In this document: positions 1-64,000 of the stretch, piece by piece | Layout of the letters: each line of letters starts with the position of its first letter | How positions within the stretch are numbered: the stretch's first letter is position 1 | Assembly (NCBI GenBank): GCA_030524035.1 | Contig: JAUNHG010000002.1 | Span: forward strand, 62,001 to 126,000 | Reading direction: 5' to 3' | DNA: 64,000 nucleotides | Source of the DNA: Kocuria sp. | Lineage (GTDB): Bacteria; Actinomycetota; Actinomycetes; Actinomycetales; Micrococcaceae | Made by a program: the position numbers and the translations under genes | Notes under the pieces: generated by a model | The model's input: only the letters and a program-made list of their open reading frames with translations | Database searches by the model: none | What the model was told of the DNA's origin: nothing

Positions 1-1338
1 CACCGCCCCGACAAGCTCTGGGAGGTCCGCCTCCTGCGGCTGTTCGCCGGGCTCGGCACCGTCTCCGACGTCATGCCGGTGCTCTACGAGAACCGGCAGC
101 TGGTGCGCGACTCGCTCTCCATCGCCCGGCTGCTGTACGCGCCTGCGCCGAGGACGGTCCCGACTCCGTGGGGATTCGACCCGGACCCCGAGGCGATCGA
201 CATCGAGCAGGCCACGCTGATGCAGCTGCTGCGCACCGATCCGCACCACCCGGTGTTCGTCCACGCCTTCGAAGGATTCGCGGTCCTGCTGAAGGCCTTC
301 GGCCAGGCGGGCAAGGTCCGCGACGTCGACAGCCTCGACGAGGGGTTCTACGGGTTCTACGTCGCGCCGGCGATGAACTGCCCGCGCCGCACGGGGGACC
401 CCCTCGAGCCGTGCTTCGAGGTCTTCACCGCGCAGGACCAGGAAGCCATGCTCGACGCCGCCCATCGCGTGATCGCCACCAACGAGAAGCGCAAGCAGCT
501 CGTCGAGGTCCACCTGGCCGAGCTCGCCGAGGGCGATCAGCCCCTGGCTCCCTGGGTGTACTTCTCCGACGCCTACCCGGGCATGTACGGCCTGCTGGCC
601 AACCAGATGATGGAGCGCCACGGCCACCCGGTGGTCGTGCTCAACCGGCCGGCCTCCCCGAACGACTACGTCAGCGGCTCCGGGCGAGCCCCGTCGTGGT
701 TCGGCATCATCGACGCGCTGGAGCCGCACGACGGCATGAACGCGATCGGCCACCAGCAGGCCTGCGGCGTCAAGGTCGACCGGGCCGAGCTGCTCGACGG
801 GCTCGTCGACGTGCTGCAGGCCGCGACCCGGATCGCCATGCTGAACGTCGACCAGGACGCACGGCGCGCCGACATCGTGCTCGGCCCCGACCGGGACTGC
901 GACGCCGGGCTCGACGACCTCGAGCCGCTGGTGGCCTTCGTCCGCCGGGTCGAGGCGCTGCGGCCCTTCGGGCACGGCTTCGTCGCGCCCCTGGTGGAGA
1001 TCGCGATCGAGCCCCTGGGGTTGCGCGTGGACCGCATCGGCTCCGACGCCGACTGCCCGCACGAGCGCACCGATGCCAACATGATGACGAACGCCCGCGG
1101 CTACCGCGTGTGCCGCCTGTGCAAGAAGCACCTCCGGCTGGTCACCCGCTCCGGGGTGTCCTGCCTGTGGTGGAACGTCGCCGAGGAGAAGGAGCCGGAG
1201 CTCCTGCGGCTGACGAGGTCCGCCAGCCGGACCCAGGCGGGGACCCTGCGCTTCGTCGCGAAGCTGGGGCTGAACACCTTCCGCGGCGAGACGCGCGTCC
1301 AGGCCTTCATCGAAGAGCAGATCCCCGCGTCTGCCTGA
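1..1338 (+). CDS. RecJ-like DHH/DHHA1 single-strand exonuclease, 5' end outside window
   Basis: The frame is open from base 1, so this is the C-terminal part (about 445 residues) of a longer protein. The first residues read like the end of a RecJ DHH domain (a GLGTVSDVMPVLYENRQLV segment, compare GTVADV..L..ENR). Further on, SDAYPGMYGLLANQMMERHG, GSGRAPSWFGIIDAL and a GHQQACGVKV segment follow the RecJ order (WHPGVIGIVASRL, GSxRS, GGHxxAxG). The family degrades single-stranded DNA 5'-3' with metal-binding DHH residues, which would lie upstream of the window. The C terminus adds a Cys/His cluster (CPHERTD, CRLCKKH) that may bind zinc and is not usual for RecJ. It heads the replication gene string. 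Function is inferred from motif order; the active-site half is not visible. Confidence 0.72.
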   Translation, partial: HRPDKLWEVRLLRLFAGLGTVSDVMPVLYENRQLVRDSLSIARLLYAPAPRTVPTPWGFDPDPEAIDIEQATLMQLLRTDPHHPVFVHAFEGFAVLLKAFGQAGKVRDVDSLDEGFYGFYVAPAMNCPRRTGDPLEPCFEVFTAQDQEAMLDAAHRVIATNEKRKQLVEVHLAELAEGDQPLAPWVYFSDAYPGMYGLLANQMMERHGHPVVVLNRPASPNDYVSGSGRAPSWFGIIDALEPHDGMNAIGHQQACGVKVDRAELLDGLVDVLQAATRIAMLNVDQDARRADIVLGPDRDCDAGLDDLEPLVAFVRRVEALRPFGHGFVAPLVEIAIEPLGLRVDRIGSDADCPHERTDANMMTNARGYRVCRLCKKHLRLVTRSGVSCLWWNVAEEKEPELLRLTRSASRTQAGTLRFVAKLGLNTFRGETRVQAFIEEQIPASA

Positions 1339-1357
1339 CCCACGGAAGGAGGCGGGC

Positions 1358-2179
1358 ATGCCCGCTCCATCGACCAAGTCCCGCCTCCTCGCCGTCGCCT
1401 GGTGCGTCCTCGTGCCTCTCGGCGCGGTCGCGTGCTACCTGGGCCTGGGCCTCGCGGTGGTCTCGGCGGTCGGCGAGCCGATCCTCGGCACCGCCGTGCT
1501 CGGCGGGATCGCGGCGGCCCTCGTCGGCGCGGCCAGGCTCCTCAGGCCCGGCTGGTTCGCCTTCGCCCCGGAGCGCCGGCCGTCGCCCGGGGCCCCGCGC
1601 CTGCGCCGGACGGTACTCGGGTGCCTGGCCCTGGCGTTCCTCGCCGGGCAGTCGCTGGCCCTGTGGCTCTACGCGCTCGGCGGGTCCGAGGCCTTCGACC
1701 AGTCGACCCGGGCAAGGCAGGACGCTGGCGCGCTCGTCGTACTCCTGCTCGCGCTGGTCGTGGCACCGCTGGCCGAGGAGATGCTCTTCCGCGGCCTGGT
1801 CTACCCGCTGCTGCGGCGCAGAACCGGGATCGTCGCCTCCGTGTTCGTCACGACCGCGGTCTTCGGCCTGCTGCACGGCAACGTCGTGCAGTTCGCCGCG
1901 GCACTGCCCCTGGCCGTCCTCCTGGCGCTGATCTACGAGCGCACGAGGGCGCTCTGGCCCTGCGTCGTCATCCACCTGGGCTTCAACGTCGTCGCGATGC
2001 TCGTCCCTCCGGCGCTCCTCGCGCCGCTGGCGAACCCGGTGTCCGCGCTGCTGCTGACCACTGCCTTCCTCGGCTGCGCCTTCGCGCTGTACCGGAAGGT
2101 CGACAGCGAGGCGGAGCCCGCCGAGGTCGGTCGAGGCCTCGGGGGAGGGGCCGAGGAGGACGAGCCTCGGGCCGCGTAG
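1358..2179 (+). CDS. CPBP-family intramembrane metalloprotease
   Basis: This 273-residue hydrophobic protein has several membrane segments and the CPBP (CAAX protease / Abi) signature in order: EEMLFRG (the EExxxR glutamate motif, about residues 139-144), then FGLLHGN, then HLGFN near the C terminus. These supply the Glu and His residues of the intramembrane active site. An AAGGAGG ribosome site sits close upstream of the ATG, and the gene starts 19 bases after the RecJ-like gene, so they are probably co-transcribed. CPBP proteins mature peptides, process prenylated proteins or give self-immunity to bacteriocins. The substrate here is unknown. The C-terminal tail is charged and probably cytoplasmic. 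Confidence 0.85.
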   Translation: MPAPSTKSRLLAVAWCVLVPLGAVACYLGLGLAVVSAVGEPILGTAVLGGIAAALVGAARLLRPGWFAFAPERRPSPGAPRLRRTVLGCLALAFLAGQSLALWLYALGGSEAFDQSTRARQDAGALVVLLLALVVAPLAEEMLFRGLVYPLLRRRTGIVASVFVTTAVFGLLHGNVVQFAAALPLAVLLALIYERTRALWPCVVIHLGFNVVAMLVPPALLAPLANPVSALLLTTAFLGCAFALYRKVDSEAEPAEVGRGLGGGAEEDEPRAA

Positions 2180-2214
2180 CGACCCGGGCTCATCGGGCGA
2201 TGGACGACGGTGGT

Positions 2215-2328
2215 GCCCTCCGGACGACCTCTCGGCCTCTGGGCCGAGGGTCTCTCCGGAGGGCCTGCTCTCGGGTGACCGGGGTGATCCGGTCACCGGG
2301 GGATTGGCTGAAAGATGTTCGTCAGCCA
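2215..2328 (+). terminator. Three consecutive hairpins before the 2356 gene
   Basis: Three inverted repeats follow each other. A long imperfect one at 2215-2264 has outer arms CCCTCCGGA/TCCGGAGGG and inner arms CTCGGCC/GGCCGAG. GGTGACCGG/CCGGTCACC lies at 2274-2297. TGGCTGA/TCAGCCA lies at 2305-2328. No T tract follows any of them. They lie between the protease gene and the ribosome site of the next gene, so they may stop or stabilise upstream transcripts or fold as a leader. Confidence 0.5.
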
Positions 2329-2355
2329 GACCTTCGAGAGAGAGGAGGATCCACC

Positions 2356-2766
2356 ATGACCGTCGTCAGCAGGTGCGTCTACGACGCGCAGGGCCGGCTC
2401 GTCCGCCCGTCCGACAGCGACGTCCGCCGCGCGCGGTTCGCACTCGACTTCGACACCGGTGAGAGGCCGACCTTCGATCGAGGGTCCGTGCACTTCTACA
2501 CCATGACCACCAGCGGCCTGACCGCCGGGCACGCTCGCCAGCGCGCCAAGGAGATGCTCGCGCGCTTCTTCGAGCGCGCCGAGTCCGTCGACGGCTACCG
2601 CAAGATCGAGATGAGCCGCGCGCAAGGCGTCATCCCGTGCAACCGCAACGTCTCGATCACCTACGAGATCCTGTACGCCGTCGAGGACGGGCGCAGGGTC
2701 CGTGGCCACATTCCCGAGTCCCCCTATGCGGGATACCGGCGAGACGCCAGCGCCGTCGCCCACTAG
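2356..2766 (+). CDS. Hypothetical protein, 136 aa
   Basis: Not recognised. The start is chosen at the ATG preceded by GAGAGAGGAGGA, a strong ribosome site. The protein (MTVVSRCVYD...) is soluble, arginine-rich, and has a mixed alpha/beta look with no transmembrane segment. The gene is isolated by the hairpin cluster upstream and a strong terminator downstream, so it may be its own transcript rather than the tail of the RecJ-protease unit. Confidence 0.6.
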   Translation: MTVVSRCVYDAQGRLVRPSDSDVRRARFALDFDTGERPTFDRGSVHFYTMTTSGLTAGHARQRAKEMLARFFERAESVDGYRKIEMSRAQGVIPCNRNVSITYEILYAVEDGRRVRGHIPESPYAGYRRDASAVAH

Positions 2767-2808
2767 GCGGCCTGCGCTCCATCAGCGTCTCGCACCAGCG
2801 CAACGCGC

Positions 2809-2863
2809 AGAGAGGCCGGAGAGCTCCCTTCCCACGGGGATGCTTCTCCGGCCTCTCTGTTTT
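2809..2863 (+). terminator. Rho-independent terminator
   Basis: The arms GAGAGGCCGGAGA and TCTCCGGCCTCTC pair perfectly over 13 bp and are followed by TGTTTT. It closes the unit ending at 2766 and separates it from the origin-like region. Confidence 0.85.
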
Positions 2864-2869
2864 CACGTT

Positions 2870-3160
2870 CCTGTGACAACAACGCCTGGTGATGGTCGTC
2901 GCCTACCACCTGTCCCCCCACGATACCAGTGGTCAGTCGTCATGCGCAATGAGCCGCGACTGCCTATCGCCATCCATTCGGGCTCCAGTCGGACAGGGCG
3001 CGTCCGTCCATCCGCGGTCGCACCCGGAAGGCCCGTCAGGGCCTCTGCGTGAAACTGGGGCGACGCGCGAGCTGCATGGGCCCATGCAGATCCGGCGAGC
3101 ACTCCAAGGCCTCCGCGAGGCGCTCAGCGCCGCGGACGGCGACCAGAGAGCGAAGGCGCT
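2870..3160. other. Gene-free stretch with an 18-bp palindrome
   Basis: No convincing gene is seen on either strand. The stretch contains a perfect palindrome, CTGCATGGG|CCCATGCAG, at 3072-3089, which could bind a dimeric protein. It leads directly into the TACCAC repeat cluster. Confidence 0.4.
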
Positions 3161-3164
3161 GCCC

Positions 3165-3630
3165 GCGATGTACCACGTGCGGTGGTACGCCACGGATTCC
3201 CTGTCCTGACCTGGGAAAACGGCTGTGCCGAGAACCGACCGAGCGCAGCGCGTACCACATGGATCAGGCCGTCGTGGTACGCCGTTCTGCCTGGTCAGCC
3301 CACGTTTTCAGGACGATGTACCACGTGTACCACGTCGATCCGAGACTTTCTATATGCATGTGCGCATGCGCGTGATACCAGAAGCGCGATGGTCGCTGCT
3401 AGGGGGCTCGCCGGAGAATGCTGCCCGGCCCACCACTCTCTCGTCTCTCCCGCGTATATCTAGTCTCTATTTAGTGGTACAAGTGGTACAGGGGGTATAT
3501 ATAGCCCGCCTGACCAGGGCAAATGCCTGTACCACGTCCAAATCTCCACGTGGTACACCCCGTCGTAGAACCCCTCGAAATACCAGCCTGACCAGGGGGG
3601 ATGTGTGTACCACGTCAAGTGGTACACCTC
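3165..3630. repeat. TACCAC/GTGGTA iteron cluster, putative replication origin
   Basis: TACCAC occurs at 3171, 3253, 3319, 3328, 3530 and 3608, and its complement GTGGTA at 3182, 3274, 3474, 3483, 3550 and 3619. That is twelve copies in about 455 bp, most embedded in TGTACCACGT. Some are direct pairs nine bases apart (3319/3328, 3474/3483) and others inverted pairs (3171/3182, 3608/3619). A second motif, GCCTGACCAGG, appears near 3509 and 3587 and inverted near 3289. AT-rich pieces (TATATCTAG near 3456, GTATATATAG near 3495) sit among the boxes and could serve for strand opening. The cluster lies upstream of the SF3 helicase and PolB genes. Calling it an origin is inference from layout. Confidence 0.6.
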
Positions 3631-3639
3631 TGGATACCC

Positions 3640-3830
3640 CCGGAGGGATGATCGGTTCCCTGCTGCGACTGGACTCCCGCTCTGGAGCCCCCCGGCCGGC
3701 CGGTCGGAAGAACTCCCCGGACCCCGACCAAGGGGTTGGGCGGCTCACGCCGCCCGCGGGGGAGTGATCGAGCACGAGAAGCCAGCGGCTCCGTGGGGCA
3801 TGCGCCCCCGGAGCCGCTGTTTCTCATTCC
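3640..3830 (+). other. Possible small transcript ending in a terminator, no ORF
   Basis: No protein gene is supported, but the stretch ends in a good terminator hairpin (3783-3819) and contains an additional GC-rich fold (GGGCGGC/GCCGCCC, about 3737-3753). A terminator here with no coding sequence since 2766 hints at a short RNA made from the iteron region, for instance a replication-control RNA. This is inference only. Confidence 0.3.
3783..3819 (+). terminator. Rho-independent terminator
   Basis: The arms CAGCGGCTCC and GGAGCCGCTG pair, extended inward by GGGG/CCCC, with a TTTCTC tail. Confidence 0.75.
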
Positions 3831-3910
3831 AGACCCAACGCTCTCGACGTGAGCGTCGCTGGAGACCTCCTGGTCTCGCGCGCGACCCCTCCGAGCCCTG
3901 GTTGAGCACC

Positions 3911-3990
3911 AGTCGGGACCCCAGTCGGACCATCAGTCGACATGGAGTCGACTCGTTGCGAAAGACCACTCGGATGACATAGAGTCGAGT
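3911..3990 (+). promoter_or_regulatory. Promoter with GAGTCG operator cluster for the helicase/polymerase unit
   Basis: AGTCG/GAGTCG half-sites occur at about 3911, 3923, 3935, 3945 and 3982, including the perfect palindrome GAGTCGACTC at 3945-3954. A promoter TTGCGA (3956-3961), 18-base spacer, TAGAGT (3980-3985) lies inside the cluster, with the -10 overlapping the last half-site. The same GAGTCGA-N4-TTGCG layout is seen at the - strand promoter near 23,450. This suggests control by a shared dimeric repressor. Confidence 0.55.
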
Positions 3991-4074
3991 TCACGTTCCT
4001 ATTCGATTACGAGACCAATCGGCTTCCCACTCAACTGCCGGCAGGTGCTCGAAGCGATCGAGAAAGACAGCGAC

Positions 4075-5916
4075 ATGACGACTCCTGACGACCCCACGCC
4101 CGTCTTCGACGACGACCTCAGCGTCCCGTCGACCAACCCCGTGGCCGACGCCTTCACCCGCGTCATGGACCACTTCTCCGACGGCGGAGACATCGCCCCG
4201 CAGAACGAGATCGTCACGCTCGCGACCGCGGTGTACCTGGACCTGATCGACCCGGACGACCCGCCGACGCCGCGCCTGCTCGAGAAGCAGCTGCTCGCGA
4301 TCGTCAACGGCGTCTGCAAGGCCGAGAACATGAAGACGAAGGTCGCCACCGAGAAGCTGCAGCTCTCCCGGACGCTGACGTACTGGCAGATCGCCCAGAT
4401 CTTGCTGCGCCTGCACCACGTCATCCGCATCGCGCCCAACGCCAAGGACACCGACCGCGAGTACGACCTGATGGCGATGTACCAGGCCACCGGGCCCGGC
4501 CGCGGCACCTACACCACCAGCGAGGACGACATCCGGACCACGGCCCGCCGGTACAACACGCAGCTGACCCTCAAGGAGTTCGCCGAGGTCCTCGCCGTGC
4601 TCCGCGAGGACAGCCCGCGCCGGCACCAGTGCAGCCACAGAGACCTCATCGCCGTGAACAACGGCGTGTTCCACTACGGCCGCCAGGCCAGGGACGTCCA
4701 CGAGGGCGGCAAGGACTTCCAGCTGGAGCCCAAGTCGCTGGTGCCGTTCGACCCGGCGCTGGTCTTCCTGGCCAAGTGCCACATCGACTACGTCGAGGAC
4801 CCCGACAACCCCGTCATCGTCCACCCCACCGACGGCACCGTCTGGGACATCGAGTCTTGGGTCCGCGAGCTCTCCGACGACGAGGGGATCCCCGAACTGC
4901 TCTGGGAGATCATCGGCGCGATCATCCGGCCGCACGTGAGCTGGGGCAAGACCGCCTGGTTCTACAGCGAGCAGGGCAACAACGGCAAGGGCACGCTGTG
5001 CTCGCTCATGCGCAACCTGTGCGGGCCCCGCTCGCACACGTCGATCCCGCTGAGCGACTTCGGCAAGGACTTCGCGCTCGAGCCGCTGGTACGCGCGAAC
5101 GCGATCATCGTCGACGAGAACGACGTGGGCACCTTCATCGACAAGGCGGCCAACCTGAAGGCGATCGTCACCAACGACGTCATCCAGATCAACCGCAAAT
5201 ACCGGATGCCGATCGCCTACCAGTTCTTCGGCTTCATGGTCCAGTGCCTCAACGAGTTCCCGCGCGTGAAGGACAAGTCCGAGAGCTTCTACCGCAGGCA
5301 GCTGTTCGTGCCCTTCTCCAAGAGCTTCACCGGCATGGAGCGCAAGTACATCAAGGACGACTACCTCCAGCGCCGCGAGGTCCTGGAGTACGCCCTCTGG
5401 TACGTGCTCAACTGCGCCGGCGCGGCCGACCCGGGCAACTACTACCAGCTCTCCGAGCCGGTGGCGACCAAGGAGGTCCTGGCCGAGTACAAGGAGGCCA
5501 ACGATCCCGTGCGCGCCTTCTGGGAGGAGTTCCGCCTGCGGCTGGTGTGGGACCTCGTGCCCTTCACCTTCGCCTACGACCTCTACAAGGCCTGGTTCGC
5601 CGACGTCTCGCCCTCGGGCTCGCCGGTGTCGAACAAGCAGTTCATCACCGACCTCGTGGCGATCGTGCGGGCGGACCCGCTGTGGCACTGCCCGGACAAG
5701 AACAAGAAGGTCCGCCCCGGCCAGATGATGTCGAACCCGGAGACGACGATCGCCGAGTACGAGCTGAAGAAGTGGATGAACCCCCACTACAGCGGCTCGG
5801 ACGCGAAGAAGAAGTCGCAGCCCGTGCTGCAGGCCAACTACAGAGGCCTGCTGAGACACCTCGGCCCCGGCGTCCCGGCCGACGCCGACGACACGACCAC
5901 CGAAGAAGAGGACTGA
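4075..5916 (+). CDS. SF3 (D5/P4-type) replicative helicase
   Basis: This 613-residue protein has a phage/plasmid primase-helicase C-terminal core. Walker A is in SEQGNNGKGT (about residue 300), Walker B in AIIVDEND (about 345), and a later segment with NEFP...DKSESFYRRQLFVPF carries the SF3 sensor Asn and arginine pair. A D5_N-like region precedes the ATPase. I see no archaeo-eukaryotic primase or Toprim motif in the N-terminal 250 residues, so priming may be done elsewhere. The ATG at 4075 (MTTPDDP) is preferred over a GTG at 4045, because the acidic N terminus begins there and the promoter -10 is at 3980. It would unwind the origin and work with the DNA polymerase two genes on. Confidence 0.85.
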   Translation: MTTPDDPTPVFDDDLSVPSTNPVADAFTRVMDHFSDGGDIAPQNEIVTLATAVYLDLIDPDDPPTPRLLEKQLLAIVNGVCKAENMKTKVATEKLQLSRTLTYWQIAQILLRLHHVIRIAPNAKDTDREYDLMAMYQATGPGRGTYTTSEDDIRTTARRYNTQLTLKEFAEVLAVLREDSPRRHQCSHRDLIAVNNGVFHYGRQARDVHEGGKDFQLEPKSLVPFDPALVFLAKCHIDYVEDPDNPVIVHPTDGTVWDIESWVRELSDDEGIPELLWEIIGAIIRPHVSWGKTAWFYSEQGNNGKGTLCSLMRNLCGPRSHTSIPLSDFGKDFALEPLVRANAIIVDENDVGTFIDKAANLKAIVTNDVIQINRKYRMPIAYQFFGFMVQCLNEFPRVKDKSESFYRRQLFVPFSKSFTGMERKYIKDDYLQRREVLEYALWYVLNCAGAADPGNYYQLSEPVATKEVLAEYKEANDPVRAFWEEFRLRLVWDLVPFTFAYDLYKAWFADVSPSGSPVSNKQFITDLVAIVRADPLWHCPDKNKKVRPGQMMSNPETTIAEYELKKWMNPHYSGSDAKKKSQPVLQANYRGLLRHLGPGVPADADDTTTEEED

Positions 5917-5923
5917 TCCGACC

Positions 5924-6157
5924 ATACCCAAGATCGCCAAGGCCATCGCCGAGCTCGCCCGAGCCGTCGTGGACCTCGCCCAGCAGCAGAGCAGGACCTG
6001 CACGGCCCTGACCGACGTGGCGCGCGAGCAGCGGATCACCAACCTCATCGTCCGTTCGCAGATCAGCGCGGACCCCGAGGAGAAGCGGCGGCTCGTGGCC
6101 GAGGCCGAGCGCCGCATGGACGCACCGCGCCGCCGCTCTCCTCACGACCTCCCATAG
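5924..6157 (+). CDS. Small charged helical protein, start uncertain
   Basis: An open frame between helicase and polymerase encodes a charged, helix-prone peptide ending ...AERRMDAPRRRSPHDLP. No ATG, GTG or TTG lies near a ribosome site. The protein-like sequence (IPKIAKAIAELARAVVDLA) starts at an ATA codon, 5924, just after an AGAGGA stretch at the end of the helicase gene. The first conventional start is a GTG at 5969 (62 residues), which cuts off the amphipathic helix. Either an ATA start is used or translation is coupled to the helicase stop. Function unknown. Confidence 0.4.
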   Translation: MPKIAKAIAELARAVVDLAQQQSRTCTALTDVAREQRITNLIVRSQISADPEEKRRLVAEAERRMDAPRRRSPHDLP

Positions 6158-6226
6158 GCCCTGCGCCTCTCGACGACAACTGCATACCGGCCGTGACGGC
6201 CGGCGACGACCGAAAGGCTAAGCACC

Positions 6227-9200
6227 ATGACCACGCAGCGCACCCCCGTCACGGCCGACACGGCGCTCTTCACGTTCTACGACATCGAATCGCTCTCGAA
6301 CGTCTTCACGCTGTGCGCCTACACCCCGCGGCCCGGGCAAGCCGTCGACGCCCTGGAGATCTTCTTCCTCGCCGACGACCCCTCGCTGGCCGCCGCGGTC
6401 GATCCCCAGGCCCTCTACCGGGCGGTGGTCGAGTCCAACCCCGGCCTGCCCGCCGTCAGCGTCCAGCTGTGGAACCTCGGCGGCGAGAAGGGCAGCCTGC
6501 GCCTCGCCGAGCTCATGGGGCTCTCCAACGCCGACCAGGTGTGCGACGGTCGCGGCGGGGACTACCCGGCGGCCCTGCGCCCGGTCTGCGACACCGACGA
6601 CGGGTACGACCCGGCGCAGCACCCGTTCCTGGCCGGCTACAACTCGATGAACTACGACACCGTGATGCTCGCGCTCTTCCTCAACGAGGCGTTCCCGAAC
6701 CCGGGCGGCGGCCAGATGTTCCAGCCGACCACGGCGCGCACGCTGCGCGACCACAACGACAGGCTCTTCTCCGGGGAGCACATCGAGTACATGCCCGGAT
6801 ACCTGGGATGGGACGGCCCCGCCGCCAAGATCCGCAGAGCGATGCTCCACTCGGGCCGCCACCTCGACGTGGCGCGGCTGAACGAGCTGCAGTCCAAGGT
6901 CAGCCTCAAGCGCCTGCTCGGGATGCTCGGCCGCCAGATCAAGGAGTCCGAGAAGCTCAGCCACGACACCACGATCACAGCGGTCGAGGACCTCTACGAG
7001 CTGCTGGCCTACAACGTCTCGGACTGCCTGGGCCTGGCGCAGCTGTTCCGGCACCCGGCGTACGCGAACAACTTCGACCTCAAGGCCGGTCTGCTCGCGC
7101 AGTACGCCGAGACGGTGTTCACCAAGCACGGCTCCGTCCGCAAGGACCGGCTGGCCGTCGACTCGTCGTCGGCGAAGTTCGTGGGCCGGATCCTCGCGCC
7201 CTACGCCTCGCTGGACGACATCGAGGCGGTCTCGTACGTGTACCCCGACCCCGAGGTCGCCAAGGAGCGCGGGATCGAGCCGGTCAACGTGCTCGACGAG
7301 TGCGTGCGCTTCTTCGAGGAGAATGTCGCGCCCGACCCCGCCGCGCACCCCGAGGCGACGCCGGCCCAGCGGGAGGCCCACCGGCAGTTCATGCAGGTCG
7401 TCACGTACTACCGCTCGATCGAGGGGCAGAACTTCAACGACTCCGACGAGTACCGGGACAAGTTCGACCTCCCGGCGAAGTCGCTGCGCGACGTGCCCAA
7501 GACCCCCAACAACGTGCCATACTTCCGGTCCGACGCCTCGCCGTCGTCCTGCTTCGCCACGTTCTCCACCGGAGGCATCCACGGCGCGGAGGCCGACCTC
7601 GCGGTCTTCACCGCCGAGCGGATCGCGCACCTCGAGCAGGACATGATGCTCACGCGCGCGAAGCTCGTCTTCCCCGAGGCCGCCGACTTCGTCGCCGAGG
7701 CCAAGCGCCAGCACGCGGAGCTCGTGCTTCCCGACGGCACCTGCGTCGACAAGCGCCTGGTGCTGCTGGGCTCGGACCCCTCGAAGGTGAAGTACAGGAA
7801 GCCGAAGAAGGACGACCCGGACCAAGCCGAGCAGCTCGCCCGCGCCCAGGCCCAGGTGCCCGACCCGGCGGACCTGCTGGCGACCCAGCGCCCGGAGAGC
7901 GAGAAGCTCGACGTGCGCCTGCCCGACGGCGGCGTCCTGGTCGGCAAGGTCGTGCTGGCCAACAGCACGGCCACCAGCGCCGCCTACCGCGAAGAGCCCG
8001 CGAAGAAGGCACCCTCGCTGTTCACCGCGAAGGAGGACGGGTCCGACAAGCTGCACCCGAAGTTCGCCCGCACCTCGGCCGGGCTGGTGATCCACGAGGA
8101 CTTCACCAGCTACTACCCGAACCTCCTGCGCAACATGCGGGCGTTCTACAACCCCGAGCTGGGGGAGGACCGCTACGCGAAGATCTTCTTCGACAAGGAG
8201 CGCTACAGCCGCGAGATGAAGCGGCCCGGCATCTCGCCCGAGGAGAGGACCCGGCTGAACACGCTGAGGAACGGCACGAAGCTGATCCTCAACTCGGCCT
8301 CAGGCGCGGGCGACGCCGGGCACAAGACCCCGATCCGGATGAACAACCGCATCATCTCGATGCGCATCCTCGGCCAGCTGTTCAGCTGGCGGATCGGGCA
8401 GGCGCAGACGCTGGCCGGCGCGCGGATCATCTCGACGAACACCGACGGCCTCTACTCGGTCGTCGGCGGGGAGAACGGCTTCGACGAGGCGACCAACAAC
8501 CGCGTCCTCCATGAGCAGCAGGCCGCCATCGGCGTCGACATCGAGCCCGAGCTGATGTTCCTCATCAGCAAGGACTCGAACAACCGCCTGGAGATCGAAG
8601 CGCCTGAGCCGGGGCGGTCCGTCGCCGACAGCCCGATCATCGCCGCCGGCGGCGGCACGCTGGCCTGCCACGCGGGCCCGACCCCGACGAAGTCGCTGGC
8701 CCACCCGGCCGTGATCGACTTCGCGCTGGCCCGCTACATGCAGATCGTGGCGAGCAGGGGGGAGGCCGCGCTCTCGGAGCCCTTCGACCCCCGGCTGGGC
8801 CGGAAGGTGATCGAGGAGGCGGTGCTGGAGGACGACCCAATCCGGTCGCTGATGCTGTTCCAGAACGTCATCGCGGCCTCCCGCGGGTCGATCACCTATC
8901 CCTTCTCGGCCGCGCCGATCAACGCCGCCACCGGCGTGGAGTACAGCGACCAGGGTCACGTGTCCAACGTGCGCGACCCCCAGGTGCTCCAGATGGTCAA
9001 CCGCGTCTTCATCGTCCGCGACGGCACCGAGAACGCTCGGAGCCTGCTCAACGCTGGCGCGTGGAAGGTGACCGCGGCCAGCCAGGCCAAGCGCCGCGAG
9101 GACGGGGTCGGCCGGGCCAAGCGCGATCCCGTCGCGCTGGAGGTCCTGCGCCACCACGGCTGGGCGAAGTCCCGCGCCGAGGCCAGCGCCTCCGACGGGC

Positions 9201-9406
9201 TCACGGTCCTGCCCGACGACCAGGACGTCGTCGTCCGCCGGATCAACGCGATCGACCCGACCTGGTCGATGGTCGTCGTCAACGACGACCTGCACCAGCT
9301 GCCCGCCGAGCGGATCGAACGGCTCATCGGCTCGCTCGACCTCGAGGTCTACACCCGGATCCTCGAGGAGACGTTCACCAAGAACTGGATGAACGCCGCG
9401 GCCTGA
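6227..9406 (+). CDS. B-family DNA polymerase with DEDDy proofreading exonuclease
   Basis: This 1,059-residue replicative polymerase has the exonuclease motifs in order: YDIES (about residue 18), YNSMNYD (about 137) and YNVSDC (about 260). Polymerase motifs follow: A, DFTSYYPNLL (about 624); B, KLILNSASGAGD (about 684); C, STNTDGLYS (about 737). Motif C is NTDG rather than DTDS. The second Asp, which binds metal in RB69-type enzymes, is kept. Long insertions lie between the exonuclease and motif A. There is no integrase, intein or terminal-protein motif that I can see. Such polymerases occur in phages and in self-replicating elements such as pipolins. With the SF3 helicase and RecJ-like nuclease it gives the element its own replication set. 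A hairpin after the stop ends the unit. Confidence 0.88.
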   Translation: MTTQRTPVTADTALFTFYDIESLSNVFTLCAYTPRPGQAVDALEIFFLADDPSLAAAVDPQALYRAVVESNPGLPAVSVQLWNLGGEKGSLRLAELMGLSNADQVCDGRGGDYPAALRPVCDTDDGYDPAQHPFLAGYNSMNYDTVMLALFLNEAFPNPGGGQMFQPTTARTLRDHNDRLFSGEHIEYMPGYLGWDGPAAKIRRAMLHSGRHLDVARLNELQSKVSLKRLLGMLGRQIKESEKLSHDTTITAVEDLYELLAYNVSDCLGLAQLFRHPAYANNFDLKAGLLAQYAETVFTKHGSVRKDRLAVDSSSAKFVGRILAPYASLDDIEAVSYVYPDPEVAKERGIEPVNVLDECVRFFEENVAPDPAAHPEATPAQREAHRQFMQVVTYYRSIEGQNFNDSDEYRDKFDLPAKSLRDVPKTPNNVPYFRSDASPSSCFATFSTGGIHGAEADLAVFTAERIAHLEQDMMLTRAKLVFPEAADFVAEAKRQHAELVLPDGTCVDKRLVLLGSDPSKVKYRKPKKDDPDQAEQLARAQAQVPDPADLLATQRPESEKLDVRLPDGGVLVGKVVLANSTATSAAYREEPAKKAPSLFTAKEDGSDKLHPKFARTSAGLVIHEDFTSYYPNLLRNMRAFYNPELGEDRYAKIFFDKERYSREMKRPGISPEERTRLNTLRNGTKLILNSASGAGDAGHKTPIRMNNRIISMRILGQLFSWRIGQAQTLAGARIISTNTDGLYSVVGGENGFDEATNNRVLHEQQAAIGVDIEPELMFLISKDSNNRLEIEAPEPGRSVADSPIIAAGGGTLACHAGPTPTKSLAHPAVIDFALARYMQIVASRGEAALSEPFDPRLGRKVIEEAVLEDDPIRSLMLFQNVIAASRGSITYPFSAAPINAATGVEYSDQGHVSNVRDPQVLQMVNRVFIVRDGTENARSLLNAGAWKVTAASQAKRREDGVGRAKRDPVALEVLRHHGWAKSRAEASASDGLTVLPDDQDVVVRRINAIDPTWSMVVVNDDLHQLPAERIERLIGSLDLEVYTRILEETFTKNWMNAAA

Positions 9407-9424
9407 GCCGCTCCTGCGCCGCCT

Positions 9425-9475
9425 GCCGAAGGGTGCCGCGACATGTCCCCAGCGACGCGCGCGGCACCCTTCGGC
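9425..9475 (+). terminator. Terminator-like hairpin after polB
   Basis: The arms GCCGAAGGGTGCCGCG and CGCGGCACCCTTCGGC pair perfectly over 16 bp with a 19-base loop. No T tract follows. The hairpin lies inside the upstream extension of the next reading frame, which argues that the next gene starts at 9584. Confidence 0.7.
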
Positions 9476-9489
9476 GCTTCGGCGCGCCC

Positions 9490-9560
9490 ATTCGAATGGC
9501 ACTCCACAGATCAGTCGAATCGCGTCATAATTGAGGAAGAAAGCGAGTCCGACTCGCTCC
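9490..9560 (+). promoter_or_regulatory. Promoter region with GCGAGTC-C-GACTCGC palindrome
   Basis: The inverted repeat GCGAGTC C GACTCGC (9543-9557) and an AGTCGAATCG element (about 9512) flank a CATAAT -10-like hexamer (9526-9531). The half-site is the same GAGTC(G) seen at other promoters of the element. The likely target is the gene at 9584 and the operon behind it. Confidence 0.5.
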
Positions 9561-9583
9561 CGACACGACCACGAGAGGCAATC

Positions 9584-10012
9584 ATGTCCCAGTCAGTTCT
9601 CCCCGTCCGATCCAGTGATCCGGGCACCTCCTACGAAGCCGCGGTGAAGGCCGCGCTCGGCGCGTCCCGCGTCCGGCCCGTCGTCCTCGACATCATCCGC
9701 GAGCAGGGCCCGCTCACCCACGACGAGCTCATCGCGGCCTACCACATGAAGGTCGTGATGGAGCCCGACACTCCGCGCTCCTCGGAGTCGGGCATTCGCA
9801 CCAGGCTGAAGGAGCTCGCGCACGAAGGACTGGTGGCCGCCGACGAGGAGGACGGGTTCTCCAACTTCGGCAACGCCGCCAAGCGGTGGGTCGCCGTCGA
9901 CCCGGACGACCCGAGCTTCGTCTACGACCCCAACGCCATCGCCGCATACATCGACGACGAGGACATCGTTGGCTTCGGCGGCCTCCTCGACGACGAGGCA
10001 GCCGAGGACTGA
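9584..10012 (+). CDS. Winged-helix-like hypothetical protein
   Basis: The protein has 142 residues. The start is taken at the ATG after CGAGAGGCA because the upstream in-frame extension runs through a terminator hairpin and promoter. The middle part (RPVVLDIIREQGPLTHDELIAAY ... GIRTRLKELAHEGLVAADEEDG) has the helix-turn-helix-wing pattern of proteins that decide host or replication DNA binding. The C terminus is very acidic (DDEDIVG...DDEAAED). First gene of an operon with a nuclease and nucleotide-pool enzymes. Exact role unknown. Confidence 0.6.
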   Translation: MSQSVLPVRSSDPGTSYEAAVKAALGASRVRPVVLDIIREQGPLTHDELIAAYHMKVVMEPDTPRSSESGIRTRLKELAHEGLVAADEEDGFSNFGNAAKRWVAVDPDDPSFVYDPNAIAAYIDDEDIVGFGGLLDDEAAED

Positions 10013-10351
10013 GTGCCGATGCCGAGGAAGCGAGACCAGCGCGAGAGGGCCGTCGAGCGCTACCTGCTGACGGAGTGCCGCAGGCACGGCTTCTTCTGCC
10101 TGAAATTCGTGTCGCCGGCCCGCGGCGGAGTCCCCGACCGGATCGTCATCGCCCCGACGGGGACCGTCTTCGTCGAGGTCAAGCGGCCCGGCGGCGACCT
10201 GGAGAAGCGCCAGCGGGTGATGCACGCCAAGATGCGCCGCTTCGGGGCCGAGATCCACGTCGTGGACGACGAGCCCAGCATCGACGCCTTCATCGCCCAC
10301 GTGCTCGGCACCGGCCGAGCCGACCCCGACCAGCAGAGAGCAGCCTCATGA
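10013..10351 (+). CDS. VRR-NUC domain nuclease
   Basis: This short protein of about 110 residues consists of little but a VRR-NUC fold: RERAVERYLLTECRRHGFFCLKF, then GGVPDRIVIAPTGTVFVEVK with the PD...ExK active-site residues (Asp about 41, Glu/Lys about 54-56), then ending in a helix. Stand-alone VRR-NUC proteins in phages act as structure-specific or Holliday-junction nucleases. A GTG start abuts the previous stop, and an ATG (MPRKRDQ) two codons later is equally possible. The stop overlaps the next start as ATGA, showing translational coupling. Confidence 0.85.
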   Translation: MPMPRKRDQRERAVERYLLTECRRHGFFCLKFVSPARGGVPDRIVIAPTGTVFVEVKRPGGDLEKRQRVMHAKMRRFGAEIHVVDDEPSIDAFIAHVLGTGRADPDQQRAAS

Positions 10352-10758
10352 CCGCCACGGCCACAGACACCACGACCCCGCACGCGTACGAGACCAAGGA
10401 CTCGGGATCGCGCGTCCGCACCGCCTCCGGCATGCAGCGCGAGGTGAAGACGGGCCAGCCCCGCTTCGACCTCCTCGTGCCTCTGACGGTGCCGTACCCG
10501 GAGCAGCTGCTCACACGGACGGCGGCGCTCGTCGAGCGCGGCGCGCGCAAGTACGAGTCCCGTGACTGGGAACAGGCGAGCACCGAGGCCGAGGCCGAGG
10601 AGTTCCGGGCCAGCGCCTTCCGCCACTTCATGCAGTGGATGTGCGGGGAGGACGACGAGGACCACGCCGCGGCCGTCGTCTTCAACGTGCTCGCCGCCGA
10701 GACGACGGCCACGGTGATGGCGCGCCGCGCCGCCGAGACCGAGGAGGCGGCCAGATGA
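10348..10758 (+). CDS. dATP/dGTP diphosphohydrolase-like (MazG-type) protein
   Basis: This 136-residue protein resembles phage dATP/dGTP diphosphohydrolases (DUF5664): PRFDLL early, then a helix with ALVERGARKYESRDWEQ (GAxKYxxRNW pattern), then FRHFMQWMCGEDDEDHAAAVVFNVLAAE (the RHxxAxxxGED...HxAHxxxNxLAL pattern). The charged Glu/Asp positions would bind metal for removal of pyrophosphate from purine dNTPs. It overlaps its neighbours at both ends by ATGA, in an operon with a nuclease and later an HD phosphohydrolase. This suggests control of the nucleotide pool during element replication. Confidence 0.7.
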   Translation: MTATATDTTTPHAYETKDSGSRVRTASGMQREVKTGQPRFDLLVPLTVPYPEQLLTRTAALVERGARKYESRDWEQASTEAEAEEFRASAFRHFMQWMCGEDDEDHAAAVVFNVLAAETTATVMARRAAETEEAAR

Positions 10759-11534
10759 GGAACCGCGTCACCAAGGGTAACGGCCAGGGCTCGGCGGCGT
10801 TCCGCCGGCTCACGCGCGCCGACCTCGTCACCTTCGACCAGGAGGCCAAGGATCTCATCCTCGAAGCGATGTCCATCGGCTGCGTCGGCCGCGTCTCCTC
10901 CAAGGGGCACGCCATCCTGCGCAACAACGCCGGGGGATCGACCTCGGTGCCGCGCAACCTGACCTCGCCCAACAGGTCGGCCCAGAACGCGAGGGCCGAC
11001 ATGAAGAGGCTGATAGCCGACCACCGGCCAGACCCCGAGGCCCAGCAGCGGGTCCCCTGCCACCCGCAGCGGATGACGGTCGCGGAGGCCTTCGTCGAGC
11101 ACCCGACCCCGTTCTCCCGCTGGTTCGACGCCCTCCCCGGAGGGCTGCCCGCCGACCAGCAGCTCGACGTCTCGTTCGACGAGGCCGGCGAGCCCTCGTT
11201 CGAAGCGGTGGCGGCGAAGGAGCCGGCGCAGGCCGGAGCGCCGACGCCCCGCCGGGGCGGGCACCTGAAGATAGCGCCCGAGCCCGGGCAGGAAGCAGAG
11301 GACGCCATGACCGCCGAAGCCCATCCGACAGGCCCAGCTCCGGACCAAGCACCGATGGACGACTCGCCGGACGCAGTCCTGGCGCGGGTCCGCGAGGCAC
11401 TCGGCGAGGACCCCCGCATCGGAGAGCTGCGGCGCAGGGTGGCCGAGCTGGAGACGGCGCTGTCCGCCGAGAAGCAGCGCGCCGACGAGGCCCAGAGCCG
11501 CCTCGGGCTCATCCAGGAGGCCTTCCATGCCTGA
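10755..11534 (+). CDS. Hypothetical protein, HicA-like N-terminal segment and C-terminal coiled coil
   Basis: Product of 259 residues, ATGA-overlapped with the previous gene. Residues about 35-80 (GCVGRVSSKGHAILRNNAG...SVPRNL) faintly resemble the HicA RNA-binding fold (G-SH-hydrophobic-R...VPRH), but the match is weak. The middle is Pro/Ala-rich and disordered. The last 60 residues (IGELRRRVAELETALSAEKQRADEAQ) form a clear coiled coil. Function unknown. Confidence 0.55.
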   Translation: MRNRVTKGNGQGSAAFRRLTRADLVTFDQEAKDLILEAMSIGCVGRVSSKGHAILRNNAGGSTSVPRNLTSPNRSAQNARADMKRLIADHRPDPEAQQRVPCHPQRMTVAEAFVEHPTPFSRWFDALPGGLPADQQLDVSFDEAGEPSFEAVAAKEPAQAGAPTPRRGGHLKIAPEPGQEAEDAMTAEAHPTGPAPDQAPMDDSPDAVLARVREALGEDPRIGELRRRVAELETALSAEKQRADEAQSRLGLIQEAFHA

Positions 11535-11579
11535 CCGACCCACGCACGACCGACGACCCGAGAGAGGAGGCCGAGCACC

Positions 11580-13448
11580 ATGACCACGACCATCGCGCCG
11601 CGGCAGCCGGCCCCCGCGCCGATCACACTCAAGCCCTACCAGCAGCAGATCCACGACTTCCTCGTCGGCCGCCCCTTCGCCGGGGCCTGGCTCGGCGTCG
11701 GGGCCGGGAAGACCCTCAGCACGCTCAGCGTCCTGCAGACCGTCCGCCCCATGGGCCACATCCTCGTCGTCGCACCGATCGCCATCGCGCGCTCGACGTG
11801 GCTCGACGAGATCGACAAGTGGGGTTTCCCGATCCGCACGAAGTCGCTGATCGTGAACGAGAACGACAAGAAGCTGTCGAAGGCCAAGCGCCTCGAGCGC
11901 TTCGGCAAGGTCTTCTCCGACCCGCCCACGATGTACTTCGTCAACCAGGAGCTGCTCACCCAGCCCTCCCAGGGCGCACGACTTCTCCAGCTGACCGGTG
12001 ACCCCGCCGGCGATGTCGTCGCCGCGTCGATCTCGCCCGAGGCCGCGCAGCTGCACGGTCTCATCGGGACGATCGGGCCGATGGCCCAGGAGCAGCTGGT
12101 CGAGCACTTCCTGCAGCAGGCCACTGGGCAGCCTGGAGGCAAGGCTCCCACCAAGACCGCGGTCAAGGAGGCGATCAGCGAGCTCGTCGCCCGCGGCGCG
12201 CTGGAGCGCGAGACCCACGACTGCCGCAGCTGCGGCGGCGACGGCTGCGCGCAGTGCCGCTACGGCCTCGTCGACCAGATGCCGATCCAGTCCATCAACG
12301 GGCAGGACACGCTCATCTGGCCGTTCCAGACGGTGATCATCGACGAGTCGCAGGGCTTCAAGTCCCACAGCAGCGCACGGTTCAAGGCGCTGAAGGCTGT
12401 CCGCCCGGCGATCACGCGGCTCATCGAACTGACCGGCACCCCGAGCCCGAACGGGCTGCACGACCTGTGGAGCCAGATCTACCTGCTCGACCAGGGCGAG
12501 GCGCTGGGGAAGAACATCACCGAGTTCCGCAACCGGTGGTTCATTCCCAAGATGGTCCCCGGCACCACGACGCCGGCGAAGTGGATCCCGACCCCGAACG
12601 CCGAGGCGGAGATCCACGAGGCCATCAAGCACCTGGTGATGAGCGCGCAGAACACCAACCTCAACCTGCCGCCGCTCACCATCCAGGACGCGAGCGTCAC
12701 CCTCCCGCCGGACCTGATGCAGGCCTACAAGGAGTTCAAGCGCGACCTCGTGCTCGACCTCGTGCGGACCTACCAGGACGAGGACGGCAAGCTCACGCAG
12801 AGCGTCGAGGCGATCGTGGCCGAGAACCAGGCGGTGCTCACCAGCAAACTCATGCAGTTCGCCTCGGGCACGCTCTACACGGCCGACCCGGACGACCCGA
12901 GCACGAAGGGCCAGTACGAGGTCATCCACGACAAGAAGCTCGAGATGGCCGAGTACCTGGTGCGCAACAGCGGCGGCGACCCCGTCCTGATCGCCTACCA
13001 CTTCCGCTCGGACCTGGAGCAGCTGCTCGCGCGCTTCAAGAAGGCGGGCATCGACGCGCAGGTCTTCGACGGCTCGCGCGAGATGGTCCGCCGGTGGAAC
13101 GCCAAGCGCGTCCCGGTGATGCTGCTGCACCCCGCGGCGGCAGGCCACGGCCTGAACCTGCAGGACGGTGGCTCGACGATGATCTGGTACACGCTGCCGT
13201 TCTCGCTCGAGCACTACCTGCAGACGAACGGCCGGCTGTACCGCACGGGGCAGACGAAGCCCGTGGTCATCCACCGCATCGTCGCCAAGGGCACCCAGGA
13301 CGAGCGGATGCCCGGCGTGCTCGCCGAGAAGCAGCAGGTCCAGGACGACCTCATCTCGGCCGTCTCCGGCGAGGTCCTGCTCCTCGCCGCGCTGGAGGAG
13401 GAGATCCAGGACGACCTCAGCGACCTATGGGTCTCCGAGCGGATCTGA
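11580..13448 (+). CDS. Snf2-type SF2 ATPase with inserted zinc-binding module
   Basis: This 622-residue ATPase has motif I GVGAGKT (39-45), DESQ as the DEAH-box equivalent (about 255), SAT-like LTGTPSPNG, and the C-terminal RecA half with HPAAAGHGLNLQ and QTNGRLYRTGQTKPVVIHR (motifs V and VI, arginine finger). Between motifs Ia and II there is an insertion of about 110 residues. It contains a winged-helix-like stretch and a CRSCGGDGCAQC zinc ribbon (about 214-228), so DNA recognition may be built into the motor. Phage relatives of this type remodel replication forks or recombination intermediates. An AGAGAGGAGG ribosome site precedes the ATG. Confidence 0.85.
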   Translation: MTTTIAPRQPAPAPITLKPYQQQIHDFLVGRPFAGAWLGVGAGKTLSTLSVLQTVRPMGHILVVAPIAIARSTWLDEIDKWGFPIRTKSLIVNENDKKLSKAKRLERFGKVFSDPPTMYFVNQELLTQPSQGARLLQLTGDPAGDVVAASISPEAAQLHGLIGTIGPMAQEQLVEHFLQQATGQPGGKAPTKTAVKEAISELVARGALERETHDCRSCGGDGCAQCRYGLVDQMPIQSINGQDTLIWPFQTVIIDESQGFKSHSSARFKALKAVRPAITRLIELTGTPSPNGLHDLWSQIYLLDQGEALGKNITEFRNRWFIPKMVPGTTTPAKWIPTPNAEAEIHEAIKHLVMSAQNTNLNLPPLTIQDASVTLPPDLMQAYKEFKRDLVLDLVRTYQDEDGKLTQSVEAIVAENQAVLTSKLMQFASGTLYTADPDDPSTKGQYEVIHDKKLEMAEYLVRNSGGDPVLIAYHFRSDLEQLLARFKKAGIDAQVFDGSREMVRRWNAKRVPVMLLHPAAAGHGLNLQDGGSTMIWYTLPFSLEHYLQTNGRLYRTGQTKPVVIHRIVAKGTQDERMPGVLAEKQQVQDDLISAVSGEVLLLAALEEEIQDDLSDLWVSERI

Positions 13449-13473
13449 CCACCTCCGAGCATCTCCATCCATC

Positions 13474-13509
13474 GCCGCGGAGCGCCGCCGTCGTGCAGCG
13501 CTCCGCGGC
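13474..13509 (+). terminator. Hairpin after the Snf2 gene
   Basis: GCCGCGGAGCG and CGCTCCGCGGC pair over 11 bp with a 14-base loop and no T tract. It lies between the Snf2 gene and the small zinc protein. Confidence 0.5.
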
Positions 13510-13536
13510 CCGCCCTCGAACAGCAAGGACATCACC

Positions 13537-13749
13537 ATGGCTCAGACCTTCGCAGCGAAGTACCGCGGCCCGTGCGGCTCGGCCGTATGCGACCGGCGCG
13601 TCGAGCCGGGCGACCAGGTCGTCTTCGTCGACCAGCAGCTCTTCCACGACGAGTGCGCCCTGGACTCGGCCCTGCCCGCCCCCGTGCGGCGCGCGGTGTG
13701 CCCGGAGTGCTTCACCGAGGTCTCGGTGAGCGGGGCGTGCTCATGTTGA
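13537..13749 (+). CDS. Small Cys-rich, probably zinc-binding protein
   Basis: This 70-residue protein has two cysteine pairs: CGSAVC near the N terminus and CPECFTEV...CSC at the end, with HDEC between. The spacing suits one or two zinc ribbons. Start at ATG 13537. A 17-codon frame (13743-13796) overlaps its stop but is too short to support. No known function. Confidence 0.6.
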   Translation: MAQTFAAKYRGPCGSAVCDRRVEPGDQVVFVDQQLFHDECALDSALPAPVRRAVCPECFTEVSVSGACSC

Positions 13750-13807
13750 ACCCCTCCGCCACCCACGACAAGGACGAGACCCTTGATACCGACTGAAAGA
13801 CATCGCC

Positions 13808-14998
13808 ATGAGTGCTAATTCGATTCCGAACCCGCCGCCTCTGGGCTGGCCATGGAACCCCCGTTCCGACGACCCCGAAGAGCGTGGTGCCGTCACCAGC
13901 ACGCGGCAGCCCTGCGGATGCTACGAGCGCGTCGACGGCGAGGCCGTGCTCTGCGAAGAACACCTCGGAGAGCTCAATGCATCGCCGTCTTGGCAGCGCG
14001 GCAACTGGATGCAGACCTACACCGGCCGCCGGTTCTACCCGCTCGACTCGCGCCCCGAGGACGTCGACGTCGTCGACGTCGCCCACGCCCTGTCGATGCA
14101 GTGCAGGTACAACGGCCACGTCCGCCTCTTCATGTCCGTGGCGGAGCACTGCGTGCTCGTCTCCCGGCTCGTGCCGTCCGAGCACGCGCTGTGGGGCCTG
14201 CTCCACGACGCGACGGAGGCGTACGTGGGCGACATGGTCCGGCCGCTGAAGCTCCACATGCCCGAGTACCGGGCCGTCGAGGACCGCGTCGGCGGCCTGC
14301 GCCTCTACATCGACGTCCCCGACGACCTCGCGGCCGACGAGATGCCGGTCTGGGCCAAGGGCGACGTCGAGAAGATCCGCGAGCACGCGAACCGGATCAT
14401 CGCCCGTGCCGAAGGCTGGTGCGCAGGACGCGACCACGAGGTGCGCGCCGCTCGGGCCGCCACGCCCACTGGGGATCCCCAGTTCGAGCACGGCGCACGC
14501 GCCGCCGCGGAGTCGATGAGGCTCTACTTCTGCGACGAGGACGAGCGCCCGATCTTCGATGGCCTGACCGACTCGATGCTCGACGAGTTCGAGAAGGGCG
14601 CTGTCGCCGACGCGGTCCGCGACGAGCAGCTGCGCGTCGAGCGCCTGGGGGAGAGGCGGCCGCTGGTCGTCACCTCGGCCTACCGCGTGCTGCCGACCGG
14701 CTACGGGTCCTCCGAGCTCGTCGACAAGCAGCACTTCGAGCTGGCCGTGGAGTGGCGCTGCACCGACGAGGACACCGGTGCGGATCGGTGGGCCGTCGTG
14801 CACGCGGGCGCATGCCTCTCAGCGGACGGCACCTGGGAGCACGAGCCGAGGCCTTCCTCGCGCGACGAGGAGTTCCTGCGCCGCTTCCGGTTCTCGCTCG
14901 ACGACGCCCTGCGACTCGCAGCCGCCGCCGTCGACGGCGTGAAGGTCAACGGCGGCACGCTCGCCCAGTGGGCCGAGCGCACCGCTGCCGGTTCGTGA
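13808..14998 (+). CDS. HD-domain phosphohydrolase with C-terminal extension
   Basis: Product of 396 residues. The middle matches the phage/YfbR-like HD family: TGRRFYPLDSRPEDVDVVDVAHALS, then NGHVRLFMSVAEHCVLVS, then LLHDATEAYVGDMVRPLK (His-Asp about 133-134), with the later EKIREHANR helix supplying a final metal ligand. Related enzymes hydrolyse deoxynucleoside monophosphates or signalling nucleotides. A short N-terminal CGCY...CEEH cysteine pair and about 190 extra C-terminal residues of unknown function distinguish it. Together with the diphosphohydrolase at 10.3 kb it suggests nucleotide remodelling. Confidence 0.75.
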   Translation: MSANSIPNPPPLGWPWNPRSDDPEERGAVTSTRQPCGCYERVDGEAVLCEEHLGELNASPSWQRGNWMQTYTGRRFYPLDSRPEDVDVVDVAHALSMQCRYNGHVRLFMSVAEHCVLVSRLVPSEHALWGLLHDATEAYVGDMVRPLKLHMPEYRAVEDRVGGLRLYIDVPDDLAADEMPVWAKGDVEKIREHANRIIARAEGWCAGRDHEVRAARAATPTGDPQFEHGARAAAESMRLYFCDEDERPIFDGLTDSMLDEFEKGAVADAVRDEQLRVERLGERRPLVVTSAYRVLPTGYGSSELVDKQHFELAVEWRCTDEDTGADRWAVVHAGACLSADGTWEHEPRPSSRDEEFLRRFRFSLDDALRLAAAAVDGVKVNGGTLAQWAERTAAGS

Positions 14999-15072
14999 CC
15001 CATCGGCGGCGCGCCCTGCGGGCGCTGGCCTCCGGGTCAGGGTCGGCGGGGCCGACCCGGGTACCGGAGCAG

Positions 15073-15112
15073 TGATGACGGGGGATCGGGCCGCTGGCCC
15101 GATCCCCTCATC
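15073..15112 (+). terminator. Terminator-like hairpin
   Basis: GGGGATCGGGCC and GGCCCGATCCCC form a 12-bp stem with a GCT loop, extended by TGATG/CATCA. It follows the HD gene. Confidence 0.7.
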
Positions 15113-15147
15113 AACCTGACCGACACACGAGAGAAGGGGTGGCACCC

Positions 15148-15444
15148 ATGGCTGGGTTCCCCATCGCCGGCGAATACCGGCAGTGCCCGCACGGCTTCCA
15201 CCACCCGCCCTGGCCGCACTCCTGCGACGGGTGCTGGTGCAAAGGCGAGAGGGACCGGCGCGAATACGGCTGGGACCACGATACCGCCCCGGCGTACCGC
15301 CTCCCTCCCGAGGGGTGGTCCGGCTTCGGCTCCCACGCCGACCAGCCGGGCGTCCGCCTCGAGTTCTCGGCCGAGACCGGCGAGGACGGACTGCCGCTCT
15401 GGGAGCGGCCCATCGACCACGACGACCAGGAGGCCTCCCGATGA
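15148..15444 (+). CDS. Hypothetical Cys/His-rich protein
   Basis: Product of 98 residues; start at ATG 15148 behind GAGAAGGGG. The N-terminal half is dense in Cys and His (CPHGFHHPPWPHSCDGCWC), suggesting a metal site. The rest is acidic and hydrophilic. Its stop overlaps the next start as ATGA. Not recognised. Confidence 0.55.
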   Translation: MAGFPIAGEYRQCPHGFHHPPWPHSCDGCWCKGERDRREYGWDHDTAPAYRLPPEGWSGFGSHADQPGVRLEFSAETGEDGLPLWERPIDHDDQEASR

Positions 15445-15743
15445 AGGCGCACAGCACGCAGACCGACCGCACCTACGACTCCTGGGATGACCTCGTCTCC
15501 GAGGAGGCCAACGGGTACAGCGTCGTGGTGATGATGCAGAGCACGAGCGCGAAGTCCGGCAGGACGCAGAGCTACGCCCGCGTGATCGGGCCGTTCGCCG
15601 ACAAGCAGAAGGCCCGCAGCAAGGCCGCCGCCGCGCGCCGCGCGTGGAAGCGCAAACGGGACCGCTACCCGAGCAGCGTCCAGCTCCTGAGCGTCTCCGT
15701 CGAGCCGATCTGGGACGACCTGCGGTTCGACGCCGAGGGCTGA
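15441..15743 (+). CDS. Hypothetical protein, 100 aa
   Basis: Coupled to the previous gene by an ATGA overlap. The sequence has an acidic N terminus, a basic central helix (KQKARSKAAAARRAWKRKRDRYP) that could contact nucleic acid, and a short beta-like end. No family recognised. Confidence 0.5.
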   Translation: MKAHSTQTDRTYDSWDDLVSEEANGYSVVVMMQSTSAKSGRTQSYARVIGPFADKQKARSKAAAARRAWKRKRDRYPSSVQLLSVSVEPIWDDLRFDAEG

Positions 15744-15788
15744 CGCCCGAGAAGCACCCATCCCGAACGACCGACGAGGACGACCACG

Positions 15789-16259
15789 ATGACCATGACC
15801 ATCACAGCCCGCCCAACCCCGCCGCGCATCAAGGACCCCCTCGACGCCGTCATGCGCAGCTGCCTGCGCGACGAGGACGTCTGGAGCGAGGTCGTCGGCA
15901 CGGCCGCCGGCCTGAACCAGGCCGAGCACTGGCTGAAGACCACGGCCGCGAGCATCGACCAGCAGCTGTCGTACCGCCAGGACGAGGTCGAGATCTGGCG
16001 TCTGGCCCCGCAGGAGCACAGCGCATCGCTGACCGAGTACCTCGAATGGCGCAAGGGCGCGCTCTACCTCAAGAGCCTCTGCGAGAAGTGCCTCATCGAC
16101 GCCAAGCGCCTGCGCGCCGCGGACGAGTCCCGCGCCCAGGAGATGAAGGCGCTGCTCCTTCGCCTGGCCGACGCCGTCCTCGACGAGATCCGCCTGCCTG
16201 GCGAGGACGCGCCGACCCTGCGCGACTACATCGTGCTCCGCGACGGCGTCCAGGACTGA
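15789..16259 (+). CDS. Hypothetical helical protein, 156 aa
   Basis: An all-helical, charged product with no membrane segment and a CEKCLID cysteine pair in the middle. It starts at an ATG after GACGAGGACGACC and ends before a strong hairpin. No family recognised. Confidence 0.5.
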   Translation: MTMTITARPTPPRIKDPLDAVMRSCLRDEDVWSEVVGTAAGLNQAEHWLKTTAASIDQQLSYRQDEVEIWRLAPQEHSASLTEYLEWRKGALYLKSLCEKCLIDAKRLRAADESRAQEMKALLLRLADAVLDEIRLPGEDAPTLRDYIVLRDGVQD

Positions 16260-16288
16260 CCGCCCGCCGAGCGACCACACGACCGAAC

Positions 16289-16333
16289 CCCGTGCCGCGC
16301 TCCTCCCTTCGACGGGCCGGAGCGCGGCACGGG
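16289..16333 (+). terminator. Terminator-like hairpin
   Basis: CCCGTGCCGCGCTCC and GGAGCGCGGCACGGG pair perfectly over 15 bp around a 15-base loop. No T tract. Confidence 0.65.
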
Positions 16334-16371
16334 CCACCATCCCGGGCGCAGTGCCCGGCGGAAAGACCCGC

Positions 16372-16689
16372 ATGACGCCCCAGACCACCATGATCACCGC
16401 CGAAGGCCTCGTCCCGGAGATCGAGCAGACGCTGCTCGACTCGCGGGAGGACCGCGCCCGGCACGAGCACGACGTCGGGCACGCGCCCCTCTCGCCTCCC
16501 GAGCTCGGCCCTCACGAGCACACCGTGATGCTCGACGTCACCTTGGCGCTGCTCATCAGGCACCGGCTGCCGATCGACGCCGACCGAGCCGCGAAGGCGG
16601 TGGCCGACGCGCGGTCACCGGACGCCCGCGCCTGGGCGGCGGGGTGCGCAGAGCACGTAGCCCTCATCGCCCAGGAGAAGAACAGATGA
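16372..16689 (+). CDS. Hypothetical protein, 105 aa
   Basis: Start at ATG 16372 (MTPQTTMITAEGL), preceded by GGCGGAAAG. A GTG seven codons upstream is possible but lies close to the hairpin. The product is helical, rich in His and Asp, with no motif recognised. The stop overlaps the next start as ATGA. Confidence 0.5.
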   Translation: MTPQTTMITAEGLVPEIEQTLLDSREDRARHEHDVGHAPLSPPELGPHEHTVMLDVTLALLIRHRLPIDADRAAKAVADARSPDARAWAAGCAEHVALIAQEKNR

Positions 16690-17192
16690 ACCGCATCTAC
16701 AGCGCCACGCGCTACGACACGCCCGAGATCACCGCGCTGCGCGAGGAGATCAACGCAGACGGGCGCGCCCTCGACGAGATGGTACGGGAGCACCGCCGGC
16801 AGGAACGGGAGCGCTTCGCGCAGTACGACGACCTGCTGCGCCAGCGCCGCCCCTCGTACCCCACCTCCGACCACCTGCAGGCGCTCGAGCAGGTCGCCCG
16901 GCTCGTCCACGACGACCTGCCTTACGGAGACCATCTCGGCTGCCCGCGCCCGCAGGACCGCGAGGCCGGGATTGAGCTTCCCGCGTCGGTGCACTTCAGC
17001 TCGCAGGCATCCCGCATCAACGTCTACGCAGGAGCGCCGTACGCCGCCGAGTCGACCCGACGCCTCTGGCAGCTCGACGCCGCGGAGTGCGCCGCACTGC
17101 GCGATCGCCTCCGCGAGCTCTCGCTGCGCATCGTCACCGAATGGGTGCACGAGGACGGCATCGCCTTCGTCGTCGCCTCCCGCAGGGTCTGA
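16686..17192 (+). CDS. Hypothetical protein, 168 aa
   Basis: ATGA-coupled to the gene before. N-terminal half is a charged helix (ALREEINADGRALDEMVREHRRQERERFAQYDDLLRQ in part), the C-terminal half is more globular. No recognised domain or membrane segment. Confidence 0.5.
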   Translation: MNRIYSATRYDTPEITALREEINADGRALDEMVREHRRQERERFAQYDDLLRQRRPSYPTSDHLQALEQVARLVHDDLPYGDHLGCPRPQDREAGIELPASVHFSSQASRINVYAGAPYAAESTRRLWQLDAAECAALRDRLRELSLRIVTEWVHEDGIAFVVASRRV

Positions 17193-17231
17193 GCGACGCC
17201 CGACAGCCCTACACGAGAGAAGGAGGCCCGC

Positions 17232-17816
17232 GTGCCGAACCTCATCGAATCCGTCAGCTGGCACCGCCTCGCCCATGAGGCCAGGAGCGCAGAGCCCAAC
17301 GCCGCCCACCTCGCGCTGGCCCGCTGGGAGCGGATACTCCTGGCCAGGCCCGAGCCCGGGTGGCTGAAGGTCGTCACGCAGAACGTCGACGGCCTCCACG
17401 CGCGCGCCGGGTCCCGAGACGTCCTGGAGGTCCACGGCTCGATCCTCCGGGCCAAGCGCCTGGGCAAGGTCGAGACCTTCGAGTACGAGACGACTCCCGA
17501 CGACCCCCGTGCCCCGGAGGCCCCGAACGGGTCGAGGCGGACGAGGCCCGACGTCGTGCTCTTCGGCGAGCGGCCGCGGCGCATGCGCGAGGCGACCCAG
17601 GCCGTGTTCGACGCCGACCTCGTCGTCTTCGCGGGCACCTCGGGCCGGGTCTGGCCCGTCGCGGGGCTGCTCGAGGTCGCCAACGAATCCCAGACTCCCG
17701 CGCTCCTGCTCAACCAGGAGGAGTGGGACCACGGCGAGTTCCAGATCGCCGTCCTCGACGACGTGCTTGCGCTCGATGAGCTCGTGCCGCAGGAACCCAC
17801 CGAGGAAGTCGCATGA
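17232..17816 (+). CDS. Divergent Sir2-like protein lacking the N-terminal NAD-loop motif
   Basis: Product of 194 residues. The centre carries sirtuin signatures: PNAAHLALARWE, VVTQNVDGLHARAGS (TQNxDxLH) and EVHGS with the catalytic His, then RPDVVLFGE and VFAGTSGRVWPVAGL (GTS). But the protein starts right where the GAGIS...PxFR Rossmann segment should already have ended, and the zinc-binding cysteines are missing between HGS and RPDVV. The GTG start has a strong AAGGAGG site, so this is the natural start rather than a mis-call. It may be a remnant, a partner-binding form or a changed enzyme. ATGA overlap with the next gene. Confidence 0.65.
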   Translation: MPNLIESVSWHRLAHEARSAEPNAAHLALARWERILLARPEPGWLKVVTQNVDGLHARAGSRDVLEVHGSILRAKRLGKVETFEYETTPDDPRAPEAPNGSRRTRPDVVLFGERPRRMREATQAVFDADLVVFAGTSGRVWPVAGLLEVANESQTPALLLNQEEWDHGEFQIAVLDDVLALDELVPQEPTEEVA

Positions 17817-18571
17817 GGATCGTCCAGTTCCTGCTGCGCTTCGCCGCGGCGCTCGGCCTGCTCTACATCGCCGTCCCCTTCGCGGACGCGTTCGAGAGCA
17901 TCGAGGTCACCGCGCCGGGGCTCGTCCTGACCGTGATCGTCCTCGTCGCGCTGCACCTGTTCGGAACCGGCATGGCCAAGCTCATCGCCCCGAGGCGAAG
18001 CATCGCCGTCGCCGGCGGCGACGGCGTCCTGGGATCCGCCCGGCTGGGCCGCTCTCCCGCGATGATGCTCCACAAGGACCTCGAGAAGCGCGCCCGCCAC
18101 GAGGCGGCGCACGCCGTGGTCGCCCATGCGCTGGGCCACCTGGTGCTCTCGGCGTCGGTGGTCCCGGACCGGGGGTCCGGCGGGAGGGTGGTGTGGCGGC
18201 ACAGCGACGCCGCATTCGCCCAGGCCTCGATCGACCACATAGCGGTCACCTTCGCCGGCCCGCTGGCCGAGCAAACCGGAGACGTCGTCCAGGCGGCCGA
18301 GAACGGGGCGGACGACTACTCGGCGCTACTGCGCACCGCGATCGCTGCCAGCATCACCGACCCGGAGAACAGGACGCCGGGCGAGATCCTCGACGCGGGC
18401 ACGAAGACCGCCCGCCGGCTCGTCCTGCGCCACAGCAGGGCAATCGAGGCCCTGACCTATGAGCTCCTCGCCACCGAGGAGAAGCGCGATCTCGGCGAGG
18501 ACGAGATCCGCGGACTGATGCAGCTGCACCACGTCCGACCGCACCAGGGGCCCGATCCGCACGCGCAGTGA
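17813..18571 (+). CDS. Membrane-anchored M41-type (FtsH-like) peptidase domain without AAA ATPase
   Basis: Product of 252 residues. Two N-terminal hydrophobic segments (residues about 5-25 and 35-55) are followed by a zinc-peptidase core: RHEAAHAVVAHALGH carries HEXXH (about 95-99), then VTFAGPLAEQ and ENGADDYSALL, where FtsH has the third Asp ligand. There is no Walker A/B, so the unfoldase part of FtsH is absent. Such stand-alone M41 proteins recur on actinobacterial and phage elements, and the substrate is unknown. Coupled by ATGA to the Sir2-like gene. Confidence 0.75.
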   Translation: MRIVQFLLRFAAALGLLYIAVPFADAFESIEVTAPGLVLTVIVLVALHLFGTGMAKLIAPRRSIAVAGGDGVLGSARLGRSPAMMLHKDLEKRARHEAAHAVVAHALGHLVLSASVVPDRGSGGRVVWRHSDAAFAQASIDHIAVTFAGPLAEQTGDVVQAAENGADDYSALLRTAIAASITDPENRTPGEILDAGTKTARRLVLRHSRAIEALTYELLATEEKRDLGEDEIRGLMQLHHVRPHQGPDPHAQ

Positions 18572-18610
18572 CGGACCGTGCCCGGAGCAACTCGTGAACA
18601 GAGACCAGCC

Positions 18611-18892
18611 GTGAAGAACCACATCAGGGTCTGCAAGGACCCGTACACCTACCAGTCCTGGACCGTCTCCTTCGCCGGCTTCCGCATCGGATCCGCGCAC
18701 AGCGGGATCGTCGCCCAGGAGGCGGTCCAGATCGCAGCGCACTACGCGCTGATCATCAACCCCAGCAATGTGTGCCCGGCCTACCTGGTCGCCAACGTCG
18801 CGCGCGACATGGAGACCAAGGGCCTGGCGCGGTTCTGGATCCCCGAGCCCGTCACCGGCGGGCAGCAGTCGATCAAGGCCCGCACGGCCTGA
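18611..18892 (+). CDS. Hypothetical protein, about 93 aa
   Basis: Start uncertain: GTG 18611 (VKNHIRVC) or GTG 18578. The product has a beta-rich N terminus, a helix (AQEAVQIAAHYALII) and two cysteines. No family recognised. Confidence 0.45.
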   Translation: MKNHIRVCKDPYTYQSWTVSFAGFRIGSAHSGIVAQEAVQIAAHYALIINPSNVCPAYLVANVARDMETKGLARFWIPEPVTGGQQSIKARTA

Positions 18893-18917
18893 CGAAGCAC
18901 TCGAGAAAGGCGTCCAA

Positions 18918-19328
18918 ATGCCACAGCCCCACAGCGACAGCGGCATCGCCGAAGGCCTCGACGGACTCGTCGAGTTCGACGTGCCGTTCACCATCACGCT
19001 CTCGCCGAGCGGACCCGGGTTCTCGCGCGCAGCAGCAGAAGTACACGTCCCCTACTGCGTCACGATCCGGAAGGGCTCGCAGGAAGTCCTCGTCGACTTC
19101 GACGCCCCCGAGAACTCGCCGTGGGACCCCGTCTCCGGCCACTCCGGGCAGCACGGCTACGCCGGACCCGTCATGCACTCCTCGGAGTTCCTCGGGGGAC
19201 CGATGGCTCGCAGCGTGCTCGAGGTCGAGGAGCCCACGACTTGGGTCGTCATGGAGGTCTTCGTCGAGGACGACGAGGAGGTCGACTTCGGCGACCCCGC
19301 CGGGTGGATCCTCCTGCGGCTCCGCTGA
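18918..19328 (+). CDS. Hypothetical acidic protein, 136 aa
   Basis: ATG behind GAGAAAGG. The protein is acidic and beta-rich, with repeated Val/Phe strands and a DDEEVDFGD stretch. No signal peptide, membrane segment or known motif. Confidence 0.5.
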   Translation: MPQPHSDSGIAEGLDGLVEFDVPFTITLSPSGPGFSRAAAEVHVPYCVTIRKGSQEVLVDFDAPENSPWDPVSGHSGQHGYAGPVMHSSEFLGGPMARSVLEVEEPTTWVVMEVFVEDDEEVDFGDPAGWILLRLR

Positions 19329-19371
19329 CCCGACCTACATCCGACGCCGCGACTCCGGGAAGGAGGCCCTC

Positions 19372-19575
19372 ATGGCCAAGCGCAGGCACCAGAAGAAGTC
19401 GCGCGAGTCCGTCGAGGGCTTCCGCGGCATCCCCAATCCCGAGCTCGCGAGCTGGATGCACCAGCTGCGCAGCTCCTCCGCCGCGCAGCGCCACGTGCCG
19501 AAGCCCCGCAAGGGCACCCGCCGCGAGCGGGAGCGCCAGGCGATCCGCGACCAGCAGCGGAACCGAGATACATAG
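19372..19575 (+). CDS. Small basic protein, 67 aa
   Basis: A very strong GGAAGGAGG ribosome site precedes the ATG. The product is basic at both ends (MAKRRHQKKSRES ... KPRKGTRRERERQ) with a short helix between, suiting nucleic-acid or ribosome contact. Not recognised. Confidence 0.55.
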   Translation: MAKRRHQKKSRESVEGFRGIPNPELASWMHQLRSSSAAQRHVPKPRKGTRRERERQAIRDQQRNRDT

Positions 19576-19615
19576 CCTCGGGACGCCGACCCCAGACAAA
19601 AGTGAGGCCCCAGCC

Positions 19616-20176
19616 ATGCGCGAGATCATCACCGGCCGCGACGTCGGCACCACCATCGACTTCAGGACCGTCGGCCCCTACGAGGCGCTGCACCCCTGGC
19701 CGGAGGAGACCGTCGTGTCCGCCGGCAGGGGAGTCGTCTTCCGCCGCCGGCCCAAGGACGGCGAAGCGCCGAGCTACACCACACTGTTCATGGAGGTCTA
19801 CCCGCCGGGCGCGGCCTTCATCAGTGGCGAGGGCGAGACACCCGTCGACTGCGAGGAGAGCGCCTGGGCGCAGTACCAGCGCGCCCTCGGCTGCACCGAC
19901 GGGTCCGGCCGCCACGACTGGGATCCCCGCGGCTACCGCAACGGAGCTGGATTCTGCGCCAGGTGCGGAACCTTCGGGTCGAAGGTCTTCACCGGGGAGC
20001 AGCTCGGCCAGTGCTGCCGGGAGTGCGGAGCCGGCACCACCTACCACTGGGAGACCGACGACGCCACGAGCACGACGACCTTCCTCTGCCCCGACCACTG
20101 CCAGCCCCCGGAGCTCGACGACGACGCCGCCGTGTCGCTGCTCGAGCAGCTGCTCAGCGGCCCGGGCACCGACTGA
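19616..20176 (+). CDS. Hypothetical protein with two CxxC pairs
   Basis: Product of 186 residues. The C-terminal half contains CARCGTF and CCRECG followed by CPDHC, a likely zinc ribbon. The N-terminal half is beta-rich. The stop is directly followed by the next ATG (TGAATG). Confidence 0.5.
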   Translation: MREIITGRDVGTTIDFRTVGPYEALHPWPEETVVSAGRGVVFRRRPKDGEAPSYTTLFMEVYPPGAAFISGEGETPVDCEESAWAQYQRALGCTDGSGRHDWDPRGYRNGAGFCARCGTFGSKVFTGEQLGQCCRECGAGTTYHWETDDATSTTTFLCPDHCQPPELDDDAAVSLLEQLLSGPGTD

Positions 20177-20473
20177 ATGGAGAACACGATGCCGACCGAT
20201 CAGGCCCCGAAGCAGCTCACCGAGGACGAGTTCGACCACCGCTTCACCGTGGTGCCCGACGAGAACGGGCAGCTCGTCCGCGACACCGCGCCAGGCGGCG
20301 ACTCGGAGCCGCGCCGCCTCTGGACGATCGTCGAGGGCGACGCCGGGGGAGACCTCTACGCCGTCCCCGGCCTGCGCTACGTGAACCGCACCGGCTACCT
20401 GCTCACCGAGCAGGAGTGGACCGACGACATCGAGTGCGCCGAGTGGGACGTGCGCGGGGACGAGGGCGACTGA
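20177..20473 (+). CDS. Hypothetical protein, 98 aa
   Basis: Starts at the base after the previous stop. A second ATG four codons on (MPTDQAP) is also possible. A LWTIVEG...LYAVPGLRYVNRTGYLLTEQEW segment looks like a compact conserved domain, but I cannot name it. Acidic ends. Confidence 0.5.
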   Translation: MENTMPTDQAPKQLTEDEFDHRFTVVPDENGQLVRDTAPGGDSEPRRLWTIVEGDAGGDLYAVPGLRYVNRTGYLLTEQEWTDDIECAEWDVRGDEGD

Positions 20474-20475
20474 CC

Positions 20476-21066
20476 ATGTCCGAAGGACCCGCCTCCACCG
20501 CCCGCGTCAGCGGCCTCGGGGCCCAGCTGCTCGCCGTCATCAGCGGCGAAGGGCACCGGGCCGTCGTCTTCCACGACCTCGACGAGGTGCCCGTAGGCTC
20601 CGCCGGCTACTTCACCCCCGGTGGCCGCAGCGCTCTGCGCGATGAAAAGGGCTGGATCCACGACGGCCGACGCTTCGAGCCGCAGCCTGAGAAGCAGTAC
20701 GTCTTCACCTCCCAGTCCGGCCCCGCCAACGACGCGAAGCTCGCGGAGCTGATCGAGGAGGCGCTCGTGCCCGAGCACAGCGTGCTCGTCGCCTTCCGGA
20801 CCGAGCAGCAGACCGAGTCGGACTGGGAGCTCGGCTACAGCACTTCCTGCACCGACCTCACCGGCCCGGAGATCCTCGGCCACCGGCTGGACGAGCGCGA
20901 GCTCGCCGAGCTCTACTTCCAGATCGAGGCCGTCGGCGGCCTCGGCGAGTCCGACGCGTACTCCGACTTGGACAAGGCGATCGAGAGGCTCGGCGAGGTC
21001 CCTGCGCGAGAGCTGCGCGCGAAGGCCGCCCAGCCCGAGCTCTTCGAGCTCGGGCCCGAGACCTGA
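20476..21066 (+). CDS. Hypothetical protein, 196 aa
   Basis: Starts two bases after the previous stop, so probably co-translated. Mixed alpha/beta, soluble, acidic C-terminal third. No recognised motif. A strong terminator follows. Confidence 0.5.
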   Translation: MSEGPASTARVSGLGAQLLAVISGEGHRAVVFHDLDEVPVGSAGYFTPGGRSALRDEKGWIHDGRRFEPQPEKQYVFTSQSGPANDAKLAELIEEALVPEHSVLVAFRTEQQTESDWELGYSTSCTDLTGPEILGHRLDERELAELYFQIEAVGGLGESDAYSDLDKAIERLGEVPARELRAKAAQPELFELGPET

Positions 21067-21086
21067 GCCCCGCACGACTGACCGAT

Positions 21087-21125
21087 CAGAAGCGCCCTCG
21101 CCTCGCCGCGAGGGCGCTTCTTCGT
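21087..21125 (+). terminator. Rho-independent terminator
   Basis: GAAGCGCCCTCGC and GCGAGGGCGCTTC form a 13-bp stem with a six-base loop, followed by TTCGTCTC. Confidence 0.75.
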
Positions 21126-21150
21126 CTCCCAAACACCCTAGGAATCCGCC

Positions 21151-21876
21151 ATGCCGCTCAAGCACATCCCCGCCCACACGACCAGCCATCCCGACCGCTT
21201 CGAGGACGAGGAGACCGGCTGGGGCTACTCCGTCCAGCAGGACCTCGACGCGGAGGACCCACGCACCTGGACCGATGACGAGCACGCCTCCGTGCACACC
21301 TACCGAGGTCCCCGCGGCCACGCCGACGTCGTGCCCGAGAACCTCGCCGCCCAGGCCTTCGATCGCTACTGGCAGGACCACGACGCCGAGCAGGCGCTGG
21401 CTCTAACGGAGCGCTACCTCGCGGCCTTCCACCCCGAGGAGCGGATCTCCGTCGCGGTCCGGACCGTCCGCGGCAGCAGCCAGGACGAGTGGCGTGACGT
21501 CTTCGCCGCGGTCGCCGACGGCCACGGCACGCCCGATGGCCACATCGACCAGTTCCGCATGTGGGCCTTCGGCGACGTCTGGACCGTCGTCCCCGACAAG
21601 GGCTCAGGCATCTCCGGGATCTACGCCGACAGCCCCGAGGCGGCCCTGGAGCAGTTCCGGAAGGACTTCGAGGACGAGACCGTCGGCGACGATCCCTCGG
21701 TCGAAGTCGGCTGGGACAACGAGCTGCCCAAGGCCATCGCCGAGTGCTTGGCCGACCGCGAGGAGCCGGAGGCCGCCCGCGCGGCGGCATGGTTGAAGGA
21801 GCACGAGAGCGACGACCAGGTCTGGTCGGCGATCAACCGGCTCTTCGACGATCTCCAGGAGCTCGCCGCCGCCTGA
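21151..21876 (+). CDS. Hypothetical acidic protein, 241 aa
   Basis: A soluble, highly acidic product (repeated EDE, DDE) with helices in the C-terminal half (PEAARAAAWLKEHESDDQVW...RLFDDLQELAAA). An in-frame FGDVWTVVPDKGSGISGIYADSPEAA segment could be a small beta domain. Acidic DNA-mimic or antirestriction proteins have such composition, but no specific match is seen. Its 3' part is overlapped on the other strand by an open frame discussed at 21604-22686. Confidence 0.55.
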   Translation: MPLKHIPAHTTSHPDRFEDEETGWGYSVQQDLDAEDPRTWTDDEHASVHTYRGPRGHADVVPENLAAQAFDRYWQDHDAEQALALTERYLAAFHPEERISVAVRTVRGSSQDEWRDVFAAVADGHGTPDGHIDQFRMWAFGDVWTVVPDKGSGISGIYADSPEAALEQFRKDFEDETVGDDPSVEVGWDNELPKAIAECLADREEPEAARAAAWLKEHESDDQVWSAINRLFDDLQELAAA

Positions 21877-22686
21877 TCGCCGGCTCACCCGCAACGACCA
21901 CGCCCCCGAGCAGGGGAGAGAAGGAAGACCAGTCCCATGACACCCACCACGATGGGCGACCTGCCCAAGACCGCGCGCGTCGCGGTTGCCCAACTCCGAG
22001 CGGATCCCGCGGGCCATGCCGACGGCGGCCCCCTTGGCCGCGCTGGCCACGACGCCCTTGCCGGACGAGCCGGTCTGCTTCGCGCGAGCCGCGCCGGCCG
22101 CCGCGTCCCGGAGCGCCTCGGTGCCCACGCGCTTGGCCCCGTTCCTGAAGCCCTCGGACTGGACCGCCTGGCCGACCTTCGACTCCCTGAGCCGCTCGCC
22201 CGCCGTGGGCCGCTTCGCCGGTGCCTGCCCCGGCGTGACGCCCTGCGGGGCTCCTGACTGCTTCGCTCCCTGGTTCGCCGCCATCTTCGCGGCCACGGCA
22301 CCGCCGGCGACGCCGCCGAGCGGCGCGGCGGCGCGGAACTCCACGAGCACAAGGTCGGCCTTCACCGCGTACAGCATGCCGACCCGCTGCCCTGCGAGGT
22401 CGCGCAGCTCGAACGTCCCGCGCTGCCCGGTGGCCCGGGCGATCGACTCGACCTCCGTGGACGAGTACGGAGAGGTCGTGCGCGGCACGCGGCCCCCGCT
22501 GGGCGCTGCCTCCTGCGTCACGGCCAGGTGGGGGTTCGTCTGCGTGCGTCCCTGCAGGTCGCGGTAGTCGACCTGCGCGTCGATGTCCTGCACCCGTCGG
22601 CCGGCGGCGTCCGCGGGGCCGCGGTGGCGGTCCAGGGCCGTCACCAGGACGTTGACGCCCCGGGTGCCCCTGCTGAGATCTGCCAT
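21604..22686 (-). CDS. Small transfer-region protein, probably lost its native 3' end
   Basis: The N-terminal 110 residues (MADLSRGTRGVNVLVTALD...) are paralogous to the product at 22776-23330. Both have GVN(V/L) then a variable loop, then (V/I)D(Y/H)RD, N(P/L)HL, a (S/A)PYS element and VG.(L/V)Y. Residues 110-225 are Ala/Gly/Lys-rich and low-complexity. After about residue 235 the frame reads antisense through the + gene ending at 21876, has no protein-like character and finds a stop only at 21604. The true 3' end has probably been removed (see findings). Start ATG follows AGGAGCGAATCATC. Confidence 0.5.
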   Translation of the reverse strand: MADLSRGTRGVNVLVTALDRHRGPADAAGRRVQDIDAQVDYRDLQGRTQTNPHLAVTQEAAPSGGRVPRTTSPYSSTEVESIARATGQRGTFELRDLAGQRVGMLYAVKADLVLVEFRAAAPLGGVAGGAVAAKMAANQGAKQSGAPQGVTPGQAPAKRPTAGERLRESKVGQAVQSEGFRNGAKRVGTEALRDAAAGAARAKQTGSSGKGVVASAAKGAAVGMARGIRSELGNRDARGLGQVAHRGGCHGTGLPSLPCSGAWSLRVSRRSGGGELLEIVEEPVDRRPDLVVALVLLQPCRRAGGLRLLAVGQALGDGLGQLVVPADFDRGIVADGLVLEVLPELLQGRLGAVGVDPGDA

Positions 22687-22707
22687 GATGATTCGCTCCT
22701 ATCTGTG

Positions 22708-22745
22708 CGAAAGGCCCCCGGAGAGGTCTCTCCGGGGGCCTTTCG
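22708..22745 (-). terminator. Terminator between the two paralogues
   Basis: CGAAAGGCCCCCGGAGA and TCTCCGGGGGCCTTTCG pair over 17 bp with a four-base loop. It ends the unit of the 22776 gene and separates it from the paralogue at 22686. Confidence 0.75.
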
Positions 22746-22775
22746 AGTGGGATTCAGCGAGCCTGTCGATCAGCC

Positions 22776-23330
22776 TCAGCCGACCGCGGGCTCCTCTGCC
22801 TCGACGGTCTGCTCCACGGCCTGCTCGGCCTGGGCGGTCTGCTCGGGGGCCGCGGCCTGCGACTCCTTCGCCGCCTTCTGGGCCTCCTTGGCCGCCTTCA
22901 TGGAGGCGAACTGGTTGTCCAGGGTGTTCGCGTCGACCTTGAACTCGGAGGCCTCGACCGACTTGGTGTTGACCACCAGGCCGGTGCCGCGCGAGGCGGG
23001 CATCACGTTGCCCTTGAAGCCGTAGACGGTGCCGACCGTCTCGCCGGCCTTGTTGAGCAGCGGCTCCTTGTTCGGGCCGGCGGCCTTGACGATCTCCTCC
23101 ATCTGGCCGACCGAGTACGGCGCGGTGTTGGCGAAGCGCTCCTTGCCGTCTGGGCCGGTCACGCGCTCGGACTTCAGGTGCAGGTTGTTCTGCTCCGGGC
23201 CGCGCTTGTCGCGGTGGTCGATCTGGATGTCGGCGTAGTGCGACTTGCCGTCTTTGGTCGCGCCGTTGTCGTAGACCTTGGCGATGAGGTTGACCCCGGT
23301 CATCGCGCCCTTGCCCTTGAGAAGTGCCAT
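22776..23330 (-). CDS. Small transfer-region protein, paralogue of the 22686 gene
   Basis: Product of 185 residues. Start MALLKGKG is chosen because AAAGGAAGAGATC is a clear ribosome site; an ATG 16 codons upstream (MADLSIRQ) lacks one. The compact N-terminal beta domain (TGVNLIAKVYDNG...ADIQIDHRDKRG...NLHLK) is followed by a VG.(V/M)YGF(K)G element and a long Ala/Glu/Gln coiled tail. It lies just downstream of the relaxase gene with its own promoter. Possibly an accessory DNA-processing or regulatory protein. Unrecognised family. Confidence 0.6.
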   Translation of the reverse strand: MALLKGKGAMTGVNLIAKVYDNGATKDGKSHYADIQIDHRDKRGPEQNNLHLKSERVTGPDGKERFANTAPYSVGQMEEIVKAAGPNKEPLLNKAGETVGTVYGFKGNVMPASRGTGLVVNTKSVEASEFKVDANTLDNQFASMKAAKEAQKAAKESQAAAPEQTAQAEQAVEQTVEAEEPAVG

Positions 23331-23431
23331 GATCTCTTCCTTTCGTCGTTCCGCCTGCCTGATCGACAGGTCGGCCATGATCAGTCACATCGTCCGAGCA
23401 AGACCTGGGAGTGCCTGTCGAACTGATCTCT

Positions 23432-23471
23432 ACACTAATACTGTATAGAGCACTCCGCAACCACTCGACTC
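23432..23471 (-). promoter_or_regulatory. Promoter with GAGTCGAGTG operator
   Basis: Read on the - strand: GAGTCGAGTG (23471-23462), TTGCGG -35 (23460-23455), 17-base spacer, TAGTGT -10 (23437-23432). The order GAGTCGA-N4-TTGCG is identical to the promoter before the SF3 helicase. It would drive the 185-residue gene. Confidence 0.55.
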
Positions 23472-23489
23472 ATCTTTTTTCTCGTTTGT

Positions 23490-25766
23490 CTACTCGCGCT
23501 GACTGGAGTCGGACAGGCCGGTCGGCTCCTGCTCGGCCTCCTGGGCTACATCGGCGCTGGCCACGGCGGCGTCGATCCGCGCCTGGACGCGCACCACGAG
23601 GCCGGAGTCGAGCGAGGTGGCCCTGGACCGGCGCAGCTGCTCGGCCTGCTCCCTTTCCTCGCGCAGCTCCGCGATCCTCGAGCGCAGGACCGGCGACGCG
23701 CCTGCGTCCTGGGCCGCAAGCTCGCGCGACAGCCTGGTCATCGCTGCCACGTCGTCGACCGGGAGGTCGGCGATCGCCTCGGACTGGCCCGACTGGTCGA
23801 GGTACTCCATCGCCGCGAGCAGCAGCCTGCGGCGCTCGGCCGCGGCGTCGGAGTAGGCCCGGCGGGCCCGCGCACCGATCTCGACGTCGGTGACGAAGTC
23901 GTAGCCCAGGTGGTGCAGGTCCAGCGCCTTGACCTCGTCGAACGGGTGCGGCGTACCGGCCTCGATCGTCAGCTCGGCCCGGACCGGCTCGGAGCCGTCG
24001 CCGCCGGCAGTGCGCCCCTGCTCGGGCCCTCCGGCCACGAGGACCAGCCCCGAATCGGCCAGCTCCGTGCGCAGCTCGTCGAGGCGCTCGTCGTAGACCT
24101 GCTTCATGGTCGCGATCCGCGAGTCGAGCACCGCCCGGCCCGCCTTGCCCTCGGTCAGGTGCCGTCCGCCGGGCTGGTCGTAGATCTCGCGGCCCAGCCG
24201 TTCGGCCTGGTCCGCGTCCTTCATGCGCTGCAGGGAGGCGTCCTTGCGCAGGGCCATGAGCGAGAGCAGCCGCTGGCCGTACTCGGCGACCTGCTGCTGC
24301 CGCTCGTACCACTGCCCGACGTCGCCGACGAAGGGCAGGAAGTGCTGGTACTTGCTCATCACCCTCCGGTGCCAGTCCTCCTCGTGGCGGTAGAAGTCGT
24401 AGAGCGGCCGGGAGTCCTCCTCGGCCACGTGGGCCTTATCCGCCCGCTCCCACTGCCGCGCCAGGTCGCGGTAGGCGCTGGCCTTGGACTTGTGGTGCTG
24501 CAGGCGGGAGGCGTAGCTGCGCAGCCGGAAGCCGAACGAGACGATGTCGTCCTCTGCGCCGCTGTCCTGCTCCTGGCGCTCGGCGGCCAGCACCGCCATC
24601 TGGGCGTAGTCCATGCCCATGACCTCGAGCATCGGGGTGCGCACCCGCAGCTCCTGCTCGGGCACGGCGCGCAGCATCTGGTAGACGCCGTTGACCGCCC
24701 GCTCGGTGATCTGGTCCCGCCCCGAGTCCACCAGGCGCTGCCACTGGTCGGGGGAGAGCCCCTCGGCCTCGCGGCGCTGGTTGGCGTAGTCGACGACCTT
24801 CTCCATGGCCTCCGGCAGGGGCGAGCCCGGCCGCTCGAGCTGCTCGGCGACCAGCTCGGAGACGAGCTGGTTCGCCTTGCGCATGCGCAGGTCGTTGGAG
24901 CCGGCGCGCCACAGCGTCCGGTCGGCGGGCAGGCACGCGAGCAGGAACTGGGGGAGGGCCTCGGCGCGCATGCGGTCGTGGGCCCAGCGCTTGATGAAGG
25001 TGGTGACGTTCCGGCGCTCGTACCCGACGGCGCTGGACAGGTGGGCGATGGCCTGCTTCTCGTCCAGCCAGGCGTCCACTCCGCGGCGCAGCCGCGACTT
25101 GTGGCGGTCCAGCAGCTTGCCGCGCTGGGTGCCGTCCTTGGCCAGCTGGCCCCGCCCGGCGTCGACCATCGCCAGGTGGCAGTGCACGTGCTCGGTGTCG
25201 ACCTGGATCACCCCGACGTAGCGCAGGTCGTCGAAGCCGCTGGTGCCCGAGCCCATCCGCTCCAGTCCGTGCATGATCGCCATGCGCAGCTTCATCTGGT
25301 CGATGTGGCCCCAGTAGTCCCCGCGGCCCTCGCAGTGGAAGTCCCTGCCGACGATGCCGTGCCTCTTCAGGTACGCCTCGTCGAACGACAGGACCGTCTT
25401 GAGCACGGTCTTGCCGCTCTCGAAGTGGCGCTGGATGTCCTTGCTGGCCGCCCGCAGTTGCTCGTCGGACAGGGAGACCGAGCCGTACCCGAACGCGACG
25501 CCGCCGTCGCCCTGCGCCTGGCGCATCGCCGTCTTGGCGGCCGTCCTCGAAGTCCCGGCCCGCTCGACGGCGCTCTCGCGGGCCATGTAGCGCAGGATGA
25601 AGTCGTCGGTACGCAGCCGCTGGATCGGCGCGAGCGACTCCGTCGCCTGCTCGCGCGCCATGTACCGGGTGACGTAGTCCCCGGGCGTGCCTCCGCGGGA
25701 GCCCTTCCCGCCGGACAGCGGCACCGAGTACTCGTTCACGATGACCACCGACTGCTTTAGCCCCAT
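23490..25766 (-). CDS. MobP-like conjugative relaxase
   Basis: Product of 758 residues. The N terminus has the pattern of MobP relaxases: SRGGTPGDYVTRYMAR, then KTVLSFDEAYLKRHGI, then YVGVIQVDTEHVHCHLAMVD, in which HVHCH (about residue 190-198) gives the metal-binding His triad. The nicking tyrosine is probably one of the early Tyr residues (YVTRYM). The C-terminal 450 residues are helical and charged, with RE/ER-rich coiled segments but no helicase or primase motif. It would nick the element's oriT and lead the strand into the recipient cell. Start ATG follows GATGAGGAGAC. The coupling ATPase is not in the window. Confidence 0.82.
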   Translation of the reverse strand: MGLKQSVVIVNEYSVPLSGGKGSRGGTPGDYVTRYMAREQATESLAPIQRLRTDDFILRYMARESAVERAGTSRTAAKTAMRQAQGDGGVAFGYGSVSLSDEQLRAASKDIQRHFESGKTVLKTVLSFDEAYLKRHGIVGRDFHCEGRGDYWGHIDQMKLRMAIMHGLERMGSGTSGFDDLRYVGVIQVDTEHVHCHLAMVDAGRGQLAKDGTQRGKLLDRHKSRLRRGVDAWLDEKQAIAHLSSAVGYERRNVTTFIKRWAHDRMRAEALPQFLLACLPADRTLWRAGSNDLRMRKANQLVSELVAEQLERPGSPLPEAMEKVVDYANQRREAEGLSPDQWQRLVDSGRDQITERAVNGVYQMLRAVPEQELRVRTPMLEVMGMDYAQMAVLAAERQEQDSGAEDDIVSFGFRLRSYASRLQHHKSKASAYRDLARQWERADKAHVAEEDSRPLYDFYRHEEDWHRRVMSKYQHFLPFVGDVGQWYERQQQVAEYGQRLLSLMALRKDASLQRMKDADQAERLGREIYDQPGGRHLTEGKAGRAVLDSRIATMKQVYDERLDELRTELADSGLVLVAGGPEQGRTAGGDGSEPVRAELTIEAGTPHPFDEVKALDLHHLGYDFVTDVEIGARARRAYSDAAAERRRLLLAAMEYLDQSGQSEAIADLPVDDVAAMTRLSRELAAQDAGASPVLRSRIAELREEREQAEQLRRSRATSLDSGLVVRVQARIDAAVASADVAQEAEQEPTGLSDSSQRE

Positions 25767-25799
25767 GTCTCCTCATCCCTTCCGCCCCGTGGATGCGCA

Positions 25800-25834
25800 G
25801 GGCCCCGGCCGCTGTCCTCCAGCGACCGGGGCCC
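25800..25834 (-). terminator. Hairpin between the upstream transfer genes and the relaxase
   Basis: GGGCCCCGG and CCGGGGCCC pair, with a further CGCTG/CAGCG inside. It sits in the short gap before the relaxase start, so it may attenuate relaxase expression. Confidence 0.55.
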
Positions 25835-25864
25835 GCGTTTGCTCATCGCTCCTGCTCGGATCAC

Positions 25865-26890
25865 TCAGGACCCCAGGCCGTGCTCGCCGTCCTCGCCGAA
25901 GTCGAGGTCGGCGGCGCGGCGCGAGGCCTCGCGCTTGCGCTCCTCGAGCGTCGGGGCAGGCGCGGCCTGCTCCTGCTGCGCCCGGTGCTGCTCGCGCTCG
26001 GCGTCCGACTCGTCCTGCCCGAAGTCCAGGTCCTGGCCGACCTCTCGGCGGTCCTCCCGGTCCTCGACCTCGTCGGCGTGCAGCGCCTGGGCCACGCGCT
26101 GGTGGTAGAGGTGCTCCGGCGTGCCCTCGGTGCTCTCCAGCTCGGCCTGGTACCGCTCGCGCTCGGCGGCGATCTCGGCCTCCACCTGCTGCAGCTGGGT
26201 CCCCACGCCGGCGGCGGGCTCCTGCTCCTGCTCCGCCTCGCGCGGCAGGCCCTCGGCCTGCGCGACCAGATCGAGCTCGTCCTCGGTGAACAGCGAGTTG
26301 ATCGCGTCCGAGCGGGCCCGTAGACCGCGCTCGTCGACGACCACCTCGGCCTGGGCCCCGTCCTTCGAGTGGTCGGCGAAGTACTCGCTGAGGTCGTAGC
26401 CGGAGGACTCCAAATCGATCTCGAGGTCGGCGATGCGGTGCACGTTCATGAACACCACGGGGGCGTCGGACTGCTGCTCCGACGGGGTGAGCACGAGGGC
26501 GTCCACCGTCGCGGGCAGCTCCCACTCGATGCCCGTCACCTGCTCGGGCACCGCGAACGAGCGGCTGAAGTATCCCTTGCCCACCAGGGCGGCGAGCTGC
26601 TCGTCGTCGAACTCGTAGTAGGCGTCGACCTTCTCGCCCTGCCCGTGCGAGTAGGTCACCTGGGTGATCCCGTACGGCAGCGGCTCGGCCGGGGTGATCG
26701 AGCGCAGCTCGCCGATCACGTGCAGGTACGGCCGGTGGTTCTCCTCCTTGCCCCGGTGCTTGAGCTCGACGGAGTCGACCAGCACGCCGACCTGGGCCTC
26801 CAGCCCGTCGTACCGGTGCGCCTCGACGCCCCGCTCGCGCAGGGCCCGGTCGGCCCACACATCGTTCATCATCAGTCCAGCGGTGCGCAT
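25865..26890 (-). CDS. Transfer-operon protein with acidic coiled C terminus
   Basis: Product of 341 residues starting MRTAGLMMND. Its ATG overlaps the preceding stop by one base. Residues 1-200 form a mixed alpha/beta domain with no cysteine and no membrane segment. The second half is Gln/Glu/Arg-rich (EAEQEQEPAAGVGTQLQQVEAE and beyond), typical of coiled coil or disorder. Position between a membrane protein and the relaxase suggests a relaxosome or T4SS accessory role. Not recognised. Confidence 0.6.
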   Translation of the reverse strand: MRTAGLMMNDVWADRALRERGVEAHRYDGLEAQVGVLVDSVELKHRGKEENHRPYLHVIGELRSITPAEPLPYGITQVTYSHGQGEKVDAYYEFDDEQLAALVGKGYFSRSFAVPEQVTGIEWELPATVDALVLTPSEQQSDAPVVFMNVHRIADLEIDLESSGYDLSEYFADHSKDGAQAEVVVDERGLRARSDAINSLFTEDELDLVAQAEGLPREAEQEQEPAAGVGTQLQQVEAEIAAERERYQAELESTEGTPEHLYHQRVAQALHADEVEDREDRREVGQDLDFGQDESDAEREQHRAQQEQAAPAPTLEERKREASRRAADLDFGEDGEHGLGS

Positions 26891-27417
26891 CACTTGCTCC
26901 TCTTGTTCGTGGTCTTCTTGGTCCGGCGGTTGGCACGGGGGGCCGGGGCGCTCGGGGCCTGCGCCTCGGCGCGGGCGTCGCGGACCGCCTGGATCCGGCG
27001 GGTGCTCCAGCCCCACATCGCGCGCATGGCTGCGATCTCCCCGGCGGCCAGGACGATGACGAGGAACGCCAGCGGCGCGATCCACATGGCGATGGTCCCG
27101 GCCATGGTCAGCTGTCCGCCCGCCGCGCCCGACTGCTGGTGCAGCCACGCGCCGAGCATCGGGATCAGGACCATCGCGGTGCTGAGCGCCAGCAGGTAGT
27201 CCGCGATGAGCACGACCGACCGGAAGAACACCGCCCAGATCACCACCGGGAGCCCGTCCGAGCTCTTCTCCGGGGCCAGGCGGCGCAGCGCGCCTCCCAG
27301 TCGGGAGGGCCTGCGCTCCTTCTTCTCCTTGGTCGGCTTCTTCGCTGCCGGATCGGTCGTCTCGCGGGCCTCGCCCTCGATCGGTGCGTCGGTCTTGTCC
27401 AGGGTCTGGGTCGTCAT
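26890..27417 (-). CDS. Two-TM transfer membrane protein
   Basis: Product of 175 residues. A charged N terminus with a KKPTKEKKERRPSR stretch is followed by two hydrophobic segments (about residues 60-85 and 105-130), then a basic tail (ANRRTKKTTNKRSK). It is probably an inner-membrane part of the mating channel. Start ATG follows GAAGGACGAGACG. Confidence 0.6.
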   Translation of the reverse strand: MTTQTLDKTDAPIEGEARETTDPAAKKPTKEKKERRPSRLGGALRRLAPEKSSDGLPVVIWAVFFRSVVLIADYLLALSTAMVLIPMLGAWLHQQSGAAGGQLTMAGTIAMWIAPLAFLVIVLAAGEIAAMRAMWGWSTRRIQAVRDARAEAQAPSAPAPRANRRTKKTTNKRSK

Positions 27418-27470
27418 CGTCTCGTCCTTCGTCGTTGTCGTCGTTCGTGTCGTGTTCGTGGACCGCGGGA

Positions 27471-28199
27471 TCAGCTGCCGTCGCTGGACGCGGGGCTCGG
27501 GGTCGGCGACGCGGTCGACGCGTCGGGATCCGCGGGGGCGATCTGGTCGGGGGTCCGGCTCGAGGCTCGGTAGGCCTCGAAGGAGGAGACCGTGCCGTCC
27601 TGCCGGGTGCTGAAGGTGAAGACCACGTACTCGCTCTTGGCGGTGCTCGCCCCGTCCTCCGAGACCGGGTCGAGCCGGGCCACTCCCGTGTAGGAGTAGT
27701 CCAGGCCCTTCACGCCAGTCACGTCGACATCGAGCGACGCCAGGGTGTAGGTCCTCCCCGAGCCCTGGGCGGACCCCGTCGCCGCCATCCACTCGGGGAC
27801 GAACTCGGTGAGGGTCCGCGAGCTCCCGTCGAGGAAGTCGTGCCGCGCGTCGAGCGCGGCCTGCGCCTGGGCCGTGTCCCGGGACGAGGCCGAGGAGTCG
27901 GTCAGGCTCAGGAGCACCGAGCGCGCGGTGGCCCGGTCCCGGTCGGCCCTCTCCGCGTCCAGCCCGGGCAGGTCCGCCAGCAGCCGGGCGTGTTTCGCGT
28001 CCAGGTCGTCCTGCGCCTGCTCCAGGTCGTCATGGAGCTGGACGATGAGCTCGTCGGCCTGGGCGTCTACGTCGGCCGAGCCGTCGTTGAGCACCGTCGC
28101 CCCGAGGGAGAGCGCCGACAGCGCCAGCAGCCCTCCGGTGGTGCAGACGAGGACCTTCCCGGCCCTCTCGCGGATCCAGTCCTTCGCGTCCTCGATCAC
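27471..28199 (-). CDS. Single-pass membrane protein of transfer operon (4th of 4)
   Basis: Product of 242 residues beginning with GTG (VIEDAKDWIRERAG), overlapping the previous stop as GTGA. One membrane helix lies at about residues 14-34. A Asp/Gln/Ala-rich coiled stem follows, then an extracytoplasmic beta domain (RTYTLASLDVDVTGVKGLDYSYTGVARLD...SEYVVFTFSTRQDG). It has the same N-in, coiled-stem, small outer-domain plan as the three genes before it, as in VirB8/TcpC-like channel proteins. Confidence 0.65.
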   Translation of the reverse strand: MIEDAKDWIRERAGKVLVCTTGGLLALSALSLGATVLNDGSADVDAQADELIVQLHDDLEQAQDDLDAKHARLLADLPGLDAERADRDRATARSVLLSLTDSSASSRDTAQAQAALDARHDFLDGSSRTLTEFVPEWMAATGSAQGSGRTYTLASLDVDVTGVKGLDYSYTGVARLDPVSEDGASTAKSEYVVFTFSTRQDGTVSSFEAYRASSRTPDQIAPADPDASTASPTPSPASSDGS

Positions 28200-29020
28200 T
28201 GCGCCTTCACCTCCTGCCGCAGGGCCTCGCCCGTCGTCGTGGTGCCCGTCTCTACCTCGGAGAAAGTCTTGCGCGTCATGTCGTAGTCGGCGCGGGCCCA
28301 GGCCAGCACCGCCGGCCCCTGCCCCTCGGCGGGGCGCGTCTCCACGGCGAGCCAGGTCACCCGGATCAGGCCGCTCTCGTCGATTGAGTAGGGGCGCTGG
28401 GCGACCCACTCGAAGCCGGAGTCGAAACTCATCGGCAGGCCGGTGCCCGCGGGAACGTCCTTGTCGCTGGCCAGCAGGTACCACGGCTCGAGGGCGCTCT
28501 GCCCGACCTCCGGCGAGAAGTACGGCGTGAGGTTCCGGCGCGTCGGCTCGGACGCGGCCGGGTCGGACGCGGCCGGGTCGAGCTCCCCGCCCGCCGCCGC
28601 CACGGAGGGCGTCAGGTGGCGGTAGTCGTCCTGCAGCCCGGCGATCTGCTCGGCCGAGGACTGCGCCGTGACCAGGCCGCGGTCGGCGTCCTGCGGCTGG
28701 GGGAGGGCGTCGGCCCGCGTCTGCTCCGTCCTGATCTGCTCGCGCAGCTCGAAGACCTCCTGGGCCTTCGCCTCGCTCACGGAGGCCTCGCCGCCCGAGA
28801 GTCCTGCGCCGACCACGAAGAGCAGCAGCGCCACAGCGCCCATGCCCACGCCGCCGATGGCCGCGCGGCGGCTCATCAGCGCGCCAGAGGCCTCGACGCG
28901 GCCCGCGGTCCCAGCGTCGTCGTCCGACGCCGCCTCGGCGGACGGAGAGGCGACGAAGCGCGTCTTGCGGACAGGCTTCTCGGCCTGCTCGCCCGACTCG
29001 TCGATCTGTGTCGCTGCCAT
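28196..29020 (-). CDS. Single-pass membrane protein of transfer operon (3rd of 4)
   Basis: Product of 274 residues: cytoplasmic head of about 50, one membrane helix (AAIGGVGMGAVALLLFVVGAGL), coiled stem (KAQEVFELREQIRTEQTRAD), then a globular outer domain ending near the C terminus (IRVTWLAVETR, VLAWARADYDM). Resembles its neighbours in plan. A cluster of GACTCG elements upstream (29021-29094) suggests an internal promoter. Confidence 0.65.
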   Translation of the reverse strand: MAATQIDESGEQAEKPVRKTRFVASPSAEAASDDDAGTAGRVEASGALMSRRAAIGGVGMGAVALLLFVVGAGLSGGEASVSEAKAQEVFELREQIRTEQTRADALPQPQDADRGLVTAQSSAEQIAGLQDDYRHLTPSVAAAGGELDPAASDPAASEPTRRNLTPYFSPEVGQSALEPWYLLASDKDVPAGTGLPMSFDSGFEWVAQRPYSIDESGLIRVTWLAVETRPAEGQGPAVLAWARADYDMTRKTFSEVETGTTTTGEALRQEVKAQ

Positions 29021-29094
29021 TGACCCTCAACTCGCTGTTCGACTCGAATACCAGTACAACTCTATCAAGAAGATGACTCGAAAGGGAGTCGGAG
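29021..29094 (-). promoter_or_regulatory. GACTCG-rich internal promoter region
   Basis: GACTCG occurs at 29041 and 29075 and GAGTCG at 29086, with another at 29109 inside the end of the upstream gene. On the - strand a TAGAGT hexamer, the same -10 as at the helicase promoter, lies between them. I see no convincing -35 for it. Confidence 0.4.
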
Positions 29095-29820
29095 TTATCC
29101 CGAGTGGCGAGTCGATCCGCTCGCGGGGACACCGGAGAGGCCCGACACGTTCCCCTCGGCGTCGACGGTGAGGAACAGGAGCATGGTCCGCTGCGCCGTG
29201 ACCCGGGCGGGATTGGTGTTGTTCTGCGTGACCGCGTCCGAGGTGACCGACACGTCGACGAGCACCGCGTAGGTGTACTCGTCGGCGCGGACCTTGACGA
29301 CCTCGACGTCCGGCTCGCCGCTGATCGAGGAGTTCATGCCCTGCGTGTCGATGTAGTAGTAGCGCTTGCCCGAGTCGTCCTCGTTGAACCGCGACGGAGG
29401 CATGAACTGCGTCAGGAACGGCTCGTCCTCGGAGAGGGCGTAGCGCTCCTTCAGGTCCTCCCGCGCCGACTCGTACGCCAGTCCCGAGTCCCAGGTGAAG
29501 GCCGTCATCACCAGGCGGTCGATGATCGTCGCGTCGCCCGTCGCCCGGCTCTGGCTGATGCCCAGCGACTCGAGCATGTTCTGGTCGATCTGCTCGGACT
29601 TCGCCCGCTCGGCGGCCCGGACCCGATCCTCGAGCCCGCTGATCCGCTGCTCCTGCGCCTCCAGCGCGCCGCGCTGCGATCCCCAGGTGAGCGCGGTGCC
29701 CGCCGTGACGGCCACCAGGACCGCTGCGACCACCAGCACGAGCGCGTTGCGCCGGGCGAACCCCGGCCGTGCGGCTGCGGCGTCGCCGTGCCCGTTCCCC
29801 ATCGGCTGCTCCTGCGTCAT
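29095..29820 (-). CDS. Single-pass membrane protein of transfer operon (2nd of 4)
   Basis: Product of 241 residues, ATGA-coupled to the gene before. Short cytoplasmic head, one helix (ALVLVVAAVLVAVTAGTAL), coiled stem (ALEAQEQRISGLEDRVRAAE), then an outer alpha/beta domain with YYYIDTQG and YTYAVLVDVSVTSD strands. The plan suits a VirB8-like assembly protein. Confidence 0.65.
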   Translation of the reverse strand: MTQEQPMGNGHGDAAAARPGFARRNALVLVVAAVLVAVTAGTALTWGSQRGALEAQEQRISGLEDRVRAAERAKSEQIDQNMLESLGISQSRATGDATIIDRLVMTAFTWDSGLAYESAREDLKERYALSEDEPFLTQFMPPSRFNEDDSGKRYYYIDTQGMNSSISGEPDVEVVKVRADEYTYAVLVDVSVTSDAVTQNNTNPARVTAQRTMLLFLTVDAEGNVSGLSGVPASGSTRHSG

Positions 29821-30809
29821 CGGCTCTCTCCGCTCTCGTCGTCCGTCGCCCCGGTGCCCGGTGCGCTGATCTCCGGCACCTCGGGCCGGCTCGGCTCCGG
29901 GCCGCCGATCTGTTGGTGCTCGTCGCCCGCCGCCGTCACCACGACCTCGAGGTCGTCGAAGACGCCCTTCTCGCCGTCGTAGACGTAGCTCGCGTTCGCC
30001 CAGGCCAGCACCTGTCCGGTCTCCGTGTCCTTGCACAGCCAGATCACCTGAGCCGAGCTCGTCAGCCCCGAGGGGTCCTTCGCGTCGAGGTCGGGCATCA
30101 CGGTCTCGACCGACCACGCATATGCATCGGGGGAGGAGGCCTTCGCCCCGTCGTAGCGCACGTACCAGGGGAATCGGGGGTCGATCTCCTGGCTCGGGTC
30201 GAACGGCGTGGTGGACGTCCAGGAGTAGGCGTCCTCCTCGCCGGCCAGGTACGAGCCCTCGTCGAACAGCGGTGCCAGGACCCGGCGGTGCTCGGCGATC
30301 TGCAGCGTCGCCTCGTTCGGCGCGCCGTTGCCCGGGTCCGGCTCGGTGCTCGCGCGGTGGTGCAGCTCGGCAAAGCCCTGCTGCGCCTGGGCGACCTTCC
30401 CGGCGTCGGCCGCCGCGGCCTGCGAGAGCTCGGCCATCCGCTCCGACAGGTCCTCGTCCACGGGGGCCGCCTCGGCCTCCTCCGCCTGGGTCGTCAGCTC
30501 CGTGATCCTCTCGGCCCCGCGGGACTGCGACGCCTCGAAGCTCTGCCCGGTCACGCCGCTGGCCACCACCAGGGCCAGGATCCCGGCCCCCATCGCGATG
30601 CTCAGCCCGCGCCGCGCCCGTCGGGCGTCGTCCTCGGGGGTGCGCTCTTCTCGCCTCTCGCGCCGCTCGCTGCGCCAGTCCTCGAAGCGTCCTTCCAGCT
30701 CCGCCCCGCTGAGCCTCCTGCGCGTGGCCGGGGCCTTGGCCTTCTTCGGCGCGTCGTCGACGGCGTCCTCCTCGGCCTCGTCTCGCGGCTCTTCCTGCGC
30801 ACTGGTCAC
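29817..30809 (-). CDS. Single-pass membrane protein of transfer operon (1st of 4)
   Basis: Product of 330 residues from GTG 30809 (VTSAQEEPRDE), behind GAAGGGGCG. The open frame continues upstream but there it runs through the promoter and a terminator hairpin, so a longer start is unlikely. A highly charged cytoplasmic head (KKAKAPATRRRLS...RSERRERREERT) precedes one helix (AMGAGILALVVASGVTG), a coiled stem and a large outer domain (SYLAGEEDAYSWTSTTPFD...VIWLCKDTETGQVLAWANA). Confidence 0.65.
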   Translation of the reverse strand: MTSAQEEPRDEAEEDAVDDAPKKAKAPATRRRLSGAELEGRFEDWRSERRERREERTPEDDARRARRGLSIAMGAGILALVVASGVTGQSFEASQSRGAERITELTTQAEEAEAAPVDEDLSERMAELSQAAAADAGKVAQAQQGFAELHHRASTEPDPGNGAPNEATLQIAEHRRVLAPLFDEGSYLAGEEDAYSWTSTTPFDPSQEIDPRFPWYVRYDGAKASSPDAYAWSVETVMPDLDAKDPSGLTSSAQVIWLCKDTETGQVLAWANASYVYDGEKGVFDDLEVVVTAAGDEHQQIGGPEPSRPEVPEISAPGTGATDDESGESR

Positions 30810-30839
30810 GGTGCACGCCCCTTCATTCGTCTTGTCCTC

Positions 30840-30900
30840 GTATACGACTCCAAGTCTATCTCGAATGCGAGTCACTGACGACTCTGTCACGAGTCGAGAA
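30840..30900 (-). promoter_or_regulatory. GACTC/GAGTC-rich promoter region
   Basis: CGACTC at 30845 and 30879, GCGAGTC about 30868 and GAGTCG at 30891 lie upstream of the 30809 start. A TAGACT hexamer (complement about 30854-30859) could be the -10. Same half-site as at 3.9, 9.5, 23.4, 29.0, 36.3 and 41.2 kb. Confidence 0.4.
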
Positions 30901-30923
30901 GGCGGCGAGTGGCTCCGGACATG

Positions 30924-30963
30924 GAGAGAGCCGGTGCCCGAATCGCCGGGCACCGGCTCTCTC
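30924..30963 (-). terminator. Strong hairpin terminator after the hydrolase gene
   Basis: GAGAGAGCCGGTGCCCG and CGGGCACCGGCTCTCTC pair perfectly over 17 bp with a six-base loop. It follows the stop that ends the NlpC/P60 frame (30999), not only the amber stop at 31377. This supports the NlpC/P60 segment being part of the transcript. Confidence 0.8.
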
Positions 30964-30998
30964 ATCGCCTTCTCAGGCCTCTGGTCCCTCCACCCGGG

Positions 30999-31376
30999 TC
31001 ACACCCGGATGAAGGTCGGCGATCCCCAGAGGCCAGACTCCACGACCTTGTTGCTGGAGTGGCTGGCGTGGATCACCGCGTCCCCTCCGGCATAGATCCC
31101 GATGTGGCCGGGCCACCAGACCAGGTCGCCGGTCTTCGCCTCCGACTGCGGGATCACCGTCCCCGCGTTCCTCTGCTGGCTCGAGGTGCGGGGGAGCTTC
31201 TTCCCGGTGGCCTCGAAGACCGCGTAGCTGGTCAGGCCCGAGCAGTCGAAGCCGATCTCGCCGCGGTCCTCGCCCTGGCGGCCAGCGCCGGCTCCCTGGG
31301 AGTCGCCGCCGCCCCAGACGTAGGGCTTGCCGATCTGGCTGCGCGCCGCGTTGACCGCCTCACTGCTGCTGGTGCC
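30999..31376 (-). pseudogene. NlpC/P60 domain in frame behind an amber codon
   Basis: Directly after the TAG at 31379-31377 the same frame stays open for 125 codons and encodes a complete NlpC/P60 peptidase: AVNAARSQIGKPYVWGGG, then GFDCSGLTSYAVF (catalytic Cys), GDLVWWPGHIGIYAG (His), DAVIHASH (third residue), ending WGSPTFIRV. There is no ATG, GTG or TTG between the TAG and the catalytic Cys, so a separate start is not available. It can be made only by read-through of the TAG, or is a freshly lost domain. Read through, the protein would have 1,090 residues. Confidence 0.75.
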
Positions 31377-34271
31377 CTACGGCGCGTTGTTCGCAGCCGG
31401 CAGCATGTCCGGGTCGGAGCCGCCCTCGCCGATCAGGTCGGAGACGTCGACGAACTTCCAGCCCTCGGCCTTCAGCCGCGCCGCGCTGTCCACGCGGACC
31501 CGGCCCATGTAGGAGCAGTAGCCCGCCTCGCCGACGATGACCTTGTCGCCGTCGACGCCCAGGACCACGAGCGTGTGACCCGCGGGCCCCGATCCGGGTC
31601 CCGAGCCGACCGAGTACGGCACGGGGTTGTCCTGCATCTGCTTCCCCGTCATCTCGGCGATCAAGTAGGCGGTGCGGATGCCGTTGCCCGGCGCGTACTG
31701 CTGGAAGGACGTGTACTTGTTCATGAAGTACGTCGAGAAGCTCACGCAGTTCATCGCGTGGTTGTCGCCGCACGAGCCCGGGCCGCCGCTGTTGCCGTAC
31801 TTCTCGTCGAGGAACTTGTCGCCCTCCTCGTTGTACAGGTCGACCAGCTGCTGGGCCTGCTCCTCGTTCATGCCGCCGTCGACCAGGCCGCCGGGGCCGG
31901 CGGTGTCGCTGTCGCAGTTGCCGAGGATCGTGTTGATGCCGCCGCCGATGGTGTCGACGATGTCGCCCACGATGTCCTCGACGCCGCCGGCGACCGAGTC
32001 GTCGACGCTCCAGCCGCTCATCTTGCCGTACCACATCTCGGCGTCGGCCACGCGCTCCTGCATCATCTGCGCGTTGTCCGCCGAGCGCTCCCACTTGTCG
32101 TGGAAGTACTTAGCGGCGGCGGCTGGCGAGCCCTGCGAGGTCGTGATCATGTCCTTGAACACGGCCACGTCGCTCGGGTTGTCACCCTCGACCATGAAGG
32201 CCAGCTGCGTCTCGATGGTGTACCAGTCCACGCCCTTGGACTGGGCGTAGTCCAGTAGCATCGGCGTGCGGCCGTTCGACCACTGGCCGAGGCCGATGCC
32301 GCCGTGCTCCTGGCCGGGGATGTGGGTGAAGTTGCCATCCCAGGCGGCCTGCTTGCGCGGGCCGATCTGGTAGGGCTCGTCGTAGATGCTCTCGACGCTG
32401 GTCGGGTCGACACCCGACTCCTGCGACCAGTTGCCCAGGATCCCCGCGATGTTCTCGTCGGGCATGCCCCAGCTCTTCAGCACGGAATAGACCGCCTGCG
32501 CGTTCGCCTCGGTGTTCGCCGGCACGTCAGCGCCGGGGCCGCCGGTGCCGACGTTGACGAAACAGTTCGCCGCGCTCGAGCCGCGGCCGTCGTCGTAGCC
32601 GCCCTGGTTGAGCACGCCGGTGGCGACGGTGCTGAGCACGGCCACGGCGGTGATCGTCGCGACGACACCCGAGGCGGCCGTGGCGACCGGGGCCACGGTC
32701 GCCGTGACCGCCACGCCGAAGACCGCGCCCGCCGCCTTGCCGACGAGTCCGCCGATCGCGACGAACGGTGCGGCGATGGCGTGGCCCACCGCCTTCGCGA
32801 CGCCGACGATGAAGCCCAACACCAGGTTGGCCGCGTTCGCCGCCATCGCCAGCATGGCGAAGAACATGGTCTTGAGCCACTTCAGCAGCGCCATGAGCAT
32901 GACCAGCCCCATGGCCGGGGGAGCGGCCGCCGCAGCGCCGCCCACGGCGACGCCCTTGGCCGTCTTGGAGACCAGCTCGCCGTCCTTCTTGTCCCTGCGC
33001 TCGTAGCCCGTGCCGCCCGCGCCGAGGCGCTTGTCGGCCGGCTCGGCGTCGGGGCCGCCCCCGGTCACCTTGGACGCGCCCTCGACGGCGTCCTTGCCGC
33101 CCTCGAGGCCGACGTTCTTGGCAGCGCCGATCGCAGCGCCGGGCAGAGCTCCGACGCCGCCGGCGGCTGCTCCTGCCTGTGCACCAGCCACTGCCCCGGA
33201 GGCCGCGGTACCCGCGTATCGACCGGCTCCGCGCCGCATGGCGCTGTTTCCGTCGCCCTCGACCGCCTTCTGGGCCGCTCCTCCGGCTGCGCCGGCGGCG
33301 ATGCCTTCGAGGCTCTTCGCCGCCTTCTTGGCGGTGTCCGCAGCGCCTGCGGCCTTGCCTGCCGTACCGGCGGCGTCGGCTGCCTTCGTCGTCTTCTCGG
33401 CCGCCTCGTAGGACCCCGGCTGGCCGGCTCCTCCCTGGGCGGTCGGAGCGCCGCGGCCCCCCGCCTGCGTCGAGGCGTCCTGCGACCCGGGGGAGCCCTG
33501 CTGGCTCCCGGTGCCCGGCGAGCCGACGCTGCCCTTGGACGCGGAGCCGTTGCGGCCCGCCGATCCCGCCGAGCCGCCCTGGCCCGAGGTCGACGCCGAC
33601 GCGCCGCCCAGGCTCTTGGTGCCGCGCCCGGACGCGCCGGTGGTCGGACTGCCCCTAGAGGACAGCCCGCCCGCCGAGGAGACCCCGCGTCCCGCGTCGC
33701 TGCCGCTCTGGCCAGCGGGCTTGGCGACGGGGGAGCCTCCGGTGGCCTTCTTCGCCCCCTTCGCGGCGTCCTTGGCACCCTCGGTGCCGACCTTCTTGGC
33801 CGCGCCCGCGGCCGCGCCAGGGGCCCCGCCCTTGGCACCCGAGGCCGCTCCCGAGGCAGCCGCCCCGGCGTAGCGTCCGGCCGCGCGGCGGCCGGAGCCG
33901 CCGTTCTTGCCCTGCACCGCCCGCTGAGCAGTCGCGCCCGCGGCCGACGAGACACCCGGTGCCGACGAGAAGCCCGGAGTCGACGGAGCTCCCTGGGTCG
34001 GCGAGCCTCCCGAGCCGGGGGAGGCGCTCGGGGTCGAGGACCCGGTCGGTGCCGACGCGCCGCCCGAAGTCGGCGTGCGGCCCGGGGTCGACGTGCTGCC
34101 CGAGGCGGGACCGGCGCTCGGCGCACCGGCCCGGCGGCCCTCCGGGTGCGTCGAAGGGCGCTTCTCCGGCTCCTTCTTCTTCCCCGCGCTACCCTCGGAC
34201 CCCCGGTCCTGATGGGGCGACGCACCGGGCCGAGCCGAGTCGTCCGGCTTCTTCGGCTTGTCAGTGGCCAT
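31377..34271 (-). CDS. VirB1-like conjugative wall hydrolase (phage-tail lysozyme plus CHAP)
   Basis: Product of 964 residues. Residues 1-430 are Gly/Ala/Ser/Pro-rich, low complexity, with two similar Lys-Ala repeats (RAAGRYAGAAASGA...; RGAGRYAGTAASGA...). Several hydrophobic stretches follow (about 450-580). The outer part has a phage-tail-lysozyme domain (VLKSWGMPDENIAGILGNWSQESG with the catalytic Glu, EHGGIGLGQWSNGR). A CHAP amidase domain follows, with MNCVSFSTYFMN (Cys) and GHTLVVLGVDGDKVIVGEAG (His). Such enzymes open peptidoglycan for the mating channel. ATG follows GGAAAGGAC. The frame ends in TAG and then continues into an intact NlpC/P60 domain. Confidence 0.82.
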   Translation of the reverse strand: MATDKPKKPDDSARPGASPHQDRGSEGSAGKKKEPEKRPSTHPEGRRAGAPSAGPASGSTSTPGRTPTSGGASAPTGSSTPSASPGSGGSPTQGAPSTPGFSSAPGVSSAAGATAQRAVQGKNGGSGRRAAGRYAGAAASGAASGAKGGAPGAAAGAAKKVGTEGAKDAAKGAKKATGGSPVAKPAGQSGSDAGRGVSSAGGLSSRGSPTTGASGRGTKSLGGASASTSGQGGSAGSAGRNGSASKGSVGSPGTGSQQGSPGSQDASTQAGGRGAPTAQGGAGQPGSYEAAEKTTKAADAAGTAGKAAGAADTAKKAAKSLEGIAAGAAGGAAQKAVEGDGNSAMRRGAGRYAGTAASGAVAGAQAGAAAGGVGALPGAAIGAAKNVGLEGGKDAVEGASKVTGGGPDAEPADKRLGAGGTGYERRDKKDGELVSKTAKGVAVGGAAAAAPPAMGLVMLMALLKWLKTMFFAMLAMAANAANLVLGFIVGVAKAVGHAIAAPFVAIGGLVGKAAGAVFGVAVTATVAPVATAASGVVATITAVAVLSTVATGVLNQGGYDDGRGSSAANCFVNVGTGGPGADVPANTEANAQAVYSVLKSWGMPDENIAGILGNWSQESGVDPTSVESIYDEPYQIGPRKQAAWDGNFTHIPGQEHGGIGLGQWSNGRTPMLLDYAQSKGVDWYTIETQLAFMVEGDNPSDVAVFKDMITTSQGSPAAAAKYFHDKWERSADNAQMMQERVADAEMWYGKMSGWSVDDSVAGGVEDIVGDIVDTIGGGINTILGNCDSDTAGPGGLVDGGMNEEQAQQLVDLYNEEGDKFLDEKYGNSGGPGSCGDNHAMNCVSFSTYFMNKYTSFQQYAPGNGIRTAYLIAEMTGKQMQDNPVPYSVGSGPGSGPAGHTLVVLGVDGDKVIVGEAGYCSYMGRVRVDSAARLKAEGWKFVDVSDLIGEGGSDPDMLPAANNAP

Positions 34272-34329
34272 TAGCTTGTCCTTTCCGGCTCGATGCCTGG
34301 TGGTCGTGGTCGCGTCCCTCGGCGCGCGC

Positions 34330-35637
34330 TCACTGGTAGATGGTCAGGAAGTCCTCGGTCGAGTTGACGGTGCTGTTGGACTGCACGTCGCGCAGCTGGA
34401 CGTCCAGGCGCAGCAGGTCCAGCAGCAGGGTCGTCTGGTACTCGGACTTGTTCTTGCCGTAGTCTTGATAGGCCTGCGACAGGTTGTTCATCACGTTCGT
34501 GAGAGGCCGCATGGTCACGTCCGACGACTGGTAGTCGTTCTTCAGGTCGGAGCCGTCCGAGAGGATCCACTGCATGTCCGAGACCTTCTGGCTCGTGTCG
34601 TCGCTGCCCTCGTTGCGCTTGCTCGCGAGGAACTCGACGTAGCCCTGGCCGGAGGGCACCAGCACGTCGAGGTAGCCGTCGTAGACGTCGCCGGCGCGCC
34701 AGTTGAAGTCGAACCCGCCGGGGGCCACATGGTCGGTCTCGAGGGCCAGCGTCGAGACGCCGTCTTCGGCTTCAGACGCCGAGACGCCGGTGATCTGATC
34801 GCCTGCGATGGAGGCCGGCACCGACGGCGGGCGCAGGAAGAGCCCGTCGACCTTGGTCGTCTGCAGGTCCGCGGTATAGGACTCGATCTGGGCGAGGTTC
34901 GAGCGCATCGCCAGGAGCTTCTGGTCGAGCTCCCCGCGGGTCTCCTCCTCCTCGGCCTTGAGCACGACGTCGTAGTAGGCCCGGGCCGGGTCGAAGCTCG
35001 CGGCCTCCAGTGCCGGGATCTCGGTGGTGCCCGACGCGCCGGGGTTGAAGATCACGCGCCACTGGTCGTACTTGTTGAAGCTCGCGTCGCCCACGATCTC
35101 TTCGTCGCTGCTGCTCTGCTGCTGCTGCTCGTCGAAGGAGAGCTCGGCGTTCGCGCGGATGGTCAGGTTCAGCACCTGGCGGTCGAACGGCTGGTCCGCG
35201 TCGAGCAGGACGCCGACGTACCCGGTCGAGCCGAAGACGTGGAAGGTGCCCGCGACGCCGCTGGTGTCGACCGCCTCGCTCTGGGCGTCCTTGTTCAGGC
35301 CCAGCAGGAACGCCTGGTAGTCCGCCGCGTTGTACGAGATGGCCGCGTTGGGCGCGAAGTGCATCATGACCAGCGCCTTGTCGCCGGCCTCATTGGTGTA
35401 GACCCCGTCGATGTCGCCCTTGAGCTGCGTCTTCGAGGTCGTGAACTCGGTGTTGTAGAGCGCGGTGTGCGCCAGCGCGTCGTTGCCCGCCTTGAAGGAC
35501 GCGGCACCCGATCCGCCGAGCACCACCACTCCCAGCACCGCGAAGATGCCGAAGAACACCCCGAAGCGCTCGATCGTGTGGTGAGAGTCGAGCTTGAACT
35601 TCTTGCCGAAGGCCAGCGCCTTGTCCTTGATCCCCAT
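34330..35637 (-). CDS. Single-TM extracytoplasmic protein of the transfer operon
   Basis: Product of 435 residues: a basic N terminus, one helix (FGVFFGIFAVLGVVVLG), then about 390 extracytoplasmic residues with alternating strand and helix, Gln/Ser-rich linker (EQQQQSSSDEE) and no cysteines. Unrecognised. Its place between a pilin-like gene and the wall hydrolase suggests a structural channel part. Confidence 0.6.
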   Translation of the reverse strand: MGIKDKALAFGKKFKLDSHHTIERFGVFFGIFAVLGVVVLGGSGAASFKAGNDALAHTALYNTEFTTSKTQLKGDIDGVYTNEAGDKALVMMHFAPNAAISYNAADYQAFLLGLNKDAQSEAVDTSGVAGTFHVFGSTGYVGVLLDADQPFDRQVLNLTIRANAELSFDEQQQQSSSDEEIVGDASFNKYDQWRVIFNPGASGTTEIPALEAASFDPARAYYDVVLKAEEEETRGELDQKLLAMRSNLAQIESYTADLQTTKVDGLFLRPPSVPASIAGDQITGVSASEAEDGVSTLALETDHVAPGGFDFNWRAGDVYDGYLDVLVPSGQGYVEFLASKRNEGSDDTSQKVSDMQWILSDGSDLKNDYQSSDVTMRPLTNVMNNLSQAYQDYGKNKSEYQTTLLLDLLRLDVQLRDVQSNSTVNSTEDFLTIYQ

Positions 35638-35714
35638 GTCCGTCCCGTTCGTCCTGTTCCTTGCTCTGCCTGTCCTGGTCGTCGTTCAGCGCCGCCGTCC
35701 GGCCCCGGAAACGA

Positions 35715-35760
35715 CGCACCGGGCCGGAAGAGGCCTCGTGACCTCAACCGACCCGGTGCG
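35715..35760 (-). terminator. Hairpin between pilin-like gene and the next gene
   Basis: CGCACCGGG and CCCGGTGCG pair over 9 bp with a long loop that contains further pairing. It may lower read-through so that the first gene is expressed most. Confidence 0.5.
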
Positions 35761-35810
35761 GTCCGTCGACGCTCGTGTGCCCGGTCGTGTACTCCTGCTG
35801 CGCCCTCGGC

Positions 35811-36197
35811 TCAGCCCAGGAGCCCGCTGGTCAGCACGCTGCCGACCGTCTGCACGATGACCGTGCCGCCTCCGAGCTCCTCGATCGTGGTCTGGCCGCC
35901 GGAGCCGATGGTGGAGATCAGCTGCCACCCGCCGGTACCGAGCGCGCCGCCGACCAGGATGAGCAGGGCGATGGTTCCCCAGCTCTGCTGCTGGCCCGCG
36001 GTCTGCGGATTGGCCATCAGCTTCTTGATCAGGAGCACGCCGCCCCAGACCAGGCCGACGGCTCCCAGGAGCATGAGCAGCAGCCCGCCCCAGAGCTGGA
36101 TCTGCGACTTCGCGTTCTCCAGGAAGCTGGTGAGGTCCCAGGCCGCGGTCGGCAGGCTCGCCTGCGCCAGGGCCGCCGCCTCGTAGATCTTCGTCAT
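35811..36197 (-). CDS. Pilin-like two-TM protein
   Basis: Product of 128 residues. A short helical N terminus (AALAQASLPTAAWDLTSFLENAKSQ) is followed by two membrane segments (LWGGLLLMLLGAVGLVWGGVLLI and GTIALLILVGGALGTGGWQLI) and a Gly/Thr/Val-rich end. Size, topology and place as first gene recall VirB2/TrbC-type pilins, but no clear signal-peptide cleavage site is seen. ATG follows GAGGAAAGAACC. Confidence 0.6.
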   Translation of the reverse strand: MTKIYEAAALAQASLPTAAWDLTSFLENAKSQIQLWGGLLLMLLGAVGLVWGGVLLIKKLMANPQTAGQQQSWGTIALLILVGGALGTGGWQLISTIGSGGQTTIEELGGGTVIVQTVGSVLTSGLLG

Positions 36198-36659
36198 GGT
36201 TCTTTCCTCTCGCCTTTCGAATGGTCTCTGTCATGACAGTGAGTCACAAGGCGACTGCACAACTGACTCGCCTATATAGAGCATACATCGCCCTGTCCGC
36301 GATGTCTCGTGACACGACTCGACTCCGCGTCTGGTGGGCCGTAGTGGGTGCCGCCATGCTCCGGCCCTCCTCTATGGACTCGTATACGTGCACATCCTCA
36401 GTGACCAATCTACAGCATTCAACAGACGTATCACAGTGCCAGTCGACAGGGAGTCGGACAGGAGGGCGAAAGATTCTCGTAGATCAGGCGAAACGTGGCC
36501 TCGGCGCGACACGCGGAAGTTCTGCTCAAAGACGTGTAGATTTCACATGAAGGGCCGTCCGGCGTGCAGTGCCGGCACGGCTCGAAGTAGCCTTTTAACC
36601 AGCTGTGCCCGTTCGCAGCCGCCCATGCCCCCCTGACCCCTGACCAGGAGCCCTGATCC
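36198..36659. promoter_or_regulatory. Divergent control region between transfer operon and XRE gene
   Basis: No gene is supported. GACTCG at 36265, CGACTCGACTC at 36315-36325, and AGTCG/GAGTCG at 36441 and 36451 are present. On the - strand CGGACA (36299-36294), 17-base spacer and TATAGG (36276-36271) form a candidate promoter for the transfer operon. A GCCGTCCGGC/GCCGGCACGGC hairpin lies at about 36552-36580. A TGACCAG element at about 36638 precedes the XRE start. Confidence 0.45.
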
Positions 36660-37139
36660 ATGAACCCCCTGCCCGGAGACCTCTTCGCCCGCCGCCTACG
36701 ACAGGAGAGGGAGCGCCTGGGCATCAGCCAGGCCGAGCTGGCCCGGAGGATCGCCGAGATCCTCGGTACGAACGTCGATCCGTCCGCCGTGACCCGCATC
36801 GAGCAGCAGATCCGCGCGGTCCGGCTGGACGAGGCCGTGGCCGCGGCGCAGGCCCTGGACGTCCCTCTGACCGTATTGGTCGCCGACGACCCCGAGGCCG
36901 AGACCGAGGCCCAGCTGCAGCAGTACCTCGCCGAACTCGCGGTGGCCCAGCGGGAATGGGAGAAGAGCAGGCTGGAGGTGCTCCGGATCTCCAAGGCGAT
37001 CCAGGTCATCAGCGGCGGCGCACATCTGCCCGAGGTCGTCGACCCCCGCCTCCTGGAGAGCATCGACGCGCGCGTCCCGCTCGAGGACGATGCCTCGGAC
37101 GGCGAGTCGAGCGAGGGCCCTACAGCCCCAGGCGCATGA
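36660..37139 (+). CDS. XRE-family transcriptional regulator
   Basis: Product of 159 residues. The N-terminal 65 residues are a lambda-repressor-like helix-turn-helix (RLRQERERLGISQAELARRI...VDPSAVTRIEQQIRAVRLDEAVAAAQAL). A coiled helix (QLQQYLAELAVAQREWEKSRLEVLRIS) probably dimerises it, and the end is acidic. It is divergent from the transfer operon, so it is the best candidate to bind the GAGTCG sites. It ends 20 bases inside the end of the convergent tyrosine recombinase gene. Confidence 0.75.
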   Translation: MNPLPGDLFARRLRQERERLGISQAELARRIAEILGTNVDPSAVTRIEQQIRAVRLDEAVAAAQALDVPLTVLVADDPEAETEAQLQQYLAELAVAQREWEKSRLEVLRISKAIQVISGGAHLPEVVDPRLLESIDARVPLEDDASDGESSEGPTAPGA

Positions 37140-38346
37140 CGCTGTTGCGCGCCGCCGGGTTGAACTCGCGGTCGTAGACGTTCACGGTCTCGGCCCGGCT
37201 CCACCGTCCGGCGCGCATGATCTCCTCCGTGGTCGCGCCGTTGCGGCGCGCCTGGGTGACGTGCCCGGCGCGCAGGGAGTGGAAGCCGTACGCCGAGGGA
37301 TCCATGCCCGCCTCGGCCATCCGGCCGCACAGCATCGTGTGCAGGGCGTCGCCGCTGACGCCGGCCTCGTGGATCCTGGCGTCCTTCCTGTTGCGGTACG
37401 TCGCCCGCAGCAGCGGCGCGCCCGATACCAGGTCAACGCTGCTGACGAGGCCCGCTCCGCCCGCGGCTCCGCAGACGTGCTCGTCGAGCCCGTAGGAGAA
37501 CAGCCGCCGCATCATCGCGCGCCGGCGCAGACGAGGATCCTGCTCCTGGGCGATCGCGATCAGCGCCACCCAGCGGTGCACCGCGCACGGCGCGCAGGTG
37601 GAAGCCGTCGCGCCGAAGGGCAGGACGACCACGTCGGGCCCGCTGTTGTCCTGGTCGGCCTTCGACGCGCCCACTCGCACGTGGATCCCGTCCTCGGGAT
37701 GCAGCTCCAGGCTGTTCAGCCGCAGGCGAGCCGCCTCGCTCCGGCGCAGCGCGCCGGCGAACCCCAGCCAGATGGCCGCCGCGTCCCGGGTCGACGACAC
37801 GCCGACGGGATACGAGTCGTGCTCCATTGAGGCGATGATCCGGACGACGTCGTCGCGCAGCAGCGGCCTCTTTCGCACCGGGCGCACGGCCCTCAGCTTC
37901 GCCAGTCCGCGGACCAGATCGCTGACCGCCCGATGACCAGTCGGGTCGAGGTAGCCGTCTCTCACGTGACGATTCGCCACGCCAGCCAGGTGCTGTCGAA
38001 TGGTGGCGGTCGCGAAGCGGGGAGTGCCCCATTCGTCCACCTGCGTCGACATCCACGCCACGTACCAGCGGACCGAGTCCGGGTGGGCCGGGAGCGGCTC
38101 CAGCGAATGCGAGTCGCAGAAGGACTCGAAGGAGCGCCACGCCTTCTCGTAGGCGCGCCGGGTGTTGTCCGAGAGCGTGTGCGCCTCGAGGCCGCGCGAG
38201 ATCTCCTCGAGCTCCTCCAGTTCGTCGTCGAGCTCGGGGTCCAGGATCGTCGGCGGCGCGCCGACCGCCGCCAGGTGCGTCCGCCGCCCGATCCCCTCTA
38301 CCACGCTCATGACTCCAGTGTCTCCCATCGACCGGCGATCGGTCAT
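37120..38346 (-). CDS. Tyrosine recombinase
   Basis: Product of up to 408 residues. An N-terminal SAM-like arm (NTRRAYEKAWRSFESFCDSH) is followed by the catalytic domain: AGALRRSEAARL with Arg I, HSLRAGHVTQARRNG with His-x-x-Arg, GRWSRAETVNVYDREF with the His/Trp position and the nucleophilic Tyr. It looks complete and active. Start uncertain: ATG 38346 or ATG 38310 (MSVVEGI). A second recombinase beside the serine integrase could resolve multimers of a replicating circular form, or be an older integrase. Confidence 0.82.
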   Translation of the reverse strand: MTDRRSMGDTGVMSVVEGIGRRTHLAAVGAPPTILDPELDDELEELEEISRGLEAHTLSDNTRRAYEKAWRSFESFCDSHSLEPLPAHPDSVRWYVAWMSTQVDEWGTPRFATATIRQHLAGVANRHVRDGYLDPTGHRAVSDLVRGLAKLRAVRPVRKRPLLRDDVVRIIASMEHDSYPVGVSSTRDAAAIWLGFAGALRRSEAARLRLNSLELHPEDGIHVRVGASKADQDNSGPDVVVLPFGATASTCAPCAVHRWVALIAIAQEQDPRLRRRAMMRRLFSYGLDEHVCGAAGGAGLVSSVDLVSGAPLLRATYRNRKDARIHEAGVSGDALHTMLCGRMAEAGMDPSAYGFHSLRAGHVTQARRNGATTEEIMRAGRWSRAETVNVYDREFNPAARNSVMRLGL

Positions 38347-38536
38347 GGAGCAACCTGTCGGGTCCCTGATAACTGCTCTTATCGCGGCATGGAATCGCCC
38401 AGCCTTCGTGCGACGCGATGCGCTGTCGGATTGATCACATATGGCACTAATGAGGCATAGGACACATCCTGGAGTTCGGTCTCTCCGGTCGCCCTCGCCG
38501 TGGTAGCGATCGTCTCGCTCGGGCGAGGCTCCGGTG

Positions 38537-39292
38537 TCAGGCTGCGCTCGGCAGGAGCTGCGCCCGCAGCATCGCGTGGTCCGAGAGCCGGACCTTCTCC
38601 GTCGGCGGTGCCACCACCGAACAGACCACCTCCGACGCGTCGCCGACGCCCTTCACGAAGAGATGGTCCAGCTGCCGCGGCGAGGAGCTCGGGCCGGGGC
38701 CGACCGGCCAGGTCGGAACCTCGTCTCCGCCGGGGTCCGCCGGTACGTGCTCCCACCCGAGCTCGACACCGATGAGGTCGAAGGCGGCGGTGCCGAGATG
38801 GGCGAGGCCCGGGTCGGAGTCGAGGGACCGCGCCATGTTGAAGTCGCCCCCGATGACCGCGCTTCCGCCCGAACGCCGGTCGGAGAAGTCCTGCACGCCA
38901 TCCAGCACCTGTGGCCACGGGGAATAGTTGTAGACGGCGCTCACGGTCAGCTCCCGGCCAGAGAGGTCCTCGACCGAGGCCATCACCGCTTCACTGCGCA
39001 TGCGTCCTCGACGATCAATCGAGGCGACCGTCGCATGAGCCGTGACCCGCAGCTCTAGCGCGATCAGAAGGACCGCATGGACCCTGCACTCGTCCTCCTC
39101 CCGATGGAGAACCTCGAACCCGCCCACCGAGCCGAATCGACACAGGCGGGCCAGGGGGCTCCGATTCACCTCGGTCAGGCCCAGGACCTCGAAGGGCCTG
39201 GATGCGGCTTCGGCCATGACCCGATCGAAGCGTCGGCGTGTTCGGGTGTCGCTCGCGGAGAGCCGGTCCACGTTCCAGAAGAGAAGCTCCAT
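38537..39292 (-). CDS. EEP-family (DNase I-like) nuclease or phosphatase
   Basis: Product of 251 residues with the endonuclease/exonuclease/phosphatase order: LFWNVDR at the N terminus (Asn), EVLGLTEVN (metal Glu), YNYSP, IGGDFNM (Asp/Asn), DHLFVKG and LSDHAML (final Asp-His). No signal peptide, so cytoplasmic. The start ATG lies 8 bases from a LexA-type box, suggesting damage induction. Role in the element unknown. Confidence 0.8.
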   Translation of the reverse strand: MELLFWNVDRLSASDTRTRRRFDRVMAEAASRPFEVLGLTEVNRSPLARLCRFGSVGGFEVLHREEDECRVHAVLLIALELRVTAHATVASIDRRGRMRSEAVMASVEDLSGRELTVSAVYNYSPWPQVLDGVQDFSDRRSGGSAVIGGDFNMARSLDSDPGLAHLGTAAFDLIGVELGWEHVPADPGGDEVPTWPVGPGPSSSPRQLDHLFVKGVGDASEVVCSVVAPPTEKVRLSDHAMLRAQLLPSAA

Positions 39293-39300
39293 GGCTTCAT

Positions 39301-39316
39301 TAGAACAGACGTTCGA
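39301..39316 (-). promoter_or_regulatory. Probable LexA/SOS box
   Basis: TAGAACAGACGTTCGA matches the actinobacterial LexA operator CGAACRNRYGTTYG at all but the first base, and is nearly palindromic. It overlaps the expected promoter/start area of the EEP nuclease gene (start 39292). Confidence 0.6.
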
Positions 39317-39406
39317 ACGAGTGGCGCGTGTCTCCTGGGAGACCGGCGTGTCAAGCCCCGCCTTGCTGCCTAACTCCACGGCCCGCGGGCTGGGAGAATG
39401 AGGAGA

Positions 39407-40243
39407 ATGACGACGACGCTCCCAGACCTCTGGACCGACTGGTGCTCCGTCGCAGGCGTGCCCGAGCAGTCGGTCGACGAGTCGGCGCTCTCCCTGTTCG
39501 AGAAGCAGGCCGGCCCTTCGCGGGCAGTGGTCGCGAGGCTGCGCCGGCTGATCGCCTCGGGCGATGCCGTCGCCCCGGCCTGGCCGCGTGTTCACCGCGA
39601 CGACCCTGCGTGCCTGCAGCGCCTGATCCGGCGGGCCGACGTCATGATCCAGGACCCGGCGACCCACTGGGTGCTGCGCCTGCGGCTGCGCCGGATGCTC
39701 TTCGCCGCGGTGCTGATCGCGCCCGCCACGCAAGGGGGCCTCGGACTGGACCGGGCAAGAGCCGTCGGCCTGCGCCCCGACGGCATGCGCCGGCTCCGCC
39801 CGGGGATCGGCGTGGCGGACGACCCTGCCTCGTGCCCGGCGTGCGCCGCGTGGTCGTGGCTCGACGTGATCGGCACCAACAACGGGTGGTCGCACGGAGC
39901 AGTCCGGGCGCTGGCCCACCGCCGCGACGGCGCGGGCGAGGAGCACCGCCACCTGCTGCCCGACGCCAGCCCGGACTGGAATCTCTGCGTCGGCATGCTC
40001 CCGGCCGTCGATCGCTGGGGCTACGTCGACACGTACTCCTCCATGCACCCCTCGTCGCTGTCGGCGGTGATCAGCGCCATGGGCCTGATGCTCGAGGGCC
40101 CAGAGCCCGTCCCGGCACCAGTGCCCGAGCCGCGCCCGGACGCGCCGCGGCGCAGGATCTCGCCGGAGGAGGAGGAGCGGATCCTCGCCCGTGCCGACGA
40201 ACTGACCAGGCGTGTCGCAGAGATCCTCAAGGAGTACGGCTGA
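39407..40243 (+). CDS. Hypothetical protein, 278 aa
   Basis: ATG 39407 is preferred to ATG 39398, because the GGGAGA upstream is well spaced for it. Helical, Arg-rich protein with a CPACAAWSWLD cysteine pair in the middle and a charged C-terminal helix (ISPEEEERILARADELTRRVAEILKEYG). Not recognised. Confidence 0.55.
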   Translation: MTTTLPDLWTDWCSVAGVPEQSVDESALSLFEKQAGPSRAVVARLRRLIASGDAVAPAWPRVHRDDPACLQRLIRRADVMIQDPATHWVLRLRLRRMLFAAVLIAPATQGGLGLDRARAVGLRPDGMRRLRPGIGVADDPASCPACAAWSWLDVIGTNNGWSHGAVRALAHRRDGAGEEHRHLLPDASPDWNLCVGMLPAVDRWGYVDTYSSMHPSSLSAVISAMGLMLEGPEPVPAPVPEPRPDAPRRRISPEEEERILARADELTRRVAEILKEYG

Positions 40244-40260
40244 TCGATAAAATCGTCCTC

Positions 40261-40431
40261 ATGGGATTCGATTGGGAACAGGTCCTGGGGACCTCCGGCG
40301 TCGGCCTCGCCGAAGCCTTCGACGAGCAGGCCTCCGACGCGCTCTATCAGGACCGTCCAACGGCGGCTCCGCCCGGAGCGCCCGTCGACGAGGGTGACGA
40401 AGAGATCGCCCTGCCCTTCGACGAGGCCTGA
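40261..40431 (+). CDS. Small acidic protein, 56 aa
   Basis: MGFDWEQVLGTSGVGLAEAF then an acidic tail. It follows the 278-residue gene by 17 bases and abuts, tail to tail, the - strand gene at 40432. Unknown function. Confidence 0.5.
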   Translation: MGFDWEQVLGTSGVGLAEAFDEQASDALYQDRPTAAPPGAPVDEGDEEIALPFDEA

Positions 40432-41085
40432 TCAACCCGCGGTAGCAATCTCCATCTCGTCCTCGGAGACCTCAAGCTCTTCACCATCGGAGATCTCCGC
40501 GCTCTCCAATTCGCGCTTCTCGCGGAGGTGGTCGATGAAGACGCCTGCGATCGCCTTCTTCTGCTCCTCGCTGAACGGCTTGGCGGCTGCGCGGATTGCG
40601 GCGACGTGGGCCTCGTGCCGCGCGTGCGCCTCCACATCCCGCTTGAAGCAGTCCCAGAGATCTTCTCTCGTGAAGGTCAGCTTCAGCGACATCCGTCCGC
40701 TTCGGTCCCTGAACGGAGTCTTCTCTCCCCGCAGCCGTCCATGGCCGAAGTGCTGCCTGATCTTCGCCTCGCTGACCCCGCATTCCTCGGCGGCAGCGGG
40801 CACGTCGAGCCTCTCCTCCAACCTCTTGCGCTCCTCGGGGCTCATCGCCGCGACCTCCGACTCGAGGCGCAGGGACTCGCTTCCATGCTTGGCCAGGTGG
40901 AGCAGGGGGCCGGCGAACGCCTTGGCGAGGTCTGCCTCGTCGAACGTGAGCTTGCGCCTCGGCGGCCCGCTCTTGACTTCGACGGTCTCATAGCGACCTT
41001 CGATGCCGCCGCTCTTGAACAGGCGGCGGATCGCGGCGTCGCTGCAGCCGTACTTCGCAGCCGCCGTCATCACGTCCAGTCGCAT
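40432..41085 (-). CDS. Tandem winged-helix protein, candidate recombination directionality factor
   Basis: Product of 217 residues from ATG 41085, behind AGGGGTTCCC; a start at 41184 is possible. Two copies of one module are visible. The first reads RLDVMTAAAKYGCSDAAIRRLFKS..., ending KLTFDEADLAKAF. The second reads RLDVPAAAEECGVSEAKIRQHFGH..., ending KLTFTREDLWDCF. Each looks like an excisionase/MerR-type winged helix. The C terminus is acidic. It is transcribed toward the centre from a consensus promoter beside the serine integrase, the usual place for an excision cofactor. Confidence 0.6.
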   Translation of the reverse strand: MRLDVMTAAAKYGCSDAAIRRLFKSGGIEGRYETVEVKSGPPRRKLTFDEADLAKAFAGPLLHLAKHGSESLRLESEVAAMSPEERKRLEERLDVPAAAEECGVSEAKIRQHFGHGRLRGEKTPFRDRSGRMSLKLTFTREDLWDCFKRDVEAHARHEAHVAAIRAAAKPFSEEQKKAIAGVFIDHLREKRELESAEISDGEELEVSEDEMEIATAG

Positions 41086-41225
41086 GGGAACCCCTAGAGA
41101 GTCGCTGTCAGTCTCCAGGTCGTCAGTCACGTGGTCACTGCTTGTCCATGCGGGAGATCCAGTCACCTCCATGCGGAGGCACATGCCCGAGACCGCGCAT
41201 AGGCCATGAGTGACGACCTAACACG

Positions 41226-41253
41226 ACTATATACGACTCGATTCGTCTGTCAA
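41226..41253 (-). promoter_or_regulatory. Consensus promoter with GAGTCG in its spacer
   Basis: On the - strand TTGACA (41253-41248), 16-base spacer and TATAGT (41231-41226). CGAGTCG lies inside the spacer, so a bound repressor would block RNA polymerase. Drives the tandem winged-helix gene. Confidence 0.65.
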
Positions 41254-41274
41254 TGATGAGTCGGGGTTCTGTCT

Positions 41275-42723
41275 CTACACCCAGTCGATCTGGACGAGTG
41301 ACGAGTCGAACCCTGTGCCGCGACCCTTGGGTGCCGGGAGGATGGTCACAGTCATCACGTGCTCCAGGATGTAGCGCTTCCGGTCCATGTTCAGGCTATT
41401 CCACTCCTCGAGCATGTCGGAGGCCTCCAGCAGGTCGCGGCCCGGGTTGCTCGGAGGGGGAGCCAGCAGAGAGTCGATCTCCGTCATCCGCTTGCGCAGG
41501 CGCGCTGCCTGCTCCCGGACGCTGTCCAGATCGAGGATGCCGTCCGAGTAGAGGGTGGCCAGGCCCTCATACTTCTCCCTCCGGTCCTTGAGCTCCGCCT
41601 GGAGTGCGTCGCGGTCGATCGACGCGTCCTCGGCCTTGTCGAACAGCTCCTTGGCGTCCGGCTGGGAGAGCCTCCACAGGAGCTGCTCCTCGACGAAGTC
41701 GTCGACCGGCTCGGCCCGGCGCGACAAGTGCTTGTGCGCCAGGCAGGCATAGATCCTCTGGGACTCGAAGGTGCGGAGAACGCCCTTCTTGTCCGTGTAC
41801 GGGGATCGCTGGTAGTAGCTCGTGAAGACCTTGGTCCCGTCGCCGCAGCGACCGCACCTGGCCATGCCGGTCAAGATCGACTTTGGATCCGTGCCCCAGT
41901 CGCGCTTGCGCAGCGGGTCCGTGAGCATCAGCTGCACGCTGTTCCACACCTCTGGGGTCACGATCGCCTCGAAGTCGCCGGGGTACTCGATCTCCGACCT
42001 CTTCACGCCAAGCGCGCGCTTCTTTTCGTCGGACTCCCACTTGGTGATGACGCCCTTGTACCGTGTGTTGCCAAACAGGGACCTCAGATTGCTCGTCGCC
42101 CAGGGCCGGTCCTTGGTCGTCGTGAAGCCCTGCGCGTTGAGGTCTCGCGCGATCTGCGCCATGCCTATGCCGTTGAGGTAGTCCTCGAAGGCCTTCTTCA
42201 CGGCCGCGGCCTCGTCGTCGATCTGCGTCACGCCATCGTCGTCGTAGCCGAGGATCCTCGTGCGCTGGACGGGCAGCCCGCGCCGACGTCTCGTCTCGTT
42301 CGCGTGGATCGCGCGCTCAGACTTCCGCCGGATCTCGAACCGGGCCACGGCCGCGAGCATGGTCGCGCGGAACTCGCCGTCCGCAGTCGTCAGATCAATC
42401 TCGCCGTCGACGGTCGCGACCTTGGCATTGAGGTCGATGAGCTTGACGAGGTCCTGCAATGTGCGCAGGAGGCGGTCCAGGTCTCGGGCGACGATCACGT
42501 CGAACTTGCCCGCGTTGAGATCCTGGAGCATCGCCGACCAGCGGGTGGTCGCATCGCGCGCCTTCGTCGCCGAGATGCCATCGTCGATGTACTCGGGGCC
42601 GTACTCCCAGTCGCGGGCGTCGCAGAAGGGCCTGATCCTCCGACGCTGCGTCTCCAGCGTCATGGACTCGTCGTCGTGGTCGTCGGACTTGGAGATGCGA
42701 AGGTACACGGCGGCGAGGGTCAT
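41275..42723 (-). CDS. Large serine integrase
   Basis: Product of 482 residues. The resolvase domain starts YLRISKS (catalytic Ser11), with [14 protein letters not shown] recombinase domain follows (RILGYDDDG...[11 protein letters not shown]), then a zinc ribbon (CGRCGDG...YACLAH) and a coiled coil ([21 protein letters not shown]). It is the right-most gene of the element, next to the mutM junction, so it is the enzyme that inserted the element. Arrangement and length are usual for phage and ICE integrases. Confidence 0.92.
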
Positions 42724-42945
42724 GGTGCGATTCTACTCGTATATCAACGTATCTAACAGTGGATGTGACCCTCGGCGCGGCCCCGCCGCCACCTTCGACC
42801 GAGCCCTCCCCGTGGTGCACCCCGAGACCGTATGATGGGGGGTTGGGAGGTCGCAGGGGCAGTCCGGGGCATCCAGGGCTTAAAATGCCTTCTGACCAGC
42901 GGAAATGCCACCCTATCGCAGTCACCGTTTTTCAATGTATCTATC
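42724..42945. other. Element right end, attachment-site arm
   Basis: No gene. Between the integrase start and the mutM tail the sequence belongs to the element and should contain the attP half of attR. An 18-bp copy of CTGACCAGCGGAAATGCC (42892-42909) nearly repeats a block of the iteron region (3510-3527). A TAGAAT hexamer a few bases before the integrase ATG may be its -10. Confidence 0.5.
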
Positions 42946-42960
42946 GTGGGGAGTCGGGGT
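42930..42960. other. Predicted attR crossover region in mutM
   Basis: Coding similarity to MutM begins at about 42948 ([14 protein letters not shown]) while the codons before it ([13 protein letters not shown]) do not fit MutM. The integrase crossover therefore lies close to here. The exact core cannot be given without attL, which is outside the window. Confidence 0.6.
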
Positions 42961-43091
42961 ATTTTGCACTGTCTTTGAACGCTTATGGGCAGGCAGGCCA
43001 GCCGTGTCAGCGCTGTGGTGCTGCGATAGTGCGGGAGCGGTTCATGAACCGGGGCTCTTTTCTGTGCCCGAACTGCCAGCGGGAACGCTAA
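42946..43091 (+). pseudogene. mutM: 3' end of mutM (formamidopyrimidine-DNA glycosylase) cut off by the element
   Basis: About 48 codons, ending in TAA, encode the MutM C-terminal zinc finger: [41 protein letters not shown]. All four zinc cysteines (CxxC, CxxC) are present. MutM removes oxidised purines such as 8-oxoguanine, and this finger is essential for DNA binding. The rest of the gene must lie beyond the element's other end, outside the window, so mutM is split while the element is integrated. Confidence 0.85.
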
Positions 43092-43148
43092 GTCCATCGG
43101 TCGCAGTGTGGCTGCGCTGCTTCCCCGCCCCAGGCGGCATCGACGCCC

Positions 43149-44132
43149 CTAGGCGCGCCAAAGGTTGAGTGTCTCCCAGTTCTGGGGCGCGCCCATCGAC
43201 TCGATCGTCAGTACGTGCGAGGCCGGGAAGTCGTGTAGTAGCACTGCCATCTGCTCCGGCCAGTCGGTGCCCTGGTCGATGGAGCGTAGGAGGTAGGCCA
43301 TGATGGCAAGGGCATTATAGGTACCGAAGGTTCCCTTCGCTGTCTTACTGTCCTGCAGGTGATCGAGAGTGGGGATTTCCCCGTGTTTCGGGCGCTTCGG
43401 TGCGTGCTGGAGCTTCCTGTTGAATAGCCGAGAGTGGTGCGCCGCGACGTTGCGGACGTAGTTCAGACTTGCGAGCCAGCTAGCCATGATTTTCTTGGTT
43501 GGGACGCCGAATGCTTGAGCGATCTCTTCAGCATCCTCTTGGTGCATGCCTCGATAGAGGTTGGATAGGTGACCCAGTTCGAGGATCTCAGTCAGCACCC
43601 AGATCGGAATCCGGTCGTCGTACTTCTCCTGGAAGTGCTTGACGAACTGTTCGTCGGAGTGGGCTTTCCTCTTGTTGACGCTCTGGAGCCACTGCACTTG
43701 CTTACTCGGCTCAGGAATCTGGGTGGTCTTCTCGGCGGTGAAGGCTTTGGTGAAGCAGGCAGGGTCCTCGTGGGCGAAGCGCGACCTTTTGCCGAGCACG
43801 TAGCCGATCCGCATGCGGACAGCGATCTCGATGCGTTCTACGCCGTCCATGACCAGCATGCGCAACCGCCTGTCGAAGTCGATGATGTCTTTGGCGTGGT
43901 CCAGCGTCGTGCCCGCCTGGTAGCTGTTGAGTATGCACATCCGTGTGCAGCTCTCGTTATCGGCATACGGCTTGGATTGGCGGAAAGGGTAGAGGTACCC
44001 GGTGAGACGGTAGTAGCCAATCGCTTTCAGGAGCAAGGCAGCCCGATGGTCGTCCTTGATTTCGAGTCCGTGCTCCTTGAGTCGACTAATTTGCTCGTCG
44101 ACGGATAACCACGGTTTCTCATACTCCACCAT
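43149..44132 (-). CDS. Abi_2 (AbiD/AbiF-like) HEPN protein
   Basis: Product of 327 residues. Start MVEYEKPW is chosen for its AGGGAGAAAC ribosome site. The N terminus is typical of the Abi_2 family: KPWLSVDEQISRLKEHGLEI, then LLKAIGYYRLTGYLYPFR, then DFDRRLRMLVMDGVERIEIAVRMRIGY. Near residue 225 YVRNVAAHHSRLFNR gives the R-x4-6-H motif of HEPN ribonucleases. The family includes abortive-infection and toxin proteins related to the ancestry of Cas13. It is divergent from an SF1 helicase and sits between two mutM tails, so it is probably a defence gene. Confidence 0.8.
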   Translation of the reverse strand: MVEYEKPWLSVDEQISRLKEHGLEIKDDHRAALLLKAIGYYRLTGYLYPFRQSKPYADNESCTRMCILNSYQAGTTLDHAKDIIDFDRRLRMLVMDGVERIEIAVRMRIGYVLGKRSRFAHEDPACFTKAFTAEKTTQIPEPSKQVQWLQSVNKRKAHSDEQFVKHFQEKYDDRIPIWVLTEILELGHLSNLYRGMHQEDAEEIAQAFGVPTKKIMASWLASLNYVRNVAAHHSRLFNRKLQHAPKRPKHGEIPTLDHLQDSKTAKGTFGTYNALAIMAYLLRSIDQGTDWPEQMAVLLHDFPASHVLTIESMGAPQNWETLNLWRA

Positions 44133-44296
44133 GTGTTTCTCCCTGGAAAAGAAAATCAGCCTGCGCTTTGCAGCAACAGGCTGATCATGATGATCAAAGC
44201 GTAGCACGAGCCTTTCGAAGTTCGAGGATTCTGTCTTAGACGAATTGCCCCCTGCATCGTGGGGCCGATGTCGCACCCGTCGGGCAAGATTGGCTC
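44133..44296 (-). promoter_or_regulatory. abi leader with two overlapping inverted repeats
   Basis: TCAGCCTG (44156-44163) pairs with CAGGCTGA (44177-44184), and GCGCTTTG (44163-44170) pairs with CAAAGCG (44195-44201). The pairs interleave, so they form alternative hairpins or a pseudoknot in RNA just ahead of the abi ribosome site. The region must also hold the promoters of both divergent genes. Confidence 0.5.
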
Positions 44297-47200
44297 ATGA
44301 GTATGAGCCAGAGTTCCGTTGGCGTGTTGGAGTGCTGGTGGCTTCTAGAGCTTTTTAACCCGCAAAAAGTCCCCAAGCTCACGGGGCGTGCGATGCGACC
44401 TGAGGACCGTCAGGTTGTGGAATGGCGGCCCGGGGAGGCCTTGCCTTGGCAGGTGTTACAGCCACCGCGACCGATGGGTACGACGCAACGCGTATGGCGT
44501 CACACTGTGTATCTCGGGGTCTACGACTTAGAAGCGACGTATCAGCGCCTTCACGAGGTGTTCGCCGAGGACCGCGACGTCTATGACGAGCGCCGTGCCG
44601 GGCTGAGTGCGTGCGCAGGGGTGCTCATTGATGACGCCGGGATGCTCTTGCCGGATTCGGCGGTGTTGTCATCTGCGCTGTGGGCGGTATCGAAGCTGGC
44701 CGCGGGGAGACCTCCACAAGGAACGGGATGGGCATCCGGATTCGCAGAGGCCTCGGCGAAGCTGGTGGAGGAGGTCGACGCTCTTGAGGGTGCCCGTCGT
44801 GAAGCCTCGGGCCAGGAACTGCCCCCTCCCCAGGATGAAGAATCGTTGCAGCGGCTTCTGGCCGCCGCGCATGCTGCTGCGGGGACCGCAGGAGATAATG
44901 AATTGTCAAGTCAGCGGATCGTTATCCGGTCGGTCGCCGTTTCGGATCGTCTGGGCGTGGACTCGACGAACGACATGGACTTCCTCAACAGCTTTTTCCT
45001 CGACGATCTGGCCACCGTCCACGATGACGTCGTGACCAACGGACTCACCGGTGCGCTCGCCAGCTACCTGACTGCGGATACTGCCGTTCATGCCGACGCG
45101 CGAGTTGATGTGATGACCAACCATCACGTCGTCGATGACGCCGTCTCGATCAAGCGCTTACCGAAGGGGCGGTGGCCGACAGAACCCGCTCATGGGTTGG
45201 CTCTGCGACAGCAGTTTGCGGTCAACCAGGCGTTGACAGATCTGTCGAGCACGGGCGGTCTGATGGGAGTCAACGGTCCCCCGGGCACGGGGAAAACCAC
45301 CATGTTACGTGACGTCCTGGCGGGGAATGTGGTGGAGCGTGCTCGAAGGTTAGCAGCGCTTTCCCATCCGGCAGATGCGTTCACCCAGATCACGCACCGG
45401 TGGACTGCCGCTGATGGCCATCCGCGACGCGTTCGGCAACTGAGGGACGAGCTGACCGGGTTTGAGATGGTGGTGGCCTCCACAAACAACACCGCGGTGG
45501 AAAACGTGTCAAGCGAGATTCCAGCCCGCACTGCTATTGCCGAGAACTGGCAAGTTGAGGCCGACTACTTCGCTGATATTGCTACGGCGACTCTAAGAGC
45601 TGCCGCGAAGACCGATAAATCCTCGTCAGCTGAGACGGACGATTCGCTGGTGGCGTGGGGGCTGGTGGCGGCCAGACTGGGTAACAAATCCAACCGTGCA
45701 GCGTTCAGATCCGAGTTCTGGTTTGATAAGACAAGCCCACGCACGAAGCAACGTATTCCAGGCACAGCGCCGCGTATGCACTCGAGGCTTCTCCAGTGGC
45801 ACAACGGTGAGGTGCCCATAAGATCTTGGCCGGAAGCACGGGACGCGTTTCAGCAGGCCGAGCGACGAGTTGACGAGCTCATCGAAGCACGTCGCGCTGC
45901 TGAGGAGCGATTGGCGAGATTCGGTGACGCGCTCAGAGCCGATGCTGAGGTGGCCAAGCGTGCCATGGAGATCGGCACTGAACTGGGGGTAGCGGCTGAA
46001 GCGGTGCGGAGCCAGGCTCGCGAAGTTGAGCGTTCTACGTCAGCTGTCGTACAGGCGATAGAGGACCGTGATCGACACGTCGAAACCCGGCCGAGTGCGT
46101 TGGAGACCCTGTTCAGCCTCGGGCGTGCGGCCCGTGACTGGCGGAATGCGCTCGGGCCTCTCGACGTCGCTGTGCAAGAGGCCCAGCAGCGCCAGACGGC
46201 AAGTCAGGAGAGGGCGAATCAACTTGAGGATGCTAGGGCAAAGCTGGCCGCTGAGTTCGCCAACAATGAAGAGCTCCGCTCTCAACTATCGTCCGAGCTT
46301 GCTGCACTCCGGAGACGCCTGGCTGCTGACCGCGACCGGTACGGTTGCGCCTACCCAGGTGAGGAGTGGACTGGACCGCAACGTGAGTTGCGTGCCCCAT
46401 GGCTTGATGCAGAGATCGACGAAGCGCGTTCTGATCTATTCTTGGCTGCGTTACGGTTGCACGAAGACTTTCTGTCAGCCGTCGCCGGGGACATGCGCGA
46501 GGGGCTTCGCGCTGCGATCGACGTCGTTGCCGGTGCTCACCCGAGTTGTCTGGAGCCGGAAAAGGTGCATGCGGCATGGCAGCTGTTCTTCCTGGTTGTG
46601 CCAATGGTCTCGACGACGTTCGCGTCTTTCGGGCGTATGTTCAAAGGTCTTGGCTCTGGATCGTTGGGATGGGTGCTCATCGATGAAGCAGGGCAGGCTT
46701 GCCCGCAGCATGCAGTCGGTGCGATTTGGCGGGCTCGTCGAGTGATCGCCGTCGGGGATCCGCTGCAGCTGCAGCCGGTCGTGACGATCCCGGCCAAGGC
46801 ACAGAGCGCTATTGCCTCCGCATATAGCGTCTCAGACACGTGGATCCCTCCACACGCGTCCGTGCAGACTTTGGCTGATCGTGTTTCCCGGTATGGCACT
46901 CGACTATGCCACGGTGAGAAGACGGTGTGGGTCAGTTCTCCGCTGACAGTGCACCGGCGTTGCGACGAACCAATGTTCAGTCTGTTCAATGACATCGCCT
47001 ACAACGGCATCATGGTCAGTGGTCTCACCCGCAGGCCAGATCATTTCGACAGTCTGAACGGTGCGAGAATCCCAGCGAGTCGTTGGCTGGATGAGGCTGC
47101 AAAGACTGCCGGTACCCATCTTCAGCGCAACCAAATTGCCCGTTTGCGGCGGGGGATCGAAGCACTTAGAGATGACGGAATCACGGCTGACAAGATCATC

Positions 47201-47524
47201 GCCATCTCCCCATTCCGAGAGGTCGCCGACCACCTCGCGCGGCTTGAACAAGATTACCAAGGGCTCAAAGCCGGCACGATTCACACTGCGCAAGGCCGTG
47301 AGGCCGATGTCGTTTTCCTCGTTCTTGGCGGCGACCCGGCCGCACCCGGAGCTAAAGAGTGGGCAGCTGCTACGGTCAACCTCGTTAACGTCGCAGCCAG
47401 TCGTGCCAAGCGACGTCTTTACGTCATCGGCGACCAGTCCGCCTGGGTCGGGTACAACTACTTTAATCAGCTGGGCGCAGCCCTTGATCAGCACCACCAA
47501 GACCGACAGGGGAGAGTGACTTGA
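44297..47524 (+). CDS. SF1 (Upf1/DNA2-like) helicase
   Basis: Product of 1,075 residues. Motif I is NGPPGTGKTTM (about 328), motif Ia region VVASTNNTAVENV, motif II LIDEAGQACP (about 795), motif III VGDPLQLQPV. The C-terminal half has IIAISPFREVADH, GTIHTAQGREADVV (motif V) and NVAASRAKRRLYVIGD (motif VI). A long coiled insertion (about 500-680) separates motifs Ia and II, as in many defence-type helicases. The first 280 residues are unassigned. ATG 44297, with ATG 44303 as alternative. Divergent from the Abi_2 gene; they probably form one defence unit. Confidence 0.85.
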   Translation: MSMSQSSVGVLECWWLLELFNPQKVPKLTGRAMRPEDRQVVEWRPGEALPWQVLQPPRPMGTTQRVWRHTVYLGVYDLEATYQRLHEVFAEDRDVYDERRAGLSACAGVLIDDAGMLLPDSAVLSSALWAVSKLAAGRPPQGTGWASGFAEASAKLVEEVDALEGARREASGQELPPPQDEESLQRLLAAAHAAAGTAGDNELSSQRIVIRSVAVSDRLGVDSTNDMDFLNSFFLDDLATVHDDVVTNGLTGALASYLTADTAVHADARVDVMTNHHVVDDAVSIKRLPKGRWPTEPAHGLALRQQFAVNQALTDLSSTGGLMGVNGPPGTGKTTMLRDVLAGNVVERARRLAALSHPADAFTQITHRWTAADGHPRRVRQLRDELTGFEMVVASTNNTAVENVSSEIPARTAIAENWQVEADYFADIATATLRAAAKTDKSSSAETDDSLVAWGLVAARLGNKSNRAAFRSEFWFDKTSPRTKQRIPGTAPRMHSRLLQWHNGEVPIRSWPEARDAFQQAERRVDELIEARRAAEERLARFGDALRADAEVAKRAMEIGTELGVAAEAVRSQAREVERSTSAVVQAIEDRDRHVETRPSALETLFSLGRAARDWRNALGPLDVAVQEAQQRQTASQERANQLEDARAKLAAEFANNEELRSQLSSELAALRRRLAADRDRYGCAYPGEEWTGPQRELRAPWLDAEIDEARSDLFLAALRLHEDFLSAVAGDMREGLRAAIDVVAGAHPSCLEPEKVHAAWQLFFLVVPMVSTTFASFGRMFKGLGSGSLGWVLIDEAGQACPQHAVGAIWRARRVIAVGDPLQLQPVVTIPAKAQSAIASAYSVSDTWIPPHASVQTLADRVSRYGTRLCHGEKTVWVSSPLTVHRRCDEPMFSLFNDIAYNGIMVSGLTRRPDHFDSLNGARIPASRWLDEAAKTAGTHLQRNQIARLRRGIEALRDDGITADKIIAISPFREVADHLARLEQDYQGLKAGTIHTAQGREADVVFLVLGGDPAAPGAKEWAAATVNLVNVAASRAKRRLYVIGDQSAWVGYNYFNQLGAALDQHHQDRQGRVT

Positions 47525-47547
47525 CCATGGGGCACGGCATCGTGGCG

Positions 47548-47630
47548 TTCGAAGTCGCCGCGTATGCGTTCTCGGGGCGGCCTTGCAGGGTCGGCTCATG
47601 AACTGGGGTTCTTGTCTGCGTCCCCTCAGC
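47548..47630 (+). pseudogene. Decayed second copy of the mutM 3' end
   Basis: FEVAAYAFSGRPCR, then after a deletion of about 24 bases and a frame change RLMNWGSCLRPLS. These line up with [16 protein letters not shown] and [14 protein letters not shown] of the intact mutM tail at 42.95-43.09 kb. The nucleotide block CATGAACYGGGGYTCTT is also shared. It begins 24 bases after the helicase stop. Confidence 0.72.
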
Positions 47631-47712
47631 ACTGAAGACCACGGTTTTTTTTACAGGTGGCGCCCCGGAAGGAAGGCCAACACTGTACCTGTGGGTGAAG
47701 GTGACTGGTGCA

Positions 47713-48663
47713 TCAGGGAACGTTGTGCCCCGCCGCTTGAAGGAGCCCATACCATTCGCCGCGCGTTAAAGGGATGTCGGACCCTGCCGCAGCGTCGATG
47801 ACCCGTTGTGGAGTGGTGGTACCGAGGACCACCTGCATATCAGCCGGGTGGCGGGTGATCCATGCGACCGCGATGGCCATGGGTTCCACACCATACGTGG
47901 CGGCCAAGCGCGTCAACTCAGCGTTCAACTCCGGGTAATCAGGTGAATCAAAAAACACGCCGCCCCCAAAACCCTTCTGGAACGGGGACCATGCCTGCAA
48001 CGTAATGTTGTTGATGCGGGCGTAGTCCACCAGACCGCCGCCGTCGCGGGTGACAGAGTCGTCAAAGCCTTCCATGTTCGAGGACAACCCCTGAGCGATC
48101 ACCGTGGAATGCGTGATAGACAGTTGCACCTGATTGGCAATAATCGGCTGACTGACGGCGGTCTTAAGCAGGTCAATCTGACGTGGGGTGTGGTTGGAGA
48201 CCCCGAAGGAGCGGACCTTGCCGCTGGATTCAAGATGATCGAAAGCGCGGGCCACCTCACCAGGCTCAACCAAAGCATCCGGGCGGTGCAGAAGCAGTAC
48301 ATCAAGATAGTCGGTGCCCAGCGCCTTCAATGACTCCTCAGCAGATCTGACAATGTGCTCATAAGACTGGTCATACCCCCAAGGATCAGCGACGATGCCA
48401 GTTTTGGTTTGTAGGATGATCTGCTCCCGTTCGGAAGCACTGAGCTTGAGGGCCTCCGCGAATCGGCGTTCACACAGGTGCGGTCCGCCGCCGGGGTGGT
48501 TGAACCCGTATAGGTCGGCGTGGTCAAAGAAATCAATGCCAGCTTCGCGAGCTGAGGCGTAAAGATCGCGGATGTGATGGTCTGTATGAGCAGCAATGCG
48601 CATCATGCCCGCAATGACGTTAGGCACTTTCTGGCCAGTGCTTCCCCACCCAACGGTTTTCAT
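47713..48663 (-). CDS. Aldo/keto reductase
   Basis: Product of 316 residues, start MKTVGWGS behind AGGAGGAGC. AKR tetrad visible: Asp and Tyr in FDHADLYG, Lys in LQTKTGIV, His in LLLHRPD. The cofactor end is VLGTTTPQRV. Closest in pattern to the YdhF group of NADP-dependent reductases. It follows oleD in the same direction after a small hairpin, so it may be weakly co-transcribed. Natural substrate unknown. Confidence 0.85.
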   Translation of the reverse strand: MKTVGWGSTGQKVPNVIAGMMRIAAHTDHHIRDLYASAREAGIDFFDHADLYGFNHPGGGPHLCERRFAEALKLSASEREQIILQTKTGIVADPWGYDQSYEHIVRSAEESLKALGTDYLDVLLLHRPDALVEPGEVARAFDHLESSGKVRSFGVSNHTPRQIDLLKTAVSQPIIANQVQLSITHSTVIAQGLSSNMEGFDDSVTRDGGGLVDYARINNITLQAWSPFQKGFGGGVFFDSPDYPELNAELTRLAATYGVEPMAIAVAWITRHPADMQVVLGTTTPQRVIDAAAGSDIPLTRGEWYGLLQAAGHNVP

Positions 48664-48700
48664 ATCGAGGGCTCCTCCTGTGAAGTGATCCAACGGCACA

Positions 48701-48724
48701 CGGTGTCACCATTCACAGACACCG
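48701..48724 (-). terminator. Small hairpin after oleD
   Basis: CGGTGTC and GACACCG pair over 7 bp around a 10-base loop in the gap between oleD and the aldo/keto reductase. No T tract. Confidence 0.4.
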
Positions 48725-48743
48725 GATGGCCGTGGACTCCAGG

Positions 48744-49817
48744 TCAACTGACCTTGTGGCGGGTTTTCGCCAAGCGCTTGTCGCGCATTTCCAACACTAC
48801 GGGCAGGGGGTTCTGCGTGTAGTGAGTTTTGAGGCGAGCCATGCCTTCTTCCACGCTTACGGCAGGCTGCCATCCTAGAGCCTCATGGGTACGCCGCTGA
48901 TCAAACCAGTGCGCGGTGGATAATTGCTCCGCCAAAAACGCGGTCATCGGGGGCTCATCTTTGCCTGGTTTGATGGCCCATATTTTTTCGATCACTGTTC
49001 CCGCTGCTTTGGCTAACCATGAAGGTACATTGCGCGTTGGGGGTGCCACGGACGCTGCTTGGCACATCAGAGCAATGATTTCTCCCACGGGACGCGGCTG
49101 ATTATTACTGACCACAAAAGCTTCGCCATGGCTGAACTCAATGCGTTCCAGAGCACGCACAATTGCTTCCGCAGCGTTATCCACATACGTGGTATCAATC
49201 AACGCCGCACCGTGATCCAACAGCGGTAAACGCCCCCGTGCTGCACGATCCACAATGCGCTCCACCAGCTGAGTGTCCCCGGGACCCCACACAATATGTG
49301 GCCGAATAGCGGTCACCCTGAACGCGGGGGAATCGGCTTCCAACGCCACAAGCTCCGCAGCAGCTTTAGACCGTGCGTAATGACCACGTGCACGGTAAGG
49401 GTCAGCAGGTTCCGCCCCCGCGCCGTGGATGGAATCTCCGGTGTGCGCTACAGACGGGGAGGACACAAAGACCACATTCCGGGCACCGGCAGCCCGTGCT
49501 GACTCCAGAACGACACGTGTGCCGGTGACGTTCGTGTGCACGAAATCATCCCAATCACCCGCAAACGACACCTTGGCTGCCAGGTGGACGACGTCGTCCA
49601 CTCCTTCCACGGCTTTCTGTACCGCGTCAGGATCCGTGACGGAACCCAACACTTGCTCAATACCTTTTCCCTGTGCCACGTCAGCGGGACTGCGCTGCAT
49701 GATACGCACCTGCCACCCACGGTCACGCAATAAACGCGCCACGGCAGCCCCCAACATGCCGGAAGCTCCGGTGACAAGAACACGGCGTGGAGTGTGTGTG
49801 CTGGAAGTATCAGTCAT
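48744..49817 (-). CDS. oleD: OleD, 2-alkyl-3-ketoalkanoate reductase
   Basis: Product of 357 residues in the extended short-chain dehydrogenase family. NAD(P)-binding VLVTGASGMLGAAV at the N terminus, VSSPSVAH and YARSKAAAE (catalytic Tyr-x3-Lys, about 147), then WGPGDTQLVERIVDRA. It reduces the 2-alkyl-3-ketoacid made by OleA to the 3-hydroxy acid used by OleC. Its ATG overlaps the oleBC stop by ATGA, so it is translationally coupled. Gene order oleA-oleBC-oleD as in Micrococcus. Confidence 0.9.
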   Translation of the reverse strand: MTDTSSTHTPRRVLVTGASGMLGAAVARLLRDRGWQVRIMQRSPADVAQGKGIEQVLGSVTDPDAVQKAVEGVDDVVHLAAKVSFAGDWDDFVHTNVTGTRVVLESARAAGARNVVFVSSPSVAHTGDSIHGAGAEPADPYRARGHYARSKAAAELVALEADSPAFRVTAIRPHIVWGPGDTQLVERIVDRAARGRLPLLDHGAALIDTTYVDNAAEAIVRALERIEFSHGEAFVVSNNQPRPVGEIIALMCQAASVAPPTRNVPSWLAKAAGTVIEKIWAIKPGKDEPPMTAFLAEQLSTAHWFDQRRTHEALGWQPAVSVEEGMARLKTHYTQNPLPVVLEMRDKRLAKTRHKVS

Positions 49818-52585
49818 GGGTTCTTGATCTTTCCCCCACCAAGAGCCTCCTGGGCCCACTTGGCGAGCAGGGTTCGGTCAATCTTTGAGTTATGACGAAT
49901 ATCGGTGGGGTGGGTCTGAACCACCAAAACAGCAGCCAGTTCTATACCGGTGGATGCCGCCACCGCTGCACGAACTTTCGCGCTCAGTGCGGGCCTGGCT
50001 GGTCCCACAGTGGGGGAAGCGGGATCAGTTTCACACACGGCAACGGCCACCTGAGCACCTTTGGCACCCACCCCAACGATCGCTGTACGACCCACCCCGG
50101 GGACTTCAGCCGCTGCGTGTTCAGCGGCCACGGGGGCAACCACCCCATGGGCGGTATGAAGCAGGTGACTTAGGCGACCCTCCACCCACAAGCGTCCAGC
50201 GGCATCAAAATGACCAACATCGCTGGTGGAATGCCAGCCCGGAATACGAGTGGACTCAGATTCCGTGATCCATAGGTGGTCATAACGGTCCTTCATATGT
50301 GGGGCCTGTGCCACGATTTCCCCCAAAACCCCGGGCTCTTCTGTGAGCTCACCGGTGGGGACGCCGTCAGCATCCAGTGGGCGGATACGGACAACCGCCC
50401 CGGGCACCGCAGTTCCGACGCACACACCACCGCCCGCGCCGCGCACTGTGGGTGATGATGTGGCTTCCGGGGCGGAAGTGTGAGGCTGGGCATCTGCAGC
50501 GGCCTGCCGAATAGTGGGCAGGTCAACATCTGTGAGGGGTAAACATTCGGTCATGCCGTACGGGGTATGTAACACCGCGTGGGGTAAAAGATCCTGCAAG
50601 TCTTCTAGCAGCGGCGGTGGTAACGGAGCCCCGGCGGAAAGCATGAGTTTGACGTTGGACAAAGCTTGGCGTTGATGATCCGACAGCGCGTTCTGTGTGG
50701 CCAGAACATTGACAAGTGCGGCGGGGGAGGCAAAAACAGAGGTGGCTTCGATGGCGCTCGCGGCGTCGGCTAGCGCGCGTGCCGTTAAGGTTCGTGGCTT
50801 TGTGACGTCCATATCTGGCGTGACGGAGGCTGCCCCCATGGCAGGGGCCAGCAACGCAAAAGGAGCGAAAGCAGCCACTAGGCCCGTACCCGGGTGCAGG
50901 TCACACACGGAGGCTACCGCATCACGCATGGCTGCCATCTGCCGTTGGGTGTATACCACTCCTTTGGCTGGGCCGGTGGACCCGGATGTAAACAGCACGG
51001 CGGCGTCCGCGTCGGGGTCTAACTGCGGGAACGGGATGGGTGGGGTCTTGGCGAGTTCGGTAATGCTGTGTTTGACGCCTAAGGCCCTGGCCCGAGCGGG
51101 GTCCATGGTACCCACGCTGATTCGAGTGCCCGGCCACCCTAGCGCTTTGGCGGCAGTTAGGGCGCGCGGAATACCCACCAACCAAGTGGGGGACGCCCCA
51201 CGCAAGGCGCGGGACAAGCCTGCGGCGCCCAACCCGGTGTCCGCCACCACAATCACGGCACCAATACGGAAACACGCATAAATCAGTGTGGTCAGATCCG
51301 TGCCCGGGGGAATCATCAAATTAATGCGATCCCCGGGACGCACCCCAATGTTCAACAGACCGGAAGCAACGCTGTTGACCCTTTGGTCCAATTCAGTCCA
51401 CGACAACCGTTTTTTTACCGATGGTGCGGCATCGTTGGTAGCCGGTCCCATGTCCGCAGTAGCGATTTCCCAGGCGTATTCCTGCTGAGCTGCGCGTTCC
51501 GTTAATCCGGTGTGAAACAGCTTGATATCGGCGCCGGGGGACTTTGGGGTGCTTGCCGGTCGCGCGGCGTGATGCCGCTGCCGATGGGTGGCGGCATCCA
51601 CGAAAGTTTCCGTGAGCCACTGCATGATGGGCTGCTGGATAGGGCGGTCCTGGGGCAACAGGTGGTTAGCGCCCTCATAACGATGGACTGTGGCGTGTGG
51701 CAACCGGTGCAACAGATCTTGCAGGTATTGCTCCTTAAACACGGGGTCTTTGGTGCCCCAGAGCAAGAGCGCGGGCACTGTGGCGGTGGCCACCCAGGCT
51801 GCGGTGCGTTCATATCGAGGGTTAGAGGGGTGGGAGGCAAAAACCGGGATATCTGCCACAAAGTTTTGGATACCCTGACGGTCTGCGGCGCTGCGGTAGG
51901 GAGCTCCAAAGGCTTGTCGGATATCGTCAGGGATTCCCGAGTCCACTAAACCCACCGACACATTCAGGAATGCTGCGGTGCGTGCGGTCAGCAAGGAATG
52001 CGCTGCTGGGGATAAGGCCAACCGCAGTGGTGCGGGAATGGGGCCAGCGGCGGGGTCGTGATACACTGCCGTGTTAGTCATGATGAGCCCAGCGTGGGCC
52101 ATCGGGTGCAGCTCCGCCCACCCCATAGAAATCAGACCGCCCCAATCATGCGCCAGGGTGACCACCGGTCCGTCGTCAAGGCCCATGGCGGCGGTGAGGT
52201 CACTGAGATCCTGGATGCGGTCGTCGTAGCGACGGTTCAACCCGGTCCGTTCGGAAAACCCCATATCCAGATGATCCACAGCCACCACACGCCATGGGTG
52301 TTCGGCGTTGGTGGCGGCGGTGATCACATCACGCCACAGGTAAGACCACGTGGGGTTGCCATGGAGGGCTAACACGGTGCCGACCGGTTTTTTGCCGTTA
52401 GCGTTCAGGACCGCCTGATTATCCAGAACATGCCAACGACGCACCCGGCCACGGACGGGTTCGCATGCCGCATTGGAGGCCACCTCCACCGTGCTGGACC
52501 ATCGGGGGTCAATGCCCGGTAATGGAATGTCCGTATATGGCAGGCGGGGTGCGGTTCGTGCGGTTGTGTTGCCCGTGTGGCTCAC
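49814..52585 (-). CDS. oleBC: OleBC fusion: beta-lactone decarboxylase plus beta-lactone synthetase
   Basis: Product of 923 residues. Residues about 70-340 are an alpha/beta-hydrolase: LHGNPTWSYLWR and VVTLAHDWGG with nucleophile Asp147, later LLLWGTKDPVF, as in OleB and haloalkane dehalogenases. From about 400 an AMP-dependent ligase-like domain follows: FTSGSTGPAKG (about 533), TPYGMTE, STSDVGHFDAAGRLWVEGR, as in OleC. OleC closes the 3-hydroxy acid to a beta-lactone and OleB releases CO2 to give the cis-olefin. The fusion is typical of actinobacterial long-chain olefin producers. GTG start overlapping the oleA stop. Confidence 0.92.
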   Translation of the reverse strand: MSHTGNTTARTAPRLPYTDIPLPGIDPRWSSTVEVASNAACEPVRGRVRRWHVLDNQAVLNANGKKPVGTVLALHGNPTWSYLWRDVITAATNAEHPWRVVAVDHLDMGFSERTGLNRRYDDRIQDLSDLTAAMGLDDGPVVTLAHDWGGLISMGWAELHPMAHAGLIMTNTAVYHDPAAGPIPAPLRLALSPAAHSLLTARTAAFLNVSVGLVDSGIPDDIRQAFGAPYRSAADRQGIQNFVADIPVFASHPSNPRYERTAAWVATATVPALLLWGTKDPVFKEQYLQDLLHRLPHATVHRYEGANHLLPQDRPIQQPIMQWLTETFVDAATHRQRHHAARPASTPKSPGADIKLFHTGLTERAAQQEYAWEIATADMGPATNDAAPSVKKRLSWTELDQRVNSVASGLLNIGVRPGDRINLMIPPGTDLTTLIYACFRIGAVIVVADTGLGAAGLSRALRGASPTWLVGIPRALTAAKALGWPGTRISVGTMDPARARALGVKHSITELAKTPPIPFPQLDPDADAAVLFTSGSTGPAKGVVYTQRQMAAMRDAVASVCDLHPGTGLVAAFAPFALLAPAMGAASVTPDMDVTKPRTLTARALADAASAIEATSVFASPAALVNVLATQNALSDHQRQALSNVKLMLSAGAPLPPPLLEDLQDLLPHAVLHTPYGMTECLPLTDVDLPTIRQAAADAQPHTSAPEATSSPTVRGAGGGVCVGTAVPGAVVRIRPLDADGVPTGELTEEPGVLGEIVAQAPHMKDRYDHLWITESESTRIPGWHSTSDVGHFDAAGRLWVEGRLSHLLHTAHGVVAPVAAEHAAAEVPGVGRTAIVGVGAKGAQVAVAVCETDPASPTVGPARPALSAKVRAAVAASTGIELAAVLVVQTHPTDIRHNSKIDRTLLAKWAQEALGGGKIKNP

Positions 52586-53613
52586 CAGTCAATCTCCATG
52601 AAGGTTGCGTTCAGCCCGGAGCCCACACCCATGGCTAAGACGCGGTCGCCAGGTTGGAAAGCACCATCGGCTTGTTGAGCCAGCGTCATGGGGAGGGCCG
52701 CCGCTGCAACATTTCCCCAGTACGGGAAAGTGCGCGGCAGTTTATGGGAGGGGATTCCGATGTCTTTTTCGGTTTTATCCGTGTGTGAGGTGGACACCTG
52801 ATGAGCGATCACCCAATCAAAGTCATCCCACTCGAACCCTTGGGTGCGGGCTTCTTGCCACGTATCGGTCAACAGTCCCACGCCATGTTTGAGTAACCCG
52901 TTGGCATCTGTGAACATGCCATCAAATCCACCGATACACAGTCCGTGGTGTTCTGTGGCGGAGCGGGTCACGGATGTGCGGATTCTATGACCTTCAGGGT
53001 GAGCATCCGCTCTGCCGACAACTGCTGCTGCTGCCCCACAGCCCAACGTCAGGGTGGCGAACTCCCGGATAACTTCTGCTTTCGTAACATCTGGGCGGCG
53101 CAGACGCTCAAAAGCTTCACGGTGCCAGGGGGTGGGGTCTTCCCCCGCGAGCACAACGGCGTAGTCCACCGCACCGGCGTCGATCATGGTAGAGGCCACC
53201 GTGAGGCCGTTCACAAAACCTAGGCAGGCGTTGGTGATGTCAAAGTTCAGGGTGGACGACGGCAGTCCTAAACGAGCGTGCTCCGATACGGACAGTGCGG
53301 GTTCATAGCCATCACGGGTAACGGAGCAGTTCATCAGCAGGCCTACCTGATTGCTTGTGACTCCGGCGTCGTCCATCGCAGCCTGAGCAGCTTCGACTGC
53401 GGCATCCGTGTAGTGGCGGCCTTGTGACCAAACGCGGTATTCCTTCACGCCGGCAAGGCGTTCAAGCAAGCCCGAGGGTAGCTTAAGTCTGCTGAAGGTC
53501 TCCTTGAGTTTCTCATCAGCAGTCTGCGATGTGACCACCACATCCGCCTCCACCTTCTTGATAGACAGCAGTGAGGCGTTCTGATGGCGGATGATCGAGT
53601 TTCCTGGCAACAC
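52582..53613 (-). CDS. oleA: OleA, acyl-CoA head-to-head condensing thiolase
   Basis: Product of 343 residues of the KAS III-like fold. The active site is complete: Cys130 in FDITNACLGFVNG, His in VIAHQVSTSH, Asn in YWGNVAAAALP, and Glu in VKEYRVW. OleA condenses two acyl-CoA chains non-decarboxylatively to a 2-alkyl-3-ketoacid, the first step of long-chain olefin synthesis. First gene of the oleA-oleBC-oleD unit, GTG start. The upstream gap of about 290 bases must hold its promoter. Confidence 0.92.
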   Translation of the reverse strand: MLPGNSIIRHQNASLLSIKKVEADVVVTSQTADEKLKETFSRLKLPSGLLERLAGVKEYRVWSQGRHYTDAAVEAAQAAMDDAGVTSNQVGLLMNCSVTRDGYEPALSVSEHARLGLPSSTLNFDITNACLGFVNGLTVASTMIDAGAVDYAVVLAGEDPTPWHREAFERLRRPDVTKAEVIREFATLTLGCGAAAAVVGRADAHPEGHRIRTSVTRSATEHHGLCIGGFDGMFTDANGLLKHGVGLLTDTWQEARTQGFEWDDFDWVIAHQVSTSHTDKTEKDIGIPSHKLPRTFPYWGNVAAAALPMTLAQQADGAFQPGDRVLAMGVGSGLNATFMEIDW

Positions 53614-53904
53614 ACGGCGCTTTCGTAGAACGGATACACAACGGCTCCGCTCAGTCTAGCTATCACGCGGAAGCCCCTTGCGCATCGGTGCCTATGTTCT
53701 CCGGTGGCTGAGTGCGCGTGGTTGCAGTGTGCAGACCGTTGGCGGAGGAGTACCGTACCTCAATATTTTCTAGGCTGCAGGTAATTCATGTACATAACTT
53801 TTATTTACTGGTGTGCTGCATAAAATTTATGTACATGTGCTAGCTTGGTCGTCAGCGGGTGTGCAAAAAGTTAAGCGTAAATCAGTTTGGTTGAGAGGTC
53901 AGCG
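53614..53904. promoter_or_regulatory. Divergent region with paired ATGTACAT palindromes
   Basis: ATGTACAT occurs at 53788-53795 and 53829-53836, 41 bases apart, flanking an AT-rich stretch with TTATTTACT and TAAAATTTAT. This fits a promoter bound by a dimeric regulator. Base composition drops sharply at about 53,760, marking the edge of the AT-rich gene that follows. Confidence 0.5.
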
Positions 53905-55146
53905 ATGGTCGCTGATGCAAAAATTTTGAATGACAGCGCCCGGAGTCTCAAGAAAAATGACTATAGAGCAATCTTCATATATACATTATTTGCCGTATTG
54001 ATTCGAATAGTAATCGAAGGATCTGTCTATAGTCCAGTTGATTTTTTTGTTTACAAGTTTACGGCAAACAACATATTTTCAGGAAAGGAAATCATTGGAG
54101 TCCTTATTGAAGACGACCTTATAGGCAGTAAAGGATTGCCTTTTGTTTATACCCCAGGTGCTGCTGTATTATTATCCCCGCTAGCTTGGATTGGCGCTTG
54201 GCCTGCTTATTATATGTGGACTGCCGCTTCGGCCTGGTGTTTTTTCTATATCTCACTTAAGGCCATTAGGTGGTCTTTGTTTAAGCCTGGCAAGCTCGTC
54301 ATCTTTCTAGTTCTCGCAGTAACACTAGCAACGAATGTTTACATGCATCATATTATCTTTGGGCAGATAAACGTTTTCTTGGCTGCGCTAATTATATACG
54401 ATTTAACAAGGAGCTCTGCAAGAATTCCTGTAGGGTTTTACGTCGGGATTGCTGCTGCAATAAAACTAACTCCTGCTATTTTTATTTTATATCTCTTTTG
54501 GGTGAAAGAGTGGAGTAAAGCAGGATGGAGCCTTGCGGGTGCAGTGTCATTGACTATCCTTGGTGCGGCTTTCCTGCCCCGGGAAACTCTACAATATTTT
54601 TCCTATGAACTATTTAATCTTTCTACTACTGTCTCGCTAGATGGATTCTTTACGACCTCAGGAAACGGATCACTCTCGGGAGTTTTATCCAGACATTTGG
54701 GTATTGAGCAGGGTACATGGTGGTCAACTGTAGTTTCTCTTGTGTTGATACCAGTATTCATGACGATATCCACTGGGTGGTGGAAATCTGGAGAAAAAAT
54801 TATCGGAGTGTGTTTAATAGGGATCCTTGCCTGCCTTGTATCACCAGTGAGCTGGACCCATCATTGGGTGTATTTAATACCGGCTTCTATAATGTTGGTA
54901 TTCTCGGCTAATTTAGCTTCAAAGTTCTTTGGAATGCTGTGTTTTTTGGTGATGTGTTTTCAGGTTCCAGACTTGGGGGACTGGGCCATGCAGAATTCAA
55001 GTCATGACATGGTGGGTATATACTCATTGATGCAAGCATCTATGGTTTTCTGTGGTTTATTTCTTGTACCCATTGGTTTTTATTTCAAAGGTAAATCAGC
55101 GGGATCAATTTTTGATCCCGCTGATTTACCCAGGGTGCCAAATTAG
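53905..55146 (+). CDS. GT87/DUF2029-like polytopic glycosyltransferase
   Basis: Product of 413 residues with about ten membrane helices. The first outer loop has YSPVDFFVYKFTANNIFSG and PFVYTPGAAVLLSP, the Asp and P-x-Y-TP-P pattern of polyprenol-phosphate-dependent mannosyl- or arabinosyltransferases (GT87, DUF2029). It would add sugar to a cell-wall or lipid glycan on the outer face. ATG after GAGAGG is chosen over an upstream TTG. Its DNA is far AT-richer than all neighbours, a sign of transfer. The last codons lie inside a perfect 19-bp hairpin. Confidence 0.72.
   Translation: MVADAKILNDSARSLKKNDYRAIFIYTLFAVLIRIVIEGSVYSPVDFFVYKFTANNIFSGKEIIGVLIEDDLIGSKGLPFVYTPGAAVLLSPLAWIGAWPAYYMWTAASAWCFFYISLKAIRWSLFKPGKLVIFLVLAVTLATNVYMHHIIFGQINVFLAALIIYDLTRSSARIPVGFYVGIAAAIKLTPAIFILYLFWVKEWSKAGWSLAGAVSLTILGAAFLPRETLQYFSYELFNLSTTVSLDGFFTTSGNGSLSGVLSRHLGIEQGTWWSTVVSLVLIPVFMTISTGWWKSGEKIIGVCLIGILACLVSPVSWTHHWVYLIPASIMLVFSANLASKFFGMLCFLVMCFQVPDLGDWAMQNSSHDMVGIYSLMQASMVFCGLFLVPIGFYFKGKSAGSIFDPADLPRVPN
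55090..55130 (+). terminator. Perfect 19-bp hairpin spanning the gene's last codons
   Basis: GGTAAATCAGCGGGATCAA, loop TTT, and its exact complement. It overlaps the coding end of the glycosyltransferase gene (stop 55146) and has no T tract after it. Confidence 0.55.
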
Positions 55147-55325
55147 CATCCTTTGTAGAGGTAATAGATGTTGGTTACCCGTCCACCAAAAGGTCGATTG
55201 TCAACCTTTGTTACTCCTGGGCCAAAGCATGCGGTGCCCCCTCGCGCAACGCGATCAATCCGGACTGTGATTTTACCCGATCCACAGCGGTTGCAGTAGG
55301 TCTGTTCGTCGACTGTCATTTTCAT
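55143..55325 (-). CDS. Small Cys-containing protein, 60 aa, doubtful
   Basis: MKMTVDEQTYCNRCGSG ... ACFGPGVTKVDNRPFGGRV ... YLYKGC. Four cysteines and a CFGPG...FGGR pattern faintly like secreted crystallin-type or inhibitor proteins, but no signal peptide, no clear ribosome site, and a stop closely upstream in frame. It may be a fragment of a transferred secreted-protein gene. Confidence 0.35.
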   Translation of the reverse strand: MKMTVDEQTYCNRCGSGKITVRIDRVARGGTACFGPGVTKVDNRPFGGRVTNIYYLYKGC

Positions 55326-55656
55326 GGATAAAAATTAGATTTTTCGCCTGTGGGTTACGGAGTGTGGCACTCGGAAGGAGTGTTCGGTGTTTAATCAGTT
55401 TCCATATTTTTTCATAGGCACTCTTTTGTGATGGGTGGTTCTGCGACCGATTTCATTCACGATCTACGATGAGGTGTTATTTGGTTATTTCTGCAAAATC
55501 GCGAATCTTGTATGGTTTGAACTAATTATTAATGATTGCACACGCGTGACCTGCGGTCGCCTGGAGTGCGATACAATCTGTGATCACATTCTTAATGTTT
55601 AGCTTAAATGCTAGCTTCAGGTGAAGGCTTTAGTTCGTTGAGGAGAAAATTTTACC
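55326..55656 (+). promoter_or_regulatory. AT-rich leader upstream of smc
   Basis: No gene seen. A TACAAT hexamer at about 55570 is a possible smc -10 without a good -35. GAGGAG precedes the smc GTG. The first half keeps the AT-rich composition of the preceding gene. Confidence 0.4.
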
Positions 55657-58600
55657 GTGCATTTGAAGACCCTCACCGTACGTGGCTTCAAGTCGTTCGC
55701 TTCAGCTACCACGTTCGAGTTTGAACCCGGCGTCACATGTGTGGTTGGTCCTAACGGTTCCGGAAAATCTAACGTGGTCGATGCCTTGTCCTGGGTGATG
55801 GGGGAGCAAGGGGCGAAGACCCTGCGGGGCGGCAAGATGGAAGATGTCATCTTTGCCGGGACCTCTGGCCGCCAAGCTTTGGGCCGTGCATTCGTTTCTC
55901 TGACCATTGATAACTCTGACGGTGCCCTACCGATCGAATACACAGAGGTCACCATTTCCCGGACCCTATTCCGCGCCGGTGGCTCTGAATACGCGATTAA
56001 TGGTCAGTCCTGCCGCTTGCTGGACATCCAAGAATTACTATCCGATTCCGGTTTGGGGCGGGAGATGCACGTAGTGGTAGGGCAGGGTCAACTAGACCGC
56101 ATCCTGCATGCCACCCCGGAGGAAAGACGGGGCTTCATCGAAGAAGCCGCCGGAATCCTCAAACATCGCCGCCGCAAGGAACGCACCCTACGCAAGCTGG
56201 AGGGAATGCAAGCCAACCTTGACCGGCTGGAAGACTTACTAGCGGAAATTCGCCGCCAGTTAACGCCGCTGGGGCGTCAAGCCCGCGTAGCGCGCCGAGC
56301 CCAACGGATTCAATATGACGTCCGTGATGCCCGAGCCAGGCTATTGGCGGACGATTTAGTGCAGGCACAAGCTGCCCTGGCTGCTGATACCGAAACACAG
56401 CGGCGTCTTCAAGAACAGAAAGAAACCACCGAACAGGAACTAGCCCGTACCCGCGCACGACAAGAAGAGTTGGAAGCTCGCGCTGCCGAACTCACCCCCC
56501 AGGTGAGCGCCACACGTGAAACATGGTACGAACTGACCGCAGTGCGTGAACGCTACCGTTCCCTGCACCAGCTCGCTGCTGAACGTCGTCGGTTATTAGG
56601 CACCGCACAGCACACACCGACAACAGACCGAGACCCTGAGCAGCTGGCCGAACAAGCCCGGCGTACCCGCGAGGAGGAACATCGGGTTGCCGAACAGGTC
56701 CGCCTTGCAGGAGAGGCCTTGAACGAAGCAGTCCAGCAACGGGAAAGCGCCGAACGTGAAGCCCGGCGCGCTGAGGGCGAGGTCACCGAGACCTTGCGTG
56801 CTGCCGCCGACCACAGGGAAGGCATAGCGATGCTCTCCGGCATGGCAAACGCTGCCCGTTCCCGGGTAGAAGCCGCTCAGAATGAGTTACAGCGGCTGCA
56901 CGAAACTTCTGATCAAGCCGTTGTGCGTCGCCAAAAGGCCACAATGGAAGTTGATGTTCTGCGCCATACCGCGCAAGAAACCGCAGCCGCGATGGGTCGG
57001 GCTCGTCAGCACAACGATGACGCCGAGAAAGCTTTTCAGGCCGCACTGCAACGGGCACAGGAAGCCGAGCAAATCCGAGCAGAAGCCTTGAGGGCGCACG
57101 ATACCCAAGCCGCCCGCGCGGAGACTTTACGGGCTTCTGTGCGTCAGCCGGACGGTTCCCAGCTAGTCCGGGAACACGTGGCTGAATCTGTGGTGGGTGC
57201 TGTGGCGGAGCTTCTGAGTGTGAAACCAGGATGGGAAAAAGCGGTGGCTGCAGCACTCGGTCCTTTAGCTGAGGCGCTGGCATTACGTTCGCGTACAGCT
57301 GCGGCCAGCGCGTTTGAAGCCCTACGGACGGCAGGATCAGGCCGTGTTCATGTGCTGGTCACTGATGCAGACTCCTTAAACACCCCCACAGCACCTGGGC
57401 TTCCAGAACAGATTCGACATCGTGAGGAGGTACTGCCCGCAACGGAGGCAGTCCAGCCACCCCAAGGTTCCCAGGACCCAGAAGCCATGCGTGTGGTCAA
57501 GCACCTTCACCGCGAACTCGCCACCACAGTGCTCGTGAATGATGCCGCTACCGGTTTGAAACTCATGACCAAGTACCCCGAATTGCGAGTAGTCACCCGT
57601 CAGGGGGATGTCTTCACCGCGCACAGTGCGTGGGGCGGTGCAGCAGAGGCAGCGGGTTCCGTCGAAACTCTGGCCCGTGCCGAGGAAGCAGAATCTGCAT
57701 TGACGGGTCTAGCCCAAGAACTACAGCAGGCCACAGACACGATGTACGAAACCAAGGCAGAGCGGGACCGGTTGCGCCCAGCGGCTGACTCCGCACAAAC
57801 CCAGCTGCGTACTGCCGAACGTGAGCATCAACAGGCGCAGGCTGCACTTACTCGGATTGAAGCCGTGCTGAGTTCCGCTCACGCTGAATCCGAACGATTT
57901 GACCGTCAGTTGCGCCAAGCCCAACAGAACGTGGCAACTCATCAGCAGACTTTAACTGATGCGCTCGCACGTTTGGAGACTGCCCAACAGAACACAGACC
58001 ACGATGCTGACGAGCAGCGTCACCTGGAAGCTGCTGCTGCCAGGGATACTGCTGCTGATGCTGCCTCAAGCGCCCGTGGAGTGGAGACTGAAGCTCGTTT
58101 GGCATTGAGGTCGCTGGAGGAGCAAGTCCGTGCGTTGAGTAACCGTGCCCAAGCACAGGAGCGCGCTGCAGCAGCCGAACGGCGCGCTCGCGAGGAAGCA
58201 GCGCAGCGCGCTGAACGACGTCGCCTGCAGGCACGCAACGCGGAGGCTACCGTGGCGGCGGTTGAGCAGATTATGGAACGGCTTGAGCTTTCGGTGGAGC
58301 TAGCCGACGAGGAAAGAACGCGGGTTGACAATCTGCGCGTGCAGGTGGACACGGAACTGCATTCCACGCGGGTTTCCCACGACACCCTGACTGCTCGACT
58401 GCAAGACGTGACAGACAAGGTGCATCGTGATGAATTGGCGCGTACACAACAACGTGCACGGGTGGAATCGTTGGAAGCGAAATCATTAGAGGACTTAGGT
58501 CTGAGTCCGGAAGCGCTGGTGGAACACTATGGGCCACATCTTCTGGTTCCGGTGGCACCAGAAGACACGGATTCGGACGCTGTTTCCCCTGCGGGTGATG

Positions 58601-59283
58601 CCCCCGAGCAGGAGCTGGGTAATCCCTATGTGCGAGCGGAGCAGGAAAAACGGTTGGCTGCTGCGGAAAAAGATTTGGCAAAGCTTGGCCGCGTCAACCC
58701 TTTGGCCCTTGAAGAATTCGCGGCACTGGAGGAGCGGCATGCGTTTCTTTCCGAACAGCTTGAGGACTTGAAGAAATCTCGTGCGGATTTACGTCAGATC
58801 ATCAAAGACGTGGATGAACATGTGGAAAAAATTTTTACAGAAGCCTGGCATGACGTTGAACGAGAATTCACGGATGTGTTTGCCACTTTGTTTCCCGGTG
58901 GTGAGGGGCGATTGCGTCTTACGGACCCTTCGGATTATTTGACGACGGGAATTGAGGTGGAGGCACGACCTGCCGGGAAAAAAATTAAACGGATTTCTTT
59001 GCTATCGGGTGGGGAGCGGTCGCTCACGGCCATTGCCATGCTCGTGGCAATTTTTAAGGCGCGTCCTTCACCGTTTTACGTGCTGGATGAAGTCGAAGCA
59101 GCTTTAGATGACCGCAATTTAGGCAGGCTGTTGACCATCATCCAGCAGCTGCAAGAGTCCTCACAGCTCATTGTGATTACCCACCAGAAACGTACGATGG
59201 AGATTGCTGATGCCGTCTACGGGGTCACCATGCGCGATGGCGTGACCACGGTACTGGGACAACGCCTTAAAGAACTACGGTGA
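55657..59283 (+). CDS. smc: Chromosome segregation ATPase SMC
   Basis: Product of 1,208 residues, normal for SMC. Walker A GPNGSGKS (31-38) with VVDALSWVMGEQ, first coiled arm, hinge around 500-660 (GWEKAVAAALGPLAEALALR), second arm, then signature LSGGERSLTAIAM (about 1115) and Walker B VLDEVEAALDDRN. With ScpA/ScpB it would condense and align replicated chromosomes. GTG start behind GAGGAG. Usual neighbours mutM (upstream) and ftsY (downstream) are here displaced by insertions and an MFS gene. Confidence 0.97.
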   Translation: MHLKTLTVRGFKSFASATTFEFEPGVTCVVGPNGSGKSNVVDALSWVMGEQGAKTLRGGKMEDVIFAGTSGRQALGRAFVSLTIDNSDGALPIEYTEVTISRTLFRAGGSEYAINGQSCRLLDIQELLSDSGLGREMHVVVGQGQLDRILHATPEERRGFIEEAAGILKHRRRKERTLRKLEGMQANLDRLEDLLAEIRRQLTPLGRQARVARRAQRIQYDVRDARARLLADDLVQAQAALAADTETQRRLQEQKETTEQELARTRARQEELEARAAELTPQVSATRETWYELTAVRERYRSLHQLAAERRRLLGTAQHTPTTDRDPEQLAEQARRTREEEHRVAEQVRLAGEALNEAVQQRESAEREARRAEGEVTETLRAAADHREGIAMLSGMANAARSRVEAAQNELQRLHETSDQAVVRRQKATMEVDVLRHTAQETAAAMGRARQHNDDAEKAFQAALQRAQEAEQIRAEALRAHDTQAARAETLRASVRQPDGSQLVREHVAESVVGAVAELLSVKPGWEKAVAAALGPLAEALALRSRTAAASAFEALRTAGSGRVHVLVTDADSLNTPTAPGLPEQIRHREEVLPATEAVQPPQGSQDPEAMRVVKHLHRELATTVLVNDAATGLKLMTKYPELRVVTRQGDVFTAHSAWGGAAEAAGSVETLARAEEAESALTGLAQELQQATDTMYETKAERDRLRPAADSAQTQLRTAEREHQQAQAALTRIEAVLSSAHAESERFDRQLRQAQQNVATHQQTLTDALARLETAQQNTDHDADEQRHLEAAAARDTAADAASSARGVETEARLALRSLEEQVRALSNRAQAQERAAAAERRAREEAAQRAERRRLQARNAEATVAAVEQIMERLELSVELADEERTRVDNLRVQVDTELHSTRVSHDTLTARLQDVTDKVHRDELARTQQRARVESLEAKSLEDLGLSPEALVEHYGPHLLVPVAPEDTDSDAVSPAGDAPEQELGNPYVRAEQEKRLAAAEKDLAKLGRVNPLALEEFAALEERHAFLSEQLEDLKKSRADLRQIIKDVDEHVEKIFTEAWHDVEREFTDVFATLFPGGEGRLRLTDPSDYLTTGIEVEARPAGKKIKRISLLSGGERSLTAIAMLVAIFKARPSPFYVLDEVEAALDDRNLGRLLTIIQQLQESSQLIVITHQKRTMEIADAVYGVTMRDGVTTVLGQRLKELR

Positions 59284-59325
59284 GGTGCCGCTGTGATTTC
59301 CCGAAATCATAAAGCCACGGTGCCT
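59282..59325. terminator. Convergent terminator between smc and the MFS gene
   Basis: AGGTGCCG pairs with CGGTGCCT using two G-U pairs, and GTGATTT pairs with AAATCAT inside. TATTTT follows. It may serve both strands. Confidence 0.5.
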
Positions 59326-59328
59326 ATT

Positions 59329-60627
59329 TTATGATCGTGGCCCCTGGGCCGGGCCATCAGGTTTAAGGTCTGGCGTATCGTCCTGCGGCGGTACTTGGGG
59401 TATGGAGCCTGTGGGTACGACCTTGACGTCATCGCGTTTGGTGGTATCCACCACGGGGATCCACGCGAGAGCCGCTAACAAGAGCATGGTGCCTGACAGG
59501 CCAAAAGCCCACCCAAAACCACTGGCATCCACAATGATTCCTGCGGCGATGGGGCCGACGATTTGACCTGCGTCAGCGGACATCTGGAACCGGGCGAGAA
59601 CTTGGCCACCCGAACGATGAGGGCCTACCACGTCCGCCACAGCTGCTTGCTGTCCAGGGTTCAAAGCCCCTGACCCCACACCAGCAAGGAAAGATGCAAT
59701 AGCAAAAAGGTACGTGTTTTCTGTGAGGCCCACGACGATCGTCATGCTTCCGGCCACTATCAGTCCTGTGATGACCAGTGGTTTGCGCCCTAACTGATCC
59801 GCTAGACGGCCCGTGAAGGTGAGCGCCACAGCTGAGCCTGCGGCATAAATAGTCATGGCGATACCGGATAACGCCGGACCTGCATCAAAAACCGACGCCA
59901 CCAGTAGGGGCACTAACGCTACGCGAATACCGAAAGAAGCCCATCCGTTTGCAAATCCCGACACCAACGCGGCACGGTAGGCCCCAAAACGCCAGGCTTC
60001 CTTGAATTCCATTTTGGGTTGGGCTGCCCGTGCTGCGGCGTCCCCTAGAGCATTCGGCGCAATGCGCCAGAACACAACACCTGCTGCGATCAGAATGGCG
60101 ACCCCGTAGATGATGAACGGTGCCCGCAGCCCGAAACCAGCTAACAGGCCACCGAGTACCGGCCCCAGGATGCCACCGATCAAGAACGTTGACCCATACA
60201 GGCCGGAGATTCGCCCACGTTCGCTTGGGGGTGCCAGTCGCACAATCAACCCCATGGCAGAGACGGTGAACATGGTAGACCCCAGGCCGCCTAAGCCCCG
60301 GAAAAGAAGCAGTTGCCAGTAATTTGCAGCAAATGCGGTAGCAAAGGAGGACAACGCCACGATGATAAGGCCAGCGATGTACGTCCTGCGCTCGCCGATC
60401 CGGTCCAGAAGGTGCCCGCCCACTGGTGCAAAGATCAGCCGGCACAATGCAAAGGCGGACACCACCGCCGAAGCCGCGGCAACTCCCACGTTAAAGCTCG
60501 TGGCGTATTGCGGCAGTACCGGCACTACAATGCCGAACCCAATGGAAATAGCGAAGGAGGCCGCTATAAGGACTTTGACTTCCTGTGGAATTGGCTGCTG
60601 AGGGCTCTTCCCCCGAGCAGTAGGCAT
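59329..60627 (-). CDS. MFS transporter
   Basis: Product of 432 residues with twelve predicted membrane helices. The loop 2-3 motif is GGHLLDRIGERRTY (G-x3-D-R-x-G-R-R type) and its C-domain counterpart GRLADQLGRKPLV. The IGGILGPVLGGLLAG glycine-rich helix 5 (motif C) points to a drug/H+ antiporter. Substrate unknown. ATG 60627 (MPTARGKS) preferred, with a GTG four codons upstream possible. Lies convergent to smc and divergent from ftsY. Confidence 0.88.
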   Translation of the reverse strand: MPTARGKSPQQPIPQEVKVLIAASFAISIGFGIVVPVLPQYATSFNVGVAAASAVVSAFALCRLIFAPVGGHLLDRIGERRTYIAGLIIVALSSFATAFAANYWQLLLFRGLGGLGSTMFTVSAMGLIVRLAPPSERGRISGLYGSTFLIGGILGPVLGGLLAGFGLRAPFIIYGVAILIAAGVVFWRIAPNALGDAAARAAQPKMEFKEAWRFGAYRAALVSGFANGWASFGIRVALVPLLVASVFDAGPALSGIAMTIYAAGSAVALTFTGRLADQLGRKPLVITGLIVAGSMTIVVGLTENTYLFAIASFLAGVGSGALNPGQQAAVADVVGPHRSGGQVLARFQMSADAGQIVGPIAAGIIVDASGFGWAFGLSGTMLLLAALAWIPVVDTTKRDDVKVVPTGSIPQVPPQDDTPDLKPDGPAQGPRS

Positions 60628-60752
60628 CGTGGATGGCACCCCAAAAGTCTAGGACTCGTAGGCGGGCGGGTATTCCCCGTTCGCCCCGGGCCGATCTCCG
60701 TAACCGTGCCCTTGGGTGCACGCGAAGGTCGCGCATGTGATGCAATGAGTGT

Positions 60753-61895
60753 GTGGACCAGATACCCGTGTTTGTGTACGTGATTATTGCCCTTGTGATC
60801 CTTACCGTTTTGGGGTTTGTGTTGTTGCGCGGCCCAAAGGCGCCGCCTCATGGATATGACTCTACGCGGGATGCAGATGACCCTGCGCCTTCTGGCAGTG
60901 GGGACGGGGCATCGGATGGCGCATCAGGTGCGACGGAGTCAGCCGGTACGAGCCCTCAGATGGATCGTCCGGAGTCACTGAGTTCCCGGATGGCGCGGTT
61001 ACGTGGGCGTCTAGCACGGTCCAATAATGTTTTTGGCCGAGGCCTGCTTGCTTTGCTTTCTCGGGACCGGATTGACCAGGACGTCTGGGACGAAATCGAA
61101 GAAACCCTGTTGTTGGCGGATTTAGGCTCCGACGCCGCAGCGGATCTTGTGGAGGCATTGCAGCAAAGGGTTCGAGTGGAAGGTACTCAGGAGCCTGCTG
61201 CAGTGAAAGCTATGTTGCGGGATGAATTGCTCGCTTTGGTGGATCCTGAGATGGACCGTTCCTTGGCTATTGATCGCCAGAATCTCGCTCCCGCTGTGGT
61301 GTTAGTAGTGGGAGTCAATGGGGTGGGTAAAACCACGACAGTGGGCAAATTGGCCAGGGTTCTGGTTGCGGAGGACAAGGACGTTGTGTTGGGCGCGGCA
61401 GATACTTTCCGCGCCGCCGCTGCTGATCAGCTTCAGACGTGGGGAAACCGGGTGGGTGTGGTGACTGTGCGATCCGAGACGGAAGGCGCTGACCCTGCAT
61501 CGGTGGCTTTTGAGGCTGTGCAAACCGGGGTGGACGGCGAATCAGATGTTGTGTTGTTGGATACTGCAGGCCGTCTGCAAAACAAAGCCGGGCTCATGGA
61601 TCAACTGGGCAAAATCAAACGTGTGGTGTCTAAGGCTGCGGAAGTCAACGAGGTTCTTTTGGTGATTGATGCCACCACAGGGCAGAACGGTATGGTGCAG
61701 GCCAAGGTTTTCTCAGAAGCGGTGGATGTCACAGGCATTGTGTTGACCAAGCTGGACGGCACAGCAAAGGGTGGCATTGTGGTGGCTATCCAGCGCGCAC
61801 TGGGCGTGCCGGTCAAGCTGATTGGTTTGGGGGAAGGCCCGGATGATTTAGCTCCGTTCGATCCCGAACAATTTGTGGACGCGTTACTGGATTGA
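60753..61895 (+). CDS. ftsY: FtsY, signal recognition particle receptor
   Basis: Product of 380 residues. An N-terminal membrane anchor (VYVIIALVILTVLGFVLL), as usual in Actinobacteria, is followed by an acidic linker, then the NG domain: GVNGVGKTTT (G1, about 186), DTFRAAAADQL, DTAGR (about 269), TKLDG (about 331) and GLGEGPDDL. It docks ribosome-SRP complexes at the membrane by a paired GTPase with Ffh. GTG start. A terminator follows. Confidence 0.97.
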   Translation: MDQIPVFVYVIIALVILTVLGFVLLRGPKAPPHGYDSTRDADDPAPSGSGDGASDGASGATESAGTSPQMDRPESLSSRMARLRGRLARSNNVFGRGLLALLSRDRIDQDVWDEIEETLLLADLGSDAAADLVEALQQRVRVEGTQEPAAVKAMLRDELLALVDPEMDRSLAIDRQNLAPAVVLVVGVNGVGKTTTVGKLARVLVAEDKDVVLGAADTFRAAAADQLQTWGNRVGVVTVRSETEGADPASVAFEAVQTGVDGESDVVLLDTAGRLQNKAGLMDQLGKIKRVVSKAAEVNEVLLVIDATTGQNGMVQAKVFSEAVDVTGIVLTKLDGTAKGGIVVAIQRALGVPVKLIGLGEGPDDLAPFDPEQFVDALLD

Positions 61896-61906
61896 GAGCA
61901 GTGACT

Positions 61907-61942
61907 GCCTGCCGTGTTGTCGTCAACACCACAGGCTTTTTC
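61907..61942 (+). terminator. Rho-independent terminator after ftsY
   Basis: GCCTG/CAGGC and GTGTTG/CAACAC form a two-part stem with loop TCGT, followed directly by TTTTT. Confidence 0.85.
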
Positions 61943-62033
61943 CCGTCAAGACGTTTCTTCTTTCCTAGAATTGTCGGGCAATGGCAGATTGCGCATGGAG
62001 TCACCAGGCGCGGGTGAAAGGTGAGTCCAGATC

Positions 62034-62630
62034 ATGAGTGGATGGAAGCAAAAGGCAACGGCCCTGCATAAACAATATGGACGTCATATTCGTTTTTTGA
62101 TAGTGGGCGGTACTTGTTTTGTACTCACAGTGTTGATGAATTTTGCTTTGAAATGGACTGTGCTCAGTAATAACCCCACAACCTCCATGATCGTGGCGAC
62201 CACGACGGCGAGTGTGGTTTCGTACTACCTCAACAAGAAATGGACTTTTTCTGAGCAAGGTAAGCACCGTTCCGGTGTGGAGATGGTGTTGTTCGCTCTG
62301 GTGTGTGCTCTAGGAATCGTGATCAATAGCGCCCCGGTATACATCTCCCGTTATGTGATCGGGTTGGAAACTCCGGCCTACAGCCTGCTTGTGCAAGAAA
62401 CCGCTGACTTCATCGCAGGCCCCATTCTGGGAACTGCCTTTGCCATGGTGTTCCGTTGGTGGGCCATGGACACTTTCGTTTTCCCCAGGACAGACCGGGA
62501 AATTTCCACGGATCGTACAAATTCACATGATCACACACCCCAGATAGCTACCGTGGCGTTGCTGAACACCGCTGGTGTGCCGAGACAGCCTGTGCCGGTG
62601 GATACTGGCGTGCAGCGTCTCTCCGCCTAA
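62034..62630 (+). CDS. GtrA-family membrane protein
   Basis: Product of 198 residues with four membrane segments. FLIVGGTCFVLTVLMNFAL begins the GtrA fold and SYYLNKKWTFSE is its signature; a last helix ends in RWWAMDTFVF. GtrA proteins help move or present polyprenyl-linked sugars, or act as small exporters. A hydrophilic tail of about 45 residues follows. ATG behind AAAGGTGAG. Lies alone between ftsY and ffh. Confidence 0.85.
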   Translation: MSGWKQKATALHKQYGRHIRFLIVGGTCFVLTVLMNFALKWTVLSNNPTTSMIVATTTASVVSYYLNKKWTFSEQGKHRSGVEMVLFALVCALGIVINSAPVYISRYVIGLETPAYSLLVQETADFIAGPILGTAFAMVFRWWAMDTFVFPRTDREISTDRTNSHDHTPQIATVALLNTAGVPRQPVPVDTGVQRLSA

Positions 62631-62741
62631 GGTATCCGGGTGCTCAATGCGCCGCTGTGCGCGAAGATTGTTACCCTTATGGCTCGGTGATTCCCACCCT
62701 TAGTCAGTTCGCCATAACCCGTACCGCACAGCGAGGAATCC

Positions 62742-64000
62742 GTGTTCAACTCTCTCTCCGACCGCCTGACAGCCACCTTCAAGAACCTGCGGGGCAAGGG
62801 CAAACTTAGTGAGGCAGATGTTGACGCCACGGTGCGTGAAATCCGCCGTGCCCTGCTTGACGCTGATGTCGCTGTTCCCGTGGTCCGGGAGTTCACGGCC
62901 GCCGTCAAGGAACGTGCTTTGGGAGCTGAGGTCCATGAAGCCCTGAACCCCGCCCAACAAATCGTCAAGATTGTTAATGAACAGCTCCAGGAAATTCTGG
63001 GAGGGGAGACCCGCCGTATTCAGATGGCCAAGTCCGGGCCGACTGTGATCATGTTGGCTGGCTTGCAGGGTGCGGGTAAGACGACACTGGCGGGCAAACT
63101 TGCCCATTGGTTGAAGTCTCAAGGCCACCGCCCGTTGTTGGTGGCTTCCGACCTCCAGCGCCCTAACGCGGTCACGCAGCTGCAAGTGGTGGGGGACCGT
63201 GCGGGTGTGCCGGTGTGGGCACCCCATCCGGGAACGACCTCTGAATTCGACGATCCGACCGGTGATCCCGTACAGGTGGCGCGCGATGGTGTGGCACACG
63301 CACGCGCCAAACTCTTTGACGTTGTGATTGTTGATACAGCGGGTCGGCTTGGCGTGGACCAGGCCTTGATGGCGCAAGCCCGTGACATCCGTGACGCCGT
63401 CCGGCCGCAGGAAGTCCTGTTTGTTATCGACGCCATGATCGGCCAGGACGCTGTGCAAACGGCACAAGCATTCAACGAAGGCGTGGATTTTACGGGCGTG
63501 GTGTTATCCAAGCTTGACGGTGACGCGCGCGGTGGTGCCGCATTGTCCGTGGCTTCCGTGACGGGTAAGCCCATCATGTTCGCCTCCACGGGTGAAGGCG
63601 TGAAGGACTTTGAACAGTTCCACCCGGATCGTATGGCCAGCCGCATCCTGGACATGGGCGATGTGCTGACTCTCATTGAGCAGGCAGAACAGAACTGGGA
63701 CCGGGCCGAAGCCCAGAAAATGGCCCAGAAATTTGTTGATCAGGAAGACTTTACGTTTGATGACTTCCTGATTCAGATGCAGCAGCTCAAAAAAATGGGC
63801 TCCATGAAAAAACTGCTGGGCATGATGCCTGGTATGGCGGGGATGCGTGAGCAGATTGAGGCATTCGATGAATCCTCCATCGGCCGGATTGAAGCCATTA
63901 TCCGCTCCATGACACCGCATGAACGGGCTGCCCCCAAAATTCTCAACGGCTCCCGACGCGCCCGTATTGCCAAAGGCTCCGGGGCCACAGTTTCTGAGGT
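62742..64000 (+). CDS. ffh: Ffh, signal recognition particle GTPase, 3' end outside window
   Basis: Open to the window end (about 419 residues visible). NG domain: AGLQGAGKTTLAGKLA (G1, about 106), SDLQRPNAVTQL, DTAGRLGVDQ, LSKLDGDARGG and GEGVKDFEQFHPDRMA. The M domain begins at about 300 with its Met-rich finger helix (IQMQQLKKMGSMKKLLGMMPGM) and SMTPHERA. GTG start behind GCGAGGAATCC. It binds signal sequences with the SRP RNA and docks on FtsY, encoded upstream. Confidence 0.97.
   Translation, partial: MFNSLSDRLTATFKNLRGKGKLSEADVDATVREIRRALLDADVAVPVVREFTAAVKERALGAEVHEALNPAQQIVKIVNEQLQEILGGETRRIQMAKSGPTVIMLAGLQGAGKTTLAGKLAHWLKSQGHRPLLVASDLQRPNAVTQLQVVGDRAGVPVWAPHPGTTSEFDDPTGDPVQVARDGVAHARAKLFDVVIVDTAGRLGVDQALMAQARDIRDAVRPQEVLFVIDAMIGQDAVQTAQAFNEGVDFTGVVLSKLDGDARGGAALSVASVTGKPIMFASTGEGVKDFEQFHPDRMASRILDMGDVLTLIEQAEQNWDRAEAQKMAQKFVDQEDFTFDDFLIQMQQLKKMGSMKKLLGMMPGMAGMREQIEAFDESSIGRIEAIIRSMTPHERAAPKILNGSRRARIAKGSGATVSE

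Follow-up and report, generated by a model that had tools for sequence, protein, structure and literature searches.

The DNA analyzed here, a window of 64,000 nucleotides from Kocuria sp., cuts through an integrative conjugative element (ICE) of ~84 kb and 70% GC that resides in an actinobacterial host of ~57% GC. This element is inserted in mutM. Its right junction core, GGGGAGTCGGG (positions 42948–42958), lies within the displaced mutM 3′ end (about 42945–43091), a second copy of the core is present inside mutM at C4:20908, and the present 3′ end of this gene is supplied by the element. The assignment as an ICE is based on these GGGGAGTCGGG junctions flanking the insertion together with a MobL relaxase, a serine integrase, and T4SS-type genes. 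The integrase, located at the right end (41275–42723, minus strand; PF00239 and PF07508), had been claimed in an initial annotation of this DNA and is real, whereas the relaxase proposed there to be of the MobP type is instead a MobL protein (23490–25766, minus strand; PF18555, E = 6e-103). The relaxase gene is part of one block of T4SS-like conjugation genes on the minus strand (22776–36197), which also includes a tail-lysozyme-type wall hydrolase (31377–33917, minus strand). No coupling protein was recognized. The VirB4-like and TopoIII genes of the element precede the window; the VirB4-like match is weak when taken alone, but the gene is conserved alongside other transfer genes in G083. The ~84-kb element is probably mobile between bacteria by mating.

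The left part of the window holds a series of genes on the plus strand. The first encodes a RecJ-like DHH nuclease of 641 amino acids (1–1338), which starts 587 bases before the window and is a full-length DHH/RecJ_OB protein. This is followed by a gene for a CPBP-type intramembrane protease (1358–2179), whose position between RecJ and the candidate origin is conserved, and by a gene for a conserved small protein with no family match (2356–2766) that adjoins the candidate replication origin (3170–3625). An SF3/D5-type helicase (4045–5916), a small conserved ORF with homologues in several loci (5969–6157), and a divergent B-family DNA polymerase (PolB) with 3′–5′ exonuclease motifs (6227–9406) come next. 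Farther along are genes for a small predicted DNA-binding protein (9587–10012; phrog_32341, E = 2e-12), a VRR-NUC nuclease (10013–10351; PF08774 just under its cut-off, phrog_93 at 3e-25), a dATP/dGTP diphosphohydrolase-like protein (10348–10758; PF18909, E = 2e-13), and a Snf2-family helicase that is a conserved member of the module (11580–13448). All three of the accessory proteins noted earlier (RecJ-like, VRR-NUC, and Snf2) are genuine. The element also carries UmuDC-like genes and an SSB gene, and an AlpA/AlpC-like pair is located about 8 kb from the array of boxes described below.

The polymerase retains the exonuclease motifs (D19/E21, N139–D144, and Y262–D266) as well as polymerase motifs A (D625), B (K685), and C (D740) of the B family, and all of these are invariant across ten divergent relatives. 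The letters of motifs B and C are atypical (KLILN[SA]ASG and TNTDG), and residues 442–455 form a conserved CFATFSTGGIHGAE block. No match to this protein was found in Pfam or NCBIfam, and a PDB profile search returned nothing. Its sole family-level match is to PHROG_1252 “DNA polymerase” (7e-25), and its relatives carry the annotation “hypothetical protein.” Profile comparison with crAss-like PolB proteins gave a strong match (P 96.7, E = 4e-10), whereas hhalign found no match to the phi29 and T4 polymerases. A structural model produced with AF2 from an alignment of 19 rows was too poor to use (pLDDT 54.6). The invariant motifs and the crAss-like profile match are nevertheless in accord with the proofreading PolB originally proposed.

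The same proposal likened the element to a pipolin. Pipolins are mobile elements, either integrative or circular, with a PolB gene of their own (PMC7385651), a characteristic shared by the element examined here. However, the A–B and B–C motif spacings of its polymerase are 60 and 52 residues, compared to 134 and 72 for phi29, which leaves no room for the TPR1 and TPR2 insertions. Given these spacings and the unmatched phi29 profile, we rejected a protein-primed (phi29-type) PolB. The spacings also argue against a pipolin, as do the nearest polymerases, which are the “NTDG” PolBs of crAss-like phages and Achromobacter siphophages and represent another branch of the family. Furthermore, PolB is accompanied here by a putative SF3 initiator, an iteron origin, and MobL/T4SS transfer genes, unlike in pipolins. 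The homology with the “NTDG” enzymes involves the palm, including the motifs DxxSYYP, K...N, and NTDG and equal A–B and B–C spacings, but identity is only about 25–28% over ~150 residues. The polymerase of the element is also about 300 residues longer, with the CFATFSTGGIHGAE block and large insertions, and is carried by conjugative elements rather than virions.

The helicase gene product matches DUF5906 (3e-17), Pox_D5 (4e-5), and the TIGR01613 P4-family (3e-41), all beyond the curated cut-offs, as expected if the initial annotation was correct in calling it an SF3 helicase. The protein comprises a collar (residues 72–250), an AAA+ ATPase, and a predicted C-terminal winged helix (about 485–606), and no primase domain was recognized in it. 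Translation may in fact begin at an ATG at position 4075. The nearest solved structure is the SaPI5 primase-helicase 7ola (profile E = 9e-59, Foldseek 5e-10), with a VIA Z score of 10.9 over residues 72–440 that agrees with a D5-type collar and AAA+ core. The ATPase is poorly modeled in the predicted structure.

Preceding the helicase gene is a predicted sigma70-like promoter (TTGCGA-N18-TAGAGT) followed by a conserved leader (3957–4044, plus strand) with the core CGGCTTCCCAC (4020–4030). The leader has no match in Rfam, and its consensus fold consists of only five pairs with little covariation. This promoter was previously suggested to be controlled by GAGTCG. Three copies of this sequence indeed lie within 160 bases of the helicase on its upstream side, and one to three copies occur at the same position in Arthrobacter-type, Brevibacterium, and L014/L023 relatives. 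However, there are none at this position in Streptomyces and Kribbella loci and a single copy in one of three Nocardiopsis loci, and the window as a whole is not enriched (72 found versus 74 expected), which argues against a general regulon. Thus, GAGTCG is best viewed as a lineage-specific feature of this single promoter.

The candidate origin includes all twelve of the TACCAC/GTGGTA boxes described earlier, as 12 GTACCAC sites are located within positions 3170–3625. In total, the window carries 16 such sites, a number not attained in any dinucleotide shuffle (3.7 ± 2.0 expected). The TGTACCAC boxes form six pairs whose order and spacings mirror each other about position ~3400 (> 12 < 70 > 22 < 44 > 9 > ~147 < 9 < 46 > 21 < 57 > 12 <). 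Among 400,000 random arrays, none was equally symmetric in an ordered mirror test that allows a 14-base offset between outer and inner box pairs. A tighter test (7-base tolerance, without the 14-base offset) gave an unremarkable result, with 8 of 12 boxes in register, a value reached by ~9% of random arrays. The spacing pattern is preserved across genera in nearly all loci, whereas the DNA between boxes drifts to the level of shuffled sequence (for Nocardiopsis, identities of 0.51–0.54 versus 0.48–0.53 when shuffled, with 0.84–0.86 for the boxes).

Between the half-arrays is a central spacer of 57% GC (3334–3473), which from its sequence is a candidate opening region. It has CTATAT and CGCGTATATCTAGTCTCTATTTA on opposite sides, and holds a 24-bp alternating purine-pyrimidine run, TATATGCATGTGCGCATGCGCGTG. 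Long tracts of this kind are clear in the window locus and in L004, L014, L021, L046, and L047, but they are absent from Streptomyces and Nocardiopsis loci and were therefore rejected as a general origin feature. A secondary motif, CTGACC(A/T)GGG, was recognized by enrichment and alignment and adjoins box pairs (3207–3598; at about 3207, 3290, 3510, and 3589). Its form CTGACCAG occurs three times compared to 0.05 expected, and five copies of the motif are also present in L046, whose boxes differ. No GC-skew switch occurs at the candidate origin.

Two separate and unrelated changes of the box sequence are evident among the relatives, to TGTATCAA in L014/L023 and to TGTCGC in L046. The only helicase columns that separate the TACCAC lineages (including the distant L047) from both variant-box lineages are 293, 529, and 555 of 623, a covariation based on just these two independent box changes. 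In the predicted winged helix, column 529 would cap the recognition helix and column 555 would reside in the wing. Because these winged-helix columns covary with the box sequence, we propose that the helicase is the initiator, and its role in binding the boxes is likewise supported, as judged by sequence comparison. Overall, the interpretation of the array as a replication origin and of the helicase as its initiator appears well supported.

One might instead suppose that the array serves a different DNA-binding protein of the element as an operator or partition site (centromere). Large iteron arrays can act as centromeres, and this one is upstream of the promoter for the helicase-PolB operon, but we judge such a function to be very unlikely. 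About 330 bases separate the end of the array from the predicted promoter, and both its symmetric layout and the covariation with winged-helix residues implicate the helicase. Moreover, the AlpA/AlpC-like pair is distant from the array, and the AlpA repeats of CGP3, a “cryptic prophage” of Corynebacterium glutamicum, have the sequence TTAAnnG and are found beside alpAC (PMC4446434).

Helicase-PolB modules with the same gene order are present in 23 actinobacterial genomes bearing at least seven genus names, with PolB identities of 60–87%. Many soil bacteria thus harbor the set, on the chromosome or on transmissible plasmids. Helicase and PolB occur in all 23 loci, and RecJ, VRR-NUC, and Snf2 in nearly all; no version with SF3 only was encountered, but relatives were searched by PolB, such that these would be missed. 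The module is rare within the phylum, as it is present in 0 of 395 evenly drawn genomes. Deeper members of the helicase-PolB unit include L046, L047, and plasmid pGKT2, and the order of helicase then PolB is kept even at 36% identity. The contig of L047 carries homologues of MobL, VirB4-like, TopoIII, actin-like, RecJ, helicase, and PolB proteins at 35–56%. None of the 23 PolB-bearing genomes has a close relative of the serine integrase, and therefore integration modules seem to be exchanged among elements.

The description of this locus as a phage replicon is supported only in part. We consider it highly improbable that a prophage or phage replication module was captured by chance, despite the distant kinship of the PolB palm to crAss-like and Achromobacter siphophage enzymes and of the helicase to those of phages and satellites. 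No PolB homologue was detectable by tblastn among 50,697 phage records, and of two IMG/VR contigs that contain one, the first also carries MobL and T4SS genes and the second is a 35-kb fragment without MobL. A MobL homologue accompanies the module in 23 of 23 genomes, three plasmid records, and the contig of L047. Because the module is found with conjugation genes over deep divergence, a recent capture is contradicted. At the family level, homologues are neither confined to ordinary phages nor devoid of circular forms, given that they reside in ICE-like elements of the chromosome and on circular plasmids, among them the conjugative RDX plasmid pGKT2. These findings support a conjugative element whose iteron origin is conserved as one unit with an SF3 helicase and a PolB of the proofreading type. 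No earlier description of the helicase-PolB module was found in the literature searched.

We consider it likely that the element is a self-initiating replicon, wherein the helicase recognizes the symmetric origin and the circle, once excised, is copied in large part by the element’s PolB. The serine integrase would excise the element from mutM, and the SF3/D5 helicase would bind the twelve TGTACCAC boxes via its C-terminal winged helix. Given the mirror symmetry of the array, two hexamers that face each other on the half-origins might then open the central region. PolB, with its proofreading motifs, would copy the exposed strands with the element’s SSB, while RecJ, VRR-NUC, Snf2, and TopoIII would process and resolve intermediates. 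No primase was found by Pfam among the proteins scanned from the element and its relatives, and primers therefore probably come from host primase or transcripts. In this way, replication of the circle could be sustained both in the donor and after mating without much reliance on the host replicase. We infer the two-hexamer loading and the amplification after excision, and likewise the role of PolB as main replicase.

Similar arrangements are known from SaPI and SCCmec elements, wherein the C-terminal domains of SaPI Rep and Cch2 bind iterons and the repeat at the Cch2 origin is TACCACTTAAT (PMC7581432). These systems, like that of the SaPI5 primase-helicase, share with the present one a D5/SF3-type helicase with a C-terminal DNA-binding domain (putative in the present case) and an adjoining iteron origin, and the Cch2 repeat contains TACCAC as do the boxes reported herein. 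In contrast, the helicase described here lacks a recognizable primase, its gene is preceded by a mirror-symmetric origin of 12 boxes, and its partner is an exonuclease-bearing PolB encoded by a conjugative element. In SCCmec-type replicons, the initiator helicase is accompanied by a primase-polymerase without proofreading, and elongation is thought to depend on host polymerase (PMC7581432). It is possible, though in our view unlikely, that the boxes and helicase likewise constitute a SaPI-like replicon, copied mainly by host polymerase, and that PolB, RecJ, VRR-NUC, Snf2, and the UmuC-type polymerase serve in repair or second-strand synthesis after single-stranded DNA transfer. Conjugation would deliver single-stranded DNA, UmuDC-like and RecJ genes are carried, and the Pfam scan revealed no primase. 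However, the placement of PolB directly after the helicase even at 36% identity better suits a replicative pair than a repair gene.

Conjugative elements are usually assumed to rely on the replicase of their host. We are evenly divided on the broader proposal that Actinobacteria harbor a widespread and hitherto undescribed family of elements that transmit themselves, replicate by their own helicase-PolB replisome from an SV40-like, two-hexamer, mirror-symmetric origin, and depend little on the host replicase. Its members would be pGKT2, a supposed IMG/VR virus, and probably CGP3, among others. If correct, possession of an initiator, origin, and replicative polymerase would help explain hops between distant Actinobacteria with differing replication machinery, and these elements would join casposons and pipolins as a further, new branch of mobile elements that encode a PolB. 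The proposal would also provide a candidate replication system for the RDX-degrading plasmid pGKT2, and would suggest that conjugative replicons exist among the large “prophages” and “viral contigs.” The mechanism is directly testable by virtue of the symmetric origin and of the covariation between boxes and helicase.

Plasmids pGKT2 of Gordonia sp. KTR9 and pGS01 of Rhodococcus fascians are distant members that encode PolB (37%), MobL, and Snf2. The former additionally encodes a DHH protein, the helicase (51%), TopoIII, and an actin-like protein, whereas pGS01 has PolB and Snf2 without an adjoining helicase. Both differ from the element in that they are circular plasmids with a PolB of ~1300 amino acids annotated as “hypothetical,” and no boxes were found in either. 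Unlike the element, pGKT2 also encodes a marginal Prim-Pol-like protein. Its annotation, scanned in part for other initiators, includes no other obvious one, and the plasmid also has DnaB-N-like and RarA-like proteins. CGP3 excises, circularizes, and amplifies ~10-fold, and homologues of its AlpA/AlpC proteins are present on pGKT2 (PMC4446434). The C. glutamicum control genome, taken as a whole, matches both MobL and phrog_1252. Plasmid pGKT2 has been transferred to other genera and maintained for 100 generations (PMC5640721).

The window covers positions 62001-126000 of contig C4 in an actinobacterial genome of 2.3 Mb. Along this contig, GC content is about 0.70 inside an 84-kb stretch and about 0.58 beyond both of its ends. 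The left end lies within mutM on the host contig (C4:20908) and the right end at window position 42948, and the core GGGGAGTCGGG is common to both. The native 3′ end of mutM has been displaced to the right of this core (remnant at 42945-43091), and the left copy has gained a new high-GC 3′ end from the element; the split gene (C4:20086-21069) is thus restored. The right end encodes a serine integrase; the interior carries T4SS-type genes along with genes for a MobL relaxase, topoisomerase III, a single-stranded DNA-binding protein (SSB), a UmuC-type polymerase, and an actin-like protein. The stretch is an integrative conjugative element (ICE) that came from a higher-GC source.

Twelve GTACCAC boxes form a candidate origin at 3170-3625, and the entire window carries 16 such sequences against 3.7 expected. 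Their orientations and spacings, > 12 < 70 > 22 < 44 > 9 > ~147 < 9 < 46 > 21 < 57 > 12 <, constitute a mirror image centered near 3400. This symmetry was equaled by 0 of 400,000 random arrays when orientation and position were both considered, and by 1.6 in 10,000 for positions alone; an earlier test with a tighter tolerance was unremarkable because the outer box pair is offset by 14 bases. Conservation across loci is stronger evidence for this architecture than the random-array test. Box order and short spacings are kept in nearly all other loci, similarity between the window and Nocardiopsis DNA outside the boxes is barely above that of shuffled sequence, and the invariant columns of the origin alignment are mostly box bases. 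A secondary motif, CTGACC(A/T)GGG, resides beside several box pairs.

As the initial annotation had described, the array is followed by genes for an SF3/D5 helicase (4045-5916) and then a B-family polymerase, PolB (6227-9406), whose exonuclease and polymerase motifs are all invariant among relatives down to 36% identity. PolB has no match in Pfam or NCBIfam, in keeping with the “hypothetical protein” label in plasmid records, and its sole family match is in PHROG. The proposed resemblance to a pipolin is not supported. The motif spacing is too tight for the TPR insertions of phi29-type PolB proteins, and is instead close to that of crAss-like and Achromobacter phage PolBs. Likewise, the family profile matches the crAss-like (P 96.7, E 4e-10) and Achromobacter phage (P 84, E 8e-6) enzymes, but not the phi29 and T4 polymerases. 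The region 3957-4078, upstream of the helicase gene, holds a predicted promoter, TTGCGA-N18-TAGAGT, whose spacer has the palindrome CATTCGAATG in several relatives. The leader that follows is conserved, with a core, CGGCTTCCCAC, that is almost invariant in all 23 main-clade loci; it has no match in Rfam and exhibits only a weak hairpin.

A scan of genome contigs yielded 23 PolB loci (60-87% PolB identity) from Arthrobacter/Pseudarthrobacter, Streptomyces, Kribbella, Nocardiopsis, Brevibacterium, and Promicromonospora. The helicase gene adjoins PolB in every locus, and the RecJ, VRR-NUC, and Snf2 genes keep their order in nearly all; RecJ is missing from the fetched flank of L017, and the frames of L023 are broken. 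All 23 genomes also carry MobL (69-85% identity), in 20 cases on PolB's own contig and about 42-92 kb away. The family is rare, being present in none of 395 genomes drawn evenly from the phylum. Relatives also exist as plasmids: PolB is encoded in three plasmid records, those of Streptomyces NBC_01454, Rhodococcus fascians (pGS01), and Gordonia (pGKT2). Of these, pGKT2 has been mated into other genera and retained for 100 generations (PMC5640721). In the NBC_01454 plasmid, genes for a TnsA-like protein, a Mu-type transposase, and an ATPase precede the module in RecJ's place (193-3952 of locus L039), and pGKT2 carries a similar TnsA/TniB set.

No PolB homologue was found among the phage records searched, and a profile search of IMG/VR returned two contigs. 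One of these, IMGVR_UViG_3300021431_004083 (251 kb; 43% GC in the portion first read), encodes a MobL relaxase along with homologues of the element's VirB4-like, TopoIII, actin-like, RecJ, helicase, VRR-NUC, and Snf2 proteins. This gene content makes it most likely a low-GC conjugative member of the family that has been catalogued as a virus. MobL was not found on the other, a 35-kb fragment. The replication and transfer modules have thus long traveled together.

Two lineages use a different box in a similar array, TGTATCAA in the L014/L023 loci and TGTCGC in L046. In the entire helicase, only alignment columns 293, 529, and 555 are constant across the TACCAC lineages, including the distant L047 from the larger IMG/VR contig, yet different in both variant lineages. 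An AF2 model places columns 529 and 555 in the C-terminal winged helix, where the former caps the predicted recognition helix and the latter belongs to the wing. Among solved structures, the SaPI5 primase-helicase comes closest; in SaPI Rep and SCCmec Cch2, iterons are bound by the C-terminal domain, and the Cch2 origin includes TACCACTTAAT (PMC7581432). The C-terminal domain also resembles Cdc6/Orc1 winged helices with a middling Z of 5.1, which may reflect just a common arrangement. Given just two independent box changes, this covariation is a pointer, not proof, that the helicase reads the boxes.

Given the array architecture, the covariation, and the known relatives, the helicase most likely binds both half-arrays. 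It would load as two hexamers that face each other and open the central region between them. We infer that PolB, with the element's SSB, would then extend primers of host origin, and that RecJ, VRR-NUC, Snf2, and TopoIII would complete the process. No primase was found by Pfam among the scanned proteins of the element, whereas pGKT2 encodes a marginal Prim-Pol-like protein. In the main rival explanation, copying falls to the host replicase and PolB plays an auxiliary part; the strict pairing of helicase and PolB makes this less likely.

In the open-access literature searched, on ICEs with PolB, MobL with a polymerase, pGKT2 replication, and CGP3 with conjugation, the module is not described, an absence that is provisional. 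A 2011 survey of actinobacterial ICEs searched for known Rep families (PMC3218068), and the searched passages of a 2020 PolB survey do not mention such elements (PMC7544198). CGP3 of Corynebacterium glutamicum is described as a cryptic prophage that excises, circularizes, amplifies, and encodes AlpA/AlpC (PMC4446434). Our C. glutamicum control genome has genome-level matches to MobL as well as to phrog_1252, the PolB family. This link is suggestive, and CGP3 may be a conjugative element of the same family.

Other genes on the element include one for a SIR2-family protein (17232-17816), perhaps defense-related cargo, and one for a tyrosine-recombinase-like protein (PF00589; 37120-38310) in addition to the serine integrase. 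UmuD-like and UmuC-type (IMS) genes some 26-27 kb beyond the window's left edge (12529-14251 of the stretch L024) suggest an SOS-linked mutagenic polymerase carried as cargo. In the chromosomal DNA, GC content is unusually low (0.45-0.48) at 53000-56000.
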